Shown: piece after piece, positions 1-64,000 of the stretch | How the letters are laid out: the number at the start of each line of letters is the position of its first letter | How positions within the stretch are numbered: position 1 is the first letter of the stretch | From: Mycobacteriaceae bacterium | Lineage (GTDB): Bacteria > Pseudomonadota > Gammaproteobacteria > Burkholderiales > Burkholderiaceae_D | Assembly (NCBI GenBank): GCA_903970145.1 | Contig: CAJCHO010000113.1 | Coordinates: 1-64,000 of the forward strand | Length of the DNA: 64,000 nt | Direction: 5' to 3' | Position numbers and translations under genes: made by a program | The notes under the pieces: generated by a model | What the model saw: the letters and a program-made list of their open reading frames with translations, nothing else | Told to the model about the DNA's origin: nothing | The model's database searches: none

Positions 1-173
1 CGACCACTCCTACTCCTCAGAGACGATAGGCGCATGGCGCGACGGTTCCACGCCACATCCTCAGTAGCGCCCCGCCCCCGCCGCCCCTCAAAGTCTGCTC
101 TTTTGGCCGCGTTCGAGCGCCGGCGCGAGACTATGCTCGCAAGCACGGACCGGACTGCTGGACGGGCCGAGGA

Positions 174-182
174 TGATATAAT
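174..182 (+). promoter_or_regulatory. Extended -10 promoter upstream of yajC
   Basis: The sequence reads TGATATAAT: a perfect TATAAT hexamer at 177-182 preceded by the TGn extension. No good -35 hexamer lies at the usual distance, which fits an extended -10 sigma-70 promoter. It ends 37 bases before the preferred GTG start of yajC. Confidence 0.6.
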
Positions 183-219
183 TGAAAGTTATCAAATCGC
201 AGCAAATTCGGAGACAAAA

Positions 220-555
220 GTGCTGATTCAGAACGCCTACGCGCAGGGCGCCACCGCCGGCGCAGGGTTTGACTATCAAACCATGGGATTCATGGGCTTG
301 ATGATCGCCGTATTTTATTTCATGCTCATGCGCCCCCAGCAAAAGCGCGCCAAGGAATTGCGGGCCATGATCGCAGCGCTCGCTAGTGGCGATGAAGTGG
401 TTACGGTTGGCGGCTTGCTTGGCAAGATTACCAAGGTCAGCGAGCAGTATGTCGTGCTCGAGATCAGCGAAGGTCGCGATACTGCGACTGAAGTGCGCGT
501 CGAGAAGAGTGCCATTCAGCGTCTCATCCCCAAGGGCACGATCAAATCGATCTGA
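220..555 (+). CDS. yajC: Preprotein translocase subunit YajC
   Basis: Small inner-membrane partner of SecDF in the Sec translocon. The GTG start at 220 gives 111 residues, the normal YajC length, beginning VLIQNAYAQ. One transmembrane segment (about residues 25-42) is followed by the family hallmark MRPQQKRAKE and a soluble domain with GDEVVTVGGLLGKI. A GGAGA ribosome site lies six bases before the GTG. The frame stays open upstream to an ATG at 34, but that would add 62 residues foreign to the family and would put the promoter at 174-182 inside the gene. secD follows 60 bases downstream, the usual yajC-secD-secF order. Confidence 0.95.
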   Translation: MLIQNAYAQGATAGAGFDYQTMGFMGLMIAVFYFMLMRPQQKRAKELRAMIAALASGDEVVTVGGLLGKITKVSEQYVVLEISEGRDTATEVRVEKSAIQRLIPKGTIKSI

Positions 556-615
556 GCGTCGCTCGCTTGAACTCTGCCGAGCCGCCCGTCAACCTGACCG
601 CACGCTGAACCGCAC

Positions 616-2475
616 ATGAATCGTTACCCGCTCTGGAAGTATCTGGTCATCGCCGTGACCTTGGCGCTTGGCCTGCTGTATACCCTCCCCAATTTTTTTC
701 CGCTTGCGGCAACCGTCCAGGTTGCGAGTCTTAAGGCAACGGTCAAGGTCGATGCCGCGCTAAGGGACAAGGTCGTAGCGACGCTTGGCGATGCCAAGAT
801 CATTCCGGTACAGACCTACCTTGACGAAGGGCTGGCCCCGAGCCTGCGCGTGCGCCTGGCGAGCGACGAAGCCCAGTTGCAGGCCAAGGACGTTCTGGAA
901 AAGGCCCTCAATGCCGATCCGGCGGATCCTGCATATGTGGTGGCGCTGAACCGCATGTCGTCCAGTCCGGACTGGTTGACCGCGATTCATGCACTACCGA
1001 TGTATCTCGGCCTCGACTTGCGTGGAGGGGTGCATTTCCTGATGCAGGTCGACATGAAGAGTGCCGTAACCAAGCGCATCGACAGCATGCTCGGCGACGC
1101 GCGTACGGCATTGCGTGACAAGGGCATTCGCGCACAGTCGATCACCCGTGATGACCTAAAGCTGGAAATCAAGCTGGCCGACAATGACAGCGCGACGCGC
1201 GCCATGCCGGTGCTCCACGAGGCCCTGCCCGACATGCAATTGGCGCAGATTCCCGATGGGGGGCCATTCCGCATCGAGGGCACACTCCTGCCGGCGACGC
1301 TCAAGGCAATCCAGAGCAATGCGCTCAAGCAAAACATCAGCACCCTGCATAACCGGGTCAATCAGCTCGGAACCAGCGAGCCGGTCATCCAGCAGCAGGG
1401 CCAGGACCGGATCGTCGTCGAACTGCCGGGTATGCAGGACTCGATTCGTGCCAAGAACATCATCGGTCGCACTGCCACCCTGCAGGCGCGCATGGTCGAT
1501 AGCAGTCCCGAGGCTACCAGCGCCCTCATGTCCGGATCGGTCCCGCTGTCAGATGAGAAATTCCTCGAGCCCAATGGCCTGCCACTGTTGGTCAAAAAGG
1601 ATGTGATCTTCTCGGGTGACAACCTCAGCGACGCGCAACCCAACACCGACCAGCAAACCGGTGGCGCGGTCGTGAATCTGGTTCTGGATTCCAAAGGTGC
1701 CGCCCGGGTACGCGGTGTCTCGCGCGACAACATCGGCCAGCGCATGGCGCTAATCCTGTTCGAAAAAGGCAAGGGCGAGATCATTACCGCGCCGGTTATC
1801 CGCAGCGAACTCGGGGCCCGTTTCCAGATCAGCGGCTCCATGACCATTCCCCAGGCCAACGATACTGCACTGCTGCTGCGCTCGGGTGCCCTTGCCGCGC
1901 CCATGGAGATTATCGAGGAGCGCACCGTCGGCCCGTCACTGGGCGCCGATAATATTCGCCGCGGCTTCTTGTCCACCATCTACGGCTTTTGCGCCATCGC
2001 GATCTTCATGGTGCTTTACTACGCGCTCTTCGGACTGGTGTCGGTGGTTGCCCTGGCGTCCAATCTGCTCTTGCTAATCGGACTTCTGTCGATCATGCAG
2101 GCGACCGTGACCTTACCCGGCATCGCCGCGATTGCGCTCGCGCTCGGCATGGCGATCGACTCCAACGTGCTGATCAACGAACGTATTCGCGAGGAGTTGC
2201 GCAACGGGACGGCGCCCCAGTCGGCGATTGCCGCGGGCTATGAGCGCGCCTTCGGAACGATTTTTGATTCGAACATCACGACCCTGATCGCCGGCCTGTC
2301 TCTGCTTGCCTTCGGATCCGGCCCGGTGCGCGGATTTGCCGTGGTGCATTGCCTCGGGATCGCAACCTCGATCTTCTCATCGGTGTTCATTTCACGGGGC
2401 ATCATCAATCTGCTCTACGGCGGGCGCAAGCGCCTGGCACGTCTTGCCATCGGGCAGGTCTGGAAGCCGGCGTGA
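616..2475 (+). CDS. secD: Protein translocase subunit SecD
   Basis: SecD works with SecF as a proton-driven factor that helps pull exported proteins out of the SecYEG channel on the periplasmic side. The 619 residues show an N-terminal membrane segment (about 9-27), the conserved motif LGLDLRGGVHFLMQVD near residue 133, a large periplasmic part with the GARFQISG motif, and a C-terminal block of five membrane segments (about 450-610) with ALGMAIDSNVLINERIRE, which carries the functional Asp of TM4. Length matches proteobacterial SecD. It lies between yajC and secF in one transcription unit. Confidence 0.97.
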   Translation: MNRYPLWKYLVIAVTLALGLLYTLPNFFPLAATVQVASLKATVKVDAALRDKVVATLGDAKIIPVQTYLDEGLAPSLRVRLASDEAQLQAKDVLEKALNADPADPAYVVALNRMSSSPDWLTAIHALPMYLGLDLRGGVHFLMQVDMKSAVTKRIDSMLGDARTALRDKGIRAQSITRDDLKLEIKLADNDSATRAMPVLHEALPDMQLAQIPDGGPFRIEGTLLPATLKAIQSNALKQNISTLHNRVNQLGTSEPVIQQQGQDRIVVELPGMQDSIRAKNIIGRTATLQARMVDSSPEATSALMSGSVPLSDEKFLEPNGLPLLVKKDVIFSGDNLSDAQPNTDQQTGGAVVNLVLDSKGAARVRGVSRDNIGQRMALILFEKGKGEIITAPVIRSELGARFQISGSMTIPQANDTALLLRSGALAAPMEIIEERTVGPSLGADNIRRGFLSTIYGFCAIAIFMVLYYALFGLVSVVALASNLLLLIGLLSIMQATVTLPGIAAIALALGMAIDSNVLINERIREELRNGTAPQSAIAAGYERAFGTIFDSNITTLIAGLSLLAFGSGPVRGFAVVHCLGIATSIFSSVFISRGIINLLYGGRKRLARLAIGQVWKPA

Positions 2476-2513
2476 TGTGCCTGCTCGCTAACTGAATCTA
2501 ATACGGGATCCCC

Positions 2514-3482
2514 ATGGAGTTCTTCCGGATCAAGCGTGACATACCATTCATGCGCCATGCGCTGGTATTCAATGCCATCTCGCTGGCTACATTTCTGGCC
2601 GCAATATTCTTTCTGGCCACTCGCGGCCTGAATTACAGCATCGAATTCACCGGCGGCGTCGAAGTCGAAGCGCGCTACGCCAGCGCCGTCGACGTCGATG
2701 CCCTGCGTGCCGCGCTGGATGCGGCCGGCATTCATGAGCCCCAGGTTCAGAACTTCGGCACGCAGCGCGATATCATCCTGCGCCTTTCACCCAAGGACAT
2801 CGCCAGCGCACCGAGCATCCGCGACGCCGAATCGGCGGCCCCCAAGCTCGACGAACAACTGCTGCTTGCCAATGTGCTTGCCAAGGCGGGGGACAAGCCC
2901 GAAATCATGCGCGACGATTTCGTGGGTCCGCAGGTGGGCCAGGAGCTCGCCTACGATGGTGCCATGGCACTTCTTGCCGTGGTCGGATTCATCATCGCGT
3001 ATCTGTGGTTCCGCTTCGAGTGGAAATTCGCGGTCGCAGCGATCGTGGCCAACCTGCACGACGTCGTCATCATCCTCGGATTCTTTGCCCTGTTTCAGTG
3101 GGAATTTTCCTTGACGGTGCTGGCAGCGACGCTCGCGGTGCTCGGCTACTCGGTCAATGAGTCGGTGGTTATCGCCGACCGGATCCGCGAAAACTTTCGC
3201 AAGCAGCGGCGCGCCTCCGTCGATAGCGTCATCGACAACGCCATCACGAGCACCATTTCACGGACCATCATCACACACGGGCTCACCGAGACCATGGTTC
3301 TATCCATGCTCTTTCTGGGCGGTGCGACGCTGCATTACTTCGCCGTTGCCCTGACCATCGGGATCCTGTTCGGTATCTATTCGTCCGTGCTGGTGATGGC
3401 CCCGATCACGCGCTGGCTGGGTGTCAAGCGCGAAGACCTCATCAAGCCGGTCAGGAAAGAGTCGTCAGGCGAGGTCGTCTGA
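2514..3482 (+). CDS. secF: Protein translocase subunit SecF
   Basis: SecF forms the SecDF complex in the inner membrane. The protein of 322 residues has an N-terminal membrane helix (about 18-38), the motif LNYSIEFTGGVEVE, a short periplasmic domain, and five C-terminal membrane segments including VLGYSVNESVVIADRIREN, the SecF counterpart of the SecD TM4 motif. The start ATG lies 38 bases after the secD stop. Its TGA shares one base with the ATG of the following cytochrome gene (TGATG), so the two are probably translationally coupled. Confidence 0.97.
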   Translation: MEFFRIKRDIPFMRHALVFNAISLATFLAAIFFLATRGLNYSIEFTGGVEVEARYASAVDVDALRAALDAAGIHEPQVQNFGTQRDIILRLSPKDIASAPSIRDAESAAPKLDEQLLLANVLAKAGDKPEIMRDDFVGPQVGQELAYDGAMALLAVVGFIIAYLWFRFEWKFAVAAIVANLHDVVIILGFFALFQWEFSLTVLAATLAVLGYSVNESVVIADRIRENFRKQRRASVDSVIDNAITSTISRTIITHGLTETMVLSMLFLGGATLHYFAVALTIGILFGIYSSVLVMAPITRWLGVKREDLIKPVRKESSGEVV

Positions 3483-4195
3483 TGTCGGCGGCGCCACCGG
3501 GCCGCGCCGCCGCCCAGAGCGCTGCACCGGTGCGCGTGTGGGACTTGCCGATCCGCCTGTTCCACTGGCTGCTGGTCGTACTGGTCAGCTTTTCGATCGT
3601 CACCGCCCAGCTGGGCGAGGCCTGGATCGAGTGGCACATGCGTTCGGGCTACACCATACTCGCGCTGCTCGTGTTTCGCCTCGTGTGGGGCTTCATCGGT
3701 CCGCACACGGCGCGCTTTTCCAGTTTTGTCGCGAGTCCGCGCAGAATTGCCGCCTATGTGCGCGGCGGCATGCGCGAGCACGGTGCTGGCCACAGCCCCC
3801 TTGGTGCAGCCGCCGTCCTGTTGATTCTTTTCATCCTGTCGATCCAGGTAGCAAGCGGCCTGTTCGCCAATGACGATATTGCCAGCGAGGGGGTACTGGC
3901 TGCCTGGGTGAGCAAGGCGACCAGCGACTGGTTTGCGGGCCTGCACGATCTGAACGCCTGGTTTATTTACGGTGCCATCGCGCTGCATCTGGGCGCGATC
4001 GCTTTCTACCAGTTCGCGCGCTCGCGCAACCTGGTCGGTCCGATGATCAGTGGCGATGCGCCGGCCAGCGAGGATTCCCCCACCAGCCCGGTACGCGATG
4101 GCTGGGGCACGCGCCTATCCGCCCTGATACTTTTCGCCCTGATTGCCTGCGCCGTGTATTTTCTCGCTCATCTGGCGCCGCCGGCACTTGGCTAG
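3482..4195 (+). CDS. Cytochrome b561-family membrane protein
   Basis: A 237-residue protein of the prokaryotic cytochrome b561 / NiFe-hydrogenase b-subunit family, expected to carry haem b and pass electrons in the inner membrane. Visible are the opening VWDLPIRLFHWLL, four hydrophobic segments and histidines placed to bind haem (LFHWLL, EWHMRSGY, GLHDLNAW, ALHLGAIAF). Its start overlaps the secF stop by one base (TGATG), indicating co-expression with the Sec genes. No c-type cytochrome or dehydrogenase partner is adjacent, so the electron donor is unknown. Confidence 0.85.
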   Translation: MSAAPPGRAAAQSAAPVRVWDLPIRLFHWLLVVLVSFSIVTAQLGEAWIEWHMRSGYTILALLVFRLVWGFIGPHTARFSSFVASPRRIAAYVRGGMREHGAGHSPLGAAAVLLILFILSIQVASGLFANDDIASEGVLAAWVSKATSDWFAGLHDLNAWFIYGAIALHLGAIAFYQFARSRNLVGPMISGDAPASEDSPTSPVRDGWGTRLSALILFALIACAVYFLAHLAPPALG

Positions 4196-4204
4196 GGTGC
4201 CACC

Positions 4205-5167
4205 GTGAATCTGAACCAGCTGCGCTTTGTTCGCGAGGCAGTTCGCCAGAACTTCAATCTCTCGGCGGCGGCAGCGGTCCTGTTTACCTCACAGCCGGGT
4301 GTCTCCAAGGGCATCATGGAACTCGAGGCGGAGCTCGGTGTCGAGATTTTTGTGCGCCATGGAAAGCGCATCAAATCCCTGACCGAACCGGGTCTCGTCA
4401 TCCTGCCGATTATCGAGAGGCTACTGGCCGAGGCGGACAATCTCAAGCGCGCCGGGGCAGAGTTCATTGCGCGCGATTCGGGGCGCCTTACCATCGCCAC
4501 CACCCACACCCAGGCGCGTTATACCCTGCCCACGGTGATCGCCAAGTTCACCAGTCGCTATCCGAATGTGCATCTGACGCTGCTCCAGGGGAATCCGCCG
4601 CAGCTCGCGCAGATGGTGCTGCACGGTCAGGCTGATATCGCGATCGCAACTGAAGCCATCGCGCAAACGCCGGGCCTGGTCAGCATTCCCTGCTTCGAAT
4701 GGCAGCACGCGATCGTCGTGCCCCGTAAGCACCCGCTCGCGCACTTTGCCGATCGACCCAAGGACCTGGGTCTCGATGATCTCGCGCGCTATCCGCTCGT
4801 TACCTATGACGCTGCATTTGCCGGGAGACGCAAGATCGACGAGGCCTTCGCGCGCCGCAATCTGTCCCCCGACGTCGTGCTGTGTGCCATCGACGCCGAC
4901 GTCATCAAGACCTATGTCGAAGCCGGGCTCGGGGTCGGCATAGTGGCCGAGATAGCGGTTGACGCACGACGCGACAAGGATCTCGTGAGCATTCTCGCCG
5001 GGCACCTGTTTGGCAGCAATGTCACGCATCTGGCTATGCGACGCGATACCTTTCAGCGCGGTTACGTTTTCACCTTTATCGAGCTGCTCACGCCCGGCTT
5101 CGATCGTGCGATGATCGAGCGCCTGCTGTTTGCCGCCGACGGCGGTCCGTCCAACTACCTTCTCTAG
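4205..5167 (+). CDS. cysB: LysR-family regulator, CysB-like
   Basis: Transcription factor of 320 residues in the CysB/Cbl branch of the LysR family, which controls sulfate assimilation with acetylserine or adenosine-phosphosulfate type effectors. It opens MNLNQLRFVREAVRQNFNLS with an HTH near 18-40 (SQPGVSKGIMELEAELG) and the CysB-typical FVRHGKRIKSLTEPG. The binding fold starts near residue 93 with LTIATTHTQARYTLP, a CysB signature for the ligand site. The start is GTG. No sulfur genes are adjacent; marC starts one base after its stop. Cbl-type function cannot be excluded. Confidence 0.88.
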   Translation: MNLNQLRFVREAVRQNFNLSAAAAVLFTSQPGVSKGIMELEAELGVEIFVRHGKRIKSLTEPGLVILPIIERLLAEADNLKRAGAEFIARDSGRLTIATTHTQARYTLPTVIAKFTSRYPNVHLTLLQGNPPQLAQMVLHGQADIAIATEAIAQTPGLVSIPCFEWQHAIVVPRKHPLAHFADRPKDLGLDDLARYPLVTYDAAFAGRRKIDEAFARRNLSPDVVLCAIDADVIKTYVEAGLGVGIVAEIAVDARRDKDLVSILAGHLFGSNVTHLAMRRDTFQRGYVFTFIELLTPGFDRAMIERLLFAADGGPSNYLL

Positions 5168-5168
5168 C

Positions 5169-5801
5169 ATGCACAGCTTTGACATCATCAAGATGTTTCT
5201 GGCGCTGCTCGCTCTCGTCAATCCGATCGGAGCAATCCCCTTTTTCATCAGTTTTACCCAGGGGGATACGCGCGAACAGCGAGCTCGTGTGGTACGCGTT
5301 GCTTCGCTGTCGGTCGGCCTCGTAATTGCCGCCGCAGCACTCGCGGGTGAGCGCTTCATCGGCTTTTTCGGGGTCTCGGTGGACGCCTTTGAGGTTGGTG
5401 GCGGGGTAATCATGATGCTCATGGCGATCAGCATGATCAATGCACAGGTCGGAGGATCGAAAAACACTCCTGAGGAATCGATCGAGGCAGCAGCGCGGGC
5501 CAGCATCGCGGTAGTGCCACTGGCGATTCCCCTGCTGGCCGGCCCCGGCACCATCAGCACGGTCATGATCTACGCGGGACGCTTTACCGCCTGGTGGCAG
5601 TATCTGGCGCTCGCTGGTTGCGGATTTGCGATTGCGCTCGTCACCTTCGTGTCGCTCTCGCTGGCCGAACCGATCAGCCGGCTGGTCGGGCGTACCGGAA
5701 TCAATATTGCGACGCGCTTGATGGGTCTAATGCTGGCGGCCTTGTCGGTGGAATTCGTGGTGGGTGGACTTCAGGGGATGATTCCTGCGCTGCGCCACTG
5801 A
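5169..5801 (+). CDS. MarC-family integral membrane protein
   Basis: A 210-residue polytopic protein of the MarC/UPF0056 family, whose transport role is unsettled. It shows six hydrophobic segments and the family motifs FLALLALVNPIGAIPFF at the N-terminus and PLAIPLLAGPGTISTVM in the middle. The ATG at 5169 was chosen because it fits family length; an in-frame start at 5130 would run back into the preceding gene. It follows the regulator gene with a single base between them, so the two are probably cotranscribed. Confidence 0.88.
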   Translation: MHSFDIIKMFLALLALVNPIGAIPFFISFTQGDTREQRARVVRVASLSVGLVIAAAALAGERFIGFFGVSVDAFEVGGGVIMMLMAISMINAQVGGSKNTPEESIEAAARASIAVVPLAIPLLAGPGTISTVMIYAGRFTAWWQYLALAGCGFAIALVTFVSLSLAEPISRLVGRTGINIATRLMGLMLAALSVEFVVGGLQGMIPALRH

Positions 5802-6002
5802 GGTGTCACAGTTGCACGGCACTTGGGGAAACCACCATTGCACGCCCACATCAGGACTGTAACAATGCCTCGGCGAATCGACCGGCGGTTTGCAGCCGGG
5901 CGTCACAAGAACAGTCAGGCCGCGCGAAGGCAAGCGTGGTGCCGATGGAGATGTTGTGATCGGGTCCGCGCCTGACACCTTATACCCACCTGGGAGTGAC
6001 CG
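5802..6002. other. Intergenic region before the TRAP operon
   Basis: About 200 bases without a convincing gene. A GGGAG ribosome site lies just before the dctP ATG. I see no clear terminator after marC and no convincing -35/-10 pair, although the TRAP operon promoter probably sits here. Confidence 0.4.
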
Positions 6003-7004
6003 ATGAGAAGTCTGAGTTTTGTTATGGTGCTCGCCGTCTCGCTGGTTTGCGGCGCAGCCGCGGCAGCGGATCCGATCATCATCAAGTTTTCCCACGTCGT
6101 CGCCAAGGACACACCCAAAGGCAAGGCGGCCGAGCGCTTTAAGCAGCTTGCTGAAATGCGCACCAATGGTCGGGTGCGCATCGAGCTCTTTCCCAATAGC
6201 ACGCTCTACAAGGACAAGGAAGAAATGGAGGCTCTGCAGCTGGGCGCGGTGCAGATGCTGGCTCCCTCACTGGCCAAATTCGGGCCGCTGGGCGTCAAGG
6301 AATTCGAGGTCTTCGATCTGCCCTACATCTTTCCCGACAAGGCGGTCTTGCAGCGTGTCACCGAAGGCCCGATCGGCGCGCAGCTGTTTGCCAAGCTAGA
6401 GACCCACGGAATCAAGGGTCTGGCGTACTGGGACAATGGATTCAAGGTTATGAGCGCCAACCGGCCCTTGCATACCCCCGAGGACTTTCGCGGCCTGAAA
6501 ATGCGCATCCAGGCATCCAAGGTCCTTGACGCGCAGTTCCGTGCGCTCGGTGCAAATCCCCAGGTCATGGCCTTTTCCGACGTCTATCAGGGGCTTCAGA
6601 CCGGGGTGGTCGACGGCACCGAGAATCCGCCTTCAAACCTCTATACCCAGAAGATGTATGAGGTGCAGAAGAACGTCACGGTGTCCAACCACGGCTACCT
6701 CGGTTACGCGGTCATCGTCAACAAGAAATTCTGGGAAGAACTCCCGCCGGACATCCGCAGCGCGCTCGAGGATGCCATGAAAGACGCAACCCGCTATGCC
6801 AACGCGATCGCCCAGCAGGAAAACGATGAAGATCTAGCACGCATCAAGGCCAGCGGCAAGTCCGATGTTTACTACCTGACCGACGCGGAGAAGGCCAGCT
6901 GGCGCGCGGCACTCCTGCCCGTGCAAAAGTCGATGGCATCGCGCATTGGCGCCGATCTGATCGATTCGATCAACAAGGAATCGGCGGCCCTCGGCTACAA
7001 GTAA
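6003..7004 (+). CDS. dctP: TRAP transporter substrate-binding protein DctP
   Basis: Periplasmic binding protein (333 residues) of a tripartite TRAP transporter, delivering an organic acid to the DctQM membrane pair. It has a cleavable signal peptide ending near AAAAA, then IIIKFSHVVAKDTPKGKAAE, the typical start of the DctP family, the MRIQASKVLDAQFRALGANP segment carrying the ligand arginine, and GVVDGTENPPSNLY. This resembles C4-dicarboxylate-type DctP, but the ligand cannot be fixed from sequence. It leads the dctPQM operon and is closely similar to the orphan binding protein at 60089-61141. Confidence 0.93.
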   Translation: MRSLSFVMVLAVSLVCGAAAAADPIIIKFSHVVAKDTPKGKAAERFKQLAEMRTNGRVRIELFPNSTLYKDKEEMEALQLGAVQMLAPSLAKFGPLGVKEFEVFDLPYIFPDKAVLQRVTEGPIGAQLFAKLETHGIKGLAYWDNGFKVMSANRPLHTPEDFRGLKMRIQASKVLDAQFRALGANPQVMAFSDVYQGLQTGVVDGTENPPSNLYTQKMYEVQKNVTVSNHGYLGYAVIVNKKFWEELPPDIRSALEDAMKDATRYANAIAQQENDEDLARIKASGKSDVYYLTDAEKASWRAALLPVQKSMASRIGADLIDSINKESAALGYK

Positions 7005-7034
7005 AGCGCACTACGGGTCGGACAGGGGGGCGCC

Positions 7035-7643
7035 ATGTGGCGGCTTGTGAACCGGATCATCGATCATCTCGAAGAGTGGCTCATCGCCGCGTTGCTGGCC
7101 GTGGCAACGTCGATCGTATTTCTCGCCGTGGTGCACCGCTTCGCGTCCGGAGTGCCGGTGCTTCAGCCCTTTACGGCGCGTATCGACATGGGGTGGGCCG
7201 AGGAGTTGTCCATATTCATGATCGTGTGGATGGCCAAGTTCGGCGCCGCCTATGGTGTGCGCATGGGCACCCACGTCGGAGTCGACGTCCTCGTCAATCG
7301 CCTCGCACCGGCCAAGCGTCGCATCGTAGTGACTGCGGGTCTGATCGGTGGAGTCGTGTTCACTGCCGTGATCGGTACCCTCGGCGCAAATTTTGTCTGG
7401 CAGCTGGCAGGAACAGATCAGACCTCTGACCAGATGGAAGTGCCGGTGTGGATTGTCTACCTGTGCATTCCGCTCGGCTCCTACCTGATGTGCTTTCGCT
7501 TCGTGCAGATCGCCTGGCGCTACTGGCGCACGGGAGAGATCCCGCATCGTGATCACGGCCACGTGGAAGGTGTGGACGCATCCGCACTGGATCTGAGCCA
7601 GCTCGGTGGCGATGCCGGGACGGGCGGAGGAGGGCGGCCATGA
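7035..7643 (+). CDS. dctQ: TRAP transporter small permease DctQ
   Basis: Small membrane subunit of the TRAP transporter, 202 residues with four transmembrane segments. The segment MGWAEELSIFMIVWMAKFGAA is typical of DctQ. The last 45 residues are a charged, Gly-rich tail (DLSQLGGDAGTGGGG) without a known domain. It starts 30 bases after dctP, and its stop overlaps the dctM start by four bases (ATGA), so the two membrane subunits are translationally coupled. Confidence 0.92.
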   Translation: MWRLVNRIIDHLEEWLIAALLAVATSIVFLAVVHRFASGVPVLQPFTARIDMGWAEELSIFMIVWMAKFGAAYGVRMGTHVGVDVLVNRLAPAKRRIVVTAGLIGGVVFTAVIGTLGANFVWQLAGTDQTSDQMEVPVWIVYLCIPLGSYLMCFRFVQIAWRYWRTGEIPHRDHGHVEGVDASALDLSQLGGDAGTGGGGRP

Positions 7644-9127
7644 ACGCGGTCATCATCTTTGCGCTTCTGATTGCCTTGATGCTTACCGGCATGCCGGTGT
7701 CGATTTCGCTGGGTCTGACGGTACTCACCTTCCTGTTCACGATGACCGACGTGCCGGTCACCGCAGTTGCCCTGAAGCTGTTCAAAGGCATCGAAAATTT
7801 CGGCATTCTGGCAATTCCGTTTTTCATACTTGCCGGCAATTTCCTGACCCACGGCGGCGTCGCGCGCCGCATGATCAATTTCACGGTCAGCATAGTGGGG
7901 CACTTCTATGGGGGCCTCGCCTTGTCCGGCGTGCTCGCCTGTGCGCTATTTGCCGCCATCTCCGGCTCATCGGTGGCAACCGTGGTCGCGATCGGCTCGA
8001 TCATCCTGCCGGCGATGACCAAGGCTGGATTTCCCAAGCGCTTCGGTGCCGGCGTGATCACCACTTCGGGGGCGCTCGGGATCCTCGTGCCACCATCGAT
8101 CGTCATGGTGCTCTACGCGGTATCAACCAATAATTCGATAAGCGAGCTGTTTGTCGCCGGCATTGTCCCGGGTATCGTGCTGGCCCTGATGCTCGGCACG
8201 ACTACCTGGTATCTGGCGCGCAAGCATGACTACCCACGCGTTCAGCTGTTCCCGGATCGTGGTTTTGCCGCACAGACAGTGAGCGCCTTCTACGGTGTGT
8301 TCGTGTGTTTGGCGGCCTCGACAGTGCCGGCGCTGCCCCTGATCGCGCTGCTGCTGCATGTTACGCAGAACCGCTTTCTCTCAATTGTGGTGTCGTTCAT
8401 TGTCTGGCTGCCAATCATTTATCAGATCGCCAAACGCCGTACCTTCGGCCTGCAATTCGAGGGCCTCGCAGTCTGGAAGGCATACTGGCAGAGCATCTGG
8501 GGCTTGCTTCTTATCGTCTTGGTAATCGGCGGAATTTACTCAGGCGTATTCACGCCGACCGAAGCCGCAGCCACCGCGGCAGTCTATGCGTTTGTTGTGG
8601 TGACCTTTGTCTACAAGGAGCTGCCGCTCAAGCGGATTCCGCAGGTGCTGATGGATTCGGCTTCGATGAGTGCCATGCTGCTCTACATCATCACCAATGC
8701 CTTCGTGTTCTCGTTTCTTATGGTCAGCGAGCATATTCCGCAGGCCATGACAGACTGGCTGACCAGTCAGGGGCTCGGTCAGGTGGCATTTCTTGCAGTC
8801 GTCAATATCGTCCTGCTGGTTGCGGGCAACGTGATGGAGCCCTCGTCGATCGTGCTGGTACTGGCACCGATGCTGTTCCCGGTCGCGCAAGCTTTGGGCA
8901 TCAATCCGATCCACTTTGGTGTACTGATGATGGTCAATATGGAGGTCGGCCTGTGCCATCCGCCGGTCGGCCTGAACCTGTATGTTGGATCGGGCGTCGC
9001 CAAAATGGGTATCTCGGAAATTACCGTCGCGGTCATTCCCTGGCTGCTGACGATGCTGGTTTTCCTCGTCCTTGTGACCTATTGGCCGGCCCTCTCGCTT
9101 TGGCTGCCGGGACTGCTGCTGCATTAG
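7640..9127 (+). CDS. dctM: TRAP transporter large permease DctM
   Basis: Large membrane subunit that carries out sodium-driven uptake of the substrate handed over by DctP. At 495 residues it is somewhat longer than the roughly 430 typical of DctM, through an insertion around residues 215-290. Motifs include GMPVSISLG, FFILAGNFLTHGGVARRM, SGSSVATVVAIGSIILPAM and TSGALGILVPPSIVMVLYA, then PTEAAATAAVYAF and HFGVLMMVNMEVGLCHPPVG in the second half. Coupled to dctQ by ATGA. The gene ends the operon. Confidence 0.93.
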   Translation: MNAVIIFALLIALMLTGMPVSISLGLTVLTFLFTMTDVPVTAVALKLFKGIENFGILAIPFFILAGNFLTHGGVARRMINFTVSIVGHFYGGLALSGVLACALFAAISGSSVATVVAIGSIILPAMTKAGFPKRFGAGVITTSGALGILVPPSIVMVLYAVSTNNSISELFVAGIVPGIVLALMLGTTTWYLARKHDYPRVQLFPDRGFAAQTVSAFYGVFVCLAASTVPALPLIALLLHVTQNRFLSIVVSFIVWLPIIYQIAKRRTFGLQFEGLAVWKAYWQSIWGLLLIVLVIGGIYSGVFTPTEAAATAAVYAFVVVTFVYKELPLKRIPQVLMDSASMSAMLLYIITNAFVFSFLMVSEHIPQAMTDWLTSQGLGQVAFLAVVNIVLLVAGNVMEPSSIVLVLAPMLFPVAQALGINPIHFGVLMMVNMEVGLCHPPVGLNLYVGSGVAKMGISEITVAVIPWLLTMLVFLVLVTYWPALSLWLPGLLLH

Positions 9128-9201
9128 CCTATCTCGCGCTCACCGGCTGCTTGAGGGATTTGGGCTAGACTAGTTGCCGCCGTCATCACCTCAGAGTTGT
9201 C

Positions 9202-10290
9202 ATGCCCCTGTCGACAGAAACCATTAGTGAACGCCTGAGCAAGGTCGTCGATCCGGTCACGGGTCAGGATATTGTCTCCAGCAAGTCGCTGCGGCCGCCG
9301 CGCATGGAAGGCGAACGCCAGGTAATCGAGGTTGAGCTGGGTTACCCAGGCAAGAGCCAGATCGCGCCGCTGCGGATGGCCATTGAGACTGCACTCGGGG
9401 CACTCATCGCCGAGCATTCACTGGACGTGCGGGTGACGGTCAACATCAAGAGCCACCAGGTGCAACGTGGCACCAAACCACTGCCCAACGTGAAGAACAT
9501 CATCGCCGTGGCATCGGGTAAGGGTGGCGTCGGCAAGAGCACAACGGCTGTCAATCTCGCACTGGCTCTCGCAGCCGAGGGCGCGCAAGTCGGCATTCTC
9601 GACGCAGATATTTACGGGCCGTCGCAACCCCTTATGCTGGGTCTGGACGCAAAGCCCGAGAGTCGGGACGGGCGCACCATGGAGCCGCTCGAGCAATACG
9701 GAATCCAGGCAATCTCGATTGGCCTGATGATCAAACCCGACGAGCCGATGGTGTGGCGCGGGCCGATGGTCACGCAGGCGCTGCAACAGCTGCTCGAACA
9801 GACCAACTGGCATGACCTGGACTATCTGATAGTCGATATGCCCCCCGGCACCGGGGACATCCAGCTGACGCTCTCGCAAAAGGTACCGGTGACAGGCGCA
9901 ATAATCGTCACGACTCCGCAGGATATTGCGCTCCTCGACGCACGCAAGGGCCTGCGCATGTTCGAGAAAGTGGGAATTCCGATCCTCGGCGTAGTCGAGA
10001 ATATGTGCATGCATATCTGCAGCCAGTGCGGGCATGTCGAACATATTTTCGGGGCAGGGGGTGGGGCCCGTATGTGCGCGGATTTTGGCGTCGACTATCT
10101 CGGTGGCCTGCCGCTGGATATCCGGATTCGCGAGCAGACCGATTCCGGGCGGCCGACCGTCGTCGCTGATCCCGATGGAGAAATTGCCGCCATCTACCGC
10201 GACATCGCGCTGCGTGTCGGCGTCAAGGTCGCCGCGCGGGCACGCGACGTGAGTGCGCTTTTTCCGACGATCGTCGTCCAGAACACCTGA
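9202..10290 (+). CDS. apbC: Iron-sulfur cluster carrier protein Mrp/ApbC
   Basis: P-loop NTPase (362 residues) that carries and transfers Fe-S clusters in the cytosol. It has an N-terminal MIP18-like domain (about 1-90), the deviant Walker A VASGKGGVGKSTTAVNLA near residue 108, the LDADIYGPSQP switch, DYLIVDMPPGTGD, and the C-terminal CxxC of the CSQCGHVEHIFG segment that binds the cluster at the dimer interface. Neighbours on both sides are unrelated. Single-gene unit. Confidence 0.95.
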   Translation: MPLSTETISERLSKVVDPVTGQDIVSSKSLRPPRMEGERQVIEVELGYPGKSQIAPLRMAIETALGALIAEHSLDVRVTVNIKSHQVQRGTKPLPNVKNIIAVASGKGGVGKSTTAVNLALALAAEGAQVGILDADIYGPSQPLMLGLDAKPESRDGRTMEPLEQYGIQAISIGLMIKPDEPMVWRGPMVTQALQQLLEQTNWHDLDYLIVDMPPGTGDIQLTLSQKVPVTGAIIVTTPQDIALLDARKGLRMFEKVGIPILGVVENMCMHICSQCGHVEHIFGAGGGARMCADFGVDYLGGLPLDIRIREQTDSGRPTVVADPDGEIAAIYRDIALRVGVKVAARARDVSALFPTIVVQNT

Positions 10291-10302
10291 TTAGAAGCCC
10301 AC

Positions 10303-11319
10303 ATGAAGATTTGCGTGGTTGGGGCGGGCGCCATCGGCGGCATTCTCGCCTATCGTCTGGCGGCGGCAGGCAACGAAGTCTCGATCATCGCGCGCGGCGC
10401 ACACCTCACCGCCTTGCAAGGCAAGGGCTTGACGCTGGTCGATCATCTTGAGAATGGGAAGACCGCGAATGTCGCGGTTGTCGCAGAGGAAGACCCCGGC
10501 GAGCTCGCGCGACGCTCTGGCGTACCGGAGCTTGTCATCCTCGGGCTCAAGGCGCACGCCATTGGTCCGATGCTCTCCAGGATTGCACCGCTCATTGGTG
10601 AGGAGACGGTGGTGGTGCCGGCCATCAATGGAGTTCCGTGGTGGTACTTCCATCGGGAAGGTGGACCCCATGAAGGCAAGGTCGTGCACGCCCTTGATCC
10701 GACGGCAACGATGTTTGCGGATCTCGATTGTGCACACGTGCTCGGCTGCGTGGTGCATGCCGCCGGCGAAGTGCGTGCGCCAGGCGTGGTACACCAGACC
10801 GGGGGACGCCGATTCATCCTCGGCGAGATCGATCGGCATCTGGACGACCCAATTACGTCCCGGCTGTCGAACTTGTGTGCCACGCTCGCCGCGAGTGGAT
10901 TCGATGCGCACGCCTCGCGGGACATTCGCGTCGACGTCTGGACCAAGCTCATTGGCAATCTCTCGTTTAACCCCGTCGCCGCGCTCACCAATTCCCTGAT
11001 GAACCAGTTGTGCTCCAACGAAGAGCTGCTGCAGATCATTCGCAGCATCTTGGTCGAAGGGATGGCAGTGGCTGCGGGTTACGGTGTGCGAATCGCCATG
11101 ACCCCGGATGAGCGGATTGCTCTTGCGCGGCAGCTCGGGGCAGCGAAGATCTCGATGCATCAGGATTTCGAGGCACTGCGCGTGCCGGAGATCGACGCGA
11201 TTGTCGGCGCCGTCATCGAGCTTGCAGAGCTCGTGCAGGTCGAAGTGCCTGTGGTCCAGATGGTGGCCGCGCTGACGCGCGCGCGGGCACGCAATCTCGG
11301 AATCTACGTCTATCCCTAG
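10303..11319 (+). CDS. panE: 2-dehydropantoate 2-reductase family protein
   Basis: NADPH-dependent ketopantoate reductase fold, 338 residues. The N-terminal Rossmann motif is VVGAGAIGGILAYRLA, followed by the PAINGVPWWYF segment. The helical C-terminal domain contains DVWTKLIGNLSFNPVAALT with the conserved active-site Lys of this family. The reaction would be reduction of ketopantoate to pantoate in coenzyme A synthesis, but many paralogues of this fold act on other 2-keto acids, so the precise substrate is inferred. It follows apbC by 12 bases. Confidence 0.85.
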   Translation: MKICVVGAGAIGGILAYRLAAAGNEVSIIARGAHLTALQGKGLTLVDHLENGKTANVAVVAEEDPGELARRSGVPELVILGLKAHAIGPMLSRIAPLIGEETVVVPAINGVPWWYFHREGGPHEGKVVHALDPTATMFADLDCAHVLGCVVHAAGEVRAPGVVHQTGGRRFILGEIDRHLDDPITSRLSNLCATLAASGFDAHASRDIRVDVWTKLIGNLSFNPVAALTNSLMNQLCSNEELLQIIRSILVEGMAVAAGYGVRIAMTPDERIALARQLGAAKISMHQDFEALRVPEIDAIVGAVIELAELVQVEVPVVQMVAALTRARARNLGIYVYP

Positions 11320-11383
11320 CTGCCCCTTGCCCTGATTGCCGTAGCCAGCTTACATTTACGCAGCACGCAGACCAGGAGACTTG

Positions 11384-12535
11384 ATGAGGCAACGCGCTTG
11401 GCCCGCTTTTTTTGCACTCCTGGCGATGCTGTCTGGCGGGGGCGCGAGTGCCCAGATCAGGATCGGCGTCACGCTCTCGACGAGCGGCCCGGCGGCATCG
11501 ATCGGCGCTCCGAGCAGGAACGCGGTGCTGATGTGGCCCAAGGAGATCGCCGGACAGAAAATCGAGTATTTCGTGCTCGATGACGCCTCTAATCCCACCG
11601 GCGCGGTGCTCAACACGCGCAAGCTGATCACCGAGGACCGGGTCGACGTGATCGTCGGCTCGAATACCACGCCGAACACGCTGGCCATGATTGACGTCGT
11701 CGCCGAATCGGAGACGCCCCTCGTCGCACTGGCCGCCTCCTCGGCGATCGTTACGCCGATGGACGACAAGCGGCGCTGGGTGTTCAAAATGCCCCAGAAC
11801 GACAGTCTGATGGCCACTCTGGTGACCCAGCATATGTCCGATCACGGCGTACACACCCTGGGCTTCATCGGCTTTGCCGATGGCTATGGCGAGAGCTGGT
11901 TTAGCGAGACCAGTAAGCTGCTCGAGTTTCGCAAGATCACACTGGTTGCCAATGAGCGCTTTAACCGGACTGATACCTCGGTGACGGCCCAGGTCGCAAA
12001 GCTCATCGCGGCTAAACCCGATGCAATCCTGATTGTGGGTTCGGGTACCCCGGCCGCGATGCCTGAAATCGCGCTCATTGAGCGCGGCTACCGGGGTAGG
12101 ATTTACCAGACTCATGGAATCGCAACGCCGGAGTTCCTGAAGATTGGCGGTAAGGACGTCGAAAACACGCTTTTCCCTACCGGGCCGGCGGTCGTAGCGC
12201 GCCAGCTGCCCCTAGATCATCCGGCGCGCAAGGTAGCGATCGAATTTACCGAACGCTACGAGGCACAATATGGCGCAGGGCAGACGACCCAGTTTGCAGC
12301 CGATGCCTGGGGTGCGTGGCTGCTCCTGGCGGACGCCATACCACGGGCCATCAAGCTTGCCCGTCCCGGAACTCCCGAATTCCGCACTGCACTGCGCGCA
12401 GCGCTCGAATCGACGCGGGACTTGACGGTACCGCAGGGCGTGATCAATATGACAGCGAACGATCACGTCGGCCTGGACCAGCGGGCGCGGGTAATGGCGC
12501 GCATCGAGCAGGGACAGTGGCGATATTCTTACTAG
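11384..12535 (+). CDS. ABC-type periplasmic binding protein, LivK-like
   Basis: Receptor-family periplasmic binding protein (about 383 residues) of the branched-chain amino acid / aromatic acid type. Signal peptide ends near GASA|QIRIG; then IGVTLSTSGPAASIG and a two-lobed fold with the conserved YVLDDASNP-like segment and VDVIVGSNTTPNTLAM. ATG at 11384 is preferred because AGGAGA lies four bases before it; a TTG directly in front is too close to that site. No permease or ATPase genes of the Liv type occur in the window, so it must use components encoded elsewhere. Confidence 0.85.
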   Translation: MRQRAWPAFFALLAMLSGGGASAQIRIGVTLSTSGPAASIGAPSRNAVLMWPKEIAGQKIEYFVLDDASNPTGAVLNTRKLITEDRVDVIVGSNTTPNTLAMIDVVAESETPLVALAASSAIVTPMDDKRRWVFKMPQNDSLMATLVTQHMSDHGVHTLGFIGFADGYGESWFSETSKLLEFRKITLVANERFNRTDTSVTAQVAKLIAAKPDAILIVGSGTPAAMPEIALIERGYRGRIYQTHGIATPEFLKIGGKDVENTLFPTGPAVVARQLPLDHPARKVAIEFTERYEAQYGAGQTTQFAADAWGAWLLLADAIPRAIKLARPGTPEFRTALRAALESTRDLTVPQGVINMTANDHVGLDQRARVMARIEQGQWRYSY

Positions 12536-12578
12536 TTGGCACAACCGGGCGCTTGCGTCCAACCTAGCGGGAGCAAAG

Positions 12579-12821
12579 ATGTTCGCTATCGTCTACAAGG
12601 AAGATTCGGTCCCGATGTGCGCGCGCCTGCGCTCCGATGGCCCGGATGCAGTTGTTTTCTGGCCGACTGAGGATGCCGCCCGCGGCTTTCTGACGGCCAA
12701 AGGGGACGAAGTGGTGGCCGCCTACGATGTTCTTCGAATCGATGACGCCGGCTTGCACACGCTCGCGCAGGCCCTTGGCCTGCGCGACGAAGAGCTGGAA
12801 CTGATCCCGTTCCCTTCCTAG
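12579..12821 (+). CDS. Small uncharacterised protein
   Basis: An 80-residue acidic soluble protein that I do not recognise. It has a good ribosome site (GGGAG five bases before the ATG). The sequence suggests an alpha/beta fold opening with MFAIVYKEDSVPMCARL, an FWPTEDAARGFL helix, and a C-terminal LRDEELELIPF. No signal peptide and no membrane segment. Its last four bases overlap the convergent SapC-family gene. Codon use resembles the neighbours, so it is probably real. Confidence 0.6.
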   Translation: MFAIVYKEDSVPMCARLRSDGPDAVVFWPTEDAARGFLTAKGDEVVAAYDVLRIDDAGLHTLAQALGLRDEELELIPFPS

Positions 12822-13582
12822 CTGGCCGATCCGTTCACCTGCCCGGCGCGCACGATCCGCTCGGTCTTCAATGAGAGCAGCCTGCTAAATCGATTCAGCG
12901 AGGCCAGGTGCAGATACAGCGTGGCCAACCCACCCCGCTTGAACAGATTCCTGATCTCATTGGTATTCAGGAATTCCAGGCGCTTGACGTCGATACGATG
13001 CATCCCGCCAAGGCTCATGTTCTTGTCGCCTATGGTGCCGTTGAACTGGAAGGGTTCGAGCATCCTCATGTCCGCGAAGATTGAGCAGAGCTCGCGTGTG
13101 CGATCGATGTCGCCTTCGTACTCGTTGATGAAGTTCGAGATTGCGGTCCATTCCGGTGTCGGATTTCCTGCGTCATCGAAGTTGGTCTTGCCATCCTCGC
13201 TGATCCACTCCTTTTCGACGCAGACGAGGCTCGGCGTGCCGGGCTGGGCGGTGCCGGGCGCCGGACGCGTGACGCAAAACGGATAGCGGCGAATGTAGGC
13301 CGGCATATAGATACCGGGGGTCCATTCGTTTTCGGCAGAAACAAACAGATTCTCAGTGGGCTCCAGGCCCATCACCGCGACCAGTACATACGGACCTGTC
13401 TCACCATTGCGGGCGAAGGCAACCGGGTAGTCGAGGCTGGCGAGCATTGACTCACCCAGAGTGAGCGGTACCACATTAGTTTTGCCCGCGAATTCGGGCA
13501 ATGCGCCCGTCGCCGCCTTGAGTCGCGTTTTCTTGTCCAGCGGGGCGATCGCCTTGTAGCCGTAGGGTGGATTGATTTCCAT
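12818..13582 (-). CDS. SapC-family protein
   Basis: A 254-residue protein of the SapC family, named from an S-layer associated gene of Campylobacter and frequent in proteobacteria with unknown role. Visible family features are LDYPVAFARNGETGPYVLVAVMGLE, ENLFV..NEWTPGIYMPAYIRRYPFC, and the C-terminal GTIGDKNMSLGGMHRIDVKRLE. There is no signal peptide. It is divergent from the SDR gene at 13698 and convergent with the small gene at 12579. No S-layer or surface operon is visible here, so the annotation is by family only. Confidence 0.75.
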   Translation of the reverse strand: MEINPPYGYKAIAPLDKKTRLKAATGALPEFAGKTNVVPLTLGESMLASLDYPVAFARNGETGPYVLVAVMGLEPTENLFVSAENEWTPGIYMPAYIRRYPFCVTRPAPGTAQPGTPSLVCVEKEWISEDGKTNFDDAGNPTPEWTAISNFINEYEGDIDRTRELCSIFADMRMLEPFQFNGTIGDKNMSLGGMHRIDVKRLEFLNTNEIRNLFKRGGLATLYLHLASLNRFSRLLSLKTERIVRAGQVNGSAS

Positions 13583-13697
13583 GGTCTGGCAGGATTCGAT
13601 AAAGGTGGCTAGTGTACGGGTTCGCGGTGAAATGCCAAAATCATCCGCTCCGATCGACCGGGGTGGTCAGGAACTGGGGCATCAAGGGAGTTAGCGC

Positions 13698-14462
13698 ATG
13701 AGCAGAATGGTCTGTGTGGTAACAGGTTCGTCCTCCGGCATTGGCGCGGCTTGCGCGCGCAAGTTTGCCGCTGGCGGCTACGATGTCGCGATCAATTTCT
13801 CGCGCGCGGCAACTCCGGCAGAAGCCGTCGCCAGGGAATGCGCAGCCCTCGGGGCGCAGACGCTGGTCACGAAGGCCGATGTCGCCAACGATGAGGACTG
13901 CCGCCGCTTTGCCGGCGAAGTGGCTGCGCGCTGGGGACGCTGTGATGTGCTTGTCAACAACGCCGGGCGCACCAAGTTCGTCGATATGAAGAATCTCGAG
14001 GGTCTGAGCGCCGAGGACTTCCATTCGATCTACGCAGTGAACGTCATCGGGGCCTTCCAGATGGTTCGTGCTTTCCATTCGCTCCTGACGGCCAATCCAG
14101 GTGGAAACGTTGTCAATGTCTCTTCAATAGCCGGGGTAATCGGCATGGGATCGAGCATTGCCTACGCAGCGTCCAAGGGGGCGCTCAACAACATGACGCT
14201 TACGCTGGCGCGCGCGCTCGGGCCCGATCTGCGCGTAAATGCCGTCGCACCCGGCATGGTCGACGGCGAATGGCTGCGCAAGGGCCTTGGGACCGAGCGC
14301 TTTGAGGCGCTGCGCCAGGCCTATGAAAGCCGCGCCGCCCTGGCATCGATCGTCACTCCGGATGATGTCGCGCGGACGATCTTCTTTCTCGGAAGCGGCG
14401 CGACCAAGTCCACCGGTGAAGTCGTGGTGGTCGATGGTGGCATGCGGATCGGCAAGGCTTGA
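13698..14462 (+). CDS. SDR-family oxidoreductase, FabG-like
   Basis: Classical short-chain dehydrogenase of 254 residues. Cofactor motif VVTGSSSGIGAACARKF at the N-terminus, LVNNAGRTKF, the catalytic Ser (NVSSIAG) and the YAASK motif of the Tyr-Lys pair near residue 155, and the C-terminal TGEVVVVDGGMRIG typical of FabG-like enzymes. It probably reduces or oxidises a 3-oxo or hydroxy substrate with NADP(H). The gene stands alone before the tRNA gene, without fatty-acid synthesis partners, so a role in FASII is not implied. Confidence 0.88.
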   Translation: MSRMVCVVTGSSSGIGAACARKFAAGGYDVAINFSRAATPAEAVARECAALGAQTLVTKADVANDEDCRRFAGEVAARWGRCDVLVNNAGRTKFVDMKNLEGLSAEDFHSIYAVNVIGAFQMVRAFHSLLTANPGGNVVNVSSIAGVIGMGSSIAYAASKGALNNMTLTLARALGPDLRVNAVAPGMVDGEWLRKGLGTERFEALRQAYESRAALASIVTPDDVARTIFFLGSGATKSTGEVVVVDGGMRIGKA

Positions 14463-14504
14463 GCGAACTCCGGCCTGCTTGTCGACACCCGTGAACTGGC
14501 TGAC

Positions 14505-14533
14505 TTGATGCGGGCGAGGCCTACCGATAAACT
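14505..14533 (+). promoter_or_regulatory. Putative promoter of the tRNA-Ala gene
   Basis: TTGATG (14505-14510) and TAAACT (14528-14533) are separated by 17 bases, each matching four of six consensus positions. Transcription would begin a few bases before the tRNA at 14544. Confidence 0.45.
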
Positions 14534-14543
14534 AGGCGCAAGT

Positions 14544-14619
<76 letters not shown>

Positions 14620-14689
14620 AATTTCCCCTTGAAATTCAAGTATCTCAGTTTCCAAGCGAGTAGCAGTTTCCAAGAGTGATGTCACTTTT

Positions 14690-14993
14690 GATGCCATGGC
14701 AAAGCTGCGCGCAAATCCTTGGATACGAGGAACGAGATCCTGCGCAGCGACGATGGCTGCCCCGTGGAACTCGGGGGTACTCGGAGTCTCAGCTATGTCG
14801 GACGAAGTACATTCTTCCTGCAATCGCGAAGGAATTCCTCAATCGCGGTCTCGAATTCATTCCGCAATTCCGCAACCGTCTCTCCATGAAAGCTGATTAT
14901 CGTTCGCAACCCGAGGATGCGGCCCACAAAGATGCCATCACGTTCATCGAATTCGATTTTCGCGGCGTACCCTTTGTGGCTCATTGTATTCAT
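14690..14993 (-). pseudogene. Decayed HicB-family antitoxin
   Basis: The first 66 codons (14993 down to 14793) encode the N-terminal half of a HicB antitoxin: YAAKIEFDERDGIFVGRILG, then SFHGETVAELRNEFETAIEEFL. A TAG stop interrupts at 14793-14795. The same frame continues with LRLRVP, and after a five-C run (14773-14777) the family continues one frame over as PEFHGAAIVAAQ, the expected start of the C-terminal DNA-binding part. One lost C plus a stop explain the break. No hicA toxin gene is visible upstream. It sits directly after the tRNA and downstream of vapC on the same strand. Confidence 0.65.
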
Positions 14994-15075
14994 GGCTTCT
15001 CTTCAAGTCGCCCGAGGAATTCGCGAGCTTCTTCAACTTGATATCTCTTGGCTTCTTTACCAGCATGGGGCCTGT

Positions 15076-15456
15076 CTAGACCAACGCGGCGCCTGGCAAC
15101 TTCGATAATTGCTTGTCAAATGTCCCAAGCGGCAGATGGCCGGCCTTCCGCGCGATCTCCAGGACCATGCAGTCTGAGAAGCCCAACCCTGGCTTTGCCC
15201 GGAATGATTTCAACGCTAGTTCGACGACATCCGCGTCTTGCAGCGCCAAGCTGGAGTGGTTCAGGAGCAGTTCGAGAGCTTTAGCTAGTTGTGCAGGAGT
15301 TCGATAATAGACTGCATCAAGCACCCATATGGTCTCAGCCAAAACGAGTTGGGATACCCATCCGCCCTTGGCTACATATGACTCTGCTGCGGCGACCTGG
15401 CGCTCGTCGTCGCGGACCAACAGTCTGACAAGAAGATTGGTATCAACCGCGCGCAT
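15076..15456 (-). CDS. vapC: PIN-domain toxin, VapC family
   Basis: Ribonuclease toxin of a type II toxin-antitoxin pair, 126 residues. All four acidic residues of the PIN active site can be placed: D5 in AVDTNLL, E41 in LAETIWV, D95 in GFSDCMV and D114 in TFDKQL. It overlaps the upstream AbrB-type antitoxin gene by 14 bases, so expression is translationally coupled. Base composition is lower in GC than in the neighbours, which suggests acquisition. Cleavage target (tRNA, rRNA or mRNA) cannot be read from the sequence. Confidence 0.9.
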   Translation of the reverse strand: MRAVDTNLLVRLLVRDDERQVAAAESYVAKGGWVSQLVLAETIWVLDAVYYRTPAQLAKALELLLNHSSLALQDADVVELALKSFRAKPGLGFSDCMVLEIARKAGHLPLGTFDKQLSKLPGAALV

Positions 15457-15700
15457 GCTTGGAACGCATGTGGCTACGAATTCCTTCCTTCAAGTCCTTA
15501 TGCGGTACCACCTTTGCGTCCGGAAAGAGTGCGCGATGCATATCCTCGGATGAGGCTCTGCCCGCTCGCCGAACCACGACGTGGTCCTCCCGTTCTTCCC
15601 ATTCAAGAATCGAGCCGGCGCCGACGCCGAGTTTCTTGCGAATCTCAACTGGAACCGATATCTGGCCCTGCGCAGTAATCTTTGATTGAGCAATAGTCAT
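15443..15700 (-). CDS. vapB: AbrB/SpoVT-family antitoxin of the VapC pair
   Basis: An 85-residue protein with the swapped-hairpin AbrB DNA-binding fold at the N-terminus: SKITAQGQISVPVEIRKKLGVGAGSILEWEE. The C-terminal half (about 50-85) is charged and should wrap the VapC active site. As antitoxin it neutralises the toxin and is expected to repress its own promoter, which must lie in 15701-15760, where the strand is unusually AT-rich. Overlaps vapC by 14 bases. Confidence 0.9.
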   Translation of the reverse strand: MTIAQSKITAQGQISVPVEIRKKLGVGAGSILEWEEREDHVVVRRAGRASSEDMHRALFPDAKVVPHKDLKEGIRSHMRSKHARG

Positions 15701-15799
15701 AGAATCATATTACCCCGGTAATGCAAGAAAGTCAAGGAAGGTTCTCGGCTTGTGTGACCGCTACTCGGGTCGCTTACTCGAGTCAGGCCACCTGCGTCT

Positions 15800-17023
15800 T
15801 CAAGCCGTCGAATCCATGATCGCAGCGTTTATCATGCTTCTCAGTTCGCGGCGCACCGGATAGGTACTCGATGGTATCAATTGGGTCAGAAAGACCACGC
15901 TGACGTCCTCAATAGGATCGACCCAGAACGCGGTTGACGCCATGCCACCCCACCAGAACTCCCCGACCGAGCCAGCGATGCCGGTCTTGGTCACGTCGGT
16001 GGTCATCGCGAACCCGAGGCCGAATCCGATCCCTTGATAGGTCGCCTCCGAAAACATTGACGTCGAGAGGTCGGCAATGTCGCGTCCCCCGGGCAGGTGA
16101 TTGCTGCGCATCAATTGGAGTGTCTTGGGACCGAGCAATTGAACTTCGCCGGATGTGCCCCCATTGCGCAGCGCTTCGCAAAACCGCATGTAGTCGCTCG
16201 CGGTGGAAACAAGGCCCCCGCCGCCTGAGGGCGCACTCGGCTTCTGGGCATAGTTGGCAGTTACGGCAGGAACAAGCTTGCCTTCTGGCGAGCGGGTATA
16301 ACAAGCGGCAAAGCGCGCCAGTTTGTCCTCGGGGACGTAGAACGCGGTATCGACCATGCCGAGCGGCTCGATGATCTTCTGATGCAGGAAGTCTTCGAAA
16401 GGAATCCCCGAAATCTTGCCGATCAGGTAACCAATCACATCCGTGGAAACCGAGTAATTCCAGGCAGTCCCGGGCGAAAACTCGAGCGGTAGTTTGGCTA
16501 GGGCCTCTATGAATCCGTCCAGGCCGTCCCGCTGGTCGAAAGGCTCGACCTTGCCGCTTCGGTACGCCGCGTCAACATTGGTGCGCGCCTGAAATCCGTA
16601 GGTTAAGCCCGATGTGTGCCGTAGCAGGTCGAGAATGCGCATGGGGGCCGCTGTCGGTGTCGTGAGGAAGGCACCCGGAAGGCCTGATCGATACACCGCA
16701 AGGCCGCGCCAGGACGGGATGTACTTTTCGACAGGCTCGTCCAGAGCGACGAGCCCCTGTTCGACCAGCATCATGAATGCAACGCTGGTCATCGGCTTGG
16801 TCATCGAGTAGATGCGTACGATCGAATCCTCGGCGTACGCCGTCCCTTTCTCAAGTGAGGACTGGCCGAGGATCGATTGGTAAACGAGCTGCCCGTTTCT
16901 GGCAATCTGGAGTTGGGTAAACGGGAATTTCCCCGGACTGACGTAGCGTTCCGCGAGGTGGCGCTCAATTCGCGCCAGGCGAGACGAGCTCATGCCAACG
17001 GATTCAGGTGAAGCAGTTTTCAT
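15800..17023 (-). CDS. Serine hydrolase, beta-lactamase class C fold
   Basis: A 407-residue enzyme of the beta-lactamase-related (family VIII esterase, EstB-like) group. The nucleophile motif SMTK is at residues 73-76, the second motif is YSV in WNYSVSTDVIGYL, where true class C enzymes have YxN, and HTSGLTYGF and GGGGLVSTASDYMRF are typical of esterases of this family. There is no signal peptide, so it is likely a cytoplasmic esterase rather than an antibiotic beta-lactamase. It is the downstream neighbour of arfB on the same strand, separated by 279 bases. Confidence 0.85.
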   Translation of the reverse strand: MKTASPESVGMSSSRLARIERHLAERYVSPGKFPFTQLQIARNGQLVYQSILGQSSLEKGTAYAEDSIVRIYSMTKPMTSVAFMMLVEQGLVALDEPVEKYIPSWRGLAVYRSGLPGAFLTTPTAAPMRILDLLRHTSGLTYGFQARTNVDAAYRSGKVEPFDQRDGLDGFIEALAKLPLEFSPGTAWNYSVSTDVIGYLIGKISGIPFEDFLHQKIIEPLGMVDTAFYVPEDKLARFAACYTRSPEGKLVPAVTANYAQKPSAPSGGGGLVSTASDYMRFCEALRNGGTSGEVQLLGPKTLQLMRSNHLPGGRDIADLSTSMFSEATYQGIGFGLGFAMTTDVTKTGIAGSVGEFWWGGMASTAFWVDPIEDVSVVFLTQLIPSSTYPVRRELRSMINAAIMDSTA

Positions 17024-17302
17024 AGGAATGTTGCTATCCAGTGGGGATTGATCTGGTGGCTGCCGGCGATTGACTCACGCATGACGCAGGCTCGTTCGCG
17101 CCGCCCGGTATTGCGGCTTATATGCGCTGAGCGCCTACACCTCCGTCGATGGGGGAGGGGTGCTCAAGCCTTGCCGGGTGTCGCCCGATCGTCAGCCCGG
17201 GAATCATACGAGATGTGCCGGCGCAGCGGTAGTCCTCGCCTGCGGGTCGGGTGAGCGAATTTCGTGTGGCATGCCAGCCCGGGTGCTGCCCGACAGCTGC
17301 GC

Positions 17303-17746
17303 TCAGTCGGCTTGATTGGGGGAGCGACGCGCGAGCTTGCGCTCTGCTCGCACGCGCTTATCGGTCAGGCGTCGTTGGCGCTGCGCCCTCGAAGGCCTTG
17401 TGGCGCGACGCGTAACCGGCACCACCGACACGGTGCGTAGGAATTCCTGCAGGCGTAGTCGCGCGGCTTGTCGATTTCGCTCCTGGCTGCGAAATACCTG
17501 CGCTTTGATGACGAACACACCATCCTTGGTGATGCGCTGATCGCCGCTGCCAAGAATTCGCTCTTTGAGCCACTGTGGTAATGATGAGGCCATGATGTCA
17601 AAACGCAGGTGGATGGCGGACGAGACCTTGTTGACGTTCTGGCCCCCGGCTCCTTGAGCGCGAATCGCGCTGTAGTTGATCTCCTCTTCACCGACGACGA
17701 TGTCTTGCGAAATTTCCACGGTAGCGACGCCTGCCAGAAGGCCCAT
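17303..17746 (-). CDS. arfB: Alternative ribosome-rescue factor ArfB
   Basis: Codon-independent peptidyl-tRNA hydrolase that releases stalled ribosomes. The catalytic GGQ is in RAQGAGGQNVNKVSSAIHLRFD, and a basic C-terminal tail rich in Arg and Lys (RATRPSRAQRQRRLTDKRVR) would thread into the empty mRNA channel. With an ATG at 17746 the protein has 147 residues, near family length; a GTG about ten codons later is also possible. The frame is open to an ATG at 17884, but that part has no family similarity. Confidence 0.88.
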   Translation of the reverse strand: MGLLAGVATVEISQDIVVGEEEINYSAIRAQGAGGQNVNKVSSAIHLRFDIMASSLPQWLKERILGSGDQRITKDGVFVIKAQVFRSQERNRQAARLRLQEFLRTVSVVPVTRRATRPSRAQRQRRLTDKRVRAERKLARRSPNQAD

Positions 17747-17930
17747 TTCAAAGCGATGGCTGACCGAGCGGCAGGTGAGCCGTCCAGTCCAGAAACGAGC
17801 CATCATACGGTGATCGCAAGTGGTACGGTTCCGGGGAGCGCACCAATCTAACCATGGCAATGCGTCGCGCGCCGGGCTTGTCACTGCCTGATCTTTGCGG
17901 CAACGGGTCTCGAAGAGCTCTCCTCCTCCC

Positions 17931-17960
17931 GAAATTAATCATTAACAGAGAGTTAATTTC
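17931..17960. repeat. Nested inverted repeat upstream of the MFP operon
   Basis: Outer arms GAAATTAA (17931-17938) and TTAATTTC (17953-17960) are perfect reverse complements. Inside them ATTAAC (17941-17946) and GTTAAT (17952-17957) form a second dyad with a five-base spacer. It is AT-rich in a GC-rich setting, as expected of an operator. No known regulator is assigned. Confidence 0.55.
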
Positions 17961-18034
17961 GCCCGATTCTCGCCGATGCGCAGTCTCACCGAGCCCCAAC
18001 CCACCCGTGGGAGGGCAATCGCCTCTAGGGCGAT

Positions 18035-18051
18035 GTAAAGCGAGCGTAAAG
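18035..18051 (+). promoter_or_regulatory. Direct repeat GTAAAG-N5-GTAAAG, likely response-regulator site
   Basis: GTAAAGCGAGCGTAAAG: two GTAAAG hexamers start 11 bases apart. Read on the other strand this is CTTTAC-N5-CTTTAC, the tandem spacing used by OmpR/PmrA-type dimers. It ends 20 bases before the putative -35 of the operon that encodes an OmpR-family regulator at 21067. Confidence 0.5.
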
Positions 18052-18071
18052 ATTTCCTCATCCGTTGCAGA

Positions 18072-18100
18072 TTGGCACGAGTATTAAGACTAATTTAAAT
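18072..18100 (+). promoter_or_regulatory. Putative sigma-70 promoter of the MFP/OMF operon
   Basis: TTGGCA (18072-18077, five of six) and TTAAAT (18095-18100, four of six) are separated by 17 bases. It would give a leader of roughly 115 bases before the MFP start at 18225. Confidence 0.4.
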
Positions 18101-18224
18101 GTCCGGGTGTTCCAATCGCCTCTGCTCCTGACCCGGCCGACGGGTCGGGTCTCGCGACTTTTGGTCGCATTGGTGGCGCGTAGTCCAGGCGTGCCGGTCC
18201 GGCATCCCAGGGACGAGGTATCGC

Positions 18225-19400
18225 ATGCAGGTCAACCGCAAAGGTGCAGTAGTCGCAATCGCGCTGGTTCTGGCGATCGGGCTCGGTACCTATTGGCGTC
18301 TGGCGGGAGCCGATCACAGTGCCACGCCTGCGAGCCGCGCCAGCGTCGCGCAGGACAGTATTGTCCTGACGGACAGGCAGCTGCAAAGCGTGAAGGTTGC
18401 AGCGGTTAGCGCGCACGCCTTCATCGAGCGGCGTGAAGCCTATGGCTACATCGATTTCAACCAGGATCGCTCGGTGCAGGTTTCTTCACCCTATGCCGGT
18501 CGCATCACCGCAGTTCACGCGGACCTTGGCAAGGATGTCGGCGAGGGCGCGGTGTTGTTCACCATCGAGAGTCCTGATCTCCTGGAAGCAGAGTCGAGCC
18601 TGATCACCGCCGCCGGCGTCATGGCGCTGTCTGACAAAACGCTTGAGCGTGCGCGCACGCTCATCAAGGATCAGGGCGTCGCGCAAAAGGAACTCGAGCA
18701 GGCGATTTCCGACCAGCAGAGCGCCGAGGCCGCCTACCGGGCCGCGCGCGATGCGGTGCTGGTGTTTGGCAAGACCGACGCTGAGCTTGATCTCATGATC
18801 GCGAGTCATCACACAGACTCGACCATGCTGATTCGGGCGCCGTCGCCAGGTCGAGTAACTGCGCGTAACGCCGCGGTTGGCCTCTTGGTGCAGCCGGGCA
18901 TGACGCCGCCGCCATTCGTGATCAGCGATATTCAATCGGTGTGGCTGATTGCCGCGGTCACGGAGGAGGACCTGCCGCTCATTCGTCTTGGACAGAAAGT
19001 CGAAGTGACGCTTGCCGCCTTGCCGGGCCGCTCCTTCGATGCCACGGTCACCAATATTGGCGAATCCGTGGATTCGGCCACGCGACGCATCCTCGTGCGC
19101 TCAGAGATCAAGGACCCGCGCCACGAACTGCGCCCGCAGATGTTCGCCAATTTCGTGATCCTGACCGGTCATCCGGTCAGCTCACCGGCCATCCCGGCCG
19201 CCGGACTAGTGCGCGAGGGCGACGGCACGATCATCTCCTGGGTAACTACGGACCACAAGCGCTTTGTGCCGCGCCAGGTCCAGGTGGGTATGGTCGAGAA
19301 CGGCTTTACCCAGATCCTTGCCGGAGTTGCGGCCGGTGAAGAGGTAGCGGTCGAGGGCGCCGTCTATCTAAGCAACGCCCTCGCAATGGCGAACCAATGA
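18225..19400 (+). CDS. Efflux membrane-fusion protein, CusB/HlyD type
   Basis: Periplasmic adaptor of 391 residues that would link an inner-membrane transporter to an outer-membrane channel. Anchor helix about 9-27; barrel-sandwich start SPYAGRITAVHADLGKDVGEGAVLF; alpha-hairpin about 125-190 (AAGVMALSDKTLERARTL); then LIRAPSPGRVTARNAAVGLLVQPG, and a beta-barrel with the LRPQMFANFVIL motif typical of the CusB/CzcB branch. The RND pump expected next to such an adaptor is missing: the next gene is the outer-membrane factor. No His- or Met-rich metal-binding stretch is visible. Confidence 0.88.
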   Translation: MQVNRKGAVVAIALVLAIGLGTYWRLAGADHSATPASRASVAQDSIVLTDRQLQSVKVAAVSAHAFIERREAYGYIDFNQDRSVQVSSPYAGRITAVHADLGKDVGEGAVLFTIESPDLLEAESSLITAAGVMALSDKTLERARTLIKDQGVAQKELEQAISDQQSAEAAYRAARDAVLVFGKTDAELDLMIASHHTDSTMLIRAPSPGRVTARNAAVGLLVQPGMTPPPFVISDIQSVWLIAAVTEEDLPLIRLGQKVEVTLAALPGRSFDATVTNIGESVDSATRRILVRSEIKDPRHELRPQMFANFVILTGHPVSSPAIPAAGLVREGDGTIISWVTTDHKRFVPRQVQVGMVENGFTQILAGVAAGEEVAVEGAVYLSNALAMANQ

Positions 19401-19440
19401 GAGCGCACAACACTTCTCGTCGCCAGGATGGGAGACGCTG

Positions 19441-21042
19441 ATGTTGCGCCCTCTGATCCCGTCCCCCATCTCGAAGCATATTCGGTTTCTGCTCGGGCGG
19501 GTCGGATTCGCTGGCGCGCGAGCGACCGATTGCCCGGGAAAGATGATTCGCTCGCTTACCCGTCCTGTTTCACTGATGCCGTTGGCGGGCATCCTCGTCG
19601 CGAGCGGCTGCGCCGTGGGACCCGATTTCAGGGCACCTGAGCCTCCGGTCGATGAGGGCTATACCCGTGAATCGGTGGCGCCAGCGCCCTCGGCCAATAC
19701 GACTGCGCAGGTCATCCAAATCGGCGCGGATGTAAGCGCGAACTGGTGGACGGTGTTTGGCTCGGACAAGCTCGACAAGCTGGTGGAACAGGCCCTCATG
19801 AGCAATCCATCGATCGATTCGGCCAACGCGGCACTGCGCATCGCCCAGGAGAACACCAACGCACAGCGTGGCAATTACTTCCCGACCGTTGAGGCACAGT
19901 ACTCCCCGAGCCGCCAGCGCAATCCGGTAGGTACCCTCGCTCCCACGCTCAGTTCGGGAGCACCGGTCTATACCCTGCACACCGCGCAACTGACGATCAG
20001 TTACGTCCCGGACGTATTCGGACTCAACCGCCGCCAGGTCGAGTCACTCGAAGCGCAGGAGTCGTCGCAGCGCGCCCAACTGGCGGCGGCACGCGTGTCG
20101 CTCGAAACCAATGTCCTTGCGGCCGCATTTCAACGCGCCACGCTCGAAGCCCAGGTGGAGGCCACGCACGCGATGATCGATGCGCAACGCGACAGCCTGA
20201 AAATCATCGAGCGACAGCGTACCGTCGGCTACGCCGCAGGGCTTGATGTCGCTGCGCAGGAAGCAGCGTTAGCGCAAATGGAAGCGACTTTGCCCCCGCT
20301 GGAGCGGCAGCTCGAGCAAGCGCGTGACCTCTTGGGAGCGCTCGCGGCGAACAATCCGGCCGCCACCCTGCCGACGATCGGTCTTGACGACATCAATCTG
20401 CCGCGCGAACTGCCGCTGAGCGTGCCGGCGCGCCTCGTAGTACAGCGGCCGGACGTGCGCAGCGCGCTCGATCAATTGCATGCTGCCACCGCCGAGGTGG
20501 GGGTTGCCGATGCGGATCTGCTGCCGCAGTTATCCATCACCGGTGCCTATGGCGGCGTGGCGACTCACGCAGCCGACATGTTCCGCGCTGACAACATTTT
20601 CTGGTCGCTGGTCGGTAGCGCCACCCAGACCTTGTTCGACGGAGGCACCTTGCTGGCTCGCCAGCGGGCGGCGCAAGCCGGCGTCGACCAGGCGCTCGCG
20701 CTCTACAAGATCACGGTCGTGCAAGCCATGCAGAACGTCGCAGACAGCTTGTATGCGCTCGAGACTGACGATCGCGCGATGCGCGCGAATCTGCGCGCCG
20801 AGAATGCCGCTCGTTCCAGTCTTGATTTGACCCGTCGCCAGTTTGAAGCCGGTTACAGCACGGCTCTAAACCTGTTGGCTGCGCAATCGACCTACCAGCA
20901 GGCCGTATTGAACCGCGTGCAAGCACGCGGCACATGGCTAGCAGACACTGCGGCGCTGTTTCAGGCGCTCGGTGGCGGCTGGTGGAACGACCCCGGATTG
21001 CTAGCGAGCAACAGCAGTCCCTCCAGTCACACTGATCACTAA
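19441..21042 (+). CDS. Outer-membrane efflux lipoprotein, NodT/OprM family
   Basis: TolC-like outer-membrane factor of 533 residues. Lipobox LVASGC with Cys at residue 57, followed by AVGPDFRAPEPP, typical of NodT-family factors. The repeated TolC domains appear as NWWTVFGSDKLDKLVEQAL and the second-half RPDVRSALDQLHAATAEVGVADADLLPQLS. A good GGGAGA site stands five bases before the ATG at 19441, but this makes a long leader before the lipobox. ATG at 19543 would give a conventional 22-residue signal peptide with a weaker ribosome site. It lies 40 bases after the adaptor gene. Confidence 0.88.
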   Translation: MLRPLIPSPISKHIRFLLGRVGFAGARATDCPGKMIRSLTRPVSLMPLAGILVASGCAVGPDFRAPEPPVDEGYTRESVAPAPSANTTAQVIQIGADVSANWWTVFGSDKLDKLVEQALMSNPSIDSANAALRIAQENTNAQRGNYFPTVEAQYSPSRQRNPVGTLAPTLSSGAPVYTLHTAQLTISYVPDVFGLNRRQVESLEAQESSQRAQLAAARVSLETNVLAAAFQRATLEAQVEATHAMIDAQRDSLKIIERQRTVGYAAGLDVAAQEAALAQMEATLPPLERQLEQARDLLGALAANNPAATLPTIGLDDINLPRELPLSVPARLVVQRPDVRSALDQLHAATAEVGVADADLLPQLSITGAYGGVATHAADMFRADNIFWSLVGSATQTLFDGGTLLARQRAAQAGVDQALALYKITVVQAMQNVADSLYALETDDRAMRANLRAENAARSSLDLTRRQFEAGYSTALNLLAAQSTYQQAVLNRVQARGTWLADTAALFQALGGGWWNDPGLLASNSSPSSHTDH

Positions 21043-21066
21043 CTCTCAACCTATCCGCAGGCTACC

Positions 21067-21738
21067 GTGACTCTACGAATTGTTCTTGTCGAAGATGACG
21101 CGCAGTTCGGCGCCTACCTGCAAAGGGCTCTGGCAGCCGATTCCCACGAAGTCGGCTGGGAGCGCGAAGCCCAGGCGGGCGAGCGCGCCTTGCGCCAGAA
21201 TCCACACGACCTGGTGGTGCTGGATCTGCGCCTGCCGGATCGCGCAGGCATTGAGATGCTGGTGCGCTACCGCGCTCGTGGTGGCGCGGCACCGATACTC
21301 GCGATCGCCGCCAACAGTACCCCGAGCGACCGCGTCACGGCGCTGGATGCGGGAGCCGACGATTTTCTGTGCAGGCCCTTCGAGAGCGACGAATTATTTG
21401 CGCACATTCGGGCCCTCTTGCGGCGACCGACGCGACAGACGGTGGCGCCAATCCACTATCGCGGCATCACGCTGGATCCAGCGCGCCACGAAACCTTCGT
21501 CTACGGCGTGCGCGTCGATCTGCCACCACGCCAGTTCGCAGTCCTGCATGCCCTGATGAACCAGCCGGGACACATTGTCACCCACGAGGAGTTAAAGGAG
21601 CGTCTCTACGGTCTCGGGGACGAACCCGACAGCAATCCGCTGGCGGTATTCATCCACGAGCTACGCGACAAGCTCGGACGAAATTCCATCACGACTGTAC
21701 GTGGTATCGGTTATATCCTCTCGGGACACGCCGACTAG
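21067..21738 (+). CDS. Orphan OmpR-family response regulator, atypical receiver
   Basis: A 223-residue two-domain regulator. The receiver keeps the acidic pocket (E9, D10) and the phospho-acceptor D53 in VVLDLRLPD, but the conserved switch Thr/Ser is Ala81 (AIAANSTP) and the conserved Lys is Arg103 (FLCRPF). The winged-helix output domain (about 125-220) ends with KLGRNSITTVRGIGYIL, the QseB/PmrA-like recognition and wing region. No histidine kinase gene is adjacent. It is the third gene of the MFP/OMF operon, 24 bases after the OMF gene, starting at GTG. Confidence 0.88.
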   Translation: MTLRIVLVEDDAQFGAYLQRALAADSHEVGWEREAQAGERALRQNPHDLVVLDLRLPDRAGIEMLVRYRARGGAAPILAIAANSTPSDRVTALDAGADDFLCRPFESDELFAHIRALLRRPTRQTVAPIHYRGITLDPARHETFVYGVRVDLPPRQFAVLHALMNQPGHIVTHEELKERLYGLGDEPDSNPLAVFIHELRDKLGRNSITTVRGIGYILSGHAD

Positions 21739-21889
21739 CGCGAGCTGACAATAGCGCTACCTCAGGGGTGCTTATCGGCGCGTGTGTCGATTCGTCCGGA
21801 GCAGCCGATCTGCTCCGTAGACTTACTCCATAGCGGGAGCTCGGTGCCGGCTCGAAGGGATCCGCATTCGCTTGCGTGGCACCGGAGTC

Positions 21890-21907
21890 GCGTTCAAGAT
21901 TGAACGC
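21890..21907. repeat. Perfect 18-bp dyad
   Basis: GCGTTCAAGATTGAACGC: eight-base arms are exact reverse complements around GA. It lies between the response-regulator gene and the small gene at 22008 and could be an operator for the latter. No T-tract follows, so it is not a typical terminator. Confidence 0.5.
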
Positions 21908-22007
21908 AGCACCTGGTCCGCCATGACCGATCTTGATCCTCCACTTCGAGCCAGCCAGGCGGTACAGGTGCCTGACAATTCAAGCCAACCTGCATCTGGA
22001 GCCAATC

Positions 22008-22196
22008 ATGCCTACCACGAGCACCGACGACAGAATCAAGGCGATCTGGGCCGAGTTCAACGAGGTTCTCAACGCGGCCGATCGCGAGAGCATGGCGATA
22101 ATCATGGCGATCAAGCTGCAAACCGAGGTGATCAATCTGCGTCTGGCAACGCTTGAGGCGAGCCTCGCGAGAACGCCGAGGGGTGGCGGCGCCTGA
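22008..22196 (+). CDS. Small helical protein, unknown
   Basis: A 62-residue reading frame with a TGGAG ribosome site seven bases before the ATG. The product starts MPTTSTDDRIKAIWAEFNEV and is predicted almost entirely helical, with heptad-like Ile/Leu spacing (IIMAIKLQTEVINLRLATLE) that could form a coiled coil. The last eight residues are Arg/Gly. I do not recognise it. It stands alone between the response regulator and the ABC cassette. Codon usage is consistent with coding, but this rests only on length, ribosome site and composition. Confidence 0.45.
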   Translation: MPTTSTDDRIKAIWAEFNEVLNAADRESMAIIMAIKLQTEVINLRLATLEASLARTPRGGGA

Positions 22197-22497
22197 ACCC
22201 ACGCCAAGGGCTACCGCGGGCTTGGTCGCTCAATCACGATTCGGGAAGCCTTGATTTCCTTGATGCGGCGATGATCCTGATTTTGCTGGTCGGCGGCGCC
22301 TTGCTCAGGCAGATCCTTGACGGCATCGTGTCGTCGACCGCGTTGTAGGCGCTTAGCGCGTGTCCAGGCCGTTAACCGCGCCGCGTCGATGGCCGCAAAT
22401 CGGCGATTGGCGCCGCCAGATGACGTTTCGTCGCTTGTCATCCTGACCGAGCCTTAAGACACTAGACTCCTGTCATCCAACTTTTCGGGAAAACAAC
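22197..22497. other. Intergenic region before the ABC cassette
   Basis: About 300 bases with no convincing gene on either strand. The promoter of the ABC cassette should lie here, but I could not identify a clear -35/-10 pair. Confidence 0.4.
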
Positions 22498-23202
22498 ATG
22501 TCGTCGGTTACCCTCAAGCAGGTCGGTCGCACCTATCGGCTCGACGCCATCGAAGTACCGGCGCTCATCGACATCAATCTCGAAATCGAGCCGGACCGTT
22601 TTACGGTGATCTCGGGACCCTCAGGCAGTGGCAAGACGACGCTTTTGAACCTGATTGGGTGCATCGATCGTCCCAACCGCGGTGAGATCAGTGTGGCCGG
22701 CCAGTCGGTGCAGACCCTGTCGGACGACGCCCTGTCGGACTTTCGCGCGCGCAACATTGGCTACATCTTCCAGAATTTCAATCTCCTGCCGGTTCTGACG
22801 GCTTTCGAGAATGTCGAATATCCGCTGCTCTTGGCGCGGGTAGCGGCGGGCGAACGCAGGCGCCGCGTGCTCGAATTGCTCGATGCGGTCGGTCTGGCGG
22901 ACAAGACAAAGAACCTGCCAGGTCAGCTCTCGGGCGGTCAGCGACAGCGCGTCGCGATTGCGCGTGCGCTTGCCACGTCGCCGCAATTGATCCTGGCCGA
23001 CGAGCCCACTGCGAATCTGGATAGCCATACGGGTTCGGCCATCATCGAGCTGATGCGCAAGATGCAACGCGAGCATCACGTGTCATTCGTTTTTTCCTCG
23101 CACGACCCCAAGGTCCTCGCTGAGGCCGACGATGCCGTGCTGATCCAGGACGGCCGGATCGCGGCCACGGAGCGCCGCGGCGCCACAGGGGGTGCTCTAT
23201 GA
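22498..23202 (+). CDS. ABC transporter ATPase, LolD/MacB type
   Basis: ATP-binding subunit of 234 residues. Walker A GPSGSGKTTLLNLIG, Q-loop YIFQNFNLLPVLTAFENVEYPLLL (the LolD/MacB pattern), signature LSGGQRQRVAIARALA, Walker B LILADEPTANLD and the H-loop SSHDPKVL are all intact. This subfamily drives mechanotransmission through FtsX-like permeases rather than substrate channels. Its stop overlaps the permease start by four bases (ATGA). It is the first gene of a five-gene envelope cassette. Confidence 0.93.
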   Translation: MSSVTLKQVGRTYRLDAIEVPALIDINLEIEPDRFTVISGPSGSGKTTLLNLIGCIDRPNRGEISVAGQSVQTLSDDALSDFRARNIGYIFQNFNLLPVLTAFENVEYPLLLARVAAGERRRRVLELLDAVGLADKTKNLPGQLSGGQRQRVAIARALATSPQLILADEPTANLDSHTGSAIIELMRKMQREHHVSFVFSSHDPKVLAEADDAVLIQDGRIAATERRGATGGAL

Positions 23203-24587
23203 AGACATTCTCGCTCGCCTTGCGCAACCTGTTGCGCAACCGGCGCCGCTCGGTGACAACCCTGATGGCAATGGTGGTGGGTGCGATCGCCATTCTGCTT
23301 TTTGGTGGCTATATTACGGACATCAAATATGGTTTGCAGACGGGTTACGTGCAGCGCGGCGGTCACCTGCAGATCCAGCACAAGGACTATTTCCTGTTTG
23401 GTAGCGGTAACCCCGGCGCCTATGGGATTCGCGATTACAACCGGATCATCGAGGTGCTAAAGCAGGATCCCGAACTCGCGCCGCAGCTTGCGGTGGCGTC
23501 GCCGACCCTGCAGATCGGTGGCATCGCCGGCAATTTCGCTGCGGCGGTCTCGCGCACGATCTATGCGACCGGCATCGTGGTCGCTGACCAGAACGAGATG
23601 TTCAAATGGAATGAATACCGCTTCCCGTTCAAGCCGCGCCAGGCGGCATTGACCGGCACACCACCTGACTCCGCCGTCATCGGCACCGGGGTCGCCCGCG
23701 TGCTGCAGCTGTGTGCTACGCTGCAGGTGCCGGATTGTCCCGACGCCCCTGCGGCCCCTGCCTCCGACCAGGGCACACCCCTGCCTGCGGACGTGGCTGA
23801 CCTCGCTCAGGGCGCGGCGCCGCCGCACAAGGGCGACGACAATCGGATCGAGATCCTTGCCGCCAATTCCCACGGCGCCCCGAATGTCGCCGCAGTCAAG
23901 GTGGTGCGCGCGTCCTATCAGGGCGTCAAGGAGCTTGACGACGTTTTCGTCGCCCTGCACCTGAGCCAGGCGCAGCGCCTGGTTTACGGCGGCGAGACAC
24001 CGGAGGCGACCGCCATCATTCTCCAGTTGCATCGTACCGAGGACATCCCGGTGGCCCGGGCGCGCGTCGAGCAGCTGCTTGCCACGACTTTCAAGGGCGA
24101 GCCGCTAGAGGTCCAGGACTTCACAACCCTCAATCCATTCTATGGCCAGACCATGGCAATGTTCGCGGTCCTGTTTACCTTTATCGCTTCCCTGATCGGC
24201 GCCATCGTGCTCTTCACGGTCAGCAACACCATGAGCATGGCAGTGGTCGAGCGCACCTCGGAAATAGGCACGCTGCGCGCCATGGGGCTGCGCCGCTCAG
24301 GCATTCGCAGATTGTTCCTGACCGAAGGGTTTTTCCTGGGAGTTCTGGGGGCGGTGCTTGGCATCGTCGCTGCCCTGTTTCTTGCCATGCTCATCAACTC
24401 GGCCGGATTCACCTGGACACCGCCCGGACGGGTCGAACCGGTACCGCTGACCGTGCGCGTATGGGGAGAATCGACGATGATCCTCGTGACCGCCGCGGGT
24501 CTTGTGATCGTCGCCGCGCTTTCAGCGACCTGGCCGGCGGTGCGCGCCGCCCGGCTCAATATCGTAGATGCACTGCGCCATGTTTGA
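23199..24587 (+). CDS. FtsX/LolC-type ABC permease
   Basis: Membrane subunit of 462 residues with the MacB/LolCE topology: one N-terminal transmembrane helix (about 20-40), a large periplasmic domain (about 45-315), then three helices in the FtsX domain (about 320-455). The opening SLALRNLLRNRRRSVTTL and the C-terminal ERTSEIGTLRAMGLRRSGIRRLFLTEG with PAVRAARLNIVDALR are typical. An Ala/Pro-rich insert (PDAPAAPASDQGTPLPADV) lies in the periplasmic domain. There is only one permease gene, so it should act as a homodimer. Confidence 0.9.
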   Translation: MKTFSLALRNLLRNRRRSVTTLMAMVVGAIAILLFGGYITDIKYGLQTGYVQRGGHLQIQHKDYFLFGSGNPGAYGIRDYNRIIEVLKQDPELAPQLAVASPTLQIGGIAGNFAAAVSRTIYATGIVVADQNEMFKWNEYRFPFKPRQAALTGTPPDSAVIGTGVARVLQLCATLQVPDCPDAPAAPASDQGTPLPADVADLAQGAAPPHKGDDNRIEILAANSHGAPNVAAVKVVRASYQGVKELDDVFVALHLSQAQRLVYGGETPEATAIILQLHRTEDIPVARARVEQLLATTFKGEPLEVQDFTTLNPFYGQTMAMFAVLFTFIASLIGAIVLFTVSNTMSMAVVERTSEIGTLRAMGLRRSGIRRLFLTEGFFLGVLGAVLGIVAALFLAMLINSAGFTWTPPGRVEPVPLTVRVWGESTMILVTAAGLVIVAALSATWPAVRAARLNIVDALRHV

Positions 24588-25395
24588 TACCCGTGCAAGT
24601 CATCGTATCCGTTTGCTGGCGCGCCACTCGCTCACCGGTCTCGTTGCTGTCGCCGGGCTGGCTTTGGGCACCAGCGCCCTCGCTGCGCCCGATGCGCAGC
24701 AGATCCTCGCCGCGAGCGATGCCGTGCGCAATCCCGCAAAGCCGTTTGGCGTAACCGTTAACCTGCTCGAGTATCGTGACGGCAAGCAAACCGATGGCAA
24801 TACGCTATTCGTGTATTCGAAGGCGGACCCTGCGAGCGGCCAGTTTCGCAGCCTGATCCGTTTTGTTGCGCCCGCGCGCGATACCGACAAGCTGATGCTA
24901 AAAAACGGTAACGACCTGTGGTTCTTCGACCCTTCCTCCAAGGCTAGCATCCGCATCTCTCCCCAGCAGCGCCTGCTAGGTCAGGCGTCCAATGGCGACG
25001 TGGTGACGGTAAATCTGGCCAAGGATTACAAGGCGAGCCTGCTTGCCGAGGAAGACGTCAAGGATGGGGAGCGCCAGATGCGCCACTGCTACAAACTGGC
25101 GCTGGCCTCGGTGAGCACCGATGTGACCTACGACCATATCGAGATGTGGATCGATGAGGCCAGCAGCCGGCCGGTCAAGGCCCTGTTCTATACCGAAAGC
25201 AATCGCCTCCTGAAGACCGCCTACTATCGGCATTTCGAATCGGAACTGGGTGTGGAACGTCCGACAGAAACCATCATCATCGACGGCCTTGATCCGAACT
25301 GGGTGACCATCATGCGCTACTCGAGCTACGCCTGGCGGGACATTCCCGATTCGTGGATGCAGCGCGACTATCTGCCGCGTTTCAAGCCCGAGTGA
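24580..25395 (+). CDS. LolA-like outer-membrane lipoprotein-sorting protein
   Basis: Periplasmic carrier-like protein of 271 residues, of the LolA-like family found beside lipid or lipoprotein exporters rather than the housekeeping LolA. A signal peptide ends near SALA|APDAQQIL; then LFVYSKADPASGQFRSLIRFV, DLWFFDPSSKASIRISPQQRLLGQASNGD and the C-terminal SSYAWRDIPDSWMQRDYL. ATG at 24580 overlaps the permease stop by eight bases; ATG at 24568 in the same frame is the alternative. Probable role: take a lipid or lipoprotein from the ABC complex and carry it across the periplasm. Confidence 0.82.
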   Translation: MFDTRASHRIRLLARHSLTGLVAVAGLALGTSALAAPDAQQILAASDAVRNPAKPFGVTVNLLEYRDGKQTDGNTLFVYSKADPASGQFRSLIRFVAPARDTDKLMLKNGNDLWFFDPSSKASIRISPQQRLLGQASNGDVVTVNLAKDYKASLLAEEDVKDGERQMRHCYKLALASVSTDVTYDHIEMWIDEASSRPVKALFYTESNRLLKTAYYRHFESELGVERPTETIIIDGLDPNWVTIMRYSSYAWRDIPDSWMQRDYLPRFKPE

Positions 25396-25397
25396 GG

Positions 25398-26654
25398 ATG
25401 CTTCCCCGTGCATTCATGGGGCTGGTATGTGCCCTTATCGTTGCAAGTGCTTGGGCTCAAAGCGATGATGAGGGCGCGTTGCAGCTGGCCGACAAGGCCC
25501 CCGAGCAGGCGACGCAATCGCGCGACTGGCGCGCATTCGTCGAGACTGGCTTCGACGGTGTGCGCCTGCGTGACGGGCAGGGCTCGCAACTGGGCGAACG
25601 CGTATCCCTGGACGGCTTCGTCGATGGGCTGATCGCTCCCTCCCTGCGCTACGTCGTTTCCGACCGGCTTGACCTCGAGCAATCGGACCATCCGGATGCA
25701 CGGGACAACTACAACACCCTGAAAGAGGCTTACCTGAGCTGGCAATTGTCGCCGGAGGCGCTTCTGGACGCGGGGCGCATTAATCTGCGCTATGGCGTGG
25801 CACTCGGATACAACCCCACCGATTTTTTTCGGGGCGATGCGATTCGCTCGATTGTTTCCCTCGATCCGAGCAGCCTGCGCGAAAACCGTCAGGGTAGCGT
25901 CGTCGTTCAGGGTCAGGCGCTAAGTGACTCGGGCTCGGTATCGGTGCTATTTTCACCAAAGATTAATACCGTCCCGACCACCGCCGAATTCTCGCCCGAT
26001 TGGGGAGCGACCAATAGTACCGATCGCTGGTTGATCGTTGCCAGTCAAAAGGTCAGTGAACAGTTCTCGCCACAATTGCTCGTGCTCGGCCAAAGTCATG
26101 AGTCGGCCCAGTTGGGTGCCAACCTCAGCGGCCTGCTCGGTAACGCGACGACAGGCTACCTCGAATGGACCGGCGGCGAGGGGCCGACGCTGCTCGGCAG
26201 TTTCGATCCAGCCTTTGCGCAGGACAGCTTTCACCAGCGCGCCGCTTTCGGCGCGACTTACGCCACGGACTTCAAGCTCTCAGTCACGCTCGAATACGAG
26301 CTCAACACGGCAGGCCTTGATGGCGCGCAATTTCACCAGCTCGCGCAAGGCCATCTGTCGCTGCTCGGACCCTTTCTCGAATACTCGACCGTCGAGCAGG
26401 ATCTGCCGATTACGCGTGCCTGGTTCATGGATCTGAGCTGGAGCGACCTGGCGATCCAGCACCTGGACATCTCGAGCTTTGTGCGCTTTGACCCGGTGAC
26501 TCACAGTCACCTGACATGGGGCGAGCTGCGCTATCACTGGGACCGGGCGGATCTCGCCTTGCAGGTAAGCTGGTACGGCGGGGCTTCGCATAGCTTGTTC
26601 GGTCTTGAGCCCGACGAGCGCACCGTCACGGTCTTGCTAAGATACTTCCTCTGA
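25398..26654 (+). CDS. Predicted outer-membrane beta-barrel protein of the ABC cassette
   Basis: A 418-residue exported protein. Signal peptide MLPRAFMGLVCALIVASAWA, then an acidic segment and a long alternating-hydrophobicity region with barrel-like strands ending in aromatic residues (RYGVALGYNPTDFF, ELRYHWDRADLALQVSWYGG), and a terminal TVLLRYFL consistent with a BAM signal. I do not recognise a named family; it resembles porin-like proteins found beside LolA-like carriers. ATG at 25398 follows the carrier stop directly, so the genes are cotranscribed. Probable role: terminal outer-membrane component of the cassette. Confidence 0.65.
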   Translation: MLPRAFMGLVCALIVASAWAQSDDEGALQLADKAPEQATQSRDWRAFVETGFDGVRLRDGQGSQLGERVSLDGFVDGLIAPSLRYVVSDRLDLEQSDHPDARDNYNTLKEAYLSWQLSPEALLDAGRINLRYGVALGYNPTDFFRGDAIRSIVSLDPSSLRENRQGSVVVQGQALSDSGSVSVLFSPKINTVPTTAEFSPDWGATNSTDRWLIVASQKVSEQFSPQLLVLGQSHESAQLGANLSGLLGNATTGYLEWTGGEGPTLLGSFDPAFAQDSFHQRAAFGATYATDFKLSVTLEYELNTAGLDGAQFHQLAQGHLSLLGPFLEYSTVEQDLPITRAWFMDLSWSDLAIQHLDISSFVRFDPVTHSHLTWGELRYHWDRADLALQVSWYGGASHSLFGLEPDERTVTVLLRYFL

Positions 26655-26700
26655 AGTGGTCGTGAAGCGCCGCTCGCTGGCGCACCGAAATGGAGCCGGT

Positions 26701-27225
26701 ATGCAATTGCACAAACGCGCTCGCGCCTGCGCGCTCATGATGTCCCTTATCACGGCGAGCAGCGTCGTCCTTGCTGCGCCGGACCCGGTCAGCGAGGCGG
26801 TCGCGCCGAGCGATGACGCGGGGCCACTGGTACTGCAGTCGGTGTGGATCAATCCGGGGGTTTTCTCGCTGCACTTTAACCAGGGCTACGGCTATCGCCA
26901 GGACAACTGGGGCATCGGTGGTCAGCTGAACTTCAATCACGACCTTGCTTTGCTCGGGGGCAGCTTTATCAACAGCAACGATGCCCGCTCGCACGATGTC
27001 GGCATACTGTGGCAACCGCTCGAATGGGGGCCGTTCAAGATAGGCGCAGTCGGCGGCGGTTTTGACGGCTATCCGAACATGGAGAATGGTGCCTGGTTTC
27101 CTGCTGTCCTGCCCATGGTCAGTACCAGCTACGAGCGCATCGGAGTCAATTTCTCGATCGTGCCCAATTACAAGAATCGCCTCCACGGGGCCTTCGTGAT
27201 CCAGCTGATCGGACGGGTCTGGTAG
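26701..27225 (+). CDS. Secreted protein of unknown function
   Basis: A 174-residue protein with a clear signal peptide ending VVLA|APDPVSEAV. A TGGAG ribosome site lies seven bases before the ATG at 26701. The mature part is rich in Gly, Asn and aromatic residues (FNQGYGYRQDNWGIGGQLNF, GAVGGGFDGYPN) and ends VIQLIGRVW, an aromatic C-terminus like that of small outer-membrane barrels. I do not recognise the family. It begins 46 bases after the barrel gene and probably belongs to the same operon. Confidence 0.65.
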   Translation: MQLHKRARACALMMSLITASSVVLAAPDPVSEAVAPSDDAGPLVLQSVWINPGVFSLHFNQGYGYRQDNWGIGGQLNFNHDLALLGGSFINSNDARSHDVGILWQPLEWGPFKIGAVGGGFDGYPNMENGAWFPAVLPMVSTSYERIGVNFSIVPNYKNRLHGAFVIQLIGRVW

Positions 27226-27248
27226 CGAATTCGCATTGAGGGATGACC

Positions 27249-27662
27249 ATGAGCAATCAATTGGCTTCTCTAAAGACACTTCTCGAACCCTTGTTTCCCG
27301 GATTGATGGGCATCGAGCTTCTCGAAGCGGGGCCCGAACGGGTATCTGCCCGCATGCTGGTCCGCGAAGACCTTTGCACGACCGGTCGCATCCTGCATGG
27401 GGGAGCCGCGATGGCATTTGCCGACACGCTTGGCGGAATCGGCGCATATCTCAAGCTCGGGCCAGGCGAGCGAACGACGACCATCGAGTCGTCGACCAAG
27501 TTCGTCGGCGCCGCAGCTGCGGGTACGCATGTGACAGGCGAGTGCACGTCCTTACATAGCGGGCGCACGACGACGGTCTGGCAGACCATGATTCGCCTGG
27601 AATCAGGTCGTCTGTGCGCGGTGGTCACCCAGACCCAGCTGGTGCTCGCGGCGAAGCCCTGA
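27249..27662 (+). CDS. PaaI-family hotdog thioesterase
   Basis: Single hotdog-domain acyl-CoA thioesterase of 137 residues. Typical pattern: GRILHGGAAMAFADTLGGIGAYL carries the HGG motif and the catalytic acidic residue (D), followed by TTTIESSTKFVGAA. It hydrolyses small acyl- or aryl-CoA esters. GAGGG lies six bases before the ATG at 27249; an ATG six bases earlier is too close to it. Follows the secreted-protein gene by 23 bases, so it may be read through from the ABC cassette, although its function fits the acyl-CoA genes downstream. Confidence 0.85.
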   Translation: MSNQLASLKTLLEPLFPGLMGIELLEAGPERVSARMLVREDLCTTGRILHGGAAMAFADTLGGIGAYLKLGPGERTTTIESSTKFVGAAAAGTHVTGECTSLHSGRTTTVWQTMIRLESGRLCAVVTQTQLVLAAKP

Positions 27663-28366
27663 CGACCGTCCGCGGTGAATCGGCAGCCAGGCCGGATTTG
27701 CGCAATTCTGCCGCGATGGCAGCCCCCGCCGATCCAAAATACTCGGGCGCGCTATGCCATTACGGCGATCGGGCGCCTGGGAGAAGCGATGGATGCCCTA
27801 CGACCGGCCGTCTTGGTAGCAAGAGCGATTGATCACATTCGTCTGCACGGCGGCGCACCGGCCGAGTGGGCCCTGCTGCTGGTCTCCAGCGATCCAAGGG
27901 CGCTCTCGGGCCGCCCCAAAGAAGTATTTCTCGAGCATAGTTATAGCGCTCGTGATGCCTTCGCGGCAGCACGCGATCTCGCAACGATCGGCTGTCGTGT
28001 TTCGCTCGAGGAGCTTGATGTGCGCGGCAGCGGCTTGCAGCTCGAACGCGCCTATCGGGATGCCCCTGCACGCAGCGCATCGCGTGAAACAGGTCGTGCC
28101 GCACGGCACGACTAGCCATATTGCCGTGGTTCATCTGAATCCCGCTCGGCGCTTTGGCGTGACGAGTCAGGTGCGCGCTGCCATCCAGAAAGCAGGCTAA
28201 GCTCGCGGCATTCTTGGCAGCGCCAGGCCCGCGTGGGCTCATTTACACTAGCTAAAGCTGCCGTGGCGTGGTCCAGCGCCGCGTCGCGCAGCGTTCCCGG
28301 CGTTTCTCGTCGACAATTGCGGCTCAGGTGCTAGCCTGCGTGACCATCAAGGACTGACAGCAAACC
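27663..28366. other. Stretch with uncertain coding content
   Basis: About 700 bases between the thioesterase and the MBL-fold gene. It holds only one doubtful reading frame (27675-28115). The final 85 bases of coding-like sequence (28116-28200) are open in another frame, so the region may contain a damaged gene. Confidence 0.4.
27675..28115 (+). CDS. Doubtful uncharacterised protein
   Basis: An open frame of 146 codons starting at GTG, with an internal ATG at 27789 that would give 108 residues. The middle part (AIDHIRLHGGAPAEWALLLVSS, ARDLATIGCRVSLEELDVRG) looks protein-like and codon use there is similar to that of real genes, but I see no ribosome site and recognise no family. The next frame stays open to a TAA ending at 28200. 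It may be a frameshifted or spurious gene. Confidence 0.3.
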   Translation: MNRQPGRICAILPRWQPPPIQNTRARYAITAIGRLGEAMDALRPAVLVARAIDHIRLHGGAPAEWALLLVSSDPRALSGRPKEVFLEHSYSARDAFAAARDLATIGCRVSLEELDVRGSGLQLERAYRDAPARSASRETGRAARHD

Positions 28367-29314
28367 ATGGATATTATTGACTACGAGTACGGCATCAGTG
28401 CAATCGATTCGGGTTATGTGCGCCCGCGACTGGATGCGATTCACCTGATCGTCGAGGGCGACCGTGCCGCGATCGTTGATACCGGCACCAATTATTCGGT
28501 ACCGCGCGTGCTTGAGGTGCTCGCCGCGCGCGGGATTGCGCCATCGGCAGTGGACTATGTGATGCTCACCCACGTCCATCTGGATCATGCCGGGGGCGCT
28601 GGATTGCTCATGCGCCATCTACCCAATGCCCGTCTAACGGTTCATCCGCGCGGCGCCCGCCACATGATCGATCCGGCGCGCCTCATGGCGGCGACCATCG
28701 AGGTCTATGGTCGTGAACCGGCGCTGGCGATGTATGGCGAACTGGTGCCGATCGACGCCGCACGGGTGATCGAAGTCCCCGACGCAAGCTCCGTCGACCT
28801 CGCCGGTCGAGTGTTCGAGTTCTTCGACACGCCCGGGCATGCCCGGCATCACGTGTGCATTCGCGATGCCCGCAGTGGCCATCTTTTCACGGGCGATATG
28901 TTTGGCCTGTCCTACCGGGACCTCGATGTCGGGACGCAGCAGTTCGTCTTTCCTGCCACGACTCCAAGCCAGTTCGACCCAGAAGCCTTTCACCGCTCGA
29001 TCGAGCGACTCCAGACGCTCAAGCCCTCGGCGCTCTATCTGACCCACTACGGACAGGTTCGAAACGTCGGGCACATTGCCCCGGACCTGTTGCGCCTGGT
29101 AGATGCGCATGTAACGCTGGCGCAGCAGGCTCGTGGTTTACCGGATCGGGCGAGGCGCGTCGAATTTCTTGAAGCGGCGATTGGCGATCTGGTCGAAACA
29201 GAAGCGCGCGAGAAGGGCTGGGCGCTTCAAGGCAGGCAGGCACGCGAGTTTCTCGAGATAGACATTGGCCTGAATGCCCAGGGCCTCTCGGTCTGGCTCG
29301 AACAGGCCGCCTGA
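28367..29314 (+). CDS. Metallo-beta-lactamase-fold hydrolase
   Basis: A 315-residue enzyme with the MBL zinc site: THVHLDHAGG (HxHxDH) near residue 66, an HARHHVCI histidine, LFTGDMFG for the bridging Asp, and LTHYG near the C-terminus. The last 90 residues form a helical extension. The substrate is not determined by sequence; related proteins act as hydrolases of lactones or thioesters. It stands alone between the thioesterase and the convergent enoyl-CoA hydratase. Confidence 0.88.
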   Translation: MDIIDYEYGISAIDSGYVRPRLDAIHLIVEGDRAAIVDTGTNYSVPRVLEVLAARGIAPSAVDYVMLTHVHLDHAGGAGLLMRHLPNARLTVHPRGARHMIDPARLMAATIEVYGREPALAMYGELVPIDAARVIEVPDASSVDLAGRVFEFFDTPGHARHHVCIRDARSGHLFTGDMFGLSYRDLDVGTQQFVFPATTPSQFDPEAFHRSIERLQTLKPSALYLTHYGQVRNVGHIAPDLLRLVDAHVTLAQQARGLPDRARRVEFLEAAIGDLVETEAREKGWALQGRQAREFLEIDIGLNAQGLSVWLEQAA

Positions 29315-29318
29315 CAGC

Positions 29319-29335
29319 GCGCTCGCAGCGAGCGC
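29319..29335. repeat. Perfect palindrome after the MBL gene
   Basis: GCGCTCGCAGCGAGCGC: eight-base arms around a single A, starting five bases after the MBL stop, in the gap between convergent genes. No T-run follows on either side, so intrinsic termination is only possible. Confidence 0.35.
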
Positions 29336-29469
29336 TCGGCAAGAGCTGCATCCTCGCGGGTTTCAAGGGCGCGGGCGAATTTCCCTGGACTTCGCATCGA
29401 CATTGCGGCGCTCCACAAGGCATCTCTTGGCTAAGCAGCTACAGGGGTGACTTCAGGGGTGCGCGCCGT

Positions 29470-30246
29470 TCAGGCATCCTCGCCGTGGCGGCCGGCTCCG
29501 CCCACGAATCGTTGAACGCCGGCTGCCCCTTCGGACGACGCCAGCGAACGCATGCCCAGCGCAAATTCGTTCGCGAGCGCGCTCTTCTCGTCAAGACTCT
29601 CCTGCTCAAGCAGCGAGAGCCGATCGTTGCGCATGCAGGTCTGCGGATGCGCGGCGATGGCCTGCGCGAGCTCGATCGCCGCACTGAGTGCGCTGCCGTC
29701 GGGAACCACGCGATTGACCAGCCCCATCGTATAGGCTTCTTCGGCCGTGACGGCGCGGCCAGTCAGGATCAGGTCCATGGCACGCGAGGTGCCGATAAGA
29801 CGCGGCAGTCGAACGGTGCCACCATCGATTAGCGGCACGCCCCAGCGTCGGCAGAAGACCCCGAGAACCGCGCTCTTTTCAGCCACGCGCAAGTCGCACC
29901 AGAGTGCCAGTTCAAGTCCACCCGCGACCGCGTGACCGGATATCGCGGCTATGACGGGTTTGGATAAACGCAGGCGCGAGGGCCCCATCGGCCCGATGGC
30001 TGCCATATCCGGATTGAGCGGATTGCGCCTCCCAGATGCGCCGCCGAACGCCTTGAGATCGGCGCCGGCGCAAAAGCTCCCCTCACCGCCCGTGAGGATC
30101 GCGACACTGGACTTGTCATCGGCGTCAAACTCGACAAAGGCAGCCGCCAGGGCTATGGCGCTCGGTCCATCGATTGCGTTGCGTGCGGCCGGACGACCGA
30201 TGGTGATGATCGTTATCGCACCCTCATGGCTGACCGCAATGCTCAT
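29470..30246 (-). CDS. Enoyl-CoA hydratase/isomerase family protein
   Basis: Crotonase-fold enzyme of 258 residues. The oxyanion-hole segments are FCAGADLKAFGG and ISGHAVAGGLELALWCDLRVA; the following catalytic position is in VFCRRWGVPLIDGGTVRLP, a pattern of one crotonase subgroup that lacks the canonical second Glu. The ATG at 30246 starts two bases after the tetR stop; a longer frame would overlap tetR without family similarity. It is downstream of its probable regulator in the same transcription unit. Confidence 0.88.
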   Translation of the reverse strand: MSIAVSHEGAITIITIGRPAARNAIDGPSAIALAAAFVEFDADDKSSVAILTGGEGSFCAGADLKAFGGASGRRNPLNPDMAAIGPMGPSRLRLSKPVIAAISGHAVAGGLELALWCDLRVAEKSAVLGVFCRRWGVPLIDGGTVRLPRLIGTSRAMDLILTGRAVTAEEAYTMGLVNRVVPDGSALSAAIELAQAIAAHPQTCMRNDRLSLLEQESLDEKSALANEFALGMRSLASSEGAAGVQRFVGGAGRHGEDA

Positions 30247-30248
30247 GG

Positions 30249-30947
30249 CTATCTCCCGCCGGCTTTTGCCGGTGGCAGAAAAAGTAGTGTCATCTGCTCG
30301 GCGAGCGCGTCGATGGTCAATCCGGCATTGGGCTTGAACCACGTCACCGTGAAATTCATGGCACCAAGAATCATCAGGCGTGCGACTTTAGGCTCGGCGC
30401 GCAAAAGCTCGGCGCGAGACAGGTCGCGAATGACCGTCTGCCAAAGCGCGTCGTAGCGATCCTTCATCGCGATGACCTCCTGGCGATGTACTTCGTCGAG
30501 CGCCCTCCAGTCATAGAGCATGACCGGAATGAAATCGTTGCCGCTGTCAAGAATGATCGAGAGGTGGTTGCGCACCAGCGCCTTGAATGTGTCGCGCAGC
30601 GGCAGCTTTTTCGAGAGCACCTGCTGGGTGCTCTCGAGTCCCTGGCGCAATCCCTCCTCGACGACCGCCAGGAGAATCGCCTGCTTGCTCGGGAAGTGGT
30701 AAAACGGGCTGCCTGAGCGCATGCCGACCGCGCTGGCAATGTCGCGAACCGTGGTGCCGTCAAAGCCCTTGTCGCGAAACAGTCGCGCCGCAGCGCGCAG
30801 CAGTTCGGCCCGTCGGTTCGCATCCTCCTCCGGGATGATGTTCGCCTGCTCCCCCTGGCGCCTCATCGGTGTGGCGGGCTCAAAAGGGGCACTGCGAAGG
30901 CGGGAAGATTCACGCGGCGGCGGGCTCGGATGCTCAATAATTGTCAT
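30249..30947 (-). CDS. TetR-family regulator
   Basis: Repressor-type protein of about 232 residues. HTH: ELLRAAARLFRDKGFDGTTVRDIASAVGMRSGSPFYHFPSKQAIL. The C-terminal ligand domain resembles regulators of acyl-CoA metabolism of the KstR2/FadR group. ATG at 30947 is chosen because a start at 30974 would put the gene's first codons inside the dyad at 30969-30984. It lies two bases upstream of the enoyl-CoA hydratase gene and divergent from the LivK-like gene. Probable ligand: an acyl-CoA. Confidence 0.88.
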   Translation of the reverse strand: MTIIEHPSPPPRESSRLRSAPFEPATPMRRQGEQANIIPEEDANRRAELLRAAARLFRDKGFDGTTVRDIASAVGMRSGSPFYHFPSKQAILLAVVEEGLRQGLESTQQVLSKKLPLRDTFKALVRNHLSIILDSGNDFIPVMLYDWRALDEVHRQEVIAMKDRYDALWQTVIRDLSRAELLRAEPKVARLMILGAMNFTVTWFKPNAGLTIDALAEQMTLLFLPPAKAGGR

Positions 30948-30968
30948 CCTAGTCTGGCTTGTGTCGCA

Positions 30969-30984
30969 AAGCAACCGCTTGCTT
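30969..30984. promoter_or_regulatory. Dyad AAGCAA-N4-TTGCTT, likely TetR operator
   Basis: AAGCAACCGCTTGCTT is an exact 6-4-6 inverted repeat in the divergent gap, 21 bases before the tetR start. The half-sites recall the KstR2-type operator and share the AAGCAA/TTGCTT core with the 18-bp palindrome at 38886. It could control both divergent genes. Confidence 0.5.
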
Positions 30985-31048
30985 GCTCAGCTCGCGGTCC
31001 GCCCCGCAGGGGGAATTCCCCGATAGCGGGCCCCTGCCAAGACCGGTG

Positions 31049-32287
31049 ATGATGGGCATTCCCGTGTCCATCCTGACCTCCGTGAATTCGCTCCAGCGCT
31101 TGTTCTCGCGTGTTCCCCGATTCGCCACTGCAATCTTGATTGCGGCAGGCTGCATCGGTGCCGGTGACGCGCGCGCAGCGGGGGTCAGCCGCGATGAGAT
31201 TGTGCTGGCTACCATTCAGGACCTGACAGGCCCGGGCGCTGCCAACGGGCACCAGTTGCGCGATGGACTCCTGATGCGGGTGGCAGAAATCAACGCGCTA
31301 GGTGGCATCAATGGCCGTCATGTGCGCTTGCTGGTTGAAGACAGCGCGGGCGATCCGCAGCGTGCCGCCCGTGCGGCTGAGCATCTGGCGCGTGAGCTGG
31401 GCGCCTTTGCGGTGCTAGGACAGATCGGTGCCGCGCAAAACAGTGCGGCCTTGCCGATCCTGCTTGGCAACTCCGTGATCAGCTTCTTGCCGCTTTCGGC
31501 CGCGCGCGATACCTATGAGCCGCCCAGTGTGCTCAAGATGGCCTTCTGGCCGTCCTATGCGGACCAGGTACGCGCCGTGCTGCCGACGCTCATTGAACTC
31601 AAGAAGGCTAGCCACCTGTGTGCGATCGGCGATGGCGAAGAAGCCGGCAATGCGGTAGTGCGCGCCGTCGATGCCGTCAGTCGAACCAGCAACGCAACAA
31701 TGGCCTTCAAAGGACAATTGCGTCGCGGTAGTGGCGATCTGGCGGCGCTGGTGGCGCGCGTGAAGGCGGAGAACTGCGACCTGGTGGTGCTCGGTCTCGG
31801 CGTACGCGATTCATTGTCGGTGCTCGCCGAGGCGCGGCGCGTGGCGAGCGAGGCGACGTTTCTGGGGACCAGTGATCTCTATGGGGCCGTCGGACATCCG
31901 GTCAGTGGCCGCAGTACCGAGGGCCTGTACGCGGTCAACACGGTGTTGCAACCCTACGCCGACGACGCATCGCGCCTGGTGCGCGACTGGAATCTGGAAT
32001 ACCACGAGCGTTTTGGCGAGGACCCAAGTGTCTATTCGGTTTATGGCTATTGCATCCTCGATCTGTTTGCTCGCGCTGCCGTGCGCACCGGCCCGAACCT
32101 GACCGTGGCGAGCCTGAGTGCGGTGCTGGAATCAGCCACTTTCTCGAGGGACATGTTCGGCAGTCCCGAGTATCACATCAGCGCGGGGGATCGACTGGGT
32201 GCGCGCCAGGTGCGCCTGTCGCAAGTGATCAACGGTAAATGGGTGGTAGTGACCCCGCTCCTGCCGCTCGGGCCCCCGATCCCTTAA
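31049..32287 (+). CDS. ABC-type periplasmic binding protein, LivK-like
   Basis: Receptor-family periplasmic binding protein of about 412 residues. A long n-region precedes a hydrophobic core (FATAILIAAGCIGA) and cleavage near ARA|AGVSRDEIVLATIQDLTGPG, the usual opening of this family. SVYSVYGYCILDLFARAAVR near the C-terminus is also typical. ATG at 31049 or 31052 are both possible; the frame is open further upstream but without a signal-like sequence. No matching permease or ATPase genes are near. Divergent from tetR, so it is possibly under that regulator. Its stop is shared with the end of the convergent biotin carboxylase gene. Confidence 0.82.
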   Translation: MMGIPVSILTSVNSLQRLFSRVPRFATAILIAAGCIGAGDARAAGVSRDEIVLATIQDLTGPGAANGHQLRDGLLMRVAEINALGGINGRHVRLLVEDSAGDPQRAARAAEHLARELGAFAVLGQIGAAQNSAALPILLGNSVISFLPLSAARDTYEPPSVLKMAFWPSYADQVRAVLPTLIELKKASHLCAIGDGEEAGNAVVRAVDAVSRTSNATMAFKGQLRRGSGDLAALVARVKAENCDLVVLGLGVRDSLSVLAEARRVASEATFLGTSDLYGAVGHPVSGRSTEGLYAVNTVLQPYADDASRLVRDWNLEYHERFGEDPSVYSVYGYCILDLFARAAVRTGPNLTVASLSAVLESATFSRDMFGSPEYHISAGDRLGARQVRLSQVINGKWVVVTPLLPLGPPIP

Positions 32288-34260
32288 GCAAGCGGCTCGA
32301 TGCGTACCAGCGCCTGACCGAGGCTGACCTGCGCGCCCGCTTCGGCGAGTACCTCGGTGATGCGCCCGCCGATGCGGGCGGTCAGTGGGTGCTCCATCTT
32401 CATTGCCTCCAGTACCAGCAGGACTTCGCCCGACGCAACCGTCTGGCCCATCTTTACCGACACGCTCGCCACGCGGCCGGTCATCGACGCGCTGTGTAGC
32501 GGCTCCTCTGACAGCCCTGCATTGTCGCTGCGCGCGGACCAGCTGCAATCCCTGAAATAAAAATCCCGACCCTCGAACTGCAGGTAGATGCCATTTCCCG
32601 CCGAAACGACCGTCAGCGCCGCGCTTTGGCCATCCACCTCGACGCGTGCCGCGGGCGGCGCAAGCGCGACCCGGATGCCAGGTGCGTGCGGGCCATCAAG
32701 ACGCACCAGGTGTTCGCCGTTGCGCGACTCCACCAGCAGTTCGCGTTCTTGCCCAGCGCTTTGCAGTCGCACCGGGCGAGTGCGCAGGCCGCTGCTGGAC
32801 CAGCCGAACCATGGGTCGTCAATCGGATGGTCATGCGCGTCACTCGCCAAGACTGCGGCCGCAATCGCCCAATGCGCATCGGGGATCAAGCTCGTGCAGG
32901 TGGTCAAAAGGCCTTCGTGTTCGGCTAGAAAGGCAGTCGAGGTTTGAGCTTGCTCGAAGGCCCGGGTGCGCAGGATTTCGCAGAGGAAGGCGCGATTGTT
33001 CACGATGCCAAGGGCGACCGTCTCATCGAGAGCGGCGGCCAGACCGAGTCTGGCCAATTCGCGGTTAGGTGCGTGCACGACGAGCTTGGCAAGCAGGGAG
33101 TCGTACCAGCTGTCTACGACACGGCCGGCGTCGAGCGCATGATCGACTCGTGCGCCCGACGCCGGCTTCCAGGCGAGCAGGGTGCCTGCCATCGGCAGGA
33201 ACTCGTGCACCGGGTCTTCAGCGCACAGGCGTGCCTCGATGGCATGACCGGACAGAGAAATATCTTCCTGCAGGCGCGGCAGGATGGCGGCCAGGGACTC
33301 ACCACCGGCCACGCGCAGCTGTAAAGCCACCAGGTCCAATCCGGTGACGAGCTCGGTGACCGCATGCTCGACCTGCAGTCGCGTATTCATTTCCATGAAA
33401 TAGAACTGCTCCGAACCATCGCCCTCAAGCAGAAATTCGATGGTGCCGGCCCCGCAGTAGTCTACGCAGCGCGCCACCTTCAACGCGGCCTCTGTCAGTC
33501 GAGAACGCAGCTGCGCTCCGACGGCCGGCGACGGGCTCTCCTCAATGAGCTTCTGATGACGTCGCTGGATCGAACATTCGCGCTCACCCATGTGCACGAG
33601 ATGACCGTGGTCATCGGCAAAAATCTGCACTTCGATGTGCCGTGGTGCGACAAGCGCACGCTCAATGAGCAGCCGACCGTCGCCAAAGCTCGCCTGCGCT
33701 TCTGCCTCTGCAGAAGCGAGCGCCGCGATGAGATCGGATTCGCGTGTGACAAGGCGCATGCCGCGCCCGCCACCGCCGGCGCGGGCCTTGATCATCAGCG
33801 GCAGGCCAAGCGCCAGGGCTGCATCCCGTAATTCGCCTGGGTTCGCGCCTTGGTCATCAAAACCGGGTAGGCAGGCTACGCCTGCCTCGCGCACACGCTG
33901 CTTGGCAAGAGCCTTGTCGGCCATCGCTTCGATCGCGATCGCACTTGGACCAACGAAGGTCAAGCCGGCCGCTGCACAGGCTCGGGCGAACTCCGCGTTC
34001 TCGGCCAGAAAGCCATAACCGGGATGTATCGCATCAGCCCCTGCGCTGCGCGCGGTAGCGAGGATGCGCTCAATATTCAGGTAGGACTCGCGAGCCTGAG
34101 CCGGACCGATCGGCAAAGCGATCGTCGCCGCGCGCACGTGTGGCGCGTCGCGGTCGGCTTCCGAATACACCGCGACCGTGGCTATTCCCAAGCCATGGGC
34201 ACTTCTTATGATACGCAGTGCAATCTCGCCGCGATTTGCAATCAGAAGCCGACGAATCAT
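32284..34260 (-). CDS. Acyl-CoA carboxylase alpha subunit (biotin carboxylase plus BCCP)
   Basis: Biotin-dependent subunit, 658 residues, of the methylcrotonyl/geranyl/propionyl-CoA carboxylase type. Domains: MIRRLLIANRGEIALRI biotin carboxylase start; ATP-grasp with KARAGGGGRGMRLV; FYFMEMNTRLQVEHAVTE; a linker (about 450-580); then a biotinyl domain with the EAMKMEHP motif near residue 624 where biotin is attached. It carboxylates biotin with bicarbonate and ATP, for transfer by the subunit encoded at 36296. ATG at 34260 fits the family. Last gene of the minus-strand operon, starting just after the thioesterase stop. Confidence 0.92.
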   Translation of the reverse strand: MIRRLLIANRGEIALRIIRSAHGLGIATVAVYSEADRDAPHVRAATIALPIGPAQARESYLNIERILATARSAGADAIHPGYGFLAENAEFARACAAAGLTFVGPSAIAIEAMADKALAKQRVREAGVACLPGFDDQGANPGELRDAALALGLPLMIKARAGGGGRGMRLVTRESDLIAALASAEAEAQASFGDGRLLIERALVAPRHIEVQIFADDHGHLVHMGERECSIQRRHQKLIEESPSPAVGAQLRSRLTEAALKVARCVDYCGAGTIEFLLEGDGSEQFYFMEMNTRLQVEHAVTELVTGLDLVALQLRVAGGESLAAILPRLQEDISLSGHAIEARLCAEDPVHEFLPMAGTLLAWKPASGARVDHALDAGRVVDSWYDSLLAKLVVHAPNRELARLGLAAALDETVALGIVNNRAFLCEILRTRAFEQAQTSTAFLAEHEGLLTTCTSLIPDAHWAIAAAVLASDAHDHPIDDPWFGWSSSGLRTRPVRLQSAGQERELLVESRNGEHLVRLDGPHAPGIRVALAPPAARVEVDGQSAALTVVSAGNGIYLQFEGRDFYFRDCSWSARSDNAGLSEEPLHSASMTGRVASVSVKMGQTVASGEVLLVLEAMKMEHPLTARIGGRITEVLAEAGAQVSLGQALVRIEPLA

Positions 34261-34268
34261 CACGCGAC

Positions 34269-35108
34269 TCAATTGAACCAGGCGACCTGGGTGCTGCTGG
34301 CGAGCAGCACGCCAGATTCGTGCCACAGGCTGACGCGGTGATCAAAAAAGCCGTGGCGCACGCTATGGGCCCCGATGTCGGCGAGGATCCAGCCGGGTGG
34401 CAGGGCAGCAAGCTCCTGCGTGCTTTGGTGGAAGTACACCGACATCGACACGGTGGCGACCGGCGAGGGTGATTTTTGCAGAAGAAAGATGCGCGGTACC
34501 GGAGTGTCCGCGAGCGCGGTCAGATTGATGCAGTCAAGCGCACGCGGTTCGGTCTCCGCCACCCAGTAACGGGTATCGAGATGCTGCGTGTCGGCCTTGG
34601 CGCCACCCAGAAAAAAAGGAAAGCCGGTTATATATCGAAAGCGATAGCGGCCGAGCCAGCTCACCGTCGGGGCGACCGGCAGGGCACCATCCTGGAAGCG
34701 GTCGGGCGGTGGTACTGCGGGCATCGGCCAGGCCAGCGCATCGATGCTCTGGCGCGCCGCGGCGAGCGTGACGAAAATCTCTGCGCACAGCCTCACCGAG
34801 CCGTCCTGTTCGACCTGGTCGAGCGTGGCGCGCCAGAATCCGACCGAGCGCCCTTGTTGCGGACAATTCACCTGCAGGCGCACCTTGCCACGGCGCGGCG
34901 CATTCATGAATCGGGCGTGGGCTTCGATGGGTGTACCGCGCGCGCCGGGCTCGCTCTGGATTGCCTTGATGCCCGCCGCAAAGATCCAGCCCCCGAACGG
35001 CCCCGCCATGTTCCAGTAGACCTCGCTGGTCGCGACTTCATAGACGCCAGGCGCGATCCGGATGAGATCGAGTGCCGCGTCCAGAGATTGCGCCTGGGGA
35101 TCATTCAT
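34269..35108 (-). CDS. TesB-like acyl-CoA thioesterase
   Basis: Double-hotdog thioesterase family protein of 279 residues. It shows the first-domain pattern NMAGPFGGWIFAAGIKAI and the second-domain VSMSVYFHQSTQELAALPPGWILADIGAHSVRHGFFDHRVSLW, as in acyl-CoA thioesterases of the TesB/YciA-like superfamily. It would release a CoA ester intermediate or relieve CoA shortage in this pathway. The start overlaps the stop of the upstream acyl-CoA dehydrogenase gene by four bases. Confidence 0.82.
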   Translation of the reverse strand: MNDPQAQSLDAALDLIRIAPGVYEVATSEVYWNMAGPFGGWIFAAGIKAIQSEPGARGTPIEAHARFMNAPRRGKVRLQVNCPQQGRSVGFWRATLDQVEQDGSVRLCAEIFVTLAAARQSIDALAWPMPAVPPPDRFQDGALPVAPTVSWLGRYRFRYITGFPFFLGGAKADTQHLDTRYWVAETEPRALDCINLTALADTPVPRIFLLQKSPSPVATVSMSVYFHQSTQELAALPPGWILADIGAHSVRHGFFDHRVSLWHESGVLLASSTQVAWFN

Positions 35109-36268
35109 GCCTTGGCACCTCGCAGGGGCAGAGTTCCCATGTGCTTACAAATGATCCCGAGCATCACCTCATCGGCCCCGGCACCGATCGAGCCGAGCCG
35201 CCCGTCGCGGTACAGGCGCGAAACCGGATTGTCCCAGGTGAAACCCATACCGCCCCAGAACTGCAGACACGCGTCGGGCACGATGCGCATCAGGCGACCG
35301 CCCTTGAGTTTGGCCATCGAGGCAAGCTCGGTGACATCCTCGCCGCTCAAATAGCGCTCGAGCGCCAGATAGGTCATACCACGCAGACTCTCGACTTCGG
35401 TCTTCAGTTCGGCCAGGCGGAAGTGAACGTACTGGTTGTCGAGGATCGCGTGGCCAAAGGCTTCGCGCTGGCGTGTGTACTCGATGGTCTTGTTGATGCA
35501 TTGGGTAAGTCCGCCAATCGTATTGGCAGCCGACCAGAGGCGTTCTTCCTGGAACTGCATCATCTGGTAGGTGAATCCCATCCCCTCCTCACCGATACGA
35601 TTGCGCTGCGGTACGCGCACATCGTCAAAGTGCAGCAGGCCCGTGTCCGACGAGAACATGCCGATCTTGCGGATCTTCGACTCCACTTTGACGCCAGGGG
35701 TATTGAGCGGAACGATGATCAAGGACTTATTGCGATGGGCTGCCCCTTCCGAGGTATTGGCAAGCAGGCACATCCAGTCGGCCTGCAGGCTATTGGTGAT
35801 CCACATCTTGGAACCATTGATGACGTAGTCATCGCCGTCCTTGCGCGCGGTGGTGCGGATGGCGGCGACATCGGATCCTGCGCCGGGCTCGGAAATTCCG
35901 ACGCAGGCGACATTGTCGCCACTGATGGCCGGTGCCAGAAAGCGCTGCTTCAATTCGTGCGAGCCAAAGCGCGCCAGGGCAGGCGTACACATGTCGGTCT
36001 GCACACCGATCGCCATCGGTACCCCGCCGCAGGCAACCTTGCCCAGGGTTTCGGCCATGAGCATCGAGAATGAATAGTCCAGGCCCGACCCACCGTATTC
36101 GGCAGGCTTGGTCAGGCCCAAAAGACCCAAGTCACCCATCTTCTTGAACAACTCGTGGGCCGGGAAAATCTCCGCCTTTTCCCACGCGTCCACGTGCGGA
36201 TTGATCTCCTTGTCGATGAAGCGCTCCAGGGTGCGGCGCACTTCTTCGTGCTCATGAGTCCATTTCAT
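35105..36268 (-). CDS. Acyl-CoA dehydrogenase
   Basis: FAD-dependent acyl-CoA dehydrogenase of 387 residues, introducing the alpha,beta double bond and passing electrons to ETF. Motifs: CVGISEPGAGSDVAAIRTTA, KMWITNSLQADWMCLLANTS, the R..FG.....Q dimer region (TRQREAFGHAILDNQ), QFWGGMGFTWDNPVSRLYRDGRL and IGAGADEVMLGII at the C-terminus. The substrate could be a branched or terpenoid acyl-CoA given the neighbouring carboxylase, but this is inference. Between carboxyltransferase and thioesterase genes in one operon. Confidence 0.92.
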   Translation of the reverse strand: MKWTHEHEEVRRTLERFIDKEINPHVDAWEKAEIFPAHELFKKMGDLGLLGLTKPAEYGGSGLDYSFSMLMAETLGKVACGGVPMAIGVQTDMCTPALARFGSHELKQRFLAPAISGDNVACVGISEPGAGSDVAAIRTTARKDGDDYVINGSKMWITNSLQADWMCLLANTSEGAAHRNKSLIIVPLNTPGVKVESKIRKIGMFSSDTGLLHFDDVRVPQRNRIGEEGMGFTYQMMQFQEERLWSAANTIGGLTQCINKTIEYTRQREAFGHAILDNQYVHFRLAELKTEVESLRGMTYLALERYLSGEDVTELASMAKLKGGRLMRIVPDACLQFWGGMGFTWDNPVSRLYRDGRLGSIGAGADEVMLGIICKHMGTLPLRGAKA

Positions 36269-36295
36269 GCTCGTCTCCTCAATAGCCTATTGGGT

Positions 36296-37918
36296 TCATG
36301 GTCGCGCTACGCCGAATTGGACCGGAGCCAGCTGACGCTGCGCAGCCTCGGCGCACAATTGCAGAGTCAGGCCAAGCACGCGACGCGTGTCGCGCGGATC
36401 GATGATGCCGTCATCGAGCAACAGACCCGAGGTATAGGTCGCACTGGTCTGGGAATCGAAAGTCTTCTCGATGGCGGCACGCATGCGCTCGATGGACGCG
36501 CTGTCGACGGCCTGCTTCTTGCGAACCATGCCGGCCTCCATGACCTGCGCCATGGTGGCGGCGGCCTGCTCAGCCCCCATCACAGCAGTGCGCGCGGTCG
36601 GCCAGCTAAAAATGAAGCGCGGATGAAAGCCGCGTCCGCACATGCCATAGTTGCCGGCCCCGAAACTGGCGCCGCACTGTATCGTGATTTGGGGGACGTT
36701 GGCGTTCGCCACGGCCTGGATCATCTTTGCGCCGTGTTTTATCATGCCGGCCTCTTCGGCCTGGCGGCCGACGAGGTAACCGGTGGTGTTCTGCAGGTAG
36801 ATCAGCGGCTGCCGCGTCTGGCAGCAGGCCTGGATGAAGTGCGTTGCCTTGACAGCACCCGCCGGGTCGATCGGCCCGTTGTTGGTGATGATGCCCACCG
36901 CGTGGCCATTCAGCCTGGCGTGGCCGCACACCGTGGCGCTCCCTGAGTCGGCTTTGAATTCGAGAAACTCCGAGGCGTCGATCAGCCGCGCGATCACCTC
37001 GCGCATGTCGATGGGCTTCTTGGGATCCGCGGGCATTAGACCCAGCAGGTCTTCTGGCGGATAGAGCGGTTCAGGCGCCGGGCCGCCCGATCGGGCAGCG
37101 ACGCTGTGATCCCAATTCAGGCTGGCTAGCAGTTCGCGCGCCCGACCGATTGCCTGTGCATCGTCGGCAGCCAGATAATCGGCCAGCCCGGTGATGCGCG
37201 CATGCATGAGCGCACCGCCCAGCTCCTCCTCGGTAGCGATTTCACCGGTCGCTGCCTTGAGCAGGGGAGGGCCGGCAAGAAAGGCGCGCGCCCGGTCGCG
37301 CACCATAATGACGTAGTCGGACAGTCCCGGCATGTAGGCGCCGCCCGCCGTCGATGAACCATGCACGATGGTGATCACCGGCAGACCGGCCGCCGACAGG
37401 CGCGCGAGATTGCAGAAGTTCGAGCCGCCATGGATGAAGTGCTCGACGCGATACTTCAGCAGATTGGCTCCCGCCGACTCCACCAGATGAACAAAGGGCA
37501 GGCGGTTCTCCAGCGCCAGCTGCTGTGCGCGCTGGAATTTTTCGATGCCCATGGCCTGCAGCGCCCCTGCCTCGATACCCGAATCGGTCGCCACCACCAT
37601 TGCGCGCACGCCCTTTATCGAAGCGATTGCAGTGATCACGCCCCCTCCGGGGATGGTGCGCTCAGGATCCTCAAGGTCCTGACAATAGCCGGCCATGGTG
37701 GACAGCTCCAGCAACGGTGCTGCGGCATCTACCAAGAGGGCGACGCGTTCGCGCGGCAGCAGTTGGCCGCGCTTTCTGAATAGTTCGAGTGAACGCTCCG
37801 ATGCCGCGCGGGTGCGCGCTTCGAGCGCGCGCCAGGCGCTGATCGCCGCTTCCATATGGCGGCGATTGTGGGAGAATGCATCACCCTGCGGATTGATCAG
37901 ACAGCGGATCGGCACCAT
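36296..37918 (-). CDS. Acyl-CoA carboxylase carboxyltransferase (beta) subunit
   Basis: Carboxyltransferase of 540 residues resembling methylcrotonyl-CoA and geranyl-CoA carboxylase beta subunits. Features: LELSTMAGYCQDLEDPERTIPGGG, VESAGANLLKYRVEHFIHGG, GSSTAGGAYMPGLSDYVIMV, and in the second half GIITNNGPIDPAGAVKATHFI and FGAGNYGMCGRGFHPRF. It moves the carboxyl group from biotin to the acyl-CoA. ATG at 37918 starts five bases after the SDR gene ends; longer starts would overlap it. Absence of an HMG-CoA lyase gene nearby argues against plain leucine degradation. Confidence 0.9.
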   Translation of the reverse strand: MVPIRCLINPQGDAFSHNRRHMEAAISAWRALEARTRAASERSLELFRKRGQLLPRERVALLVDAAAPLLELSTMAGYCQDLEDPERTIPGGGVITAIASIKGVRAMVVATDSGIEAGALQAMGIEKFQRAQQLALENRLPFVHLVESAGANLLKYRVEHFIHGGSNFCNLARLSAAGLPVITIVHGSSTAGGAYMPGLSDYVIMVRDRARAFLAGPPLLKAATGEIATEEELGGALMHARITGLADYLAADDAQAIGRARELLASLNWDHSVAARSGGPAPEPLYPPEDLLGLMPADPKKPIDMREVIARLIDASEFLEFKADSGSATVCGHARLNGHAVGIITNNGPIDPAGAVKATHFIQACCQTRQPLIYLQNTTGYLVGRQAEEAGMIKHGAKMIQAVANANVPQITIQCGASFGAGNYGMCGRGFHPRFIFSWPTARTAVMGAEQAAATMAQVMEAGMVRKKQAVDSASIERMRAAIEKTFDSQTSATYTSGLLLDDGIIDPRDTRRVLGLTLQLCAEAAQRQLAPVQFGVARP

Positions 37919-37923
37919 CGGCC

Positions 37924-38826
37924 TTACTCGTCCTTGGCGCCGGAAAGTACCTCCGGCAGCTTCGCAAGCAGGAAGCCCTCGAAGGCCGCGTTGGCCGCTC
38001 CGCTGCCAACCAGGGGCCAGATGCGCTTGGCGTTGGGGGCGGCGCCATCGATACGCACGCACGCGCCCGAAATGAAAGCTGCGGCTGGGGAGAGCAGAAA
38101 GACGATCGTGGCAGCGACTTCGGCTTCACGGCCCAGGCGACCGAGCGGCACGTTCTTGTGCAGACTCTTGATCATCGTGCGCATCGGTTCCTGATAGGTG
38201 TCCATGCCACTCGAAGCAATCCATCCGGGAGCCACTGCGTTGACCCGCACCGGTGCCCATTCCAGGGCCGCGGTTTCGGTGAGGTTGAGCATCCCGGCGC
38301 GCGCCGCGCCCGAATGCCCCATGCCCGGCATGCCCTGCCAGATGTCGGCGATCATATTGACGATCGAGAGATTCGAGTCGCTGGCCCTGTCACACATGTA
38401 CTGGCGATAACATTCGCGCGCCATCAGAAAGCCGCCCGTCAGATTGGTGCGCACCACAGCGTCCCATCCCTTGGCACTGATGCTGGCAAGCGGCGCCGGG
38501 AATTGCCCGCCCGCGTTGTTGACCAGGCCGTCAATCCGTCCATGGACACCGAGGATTTCGCCAACGCAGTCGACGACGCCCTCCTCCTCACGGATGTCGC
38601 AGCTGTGACAGCTCACCCGAGGCGCGCTACCACGACCGACTTCGGCAAGCTCGGCCGCTACCGCGTCAAGCTTTTCACTGCGCCGGCCTACTAGCGCCAG
38701 ATCGGCACCCAATGCATGGAGTTCATGGGCCGTACAGCGGCCGATCCCCGAACCAGCTCCGGTAACGACGATCGTCTTGCCGGCGAACAGGTCGTCGCGA
38801 AATATCGAGTGGTAGCTTTGCGCCAT
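37924..38826 (-). CDS. PECR-like SDR oxidoreductase (trans-2-enoyl-CoA reductase type)
   Basis: Short-chain dehydrogenase of 300 residues. Cofactor motif VVTGAGSGIGRCTAHEL, LVNNAGGQFPAPLASISAKGWDAVVRTNLTGG. In place of the usual YxxxK it has GHSGAARAGMLNLTETAALEW, matching the HSGAARAG pattern of peroxisomal trans-2-enoyl-CoA reductase and 2,4-dienoyl-CoA reductase-like enzymes. It probably reduces an enoyl- or dienoyl-CoA with NADPH. It is the first gene of the minus-strand acyl-CoA carboxylase operon, with the 18-bp palindrome 60 bases upstream. Confidence 0.85.
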   Translation of the reverse strand: MAQSYHSIFRDDLFAGKTIVVTGAGSGIGRCTAHELHALGADLALVGRRSEKLDAVAAELAEVGRGSAPRVSCHSCDIREEEGVVDCVGEILGVHGRIDGLVNNAGGQFPAPLASISAKGWDAVVRTNLTGGFLMARECYRQYMCDRASDSNLSIVNMIADIWQGMPGMGHSGAARAGMLNLTETAALEWAPVRVNAVAPGWIASSGMDTYQEPMRTMIKSLHKNVPLGRLGREAEVAATIVFLLSPAAAFISGACVRIDGAAPNAKRIWPLVGSGAANAAFEGFLLAKLPEVLSGAKDE

Positions 38827-38885
38827 GGGAGAAATCCGCGAAAAAACAGAGCTTTGCCGAGGTCGCTAGCCCCGGCACTTGCCCA

Positions 38886-38903
38886 ACCAAGCAATTGCTT
38901 GGT
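38886..38903. promoter_or_regulatory. Perfect 18-bp palindrome, likely TetR-type operator
   Basis: ACCAAGCAATTGCTTGGT is a perfect palindrome in the 223-base gap between the divergent carboxylase operon and thiolase operon. It is AT-richer than its setting and has the length and symmetry of TetR-family operators for acyl-CoA regulators. The AAGCAA/TTGCTT core recurs at 30969-30984 in front of the tetR gene. Confidence 0.6.
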
Positions 38904-39049
38904 AAGTTTGCGCTTGGCTCGCCCGATTCGTCAAATGGCCGGATGCGGCGCGAATGCTGCGGCGCAGCGCCTGTCGCGCCAGGCGCGAGCGAGCACAATG
39001 CAAGGCGTCCGGTTTCGGGTGCGAAGGATGCGGCCACTAGGAGAAGCTC

Positions 39050-40255
39050 ATGGCAGAGGCAATCATATTCGATGCACTGCGCACGCCGCGCGGCAAGGGC
39101 AAGCGCGATGGCGCCTTGCACGAGGTCAAGCCCGTCAATCTGCTCGCGGGCCTGCTGCGTGAATTGGCGAGGCGACATGATCTCGATACGGCCGAAGTCG
39201 AGGACGTCGTAATGGGGTGCGTCACGCCGATCGGCGACCAGGGCTCGTGTATCGCCAAGACCGCTGCGCTCGTCGCCGGATGGGACTGGAAAGTTGCCGG
39301 CGTGCAGCTGAACCGTTTTTGCGCCTCCGGTCTCGAGGCCGTCAATCTGGCGGCCCAGAAAGTGCGCTCGGACTGGGAGGACCTGGTTGTTGCCGGTGGC
39401 GTGGAATCAATGTCGCGCGTGCCCATGGGATCCGACGGTGGCGCCTGGTCGCTTGACCCGCAGACTAGCCTTGCGACCGATTTCATGCCGCAGGGTATCG
39501 GTGCCGATCTGATTGCCACCCTCGACGGTTTTGCGCGCGAGGACGTCGACGGCTATGCTCTGGAATCACAACGACGTGCGACCGCGGCGCGCGCTGCCGG
39601 CTGGTTCAAGAATTCGCTGGTGGCCGTCGAGGACGAACTCGGGCAGGCCATCCTTACCGAGGATGAATTCATCAAGCCGCGCACGACGCTCGATGGCCTG
39701 GGTGCATTGCGGGCATCATTTGTCGAACCTGGCGCACTCGGATTTGACGCGCTCGCGCTGCGGCGCTATCCAGAGGTCGAGCGTATCAACCATGTTCACA
39801 CCGCCGGCAATTCCTCGGGCATTGTCGATGGTGCGGCCGCGATTCTCATCGGCAGCGAGGCCAAGGGCCGGGCACTCGGACTGACACCGCGTGCGCGCGT
39901 GGTCGCAACCGCACTAAGCGGCGCTGATCCAACCATCATGCTGACGGGGCCCATGCCGGCCGCGCGCAAGGCGCTCGCCAAAGCGGGACTCTCAATTAGT
40001 GACATCGACCTGTTCGAAGTCAACGAAGCCTTCGCTGCGGTGCCAATGCGCTTCATGCGTGAGATGAAGGTCGACCACGCACGGGTCAACGTCAACGGCG
40101 GATCGATTGCATTGGGTCATCCTCTGGGCGCCACTGGCGCGATGTTGATCGGGACCCTGCTTGATGAACTCGAGCGACGTCAGCTGCGCTACGGCCTGGC
40201 CACCCTGTGTGTGGGCGGGGGCATGGGCATCGCCACCATCATCGAGCGCCTGTGA
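39050..40255 (+). CDS. Acetyl-CoA C-acyltransferase (thiolase)
   Basis: Thiolase of 401 residues, degradative FadA/FadI-like type. The nucleophilic Cys is in [14 protein letters not shown]; the second half has [30 protein letters not shown] (catalytic His) and [15 protein letters not shown] (second Cys). It cleaves 3-ketoacyl-CoA with CoA. A strong AGGAGA ribosome site lies five bases before the ATG. First gene of the plus-strand beta-oxidation set, followed by the FadB-like gene. Confidence 0.94.
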
Positions 40256-40298
40256 GCGCGTCGTCGCTCGACATTCTCATATCACCTGGCGTATCGGC

Positions 40299-42434
40299 AT
40301 GAATCTGATTGAGCTTGACATCGGCGCGGACGGCATCGCACGCCTTGACCTGGCAGAACCGGGCCCGGCCTTCCCCCTCGTTTCGAAGGCCTGGCGTGAG
40401 GAGCTTATTGGCGCGGTCGATCGCTTGGTCGCCGCCGGACCCGAATTGCGCGCAGTGCTGATGTCCTGCAGCGAACGCAGCGGCGCGGGCGGCACGCTCG
40501 ACGAAATCCTCGCGCTCTCGAAGTCCGACGGTGCGGCCCTCTTTGAAGGCGTCCAGGCCGTCAAGCAGGCGCTGCGTCGCGTGGAGACTCTTAATGTACC
40601 GGTGGTTGCCTGCCTTGCGAAGGGTGCGATCGATGGCCACTGGGAGATCGCCCTATGCGCCCACTATCGTATTGCGCCGATGGACCATGACGCGCGCTTC
40701 GGACTGTCCCAGGCGCGCCGCGGTCTCATGCCGGGCGCCGGCGGTGTGGCGCGCAGCGCGCGACTGCTCGGATTTATCGGTGCTGCGACCAGTCTGAACG
40801 ACGGTATCTTAGCGAGCGCGAGCGAGGCGCATGGCGCGGGGCTTATCAATCTACTGACTGATGAGGGATCGATCGAGAAGGCGGCACGCGACTGGATCGC
40901 GGCCCACCCGAATTCTGCACAACCGTGGGACGCGCCGGGATTTCGCTGGCCTGGCGGGGCGCTGGCCACGCCAGCGGTCGCGCAGGCCGTCGCACTCGCC
41001 CCGGCGCGCCTGCGTCAGAAAACCCGAGGACTCTATCCGGCACCCGAGGCCATCCTCAAGGCATTGGTCGAGGGCATGCAGGTCGATATCGACACCGCCC
41101 TGCGCATCGAGTCGCGCCAATGGGCGGCGCTGTTATGCAATCCGACGACTGCCAATCTGGTTCGTCTGGCCACGCAACGCAGCGAGCTGATCGAGGGGGT
41201 TGGCAGGCGTGACCCGGGCAAGCGCTTTAGCGCGCGGCGCGTGGCTGTCGTTGGCGCGGGGATGATGGGCGCGGGAATCGCCTATGCCAACGCACAATGC
41301 GGCATCGCCTGTGCGGTAGTCGACCGCTCCCTTGAGTTGGCCGGGCGGGCACGCGAATTCGCGGAGGGAGTCATCAAGAAACGTCTCGCGCGCAAGACGA
41401 TCGGAGAACTTGAGGCGCAGATCCTGCTCGCCCACATCGCGCCGACCGCGAGCATCGCGGACCTCGGCGAGGTCGATATTGCCATCGAGGCGGTATTCGA
41501 GGACGCGGCGCTCAAACACGAAGTGCTCGGCGAGTTGGCGGGACAGGTCCGGGGTGATGGTGTGATTGCCTCGAATACTTCGACACTGCCGATCACGGAC
41601 CTCGCGCTCGGCATGGCGCGACCAGAGGATTTCATCGGCCTGCATTTTTTCTCGCCGGTCGAAAAAATGGAACTCGTCGAGATCATCGTTGGCGCCCGGA
41701 CCAGTGGGGCAACGCGCCAGCGCGCGCTCGACTATGTCGTGCAGCTCGGCAAGGTGCCGATCGTCGTCAACGACTCGCGCGGCTTTTTTACCAGCCGCAC
41801 CTTCGGCGCCTTCGTGATGGAAGGTGCAGCCATGCTCGGCGAAGGGATTGCGCCGGCCTTGATCGAGCACGCCGCACTGGCTGCCGGGATGCCGACCGGG
41901 CCACTGGCGCTGCTCGATGAGACCTCGCTGGCCTTGTCGATCCACGTGCTGCGCGAGGAGCAGAAGGCGCTTGCGCGTCGCGCCGGACAGCGCGAATTGC
42001 ACCCCGGCGAGCGGGTCGTCGTGCGCATGGTCGAGGAACTCGGTCGTAGGGGCCGTGCAATGGACGGCGGATTCTATGAATACCCCATGGGCGGCGCGAA
42101 GTCGCTCTGGGCAGGACTGCGCGAGGCCTTCCCGCCACGCGCTGACCAGCCGGCCTTGCCCGAGCTCGTGGAGCGGCTACTATACAGACCGGCCATCGAG
42201 GCCGCGCGCTGCCTTGAGGAGCGCGTGCTGATGAGCGTTGCCGAAGGCAATGTTGGTTCGGTACTGGGCATCGGCTTTCCGGCATGGACCGGGGGAGCGC
42301 TGGAGTTCATCAACTCACAAGGACTGGCACACTTTATGGAGCGCGCTGCCTCCCTTGAAGGCAAGCATGGTGCGCGCTACCGTGCGCCGCAATTGATCGC
42401 CCAACGCCTGGCTGCGGGTGCCCGTATTCAGTGA
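40299..42434 (+). CDS. FadB/FadJ-like multifunctional beta-oxidation protein
   Basis: A 711-residue fusion of enoyl-CoA hydratase (about 1-300) and 3-hydroxyacyl-CoA dehydrogenase (about 310-700). The dehydrogenase half looks intact: VAVVGAGMMGAGIAYANAQ, SNTSTLPITDLA and GLHFFSPVEKMELVEII with the catalytic His. The hydratase half is atypical: E116 (HWEIAL) is kept, but the second catalytic Glu is Gln138 (FGLSQARRGLMPG), and the oxyanion-hole segment AGADxxE is replaced by SGAGGTLDEIL. It may act mainly as a dehydrogenase. ATG at 40299 fits family length, 43 bases after the thiolase stop. Confidence 0.9.
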   Translation: MNLIELDIGADGIARLDLAEPGPAFPLVSKAWREELIGAVDRLVAAGPELRAVLMSCSERSGAGGTLDEILALSKSDGAALFEGVQAVKQALRRVETLNVPVVACLAKGAIDGHWEIALCAHYRIAPMDHDARFGLSQARRGLMPGAGGVARSARLLGFIGAATSLNDGILASASEAHGAGLINLLTDEGSIEKAARDWIAAHPNSAQPWDAPGFRWPGGALATPAVAQAVALAPARLRQKTRGLYPAPEAILKALVEGMQVDIDTALRIESRQWAALLCNPTTANLVRLATQRSELIEGVGRRDPGKRFSARRVAVVGAGMMGAGIAYANAQCGIACAVVDRSLELAGRAREFAEGVIKKRLARKTIGELEAQILLAHIAPTASIADLGEVDIAIEAVFEDAALKHEVLGELAGQVRGDGVIASNTSTLPITDLALGMARPEDFIGLHFFSPVEKMELVEIIVGARTSGATRQRALDYVVQLGKVPIVVNDSRGFFTSRTFGAFVMEGAAMLGEGIAPALIEHAALAAGMPTGPLALLDETSLALSIHVLREEQKALARRAGQRELHPGERVVVRMVEELGRRGRAMDGGFYEYPMGGAKSLWAGLREAFPPRADQPALPELVERLLYRPAIEAARCLEERVLMSVAEGNVGSVLGIGFPAWTGGALEFINSQGLAHFMERAASLEGKHGARYRAPQLIAQRLAAGARIQ

Positions 42435-42474
42435 GCTGCCGCGCCGTGGCGCGGCTTAGAGAGGGGAGTCAACA

Positions 42475-43269
42475 ATGGAATTCGAGACAATTCTTTACGA
42501 CAAGGCCGCCGGGATCGCACGTATCACGCTCAACCGCCCGGCGCGCCTGAACGCCCTGTGCGAGCAGATGTTCGAGGAATTTCATGTGGCTCTGGATCAC
42601 GCAGAACAGGGCGACGACCTGCGCGTGCTGGTAATCACCGGGGCCGGACGCGGTTTTTGTGCTGGCGCCGATCTGACCATGAACATCGGCTCGGACGGCA
42701 CGGGCGGTCCGATGGACCTCGGTGCGGCGCTCGAGCGCAGCTATAATCCCCTAATTATGCGTTTGCGCGCCTTGCCGGTGCCTGTGATCAGTTCGATCAA
42801 CGGGGTGGCGGCCGGCGCTGGCGCGAGCCTCGCTCTGGCGGCTGATATATGCATCGCGGCACGTTCAGCGAAATTCGTTCTGGCGTTTGCGCGTATCGGC
42901 CTCGTGCCCGATGCGGGACTGACCTACTTTCTGCCACAGCGAATTGGCATGGCGCGCGCACTGGGCTTAAGCCTCCTGGGAGAAGAGGTAGGTGCCTCCG
43001 ACGCCCAGCAGTGGGGATTGATCTGGCGCTGTGTCGATGACCTGCAACTATCCGACGAAACCGACGCACTGGCCAGACGCCTGTCCGGCGCGGCGACTCA
43101 CGCGCTCGGCCTTACCAAACATGCCATTTACGCCAGTCAGACCCAGACTCTTGAACAGCAGGTCAACATGGAACGCCACCTGCAGGCCCGCGCCGGACAG
43201 TCGCGCGATTTTCGTGAGGGCGTTGCGGCCTTTCTCGCCAAGCGCATCGCGCAGTTCGAGGGGCGCTAG
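42475..43269 (+). CDS. Enoyl-CoA hydratase/isomerase, PaaG-like
   Basis: Crotonase-fold enzyme of 264 residues. GRGFCAGADLTMN and INGVAAGAGASLALAADICIA form the oxyanion hole; FARIGLVPDAGLTYFLPQRIGMARALGLSLLGE, with the PDAG Asp, and QQWGLIWRCVDD resemble PaaG, the ring-epoxide isomerase of phenylacetate degradation, which also acts in beta-oxidation as a delta-isomerase. No other paa genes are present, so general fatty-acid or terpenoid beta-oxidation is the likely role. It ends the plus-strand acyl-CoA set. Confidence 0.88.
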   Translation: MEFETILYDKAAGIARITLNRPARLNALCEQMFEEFHVALDHAEQGDDLRVLVITGAGRGFCAGADLTMNIGSDGTGGPMDLGAALERSYNPLIMRLRALPVPVISSINGVAAGAGASLALAADICIAARSAKFVLAFARIGLVPDAGLTYFLPQRIGMARALGLSLLGEEVGASDAQQWGLIWRCVDDLQLSDETDALARRLSGAATHALGLTKHAIYASQTQTLEQQVNMERHLQARAGQSRDFREGVAAFLAKRIAQFEGR

Positions 43270-43512
43270 GACCGGCAGGGGCAGCCCATACGCGGGCACG
43301 AATTGTCACAAATGCTCACCCAGCGGCCGGCTTGCTCCTGGGGACATGAAACAATCTCGCTCCAAGAGATTAGCCAGCCCGTGCCCGCGGCCACGGTTTA
43401 GTATCGCGCAGTCAGACTCGTGCGCCGTCACCTCCTGGAAACCAAATCTGACACCCATCCCGGCCATTGAACGGCCAGCGTCTCCAGCTGTCAGACCACC
43501 GATGACTCCCAT

Positions 43513-43538
43513 GGCGCGCCGACCCGGCGTGGCGCGCC
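43513..43538 (+). repeat. GGCGCGCC repeated in the RND operon leader
   Basis: GGCGCGCC occurs at 43513-43520 and 43531-43538. As the word is itself palindromic, the two copies can pair into an eight-base stem around a ten-base loop. It ends 30 bases before the adaptor gene start and could act in the leader RNA. Confidence 0.35.
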
Positions 43539-43568
43539 TCCCCATTTGCCGACCCTCGTAAAGTCACC

Positions 43569-45020
43569 ATGAATGCATCTGAATCCCGCAGTACCTCGGG
43601 CGCCCGCTCGCGCGACCCATCCTCGTTTGTGGCCTTGGCGCGCCATCGTGGCGTGTCGCTTCCCTGGGTGGTTGGCGTGGTGCTGCTGGTCGCCCTGGTG
43701 ATCGGGGCGTGGTTCTACTTTCACTCGAGTGGCGACGGCAGCGCTAACGGCGCATCAGGCGGCACGAACGCTTCCGGGGCGGCCGGCGCCGGTGGTGGCG
43801 CCCCCGGAGCTGGAGGTGGCGGCGCTTCCGGCAAGGGCAAGCGCGGTCCGGGTGGGGCCATGCCGCCGGCGCCGGTGGGCGTGGCAACGGCAAAGCAGTC
43901 CGACTTGAAGGTGTATATCGATGGCCTGGGATCGGTAACCCCGCGCGCCACTGTCACCGTGCACACCCAGGTGGCTGGCCAGTTACTGCGCGTGCTGTAT
44001 CAGGAAGGTCAGATGGTGCATCGGGATCAGTTGCTTGCCGAAATCGATCCGCGACCTTTCCAGGCCGCGCTCGATCAGGCGCAAGGTACGCTGATGCGCG
44101 ACCAGGCGCTGCTCGACGAGGCGCGTATCGATCTGGTGCGCTACACCACTCTATTTGCCCAGGACTCGGTGGCCAAACAAACGCTGGATACCCAGGTCGC
44201 TCTGGTACGCCAATATGAGGGAACCGTTAAGACCGATCAGGGTGCGCTGGATGCGGCGCGCGTGAACCTCACCTATACGCGCATTACGGCACCGGTGGCC
44301 GGAAGGGTCGGCCTGCGTCAGGTCGATCCGGGCAACCTCGTGCAGATGAGCGACACCAATGGCATCGTCATCATCACCCAGCTGCAGCCGATCGACGTCG
44401 AATACATCATTCCGCAAGACGATATTCCGCGTGTCACGCGTGCCATGCATGGCAAGGAGCCGGTTGCTGTCGATTCGTTTGATCGCGAGAACAAGAACAA
44501 GCTCGCCAGCGGTGCGGTCCTGACCATGGACAACCAGATCGATGTCACGACCGGCACGGTCAAGATGAAGGCGAGTTTTCCGAATCAGGATTTGGCGCTT
44601 TTCCCGAACCAGTTCGTCAACACCCATATGCTGGTCGAGGTATTGAAGGATGCGACGGTCATTCCAAGCTCGGCCGTGCAGCGCGGCTCGATAGGTACCT
44701 TTGTCTTCGCAGTTACGCCTGACAAAACGGTGACCGTGCATCAGATCAAGCTTGGTCCGAGCGACAAGGATTCGGTGGCGGTGGTGTCGGGGGTCAATGT
44801 TGGCGACGTCCTCGTAGTCGATGGCGCCGACAAGCTCAAGGAGGGCGCCAAGGTCGAGCCGATCGACCGCGCTGCCGCTGCGAGCGCACCGGCCGGCAAG
44901 TCAGGTGCCGAGGGCGGCGGCCACAAGCGGCGCGATGCCAGCGCTATCAAGGCCGAGCCGGGCGCGCCGGGCGCTGCACCCGCTGCAGACCAGAAGGCTG
45001 CTGCTACTCCGGGGCAGTGA
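43569..45020 (+). CDS. mdtA: RND efflux membrane-fusion protein, MdtA-like
   Basis: Periplasmic adaptor of 483 residues for the two RND pumps encoded next. N-terminal anchor helix (about 36-56), then an unusually long Gly/Ala/Ser-rich linker (about 58-95), the lipoyl part [37 protein letters not shown], a hairpin, [23 protein letters not shown] and a C-terminal tail rich in Ala, Lys and Gly. The MdtA-like features are [21 protein letters not shown] and [12 protein letters not shown]. The RND gene begins seven bases downstream. Confidence 0.92.
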
Positions 45021-45027
45021 AGCGCCC

Positions 45028-48000
45028 ATGAATCCGTCACGTCCTTTTATTCTCCGTCCGGTAGCGACATCGCTACTGATGGTGGCCATTCTATTGGCGG
45101 GGCTGGTCGCCTACCGGCTTTTGCCGCTCTCCGCGCTGCCCGAAGTCGACTATCCAACCATTCAGGTAGTCACACTTTATCCGGGAGCGAGCCCCGAGGT
45201 GATGACGTCCTCGGTGACGGCACCGCTCGAGCGCCAGTTCGGTCAGATGCCGGGCCTGAACCAGATGTCATCCTCGAGCTCCGGTGGCGCCTCGGTGGTC
45301 ACGCTGCAGTTCTCGCTCAATCTGTCGCTGGATGTCGCCGAACAGGAAGTCCAGGCCGCCATCAATGCCGCCAATAGTCTATTGCCGACCGACTTGCCGC
45401 AGCCGCCGATCTATAACAAGGTCAATCCGGCGGACACCCCGATTCTGACGCTCGCGATTACCTCGCCAACGCTACCGCTGCCCAAAATCGAGGATCTGAT
45501 CGATACGCGCATGGCGCAAAAGATCTCGCAGCTACCAGGCGTTGGCCTCGTGTCGATCAGCGGGGGCCAGCGACCCGCAGTGCGCGTGCAGATTAATCCG
45601 GCCGCGCTGGCGGGACTCGGGGTGGGCATCGAAGACGTGCGCACGGCCATCGGCAACGCCAATACCAATCAGGCCAAGGGCAGCTTTGATGGACCCGAAC
45701 GCGCTTCGACCATCGATGCCAACGACCAGCTGAAGTCGGCGGCGGAGTACGCGGCGACTGTGATCGCCTATCGCAACGGCGCGCCGGTCTACCTGCGCGA
45801 CATAGCCGATGTCATCGATTCTGCCGAGAACAACCGGCTGGCCGCCTGGACCAATGACAATCCGGCGATCATTCTGAACATTCAGCGTCAGCCGGGCGCC
45901 AACGTCATCGAAGTGGTCGATCGCGTCAAGAAGCTCTTGCCGGCGCTCCAGTCTTCGCTACCCGGGGCGCTCAATGTGACGGTGTTGAGCGACCGCACAG
46001 TGACCATTCGCGCTTCGGTCAATGACGTCGAATTCGAGATGCTGCTGGCCATCGTGCTGGTGGTGATGGTGATCTTCGTATTCCTGCGCAATGTCGCGGC
46101 CACCATTATCCCGAGCATCGTGGTGCCGCTGTCCCTGGTCGGAACCTTCGGCATCATGTATCTCGCAAATTTCTCGATCAATAACCTGACGCTCATGGCG
46201 ATGACGATTGCCACCGGTTTCGTGGTCGATGACGCGATCGTGATGATCGAGAATATTGCGCGCTATATCGAAGACGGTGAGAAGCCCCTCCAGGCAGCCT
46301 TGAAGGGGGCCGAGCAGATCGGATTTACCATCATTTCGCTGACGATCTCGCTGATCGCCGTTCTGATCCCGCTCTTGTTCATGGGCGACGTGGTCGGGCG
46401 TCTGTTTCGCGAATTCGCGATTACGCTCGCCGTTGCGATCCTGATTTCGGCCTTCATCTCGCTCACGCTCACGCCCATGATGTGCGCGCGCCTGTTGCAT
46501 CACACACCCGAGTCGCAGCAAGGCTGGTTCTTTCGCAAGACCGGTAAGTTTTTTGACGACGTCATTGAGCGCTATGGCGTGGCACTGAACTGGGTGCTCG
46601 AACACCGCGACGCAACCCTGGTCGTGGCGCTGGGCACGCTGGTGCTGACAGCCCTGTTGTATCTGTTCATTCCCAAGGGCTTTTTTCCGGTCCAGGACAC
46701 CGGCCTTATTCAGGGCATCACCGAGGCACCGCAATCGATTTCGTTTCCGGCGATGGCCGAGCGCCAACGCCAGATCGCCCAGGTGGTCCTCCAGGATCCT
46801 GCGGTCGAGAGTCTGAGCTCCTATATTGGCGTGGACGGGACCAACACGACATTGAATAGCGGGCGCATGCTGATCAACCTGAAGTCGATCGATGAACGCA
46901 ACATCTCGGCCTCTGACGTGATTCGTCGCCTGCAACCCAAACTCGACAAGCTGGTTGGCATCTCGCTATTCATGCAGCCGGTGCAGGATCTGACCATCGA
47001 GGATCGTGTCTCGCGCACCCAGTACCAATTCACGCTTGAGGATTCGGACCCGGACGAGCTCGCCAAGTGGGTTCCGCAGCTGGTCGATAGCCTGCGCGAG
47101 TCGTCACAGCTGGCTGACGTGGTAAGCGATCTGCAGAACCGGGGCTTGCAGGCCTACATCGAGATCGATCGCGACACCGCTGCACGCCTTGGCATCACTG
47201 CCTCCGCAGTCGATCAGGCGCTCTACGATTCGTTTGGCCAGCGCCTGGTCTCGACCATCTACACCCAGTCGAACCAGTACCGGGTCGTGCTCGAGGCCAA
47301 GCCGAATCTGCAGCAGGGCCTTGAATCGCTTACTGGCATCTACGTACAGACGCCGTCAGACGGCCAGGTGCCCCTGTCGTCGATCGCGCGCGTCACCGAG
47401 CGACCGGGCTCACTGGTGATCAGCCACCTCGGGCAGTTCCCGGCCGCAACTATCTCGTTTAATCTCGCGCCGCGCGCTTCGCTTGGCGACGCAGTGGATG
47501 CGATCCGCGCCGCCGAAAAGAAAATGAAGTTGCCGGCTTCGATACAGACGAGTTTCCAGGGGGCAGCGCTGGCCTTCCAGGCGTCGCTGAGCAACACGCT
47601 GCTGCTGATTCTCGCCGCAATCATCACGATGTATATCGTGCTCGGGGTGCTCTACGAGAGCTACATCCATCCGGTCACGATCCTCTCAACCCTGCCCTCG
47701 GCGGGGATCGGTGCCTTGCTGGCCTTGATCGTCAGCGGTAATGATTTGGGCATCATTGGCATCATCGGCATCATTCTGCTCATCGGTATCGTAAAGAAGA
47801 ACGCGATCATGATGATCGACTTCGCAATCGATGCCGAACGTCACCAGGGCAAGAGCGCACGGGATGCTATCTACCAGGCCTGCCTGTTGCGTTTTCGACC
47901 GATCCTGATGACGACCATGGCGGCTCTCCTCGGGGCGTTGCCTTTGATGCTCGGTTCCGGCTATGGCGCGGAGCTGCGCCGCCCGCTCGGTGTCGCGATG

Positions 48001-48150
48001 GTTGGAGGCCTTTTGGTCAGCCAGGTCCTGACGCTATTCACGACGCCTGTCATCTATCTGGCTTTTGACGGCCTGGCCGCGCGCGTCAAGGCGCGCTGGG
48101 GCCGTTCGGAGCCCGACGAATCTGAAGACGCAGTACCGGCCGAGCGATGA
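45028..48150 (+). CDS. mdtB: RND multidrug efflux transporter, MdtB-like
   Basis: Inner-membrane proton-driven pump of 1040 residues, HAE-1 family. It begins [44 protein letters not shown], as MdtB does; TM4 has [21 protein letters not shown] with the Asp pair for proton transfer, and [24 protein letters not shown] and the C-terminal [15 protein letters not shown] are typical. ATG at 45028 is the family start; the frame is open upstream inside the adaptor gene. Its stop overlaps the second pump gene by four bases (ATGA), consistent with MdtBC heteromers. Confidence 0.94.
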
Positions 48151-51100
48151 ACCCTTCCCAGCTTTTCATCGAGAGACCGGTAGCGACCACGCTGCTGACG
48201 ATCGGACTTGTTCTTGCGGGAATCGTCGGATTTCAGCTTCTGCCGGTTTCGCCGCTGCCGCAGGTCGACTTCCCAACCGTCTCGGTGCAGGCGTCTCTGC
48301 CGGGAGCAAGTCCCGAGACCATGGCCGCGACCGTGGCAACACCCCTGGAGCGCTCGCTCGGGCGCATCGCGGGGGTGACCGAGATGACCTCGTCGAGCAC
48401 CCTCAGCTCGACGCGCATCACCCTGCAATTCGATCTGTCGCGGGACATCGATGGCGCGGCGCGCGATGTGCAGGCTGCCATCAATGCCGCCTACGCATTG
48501 CTGCCGACCGGACTGCCGTCCAATCCGACCTATCGCAAGGTCAACCCGGCGGATGCGCCGATCATGATTCTGGCGATGACGTCCGACACGCTTACGCAGG
48601 GGCAGATGTACGACTCGGCCGATTCGATCCTGGCGCAAAAGCTTTCGCAGGTTGAGGGGGTGGGCCAGGTGACGGTCGGTGGCAGCTCCAAACCGTCGGT
48701 GCGCGTCGAGCTCGATCCGAATTCGCTCAACAAATACCGCATCGGACCCGAAACGGTTCGCGGCGTGATAGCGGCGACCAACGCCAATCGGCCCAAGGGC
48801 TCGATCGAGCGCGGCGAGATGCACTGGCAAATCTATGCAAACGATCAGGCCGACACGGCGGCCGAATACAAGCCACTGATCATCGGCTACAACAAGGGGG
48901 CGCCAGTGCGCCTGGCCGATGTGGCGACGGTGGTCGACTCGGTGTCTGATCTGCGCAATGCCGGCATGTCCAATGCCAAGCCCTCGGTGCTGCTGGTCAT
49001 CAATCGCTCGCCCGGTGCCAATATCATCGAAACGGTCGATCGGATCTATGCGCTCGTGCCCGCACTGCGCGCATCGATCCCCGGGGCGATCTCGCTGGAC
49101 GTCGTGATGGATCGAACGCCGACCATCCGGGCGTCGCTGCACGATGTCGAGCGTACGCTCCTGATTTCGATAGCACTCGTGATCCTGGTGGTGTTCCTGT
49201 TTTTGCGCAACGGCCGCGCTACCCTGATTCCGAGTGTGGCCGTGCCCGCTTCGCTGATTGGCACCTTCGCGGCGATGTATCTGCTCGGCTACAGCCTCGA
49301 TAATCTGTCGCTGATGGCAATCACCATCGCGACCGGCTTTGTGGTCGACGACGCGATCGTGGTTCTCGAGAATGTCTCGCGCCACATCGAGCAGGGCATG
49401 ACGCCGCGTGACGCCGCTTTGCGCGGCGCGCGCGAGGTCTCGTTCACCGTGTTCTCGATGAGCCTCTCGCTGATCGCGGTTTTCATCCCGATTCTGCTCA
49501 TGGGTGGTTTGGTAGGCCGGCTGTTTCGCGAATTCGCCGTCACCCTGTCGGTGGCCATCCTGGTCTCAATGGTGATCTCGCTGACGACCACACCGATGAT
49601 GTGTGCACGCCTGCTGCGTGCGCGTTCCCAGAAGAAGGCCCCGTCGCGATTGTTCCTGGCGAGCGAGCGGGTGTTCGACGGGATGCTGGACGGCTACACG
49701 CGCTCGCTTGCCTGGGTTCTGCGCCACAGTCCGCTCATGCTGGTGGTGACGCTGGCGACAGTGGTACTGACAGTCTATCTGTACGCCATCGTTCCGAAGG
49801 GCTTTTTCCCGCAGCAGGATACCGGGCGGATCATCGGCAATGTCCAGGCGGATCAGGCCATCTCCTATCAGGCGATGGTCGTCAAGCTCACCGAGCTCAT
49901 GAAGATCGTCAACGCCGATCCTGATGTGGCCAATGTGGTCGGCTATACCGGTGGCGGACAGCGCAACTCGGCGTTCGCCTTCATCACGCTCAAGCCGCTC
50001 GGTGAACGCAAGCTGGATTCGGAACGAGTCATCGCCCGGCTGCGTGGCAAACTGTCGCACGTTTCAGGCGCGACTCTGTTTCTGCAATCGGTTCAGGACA
50101 TTCGGGTCGGGGGGCGGGCCAGCAATGCGCAGTATCAGTTCACGATCCAGGCCGACGACATCGACATTCTGCGTGCCTGGGAACCGAAGATCCGCGCGGC
50201 CTTGAATGGTTTGCCGGAACTGGTGGACGTTAACACCGACACCCAGGACAAGGGCCTGCAAACCAGTCTGGTGATCGATCGCGACACGGCGATGCGATTT
50301 AATATCTCGCCGGTCCTGATCGACGCGACCCTAAATGATCTCTATGGTCAACGTGAAGTCTCAACGATCTACAAGGCCATCAACCAGTACTACGTGGTCA
50401 TGGAGGCCGCGCCACCGTTCTGGCAGCGACCTTCGATCCTCTCGCAGACTTACGTCAGCGTGCCCTATGCGACCAATCTGGCGCAGGCGGTCCCGGTCTA
50501 TGGCGCGACAGCCAGCACCACGACGAGCCTGAACCCGGCCTCCACATTCCAACCCGTCGCGAGCTCGAGTTCGGCGGCCACCAGCGCCAATCCCCAATCG
50601 CTGCCCCTGAGCGTGCCGCTGGCCTCGTTTGCCAGCTACAAACCAACCAATACGGCACTGGCGGTCAACCACCAGGGTCAGTTCGTGTCCTCGACCATTT
50701 CCTTTAATCTGCCACCGGGCATGTCCCTTGGCACGGCCTCGGCTGCCATCGCCGCGGCCCTCGATCACATCGGCATGCCGTCATCGGTGCATGGTGCGTT
50801 TGCCGGAACGGCACAGGCTTTTCAGGCGTCGCTTTCGAACCAGCCGATATTGGTACTGACGGCGCTGTTGACCGTCTATATCGTGCTCGGGATGCTCTAT
50901 GAGAGTTATGTCCACCCATTGACCATTCTCTCGACCCTGCCGTCTGCGGGCGTCGGGGCGCTGCTGGCGCTCCTGATCACTGGTACCGACTTCAGTCTGA
51001 TTGCCCTGATCGGGGTGATTCTGCTCATCGGGATCGTGAAGAAAAATGCCATCATGATGATCGACTTCGCCCTTGCCGCGCAGCGTGCCGGCAATACCAC

Positions 51101-51401
51101 GCCGGCCAAGGCAATCTACAAGGCCTGCCTGCTGCGCTTTAGGCCGATCATGATGACCACCATGGCGGCCATGTTTGGCGCTATCCCACTGGCCATCGGT
51201 ACCGGCAATGGCGCCGAGTTGCGCCAGCCGCTGGGCATCTCGATTGTGGGCGGCCTCTTGGTGAGCCAGCTGCTCACGCTCTACACCACACCGGTGGTAT
51301 ATCTTTATATGGACCGCGCGCGGCTTGCGGTTGCGCGCCTTCTGCAGGCCCATCGCGCGCGTCGTCGCGCCAGCGTTGCGCCTGCCACGAATGCGATTTG
51401 A
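48147..51401 (+). CDS. mdtC: RND multidrug efflux transporter, MdtC-like
   Basis: Second RND pump, 1084 residues. It keeps the TM4 motif [44 protein letters not shown] and [15 protein letters not shown]. It is about 40 residues longer than its neighbour because of a Ser/Thr/Ala/Pro-rich insert at about residues 770-835 in the periplasmic docking region (for example [20 protein letters not shown]). MdtB and MdtC-like pumps form a mixed trimer. The OMF gene follows ten bases after the stop. Confidence 0.94.
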
Positions 51402-51411
51402 GGGAGTTGTG

Positions 51412-52851
51412 ATGAAACTGAATGTGCGCCAAGCCCTCCTGACCGGCCTTTGTCTGGCTCTGCCGGGCTGTGCGGTGGGACCCGATTACGTGCGACCCGA
51501 GACACCGGCGCCGGCCCAGTACAAGGAATTGGGGGACTGGAAGGTCTCGGAGCCGGCCGACGACAAGCCGCGCGGCGCGTGGTGGGAAGTGTTTCATGAT
51601 GACAAGCTCAACGAACTGATCCAGGCGGCGGACGCGGCCAACCAGACCGTGGTGCAGGCTGAGGCAAGCTACCGCCAGGCAATGGCGCTCGTGGGTGGCG
51701 CGCGCGCTGCCTACTTCCCGACGGTTACCGGGAACGCAGCCAGTACCCGCGAACACGTCAACCAGGTCGGTGCGCCGCAGGTCGCGACCGTCGATACGGT
51801 TACCCTTGGCGCCACGTGGGAACCCGACCTCTGGGGTGCGGTGCGTCGCAATGTCGAGGAAAACGTCGCCAACGCTGCCTCGTCCTATGCGACGCTGGGT
51901 AATACCCGCCTGTCGATCGAATCGACGCTGGCAACGGATTACTTCCAGTTGCGCGGGCTCGATGCGCAAGCGAAGCTGCTCACCGAGACCGTCGACGCCT
52001 ATCAGAAGGCGCTGCAGCTGACCAAGAATCAATATCAGGTTGGGGTCGCGCAGTTGTCTGACGTGGTTCAGGCCCAGACCCAACTGGTCAGTACACAGGC
52101 CCAACTGGTCAATGTCGGCGTGCAGCGCTCGCAGCTCGAACACGCCATCGCCGTGCTGACGGGCAAGGCGCCTTCGGAACTTTCGCTTGCCCCCTTGCCC
52201 CTGACGGTTGCGCAGATCGTCCCGCCGACGCCGGTCGGGGTGCCCTCGAGCCTGCTTGAGCGCCGGCCCGATGTGGCCGCAGCTGAGCGCAAGGTGGCAG
52301 CGGCCAACGCCCAGATCGGTGTCGCTACGGCCGCCTATTTCCCGCAGCTCACGCTCGCGGCCTCGGGCGGCTATCAGAGCGAAGGCCTGGCGCACTGGAT
52401 CAGCCTGCCCAATCGCATCTGGTCCATCGGTCCGGCGCTGGCCGAGACAATATTTGACGGTGGCCTGCGTGAGTCACAGGTCTCGTCGGCGCGTGCCGCC
52501 TACGACCAGGCGGTCGCCAGCTATCGTCAGACGGTCCTGACCGCCTTCCAGGGTGTTGAAGACGACCTCGCCGCCCTGCAGATCCTCGAGCGCGAGGACG
52601 CGCTGCAACTCGAGGCGGTGCGCCTGGCCCAAAAGGCGGTTGATCTGCAGATCAATCGCTACAAGGCCGGTACGATTGCATACACAGACGTCATTACCTC
52701 GCAAACAACACTCTTGACCAATCAGGAGACTGAAGTCACTCTATTGAGCCAGAGGGTTACTTACTGCGTGTCGCTGATAGCGGCACTTGGTGGCAACTGG
52801 GACGAACAACGCAAGCAAGCGCCGGTCGAGCTCGGAGTCAACGACCGCTAG
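51412..52851 (+). CDS. Outer-membrane efflux lipoprotein, OprM/NodT family
   Basis: TolC-like outer-membrane factor of 479 residues for the RND pumps. Lipobox LALPGC with Cys about residue 20 after ATG 51412, then AVGPDYVRPETPAPAQYKELG; GAWWEVFHDDKLNELIQAAD and the repeated-half motif RRPDVAAAERKVAAANAQIGVATAAYFPQLTL are typical. A GAGGGAG ribosome site sits six bases before the ATG and supports this start over a longer frame. It completes an adaptor-pump-pump-OMF operon. Confidence 0.93.
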   Translation: MKLNVRQALLTGLCLALPGCAVGPDYVRPETPAPAQYKELGDWKVSEPADDKPRGAWWEVFHDDKLNELIQAADAANQTVVQAEASYRQAMALVGGARAAYFPTVTGNAASTREHVNQVGAPQVATVDTVTLGATWEPDLWGAVRRNVEENVANAASSYATLGNTRLSIESTLATDYFQLRGLDAQAKLLTETVDAYQKALQLTKNQYQVGVAQLSDVVQAQTQLVSTQAQLVNVGVQRSQLEHAIAVLTGKAPSELSLAPLPLTVAQIVPPTPVGVPSSLLERRPDVAAAERKVAAANAQIGVATAAYFPQLTLAASGGYQSEGLAHWISLPNRIWSIGPALAETIFDGGLRESQVSSARAAYDQAVASYRQTVLTAFQGVEDDLAALQILEREDALQLEAVRLAQKAVDLQINRYKAGTIAYTDVITSQTTLLTNQETEVTLLSQRVTYCVSLIAALGGNWDEQRKQAPVELGVNDR

Positions 52852-52988
52852 AACCGATTTTTCCCCCGGGCTGGGCCCGGCGAGTCAGAGCCTGTTAGGT
52901 AGATCTGCGGCCCAGTGGTACACCGCGGAGGCATCTGGCACGTTGATTGCATTATCAGGGGTGTCGTTTCCTAGCTCGGAGGCTCGCC

Positions 52989-53981
52989 ATGGACGGTTCA
53001 ACCCAGGTACCAGCAGGCCCACTCGCTCCCATCTCGGTGGCAGCGTTCAAGCAGGTCTACGCGACGCACAAGGTTGAAAGTGCGCTCGGTGATCTGGCCG
53101 ACAGTGCCAACGAATCCTTGCGCGCCACTTACGAAAAGATGCTGCGCGCCGGCGGGATGCGCTTTTCGGTGAAACCCTCGACGCTGCCCGAAATGGATGC
53201 CCTCTACGAGGACCTGCCCAATTTCAGCGAACCGCTCGACGACATCCGGCGCCAGTTGGCACTGTGCACCGGCACCGAGGATCGACTCGAACTCACTCCT
53301 ATCCTCCTGCTCGGGGATCCCGGGATCGGCAAGACCCATTTCGCACGACGCCTGTCAAAACTTCTCGGCACCGGCCTTGGTTTTGTTTCGATGAGTTCGC
53401 TCACCGCCGGATGGGTACTTTCGGGGGCCTCCTCGCAGTGGAAGAATGCCAAGCCCGGCAAGGTGTTCGAGACGCTCGTCAACGGTGACTACGCCAATCC
53501 GGTGATGGTCGTCGATGAGATCGACAAGGCCGGTGGCGACCATCAGTTCGATCCGCTGGGCGCCTTGTATTCACTGCTCGAGCCCGACACGGCGCGCGAA
53601 TTCATTGACGAGTTTGCGGAGGTTCCGATCGACGCGGCCGATGTCGTATGGATCGCGACCGCGAACTCGGCGCACGCGATTCCCGAGCCGATACTCAATC
53701 GCATGAATATCTACGAGATCGCGGCCCCGGATTTTGATGGGGCTTGTCGCATCGCCCAGACCATCTATTCGGAGATTCGCTCTTCGCACGCATGGGGGGA
53801 GAATTTCCCGCCGGCACTCGGTGAGGAAGCCCTCCTGCGCCTGGCGCGCCTGGCGCCCCGCGAAATGCGGCGCGTCATGATCAACGCCTTTGGCAATGCG
53901 CGTCTGGCTCACCATGACGAGGTGCAGGCTGAGGACATCGAGACCGAACGCAATCCCAAGCGGGCACGCATCGGCTTCTAG
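52989..53981 (+). CDS. Lon-like AAA+ ATPase lacking a protease domain
   Basis: A 330-residue AAA+ ATPase. Walker A LLLGDPGIGKTHFARRLSKLLG, Walker B VMVVDEIDKAGGDH, sensor-1 IATANSAHAIPEPILNRMNIY with an arginine finger, and a helical lid with LARLAPREMRRVMINAFG. The sequence around PLGALYSLLEPDTAREFIDEFAEVPID closely follows the Lon ATPase core, but no Ser-Lys protease domain follows and the N-domain is short (about 75 residues). It may be a stand-alone unfoldase or chaperone. ATG at 52989 follows a GC-rich gap after the efflux operon. Confidence 0.85.
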   Translation: MDGSTQVPAGPLAPISVAAFKQVYATHKVESALGDLADSANESLRATYEKMLRAGGMRFSVKPSTLPEMDALYEDLPNFSEPLDDIRRQLALCTGTEDRLELTPILLLGDPGIGKTHFARRLSKLLGTGLGFVSMSSLTAGWVLSGASSQWKNAKPGKVFETLVNGDYANPVMVVDEIDKAGGDHQFDPLGALYSLLEPDTAREFIDEFAEVPIDAADVVWIATANSAHAIPEPILNRMNIYEIAAPDFDGACRIAQTIYSEIRSSHAWGENFPPALGEEALLRLARLAPREMRRVMINAFGNARLAHHDEVQAEDIETERNPKRARIGF

Positions 53982-54050
53982 GATCGGTACAATCCGATTC
54001 ACGCGGGACCCGGCCGAGTCGGTCGGAGCCGCATTGAAACCGGGGATGCC

Positions 54051-54410
54051 ATGCACAAGACTGTCTTTGCCCTCTTGCTGGCGGCGCTTGCGACCAGCGC
54101 CAGCGCGATCAACGTGCGCGACTACGAGCGTCAGCGCGACTCGGCCGATGTCAAGACCTTCGCCCAGACGCGCAACTATCTGGTGGGCGTGGTGACAGGT
54201 TATACCTGGGCCAACAACGCGCTCGCGATCCAGAAGGCCAAGCCGCTTTATTGCGCGTCTGATCCGAATGCGCCGATCGACGTGACCGCGGTGATCGACG
54301 ATGAAATCACCAAGCCCTACGTGACCAAGGATCTGCCGGTCGAAATGCTGCTGCTAGGCAACCTCATCCGCTCCTATCCTTGCCCGGGTCCGACTAACGG
54401 CGGGAATTGA
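54051..54410 (+). CDS. Small secreted protein, Rap1a/Tai-like
   Basis: A 119-residue exported protein. Signal peptide MHKTVFALLLAALATSASA, then RNYLVGVVTGYTWANNAL, a first Cys in LYCASDPNAP and a second in IRSYPCPG. This two-Cys pattern with an N-terminal helix and a fold around VIDDEI..LPVEMLLLGNLIRSYPC resembles the Rap1a/Tai family of type VI immunity proteins and their many relatives of unknown function. No effector gene is next to it. The match is recognised by pattern only. It follows the AAA ATPase by 69 bases. Confidence 0.6.
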   Translation: MHKTVFALLLAALATSASAINVRDYERQRDSADVKTFAQTRNYLVGVVTGYTWANNALAIQKAKPLYCASDPNAPIDVTAVIDDEITKPYVTKDLPVEMLLLGNLIRSYPCPGPTNGGN

Positions 54411-54501
54411 TGCTCTTGAGGAGCAGGCTGACGAGAAAGACCTCGACCACAAAGCCGATGATCACCTCGATCCAGAACCAGAAGAACGGACTGTGGAACA
54501 T
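54394..54501 (-). CDS. 35-residue membrane micro-protein
   Basis: Short gene on the minus strand with ATG at 54501 and TAG at 54394-54396, preceded by GGAGG four bases before the start, the best ribosome site of the window. The product opens MFHSPFFWFWIEV and continues with a strongly hydrophobic segment (IIGFVVEVFLVSLLL) and a basic end (KSINSRR): one transmembrane helix with an in-membrane pair of Glu residues. It is 97 bases downstream of the KimA-like transporter gene on the same strand and overlaps the convergent Rap1a-like gene by 17 bases. It may be an accessory subunit of the transporter; I do not recognise a family. Confidence 0.6.
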   Translation of the reverse strand: MFHSPFFWFWIEVIIGFVVEVFLVSLLLKSINSRR

Positions 54502-54598
54502 CACCCCTCCAGTGGGCCAGCGCCAGCGCAATGTCTGACTACTAAGTGCAAGAATAACTGGAGTTCGGCGAAAACTGAAACGTTTCGTCGCTAAGTGA

Positions 54599-56554
54599 CT
54601 ATATTCGCATCGGCAGAATTACCATCTGCATGCCGTTCAGGTGCAGCCTGCGCTGCAGGGCGGTCGCGGCCTGGTTATGGAGCAGGCGGGTGATGAAGTT
54701 TTCTTCCTCGGTGATCAGTTTGCTGGTGAAGAAAATGGCGTTCGGGTAGTCCTCGCGGACGGTCTCGCAGATCTGACTGACCTCGTCGACAGCATCCGTA
54801 CCAAAGCCCAGGTACTGAGCCGAGGCAAGTCCGTGGCTGTGGCAGAAATCGACAAAGAACTTCAGTGATGCGTTGGCATCGGTACGCATCATCTCGATCG
54901 ACTCGTTACCGCCATAAGCGTGGGCGTCGACCGTGCGCGCGTTCACGAACAGGAAATTCCTGAAGTGATCCGGGAACATGCGCTGCACCCACAAAAGCGC
55001 ATGCAGGCCGCCGCCGCGGCTCGAGCCGACCACGAAGACCGCGGTCGGCAGGTCGGCGCGTGTCTCGGGAAAACTGCTGTGCGTGCCAAAGGCCTGCGCC
55101 GAGAATACTGCATCGACGGCGCGGATCTTCTGCTTGGTCCAGCGGTAGTGGTTGCGTATCAGGATGCAAGCGACGACCACGGCGCTGGTAATGGCCATCG
55201 TGATCCAGCCGCCCTCATAGAACTTCGCGACCACCGTGACGCACAGGATGCTGACCGTGACGCATAGGCCGACCACCGACAGCAGCAGGCGATGCATCCA
55301 GCGCCGATCCCCGCGGTGCGTGCTCCAGTACTTGCACAAGCCCAGCAGGGATAGGCTGAACGTCATGAAGACATTGATCGAATAGAGCACCACCAGGAGA
55401 TCGACCTGACCGTGGCTCCAGATCAGGATCGCCAGTGCAGCAAGGCCCATGAGCATGATGCCGTTCTGCGTGACAAGGCGGGTCGAGAGATAGCGGAATT
55501 TGTGAGGCATCCAGGAATCGGCCGCCATGTTGGCGAGCACGGCTGGCCCGCCGAGAAGTCCGGTATTGGCCGCGACCAGCAACAGGCCGGCCTCGAAGGC
55601 GAGCGTGGCCGTTAGCGCGAGCGTCGCCGGGCTGTGCGCAAGGCCTGCCTGGTCAAGGATGCGCTGAAAGACCACGGCGTTCAGCGTGCGTCCCTCTTCG
55701 GGTGTCGCACCCCACAACAGATAGAGCACGATAATGCCGCCCGCCGTAAAGGCGAGGCTCGCAGCCATGTAGAGCATGGTCAGCTGACCGGTGCGCACGC
55801 GGGGTTCGGCCAGCGACTGTACGTTGTTGGAAACCGCTTCAATGCCGGTATAGGTCCCGCCGCCCAGCGAATAGGCCTTCAGAAAAAGCGCAGCGACAAA
55901 CACCCAGCCGGTCTGTGCAGCCAGGTGGTGGGTCTCTTCGAGCGTTGCCGGCACGAGCAGTGGCAGGCCGCCCGCGTGTACCGCGACGCCATAGACGATG
56001 ATGAGAAGGTGGGTCGCGACAAAGCCCAGAAAGATCGGCAAGAGCGCCTTGATCGACTCCTTCGCGCCGCGCAGATTCATGTAGATCAGGGCGAGCGCAA
56101 CCACGAGCTCGATGGGCAGCTTGTAGGCCTGCCAGGTCAGGGGCGCGAGGCTAAAGAGGGCATCGACGCCGCTGGCGATCGAGATCGCAATGGTCAGGAC
56201 GTAGTCGACGATCAGTGCCGCGCCCGCGACCAGGCCCGCGTAGGGTCCAATCAGTGAAGTCGCGACCCGGTAGCCGCCGCCCCCGGTCGGGAAGAGCTCG
56301 ATGATCTGGTTGTAGGCGATCGAGATAATGAAGACCGTGGCCGCAGTGGCTATGGCGAGGTACAGGCCCAGTTGGGTGTGGCTGCCAAGGGCCTTGAATG
56401 CTTCCTCGGGCCCGTAAGCCGATGAGGACAGACCGTCCGCACCGAGACCGACCCAGGCGAGAAAGGCAACCAGCGCCAGCGAATGGCGCGTCTCGACTTT
56501 CAGGGGATCGAGCGCCCGGCCGAGCAAGAGCTCGCGAAATTGGGTCCTGGTCAT
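54599..56554 (-). CDS. APC-family transporter, KimA-like potassium importer
   Basis: Membrane protein of about 651 residues with twelve predicted helices (about 20-480) and a soluble C-terminal part (about 490-651). The opening FLAWVGLGADGLSSSAYGPEEAFKALG is characteristic of KimA/YdaO transporters, which bring in potassium with protons in some bacteria. The C-terminal domain resembles a USP-like regulatory module. ATG at 56554 matches the family start; the frame is open to a TTG at 56611 and an ATG at 56578. Ligand identity is inferred from similarity only. No cyclic-di-AMP synthesis genes are in the window. Confidence 0.82.
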   Translation of the reverse strand: MTRTQFRELLLGRALDPLKVETRHSLALVAFLAWVGLGADGLSSSAYGPEEAFKALGSHTQLGLYLAIATAATVFIISIAYNQIIELFPTGGGGYRVATSLIGPYAGLVAGAALIVDYVLTIAISIASGVDALFSLAPLTWQAYKLPIELVVALALIYMNLRGAKESIKALLPIFLGFVATHLLIIVYGVAVHAGGLPLLVPATLEETHHLAAQTGWVFVAALFLKAYSLGGGTYTGIEAVSNNVQSLAEPRVRTGQLTMLYMAASLAFTAGGIIVLYLLWGATPEEGRTLNAVVFQRILDQAGLAHSPATLALTATLAFEAGLLLVAANTGLLGGPAVLANMAADSWMPHKFRYLSTRLVTQNGIMLMGLAALAILIWSHGQVDLLVVLYSINVFMTFSLSLLGLCKYWSTHRGDRRWMHRLLLSVVGLCVTVSILCVTVVAKFYEGGWITMAITSAVVVACILIRNHYRWTKQKIRAVDAVFSAQAFGTHSSFPETRADLPTAVFVVGSSRGGGLHALLWVQRMFPDHFRNFLFVNARTVDAHAYGGNESIEMMRTDANASLKFFVDFCHSHGLASAQYLGFGTDAVDEVSQICETVREDYPNAIFFTSKLITEEENFITRLLHNQAATALQRRLHLNGMQMVILPMRI

Positions 56555-56760
56555 TCTCTTGGTCCCGCACAGGCGCATGGGCACTGGCGGCGTCTTTCTA
56601 GGTCGAATCAACGGATGCTGCGCTGCAGCACCGGGAGCGAATCATACGCCTTTAGCGGCCAGATTCAACTCCGACCCGAAAGGCTGTCTGCGTGAGGCGG
56701 TTTGTCCGGGATCTTCGCGGCAGGCTAAACTGACCGGATCTGCATCTGTCGGTGAAACTC

Positions 56761-57141
56761 ATGGAAAAGGCAATTCTCAGCACGCCGCTTGCCCCCGCAG
56801 CGATCGGCCCCTACTCGCAGGCGGTCAAAGTCGGCAACGTCATCTACACCTCGGGTCAGATCGGCCTTGACCCAGCCACGGGCGAACTGGTTGGCAGCGA
56901 CATCGAGGATCAGGCGCGCCAGGCTTTCACCAATCTGGCTGCGGTCGCCAAGGCCGGCGGGGCGTCGCTGGCCAACGCAGTCAAGCTGACGCTATTTCTG
57001 ACCGACCTGAACAATTTTTCCAAGGTAAACGCCATCATGGCCTCGGTCATGCCCCAGCCATTTCCGGCGCGCTCGACGGTGGGCGTTGCGAGTCTGCCCA
57101 AGGACGCGCAATTCGAGGTCGAAGCCGTCCTCGTCCTGTAA
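56761..57141 (+). CDS. ridA: RidA family enamine/imine deaminase
   Basis: Trimeric RidA of 126 residues that hydrolyses reactive 2-aminoacrylate and related imines made by PLP enzymes. Typical features are APAAIGPYSQAVKVGNVIYTSGQIGLDPATGELV, the NLAAVAKAGGASLANAVKLTLFL segment and the C-terminal PARSTVGVASLPKDAQFEVEAVLV with the catalytic Arg. ATG at 56761 is preferred over GTG at 56752. recG starts three bases after its stop, a common gene pair in Betaproteobacteria. Confidence 0.95.
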   Translation: MEKAILSTPLAPAAIGPYSQAVKVGNVIYTSGQIGLDPATGELVGSDIEDQARQAFTNLAAVAKAGGASLANAVKLTLFLTDLNNFSKVNAIMASVMPQPFPARSTVGVASLPKDAQFEVEAVLVL

Positions 57142-57144
57142 GGG

Positions 57145-59217
57145 GTGGCTGCGCGCCTACCCAAACGGCGCGCCGCGAAGGCTGTGGCAGCGCCGGCAGC
57201 CGAATCCGGCGGCAACGCGGCTCGCCTGCGCCGGCTGGGTCTCACGCGTGACATCGATCTCGTCCTGCACCTGCCGCTGCGCTACGAGGATGAGACGCGC
57301 ATCGTGCCGATCAGTCAGGCACGCGATGGTCTTACTGTGCAGATCGAAGCGCTTGTCCAGGAGTGCAAGGTCATCTATCGCCCGCGCCGCCAGTTGCTGG
57401 TGAGCCTGGCCGACGACAGCGGCGAGCTGAATCTGCGATTTCTTAATTTCTACGGGAGCCAGACCAAGCACTTTGTCCAGGGCGCGCGCATCCGCGCGCG
57501 CGGCGAGCTGCGCGGCGGGCTGCTGGGCCCGGAGATGATCCATCCGCGCTACCGAGTGGTCCAGGAAGATACGCCTCTACCGGTGGCACTGACCCCAGTC
57601 TATCCGGCGGGAGAGGGCTTAAGCCAAAGCTATCTGCGCGCTGGCATCACGCGCGCCCTTCGCGATGCCGATCTGTCCGATACGCTGCCAACGGCGCTGA
57701 TCGACAAGCTCGCCTTGGACAGCTTTGCCAGCGCGGTCGCGACGCTCCATGCACCGCCAGTGGGGGTGGCGCAGACCGCTCTATCCGAGCGTACCCACCC
57801 GGCCTGGCGGCGCATCAAATTCGATGAGCTTCTCGCCCAGCAACTCTCGCTGCGCCGGGCGCGCCGCGCGCGCCTGGACAAGAATGCACCGATCCTCTCG
57901 GCCCGGGGGGAACTGGTCGCCCGCATGATCGGATCGCTACCCTTCGCGCTCACCCAGGCGCAAGAGCGTGTGTGGCGCGAGATCGACTCGGACCTGCGTC
58001 AATCGCATCCTATGCAGCGCCTTTTGCAGGGCGATGTTGGCAGTGGCAAGACCGTCGTTGCGGCTCTCGCGGCGCTGCGTGCGCTTGATAACGGCTACCA
58101 GGCCGCCCTTATGGCGCCAACCGAGATTCTTGCCGAGCAGCACTTTCGCAAGCTCTCGCATTGGGTCGAGGCATTGGGAGTCAAGGTCGCGTGGCTAACC
58201 GGCAGCCTCCGGAAAAAGGACAAGCTGGCGGCCCAGGAGTCGATCGAAAGCGGTAGCGCACAGCTGACCATCGGCACTCATGCCCTGATACAGGATGGGG
58301 TCGCGTTCGCGCGGCTGGGACTCGCAATCGTCGATGAGCAGCATCGCTTTGGCGTTGGTCAGCGCCTTGCCTTGCGAGCCAAGGTGGGTTCGGGTCAGCC
58401 GCACCAGCTGATGATGTCAGCCACCCCGATTCCGCGCACGCTTGCCATGACCTATTACGCGGACCTGGAGGTCTCGACGATCGATGAGCTGCCGCCCGGT
58501 CGCAAGCCCGTGGTTACCCGCGTGTTCGCCGAGAACCGACGTGAGGAGGTGCTAGCGCGCATCGATGAAGCCGTGCGCTCGGGTAGCCAAGCCTATTGGG
58601 TCTGTCCCCTGATCGATGAGAGCGAGGCGCTCGATCTTGAGGCGGCCGTCGCGACCTACGCGACTCTGCGCGCGGCGCTGCCAGAAACGCGAATCGGGCT
58701 GATTCACGGGCGTCTCCCGCCAGCGGAAAAAGCGGCCGTGATGCAGCAATTTGTCGAGGGCTCGATTCAGCTACTGGTCGCGACCACCGTCATCGAAGTC
58801 GGTGTCGATGTTGCCAATGCGTCGCTGATGGTCATCGAGCACGCCGAACGCTTTGGGCTCGCGCAGCTGCACCAGCTGCGCGGCCGGATCGGGCGCGGAT
58901 CGGCCGAGTCAGTCTGCATCCTGCTCTATCAGGGGCCGCTTGCTGCGCTGGCGCGCGAGCGGCTTGGAATCATGCGCGCGACCAGCGACGGATTCGAGAT
59001 CGCGCGTCGCGATCTCGAACTGCGGGGACCGGGAGAGTTCCTTGGCGCACGTCAATCAGGCGAAGCCTTGCTGCGTTTTGCTGATCTCGTTGCCGACCAG
59101 GACCTGGTGGCTGCAGCCAGCAAAGCAGCCGAGCTTCTTTTGCGCGACTATCCACAATGTGCAGAGCGACACCTCGAGCGCTGGCTCAGTGGTCGTGAAG
59201 AATTTCTCAAAACCTGA
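57145..59217 (+). CDS. recG: ATP-dependent DNA helicase RecG
   Basis: Branch-migration helicase of 690 residues that remodels stalled replication forks and Holliday junctions. An OB-fold wedge domain (about 50-170) precedes the helicase: Walker A LLQGDVGSGKTVVAALA, MAPTEILAEQHF, VDEQHRFGVGQR, MSATPIPRTLAMTYYADLE and the second RecA domain with LLVATTVIEVGVDVANASLMV and QLHQLRGRIGRG. The start is GTG at 57145, three bases after ridA. Confidence 0.96.
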   Translation: MAARLPKRRAAKAVAAPAAESGGNAARLRRLGLTRDIDLVLHLPLRYEDETRIVPISQARDGLTVQIEALVQECKVIYRPRRQLLVSLADDSGELNLRFLNFYGSQTKHFVQGARIRARGELRGGLLGPEMIHPRYRVVQEDTPLPVALTPVYPAGEGLSQSYLRAGITRALRDADLSDTLPTALIDKLALDSFASAVATLHAPPVGVAQTALSERTHPAWRRIKFDELLAQQLSLRRARRARLDKNAPILSARGELVARMIGSLPFALTQAQERVWREIDSDLRQSHPMQRLLQGDVGSGKTVVAALAALRALDNGYQAALMAPTEILAEQHFRKLSHWVEALGVKVAWLTGSLRKKDKLAAQESIESGSAQLTIGTHALIQDGVAFARLGLAIVDEQHRFGVGQRLALRAKVGSGQPHQLMMSATPIPRTLAMTYYADLEVSTIDELPPGRKPVVTRVFAENRREEVLARIDEAVRSGSQAYWVCPLIDESEALDLEAAVATYATLRAALPETRIGLIHGRLPPAEKAAVMQQFVEGSIQLLVATTVIEVGVDVANASLMVIEHAERFGLAQLHQLRGRIGRGSAESVCILLYQGPLAALARERLGIMRATSDGFEIARRDLELRGPGEFLGARQSGEALLRFADLVADQDLVAAASKAAELLLRDYPQCAERHLERWLSGREEFLKT

Positions 59218-59232
59218 AGGAAGGCTCAGAAG

Positions 59233-60087
59233 ATGCGATTCGTGCGATTTGGCAAGGACGGTTTCGAGAAACCGGGAGCAATCGATCAAAAGGGCAGGGT
59301 GCGCGATCTGTCGAGCCTGGTTGGCGACATCGATGCGAGCGTGTTCGCGCCCGCCGCGGTGAAGCGCCTGGCCGCGACCGACCTGTCACGACTTCCCGAA
59401 GTCGCGGCCAATACGCGTCTGGGTGTGCCTCTGGTTGGCATCAGCAAGATCGTCGCCATTGGCTTGAACTACTCGGACCATGCCGCTGAGGCAGGCATGG
59501 CGGTGCCGGCCGAGCCCATCATCTTTCTCAAGGCGACAACTTCAATTTCGGGCCCCAATGATGCAGTGATCAAGCCGCCGCACTCCACCAAGCTCGACTG
59601 GGAGGTCGAGCTTGGCGTGGTGATCGGCAAGCGGGCAAGCTATGTCGACAAGGAGCGTGCCATGGAATACGTGGCCGGCTACGTGGTGGTCAATGATGTC
59701 TCGGAGCGCCAGTTCCAGATCGAGCGCGGTTCGCAATGGGACAAGGGCAAGGGTTGCGATACCTTTGCACCGATTGGTCCGTGGCTCGTGACTGCCGATG
59801 ACATCGAGGACCCGCAGTCGCTATCGATGTGGCTCGACGTCAATGGCGCGCCGATGCAGCGCGGCAGTACACGCACGATGGTGTTTGATTGTGCGACTCT
59901 CGTGTCCTATTGCAGCCAGTTCATGACGCTCTTGCCGGGCGACATTATTTCCACAGGGACCCCTCCGGGCGTTGGCATGGGTCGCAAGCCACCCCGGTTT
60001 CTGGTGCCAGGCGATATTGTCACGCTCGGTATCGATGGCCTTGGCAGCCAGACTCAGAAGATCGTGGCCCATCCGATGAGTCGCTGA
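59233..60087 (+). CDS. Fumarylacetoacetate hydrolase family protein
   Basis: FAH-superfamily enzyme of 284 residues, acting as hydrolase, decarboxylase or lyase on a 2-oxo acid with a divalent metal. N-terminal small domain about 1-75, then KIVAIGLNYSDHAAEAG, PIIFLKATTSISGPND, the metal residues in DWEVELGVVIGK and GYVVVNDVSERQFQ, and IISTGTPPGVGMGRKPPRFLVPGD. Similar proteins are called ureidoglycolate lyase or acylpyruvase; the substrate is undetermined. It begins 15 bases after recG and is directly followed by an orphan DctP gene, suggesting a catabolic link. Confidence 0.88.
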   Translation: MRFVRFGKDGFEKPGAIDQKGRVRDLSSLVGDIDASVFAPAAVKRLAATDLSRLPEVAANTRLGVPLVGISKIVAIGLNYSDHAAEAGMAVPAEPIIFLKATTSISGPNDAVIKPPHSTKLDWEVELGVVIGKRASYVDKERAMEYVAGYVVVNDVSERQFQIERGSQWDKGKGCDTFAPIGPWLVTADDIEDPQSLSMWLDVNGAPMQRGSTRTMVFDCATLVSYCSQFMTLLPGDIISTGTPPGVGMGRKPPRFLVPGDIVTLGIDGLGSQTQKIVAHPMSR

Positions 60088-60088
60088 C

Positions 60089-61141
60089 TTGAAGCGAATC
60101 AGGGCCGCACTCCTCAGGGGGGTGCGGCTTTCATGCTGGCTCGTGGCGGCGTTGGTGAGCCAAGCCGTCAGCGCGGAGCAGCTCGTCATCCGTTTTTCCC
60201 ATGTCGTGTCGCCCGACACGGCCAAGGGGCGCGCGATCGAGCTTTTCAAACAGATCGTGGAAGAGCGCTCGGCCCATCAGGTGAAGGTCGAGATCTACCC
60301 AAACAGTTCGCTCTATGGAGACTCCGACGAGCTCGAGGCCCTGCGACTGGGGGCTGTGCAGTTGATTGCGCCAACCCTGGGCAAGCTCGGACCGCTGGGC
60401 GTGCGCCAGTTTGAGGTCTTTGATCTGCCCTATCTGTTTGCCGATATGAGCGCGGTACATCGCGTGACCGAGGGCCCGATCGGCGCCCGTTTGTTCGACA
60501 AGCTGCGTGCGCGCGGCGTGCGCGGTCTTGCCTACTGGGACGGGGGATTCAAGGTCTTGACCGCCAATCGAGCCCTGCGTGTGCCTGAGGATGCGCGTGG
60601 CATGAAGTTCCGCATCCAGGCTTCCAAGGTGATCGATGCACAATTTCGCGCGCTCGGAGCCAATCCGGAGGTGATGCCATTCGCGCAGACCTACGCTGCG
60701 CTTGCCAGCGGTGTCGTCGACGGCTGCGAAAACACGCCGGCCAACCTCTACACCCAGCGGATCTTTGAGGTACAGGACTACCTGACGGTCACGCGCCACG
60801 GCTACATCGGCTTTGCGGTTCTGGCCAACGACAGGTTCTGGAGCGCGCTGCCACCGGCTACCCGAGCGCTCCTAGAAGGGGCGCTGGCAGAAGCGGGCCG
60901 CTATATCGATGCAACGGCCGAACAGGACAACCAGGCGGCGCTCGCCCAGCTGCGCCTGCAGCCGCACCTGAAGGTATTGGAAATCGATGAGGCGACGCGG
61001 CTGCGCTGGCGCGCGGCCTTCGCGTCCACCTATCAGAGCGTTGGCGCGCGGATCGGCCCGGCGCTCGTCAGGGAAGCGCAGGCGGCCGCCGATTCGGCAG
61101 CAGTGGGGCCGCCCCAAAATGGTGCAAGGGGCGCGGACTGA
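60089..61141 (+). CDS. Orphan TRAP substrate-binding protein DctP
   Basis: Periplasmic binding protein of 350 residues starting at TTG, one base after the FAH-family gene. Signal peptide to about AVSA|EQLVIRFSHVVSPDTAKGRAIE, then the same motif chain as the dctP product at 6003, including FGPLGV-like GPLGVRQFEVFDLPYLF, KFRIQASKVIDAQFRALGANP and GVVDGCENTPANLYTQ. It lacks adjacent dctQ and dctM, so it may share those at 7035-9127. Its C-terminal 60 residues are Ala-rich and diverged. Cotranscription with the FAH-family gene suggests import of that enzyme's substrate. Confidence 0.9.
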   Translation: MKRIRAALLRGVRLSCWLVAALVSQAVSAEQLVIRFSHVVSPDTAKGRAIELFKQIVEERSAHQVKVEIYPNSSLYGDSDELEALRLGAVQLIAPTLGKLGPLGVRQFEVFDLPYLFADMSAVHRVTEGPIGARLFDKLRARGVRGLAYWDGGFKVLTANRALRVPEDARGMKFRIQASKVIDAQFRALGANPEVMPFAQTYAALASGVVDGCENTPANLYTQRIFEVQDYLTVTRHGYIGFAVLANDRFWSALPPATRALLEGALAEAGRYIDATAEQDNQAALAQLRLQPHLKVLEIDEATRLRWRAAFASTYQSVGARIGPALVREAQAAADSAAVGPPQNGARGAD

Positions 61142-61161
61142 GGCAGGGGCACGTCCAACGC

Positions 61162-61191
61162 TTCACAAGCGGGCAAAAAGTGCGTTATAAT
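61162..61191 (+). promoter_or_regulatory. Strong sigma-70 promoter of rpsU
   Basis: TTCACA (61162-61167, five of six) and a perfect TATAAT (61186-61191) separated by 18 bases. It lies about 40 bases before the rpsU start and drives the macromolecular-synthesis block. Confidence 0.7.
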
Positions 61192-61229
61192 CGACGACTT
61201 AGCTAAACCTTTAACCAACTATTTATCCG

Positions 61230-61442
61230 ATGCCAACCGTCCGCGTCAAAGAAAACGAGCCGTTCGAAGTAGCACTGCGCCGATTCAAGCGCACCATCGA
61301 GAAGACCGGCCTGTTGACCGAACTGCGCGCGCGCGAGTTCTACGAGAAGCCCACTGCTGAGCGCAAGCGCAAGCAGGCAGCTGCGATCAAGCGCCATTTC
61401 AAGCGCCTGCGCAGCCAGATGCTTCCGAAGAAGCTCTACTGA
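61230..61442 (+). CDS. rpsU: 30S ribosomal protein S21
   Basis: Complete S21 of 70 residues, involved in binding the Shine-Dalgarno region at translation initiation. It opens [20 protein letters not shown], continues with [19 protein letters not shown] and ends [10 protein letters not shown], the Burkholderiales-type form. The rpsU-yqeY-dnaG order is the betaproteobacterial macromolecular-synthesis operon. A terminator-like hairpin follows, so rpsU can be transcribed alone or with the genes downstream. Confidence 0.97.
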
Positions 61443-61468
61443 TTCCACGCGGCACTGCCTGCGCCCCC

Positions 61469-61508
61469 AAAACCCGCCGCGGCAGTGCCGTCGCGGGTTT
61501 TGTTGTTT
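61469..61508 (+). terminator. Attenuator-like terminator between rpsU and yqeY
   Basis: Arms AAAACCCGC (61469-61477) and GCGGGTTTT (61493-61501) are perfect reverse complements with a GC-rich loop, followed by GTTGTTTAATT. It would separate the high expression of rpsU from the lower expression of yqeY and dnaG. Confidence 0.7.
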
Positions 61509-61541
61509 AATTGACCCGAAACTTCCGTACCGGAGTTCATC

Positions 61542-62000
61542 ATGGCCGAGACCTCACCCCTCGCGCAACGTATCACCGAAGACATGAAAGCGGCCATGCG
61601 TGCCAAGGATGCGCCGCGCCTGTTGACGATCCGCATGCTTACCGCGGCGATGAAACAGCGCGAAGTCGATGAGCGTATCGTGCTGGCCGACGCTGACGTG
61701 CTGGCCATCATTGAAAAGTCGATCAAGCAGCGGCGTGACTCGATCAGCCAGTTCGAAGCGGCTGGTCGCGTTGACCTCGCCGACAAGGAAAAGTCCGAGT
61801 TGGCCGTGCTCACCGCCTATTTGCCGCAACAACTCTCGGCCGCCGAGATCGAGGCCGAGATCACCGCCGTAATTGCCGAGACCGGCGCCGCTGGCCCGCA
61901 GGCGATCGGCAAGGTGATGGCCTCATTAAAGCCGCGCATCGCCGGCCGCGCCGACATGACCGCTGCCGCCGCGCTGGTCAAGGCGCGCCTGTCCGCCTAG
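61542..62000 (+). CDS. yqeY: GatB/YqeY domain-containing protein
   Basis: A 152-residue protein of the YqeY family, which carries the tRNA-binding helical domain of GatB. It opens AETSPLAQRITEDMKAAMRAKD and shows IRMLTAAMKQREVDERI, KQRRDSISQFEAAGRVDLADKE and the C-terminal IGKVMASLKPRIAGRADM. The role is not settled; its conserved place between rpsU and dnaG is seen here too. It lies after the hairpin, 100 bases from rpsU. Confidence 0.95.
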   Translation: MAETSPLAQRITEDMKAAMRAKDAPRLLTIRMLTAAMKQREVDERIVLADADVLAIIEKSIKQRRDSISQFEAAGRVDLADKEKSELAVLTAYLPQQLSAAEIEAEITAVIAETGAAGPQAIGKVMASLKPRIAGRADMTAAAALVKARLSA

Positions 62001-62119
62001 CAAGGCCGGGTGCGGCGATCCCGCGCAGCGTCGCGACGCCGCGCGCAGCGCCGATGTCGTAGAGTGCATCTGTGTGGTGCGGCGCATGGGTTGCCGCGCG
62101 TGTCTTGTGGGTGGATTCC

Positions 62120-63925
62120 TTGATTCCGCAATCGTTTATCCAGGATCTTCTGAATCGCGTCGACATCGTCGATGTGGTGGCGCGCTACGTGCAGTTGAAA
62201 AAGGGTGGGGCCAACTTTATGGGCCTGTGTCCCTTCCACAACGAGAAGTCGCCGTCATTTACTGTCAGTCCGACCAAGCAGTTTTTTCACTGCTTTGGCT
62301 GCGGCGCCCACGGCACAGCGATCGGATTTCTGATCGAGTATTCCTCGCTGTCTTTTCCCGAGGCAGTGCGCGAACTCGCCCAGTCGGTGGGCATGGCCGT
62401 GCCTGAAGACGACAGCGGGGTATCACCGGCTGCTCGTGTCGAGAAGGTGGCCGAAAGCGTGCGTCTGGGCGATGTACTCAGCCAGGCAACGAACTTCTAT
62501 CGTACCCAGCTGCGCGCGGCACAGCGCGCCATCGACTATCTCAAGGGGCGTGGTCTGACCGGCGAGATCGCGGCGCGTTTTGGTCTTGGCTATGCACCGG
62601 CGGGCTGGACCAATCTCGACGCGGTATTTCCGGACTACCAGGCTGAAGAACTCGTCAACTCGGGTCTCTTGATCGATCGCCAGGAGCCGGGACAAGCGCA
62701 TAAGCGCTACGACCGGTTTCGCGATCGCATCATGTTCCCGATCCGTAACACCAAGGGCCAGGTGATCGGTTTTGGCGGCCGGGTCCTCGACGACGGCGAG
62801 CCGAAATATCTGAATTCGCCGGAAACACCCCTGTTCCAGAAAGGACACGAGTTGTATGGCCTCTTCGAGGCGCGCAGCGCCATTCGCGAAGCCGGGTTCG
62901 TGATCGTGGTCGAAGGCTATATGGACGTAGTCGCTCTGGCCCAGCTCGGGGTACCCAATGCGGTTGCGACGCTCGGGACCGCCTGCACCGGTACCCATGT
63001 GCAGAAACTGACCCGGCAGAGCGACCATGTGGTGTTCAGCTTCGATGGCGACGCGGCCGGTCGGCGCGCTGCCTGGCGTGCCCTCGAGGCGAGCTTGCCC
63101 TATGTCAGTGACGACAAGCTCTTCCATTTTCTGTTCCTGCCGAGCGAGCACGATCCCGACAGTTTTATCCGCGCGTTCGGCAAGGATGCCTTCGACGCCG
63201 AGATCGCCAAGGCTTTGCCGCTGTCGGCTTTTCTGTTGCGCGAAGTCAGTGCCGAAAAGGATCTGGCGACCGCCGAAGGAAGAGCGCATGCGCTACATAG
63301 CGCAAAACCCCTGTTGCAGGCCCTGCCCGCGGGCGCGTTGCGCGGGCAGATCGTGCGCGAAGTGGCCCGTGTCACGCGAAGCAATGTCGAGGAAGTGTTT
63401 TCGCTCGCCGGGATTGCGGACTCGGCCCCGGCACGGCGTGAAACCGCTCGAGTGGCGCGCCATGCACCCACGCCCCTTGAGGAGCAGGTGATGCGCCTGC
63501 TTCTCGCCCACCCGAGTCTTGTCCATGGGCTTGATCCGGACTTGCACGCGAGCCTGGCCGATCATCCGAACCCGGCCTTGCGGCGATTACTGGGAGTCTG
63601 CGATGAAAGCCCCCCAGGAACAGTGCTTGCTGGGATTAGTGAGCGCTTACTGGGCGATCCCGACAGGGAACTCTTCGAGCAGATGATCGGCAAAGTCATG
63701 GGAGGGCTTGAGGCCGAGCACGATGTCGCCCTCATTGACCTCACGGCTGCCAGCCTGCGTCTTCTGGAGAGGCGTACCAAGGACGAACTGGACCAGCTGG
63801 CACAGATAATGGCTGGCGGCGATGAGAAAGCGCGCTCGCGCTATCGCGACCTGAGCGCGCAGCTGCTGCACCTGCGCGCCCGCCTGAGCGTTCGAGATGA
63901 TCCGGCCGGGGTCGCAAACACTTGA
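62120..63925 (+). CDS. dnaG: DNA primase DnaG
   Basis: Primase of about 601 residues that makes the RNA primers for replication. The protein should begin LIPQSFIQDLLNRVDIVDVV, giving a TTG start at 62120 with GGTGG five bases before it; a GTG at 62111 is also possible. The zinc site is CPFHNEKSPSF...FFHCFGCGAHG. TOPRIM motifs are FVIVVEGYMDVVALAQLG and VVFSFDGDAAGRRAAWRAL. The C-terminal helicase-binding part (about 450-600) is more variable. It is followed by the rpoD promoter region. Confidence 0.95.
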   Translation: MIPQSFIQDLLNRVDIVDVVARYVQLKKGGANFMGLCPFHNEKSPSFTVSPTKQFFHCFGCGAHGTAIGFLIEYSSLSFPEAVRELAQSVGMAVPEDDSGVSPAARVEKVAESVRLGDVLSQATNFYRTQLRAAQRAIDYLKGRGLTGEIAARFGLGYAPAGWTNLDAVFPDYQAEELVNSGLLIDRQEPGQAHKRYDRFRDRIMFPIRNTKGQVIGFGGRVLDDGEPKYLNSPETPLFQKGHELYGLFEARSAIREAGFVIVVEGYMDVVALAQLGVPNAVATLGTACTGTHVQKLTRQSDHVVFSFDGDAAGRRAAWRALEASLPYVSDDKLFHFLFLPSEHDPDSFIRAFGKDAFDAEIAKALPLSAFLLREVSAEKDLATAEGRAHALHSAKPLLQALPAGALRGQIVREVARVTRSNVEEVFSLAGIADSAPARRETARVARHAPTPLEEQVMRLLLAHPSLVHGLDPDLHASLADHPNPALRRLLGVCDESPPGTVLAGISERLLGDPDRELFEQMIGKVMGGLEAEHDVALIDLTAASLRLLERRTKDELDQLAQIMAGGDEKARSRYRDLSAQLLHLRARLSVRDDPAGVANT

Positions 63926-63984
63926 TTTTCTTCAGATAAGACCGATATCTCAGAGACGGGGGTGCTGGATTTTCAGGCCCTACG

Positions 63985-63993
63985 TGCTATAAT
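63985..63993 (+). promoter_or_regulatory. Extended -10 promoter, probably for rpoD
   Basis: TGCTATAAT: perfect TATAAT at 63988-63993 with the TGn extension. The gene order rpsU-yqeY-dnaG is normally followed by rpoD, which would start just beyond the window. No good -35 is visible. Confidence 0.6.
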
Positions 63994-64000
63994 TTACGGT

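Follow-up and report, generated by a model that had tools for sequence, protein, structure and literature searches.

Few systems, such as Lol, Lpt and Mla, are known in which bacteria deliver specialised lipids through the periplasm to the outer membrane. In the Lol pathway (LolDF or LolCDE, together with LolA and LolB) the Hook and Pad of the permease recruit LolA, and in DevBCA-HgdD, the exporter of heterocyst glycolipids, a MacB-type ABC pump serves an envelope glycolipid. The accessible part of a review (PMC11784454) describes the homodimeric LolDF as the common form of Lol, so a single permease is not unusual in itself. The aryl polyene module is composed of ApeM (RND), ApeL (LolA-like) and ApeN (LolB-like) and is presented as a proposed exporter in the available sections of PMC8253772. 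The zeamine transporters were considered as a known relative and rejected, the export genes given in the accessible part of PMC3547906 being HlyD/ABC and ABC-2, with no carrier or barrel named there. A literature search, carried out mostly without subscription papers and preprints, did not find the four-gene set described below, which is weak evidence of absence.

The locus lies in a window of 64,000 nucleotides (the whole stretch of DNA that was analysed), in which an earlier note had described five co-directional genes at positions 22498–27225; all five open reading frames are indeed found there on the + strand. The first gene, g1 (22498–23202, 234 aa), encodes a LolD/DevA/MacB-like ABC ATPase and overlaps by 4 bases with g2 (23199–24587, 462 aa), which encodes a single FtsX-type permease. 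The start of g3 (24580–25395, 271 aa; alternative start at ATG 24568), the gene for a secreted LolA-like carrier, overlaps the end of g2. The gene g4 (25398–26654, 418 aa), encoding an outer-membrane beta-barrel with 18 predicted strands, begins at ATG 25398, 2 bases past the g3 stop codon, and the GTG at 25353 that was listed as its start falls within g3. Gene 5 (26656–27225), which is PagP-like, comes last, with ATG 26701 as the likelier start as read from the sequence. The genes g1–g4 belong together and gene 5 is a neighbour. No ketoacyl-synthase-type gene adjoins this cassette within the window.

The Pfam search placed g1 in ABC_tran (PF00005, 4e-34). Its best NCBIfam scores form a near tie between DevA (214.8 bits) and LolD (213.8 bits), both under the cut-offs (295.8 bits for DevA and 307.75 bits for the LolD equivalog). 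This equal score for DevA and LolD is the likeness to the heterocyst system; the differences are the missed DevA and DevC cut-offs (for the latter, 11.8 versus 290.35 bits), and a conserved set with a soluble carrier and a porin-like barrel, whereas the fusion-protein and TolC-like pair upstream in the window is absent from the neighbour clusters common to at least 4 of 80 loci (best 80 of 346 carrier relatives). The permease g2 matches FtsX (PF02687, 1.5e-13) and misses the LolC/E equivalog cut-off by far (79.5 versus 362.45 bits). Its AlphaFold2 model (pLDDT 88.8) is closest to LolE (Z 26.2, rmsd 4.9 over 362 residues), with the five top LolE chains at Z 23.5–26.2 and 362–384 residues aligned; on this model, g2 has the LolC/LolE fold. 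Residues C172 and C180 are invariant across 62 aligned sequences.

The sole Pfam match of g3 is LolA_like (PF17131, 9.6e-37), Pfam LolA (PF03548) being unmatched at E up to 0.1, and a relative of solved structure is NE2245 (3buu, 1e-39). The cassette resembles Lol in its ATPase, its LolE-fold permease and its LolA-superfamily carrier, and differs from it in the missed curated cut-offs, in a carrier of PF17131 and not PF03548, in the conserved barrel and in the separate location of the genome's LolA and LolB matches. Other contigs of the host carry a strong match to LolA and a match to LolB, all its PF03548 matches sit on contigs other than that of the cassette, and further ATPase/FtsX pairs are present. 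These matches support the proposal made in the earlier note of a route separate from the housekeeping Lol pathway, and its description of a single permease with a carrier and a barrel of its own is equally supported.

The barrel prediction held in structure modelling: the g4 model (mean pLDDT 91.2) has 18 strands of at least 3 residues. Its fold matches are OprD/OccK/BenF-like proteins (Z 23) and AlgE (Z 22) over about 300 residues, at an identity of roughly 8–12%, so that g4 is, as modelled, an 18-stranded barrel with an OprD/AlgE-type fold. This fold is common to the AlgE/OprD-family barrels, but a sequence family match is not: a search of Pfam, NCBIfam and PHROG up to E 0.1 places the g4 of the window in no family, and porin-type Pfam matches are weak and limited to a few of 17 members of its family (best 2.1e-4). 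The final or penultimate residue is aromatic in 70 of 71 g4 relatives, and a lipobox-like motif occurs in 1 of the 71.

The main set consists of 80 loci from named genomes, retrieved by the carrier alone and representing the best 80 of 346 relatives. In this set the barrel follows the carrier in 79 loci, the exception stopping at a contig edge; a g1 homologue lies near the carrier in 74 and a g2 homologue is present in 73, and in 6 the ATPase directly precedes the carrier with no detectable permease. Noviherbaspirillum denitrificans TSA40 and Chitiniphilus shinanonensis are among the named genomes whose locus has the complete four-gene set. All four genes occur in 17 of 20 loci selected with the barrel, and 40 further regions contain the permease (37), the ATPase (36) and, by HMM, the barrel (34). 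With start codons chosen by script, the ATPase and permease genes overlap in 64 of 67 loci, and gaps of at most 30 bases separate permease and carrier in 45 of 63 loci and carrier and barrel in 53 of 63. Distances in the four protein trees correlate (r 0.69–0.87; 51 of the 80 loci), as common descent alone can also yield. Relatives of the permease and carrier extend to Alphaproteobacteria, Vibrio, Enterobacterales and Bdellovibrio. The four-gene unit is widespread though patchy, and since dozens of divergent genomes share its gene order the cassette is not a product of chance. Conservation of both last genes with the ABC genes, as the earlier note proposed, holds for the barrel and fails for gene 5, whose homologues lie beside the carrier in 0 of the 80 named loci (best 80 of 346; 7 have less than 1.4 kb of downstream sequence) and 0 of the 40 further regions (some end at contig edges); a five-gene unit was therefore rejected and gene 5 is a mere neighbour.

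Biosynthetic genes accompany some relatives, in four kinds of cluster. The first, OI-47-like (acpS/FabZ/ACP/KS/FabD), lies beside cassette relatives in E. coli FORC_044 and Enterobacter; in Klebsiella and Rahnella it comprises KS/FabD together with genes for ACP or an aminomethyltransferase. The second (SDR/ACP/FabZ/KS/FeeM) is found with a cassette relative on an E. coli plasmid, and a related set (FeeM 3e-98, KS 1e-147, FabZ 2e-70) occurs in L223, which belongs to the same family as the window's genome. The third is composed of PKS/P450/FMO/PPTase in Paraburkholderia and PKS with PPTase in two Burkholderia, and the fourth of a large KS-bearing PKS in Janthinobacterium fluminis and a Polaromonas MAG. 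The PF00109 search took 22 hand-picked genomes, four of them chosen for acyltransferase neighbours already seen, and gives no enrichment figure. With 13 BLAST probes, a biosynthetic neighbour was found in 6 of the 80 named loci (best 80 of 346), 2 of the 20 barrel-selected loci (both lone-barrel loci) and 2 of the 40 further regions, in stretches of unequal length and with no background rate; in most loci, that of the window included, these probes found none. The location of some cassette relatives in lipid or polyketide clusters had been missed in the earlier note.

Regulatory genes are also seen. Kinase and LytTR genes are annotated just downstream in Vibrio and Plesiomonas plasmids, a similar pair was seen by eye in 7 of the 80 named loci (best 80 of 346), and a two-component pair adjoins the cassette relative in Aliiroseovarius. 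Such genes would also fit sensing or a stress response.

The four genes rather likely constitute a route dedicated to exporting an amphiphilic product of lipid type. The cassette is best compared with the aryl polyene exporter (RND/LolA-like/LolB-like), of which it would be an ATP-driven counterpart, the barrel taking the place of LolB. As far as the accessible account of that exporter goes, both would consist of a dedicated inner-membrane pump, a LolA-like carrier and an outer-membrane receiver, a LolA-like PF17131 gene adjoining the permease here. The aryl polyene pump is an RND protein, whereas the engine of the cassette is an ABC ATPase with an FtsX permease, and the receiver is a LolB-like protein there and a predicted 18-stranded barrel here. 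The aryl polyene module is encoded with fatty-acid-type biosynthesis genes, as is the cassette in some relatives, but usually none was found beside it. We infer the class of cargo, the direction of export, the contact between the parts and the role of the barrel; the direct basis of the export reading is the gene families, the predicted folds, the conserved order, the separate LolA and LolB matches and the fatty-acid or polyketide gene clusters that surround some relatives. In such a route g2 would work as a homodimer, g3 would shield the acyl part of the product and ferry it across the periplasm, and g4 would receive the product and then place it in, or pass it through, the outer membrane; AlgE, an exporter, is among the best fold matches of g4. 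The earlier note had left the cargo as a lipid or a special lipoprotein. The fatty-acid, polyketide and FeeM neighbours in some relatives would favour the lipid, leaving the lipoprotein less favoured, and the cargo probably differs between lineages.

A second lipoprotein-sorting route, in which a LolDF-type pump would free one or more special lipoproteins to g3 for the barrel to anchor or surface, is unlikely. It agrees with the LolE-like fold of g2 and the place of g3 in the LolA superfamily, but the LolD and LolC/E cut-offs are far off, Pfam LolA is unmatched, the neighbours that hint at cargo are acyl-chain enzymes, and no lipoprotein gene is prominent among the recurrent neighbours of the 80 loci (best of 346; without a lipobox scan). 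It is quite unlikely that the cassette is an efflux or envelope-stress module, induced by a linked two-component system, for clearing toxic amphiphiles, be they its own or foreign membrane-active compounds. The kinase/LytTR pairs would suit such a module, MacB builds drug-efflux pumps according to the accessible part of PMC5985334, and self-protection is conceivable for loci beside PKS clusters; against this, the fusion-protein and TolC-like genes of the window do not recur in at least 4 of the 80 loci (best 80 of 346), and a soluble LolA-like carrier is better suited to delivery to a membrane. That in this organism the ABC pair teams with the orphan fusion-protein and OEP genes upstream as a MacAB-TolC or DevBCA-like pump is highly improbable. 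In its favour, the co-directional HlyD-type and OEP genes (18225–21042), together with a response regulator, end about 760 bases before the cassette, and 17023–18225 has no ORF of at least 200 aa able to be their own pump; against it, these upstream genes have no counterpart in the neighbour clusters common to at least 4 of the 80 loci (best 80 of 346).

The dedicated export route may, tentatively, represent a general, modular class of Gram-negative lipid exporters in which an exchangeable inner-membrane engine (RND, or an ATPase with either one or two FtsX permeases) works with a PF17131 carrier and with a roughly 400-residue outer-membrane barrel that accepts the lipid or lets it out at the surface, the class handling many specialised acyl products and including an unrecognised transporter in the OI-47-like E. 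coli locus. The adhesin/fatty-acid locus of FORC_044 encodes an ATPase, a permease and a secreted protein of 462 aa, and has a LolA-like gene that its annotation marks as frameshifted; judging from its gene content it would be OI-47, labelled 'adhesin and fatty-acid biosynthesis' in the accessible part of PMC5567499. It differs from the window's cassette in a highly diverged barrel candidate and an extra small gene between ATPase and permease. Relatives of the OI-47-like permease-carrier-barrel segment occur in 375 of 5,426 E. coli genomes. The g4 HMM gives no match to the OI-47-like barrels (E 0.74 and 3.3), which connect to g4 solely via the G8 type of E. coli (probability 88%), the barrels of the two-permease type have a weak link (7.4% to g4, 48.6% to the Vibrio type), and the Bdellovibrio candidate has no g4 HMM match whatever. 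Among ten hand-picked weaker carrier matches, five have an RND-sized protein (RND by size and eye) in place of the ABC pair, with a LolA-like protein and one of about 400 aa with a C-terminal aromatic residue. Homology of these third proteins of the RND type to g4 was not supported (probability 1.9%). The four-gene unit itself would offer a compact, testable lipid-transfer system with its own outer-membrane barrel, and a genome-mining handle on hidden envelope lipids, including those of E. coli loci so far labelled just as fatty-acid biosynthesis.

Downstream of the cassette, a thioesterase gene (27243–27662) was rejected as a part of it (0 of the 80 and 0 of the 40 loci). The gene 5 family occurs in 70 of 195 genomes of the window's family, the window's own among them; where a genome has both this family and the cassette, the two sit on separate contigs or, in the case of G820, at a distance of about 77 kb (coordinates compared by eye, with some doubt owing to the draft contigs). 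Gene 5 remains under the Pfam PagP gathering score (12.6 versus 24 bits, E 0.09) and matches the PHROG PagP family at 1.7e-9, a likeness that had been missed in the earlier note.

The five ORFs that had been described at 22498-27225 are all present. The first four, coding for a LolD-like ATPase (22498-23202), a single FtsX-type permease (23199-24587), a LolA-like carrier (24580-25395) and an outer-membrane barrel (25398-26654), are closely packed and constitute a real, conserved four-gene unit. This is the part of the five-gene set proposed in the earlier note that stood. The fifth gene (26656-27225, likely start 26701) is PagP-like by a PHROG match (1.7e-9) and scores 12.6 bits against Pfam PagP, below the cut-off of 24. 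It was found beside the carrier in 0/80 loci from named genomes and 0/40 further regions, and is counted as a neighbour, not as a cassette member. A 4HBT thioesterase (27243-27662) follows after a gap of 17 bases. The fifth gene's family is represented in 70 of 195 family genomes, counting that of the window, and keeps a serine-x-histidine and an asparagine-serine pattern in the aligned rows; it may be related to lipid A acyltransferases.

The barrel search gave matches in 20 of the 300 order genomes, the window's own counted. Twenty wider regions selected by their barrel were examined, with the window itself and genome G150 left out, and 17 of them showed all four genes in order, the other three (L037, L038 and L041) holding lone barrels. 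A stronger test of conservation starts from the carrier. Among the best 80 loci of 346 relatives in named genomes (two of them supplied by MAG_BA346), the barrel comes after the carrier in 79, the sole exception having just 51 bases of sequence remaining, and the ATPase and the permease lie near the carrier in 74 and 73, respectively. The missing ATPases and permeases are due in part to contig ends; at L088 the ATPase is on the opposite strand. In six loci (L059, L076, L086, L087, L090 and L091) the ATPase stands straight before the carrier and no permease was detected. By eye, UDP-sugar dehydrogenase-like genes come next in all but one of the six, and also in some loci that do have a permease. 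Of the 40 further regions, best matches from the family and phylum samples with genomes partly shared with the named set, 37 contained the permease and 36 the ATPase, and the barrel HMM picked up a barrel in 34; at L236 and L238 a lone carrier lies close to a gene resembling parE by eye. The genes of the unit are separated by short gaps, and tree distances among the cassette proteins correlate (r 0.69-0.87, 51 of the 80 loci). Carriers of the PF17131 type (alignment A2) were found in 47/195 family and 99/398 phylum genomes, own genome included, but the weaker ones include other contexts, so that these counts are upper bounds and the unit is patchy.

The predicted structures agree with the beta-barrel expected for the fourth gene, whose model (pLDDT 91.2) has 18 strands. 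It resembles AlgE (Z 22.4) and, among porins, the OprD/OccK/BenF-like type (Z up to 23.2), sharing about 8-12% identity with them. The permease model (pLDDT 88.8) is closest to LolE (9xro_E, Z 26.2, rmsd 4.9 over 362 residues; 9rld_E, Z 25.1), followed by MacB (Z 21) and FtsX (Z 19). Its cysteines 172 and 180, invariant in 62/62 aligned permeases, sit in the modelled stretch that separates the first two long helices and perhaps form a disulfide. The carrier has a solved relative, 3buu (1e-39).

The cassette probably works like Lol/DevBCA, although it falls below the curated cut-offs of both and is therefore filed as neither. The genome holding the window (a 3.47-Mb draft in 135 contigs, 94.55% complete) has, outside the window's contig, a LolB match and a strong match to LolA, as well as further ATPase/FtsX pairs (contigs C110, C111 and C131). 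The cassette thus looks like an addition to the Lol pathway rather than its replacement, in line with the separate route suggested in the earlier note. A weaker second LolA-family match shares a stretch of less than 10 kb (contig C58, 92448-100546) with two ketoacyl-synthase genes, perhaps an aryl-polyene-like cluster. For aryl polyene export, PMC8253772 proposes RND, LolA-like and LolB-like components, and the same logic of pump, LolA-like carrier and outer-membrane receiver is seen in the cassette. Ten weaker carrier hits were picked by hand, RND identity being judged by size and eye: five show an RND-sized protein (~770-810 aa) together with the carrier and a C-terminal-aromatic protein of 400 aa, three show an ATPase with two FtsX permeases and a barrel-like protein, and the remaining two fit neither arrangement. 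The occurrence of both layouts suggests that the engine is exchangeable, but no relatedness was detectable between the third proteins of the RND type and the cassette barrel.

The neighbours of the cassette vary by lineage. Fatty-acid/polyketide clusters of four kinds were seen near it, and the kind with FeeM (N-acyl amino acid synthase in Pfam), KS and FabZ has a further representative in the family to which the window belongs (L223). BLAST with 13 probes located biosynthetic neighbours at only 6/80, 2/20 and 2/40 loci (raw counts, cassette loci only), so that most cassettes, within the stretches covered, are isolated or lie by regulators or sugar-nucleotide genes; by eye, kinase-like and response-regulator genes lie beside 7 of the 80 named loci and sugar-nucleotide genes beside 11. 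The most economical interpretation is that the cassette is an exporter with a cargo that varies by lineage and, wherever a guess is possible, is acyl-based. For the four-gene unit, lipid export has the best support among the functions considered, at somewhat better than an even chance. The lone barrels of L037 and L038 are paralogous (28-30% identity) and lie near ketoacyl-synthase genes, a thioesterase-like gene and a regulator of the LuxR type, partly assigned by eye.

Distant relatives were found in a plasmid collection. It contained 24 records with a carrier match, eight being near-identical Aliiroseovarius; 11 were inspected, nine with annotated features at the locus and two without. In seven of the nine (Paraburkholderia, Aliiroseovarius, Enterobacter, Rahnella, Plesiomonas, Vibrio and E. 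coli G8) the gene order is ATPase, permease, carrier, then a hypothetical protein, with a small additional gene between ATPase and permease in Enterobacter and Rahnella. Four (Paraburkholderia, Enterobacter, Rahnella and E. coli G8) lie amid fatty-acid or polyketide genes. Klebsiella has an Enterobacter-like cluster whose carrier and barrel genes are broken up in the annotation, and in Bdellovibrio the carrier is the first gene. The permease and carrier HMMs match every distant member tested. Among the following proteins, the barrel HMM recognises those from Aliiroseovarius (1e-39), E. coli G8 (3e-25) and Vibrio (4e-11), whereas Enterobacter (0.74), E. coli FORC_044 (3.3) and Bdellovibrio (none) gave no match; the following proteins of the OI-47-like type, those of FORC_044 and Enterobacter, nevertheless link to the barrel via the G8 type (88%). 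Searched against 5,426 E. coli genomes, the permease-carrier-barrel segment of Enterobacter matched 375, each within the 60-80% identity band, and the G8 type matched two. The surroundings were read for one of the 375, FORC_044, whose carrier gene bears a frameshift annotation.

Other transport genes are present in the window. Upstream of the cassette, 18225-21738 encodes an orphan HlyD-type membrane-fusion protein, an outer-membrane efflux protein and an OmpR-type response regulator, and no adjoining pump-sized ORF was found in the window. An MdtA/MdtB-type RND efflux system occupies 43569-51401, where the ORFs scanned, the adaptor and the first pump, reach NCBIfam cut-offs.
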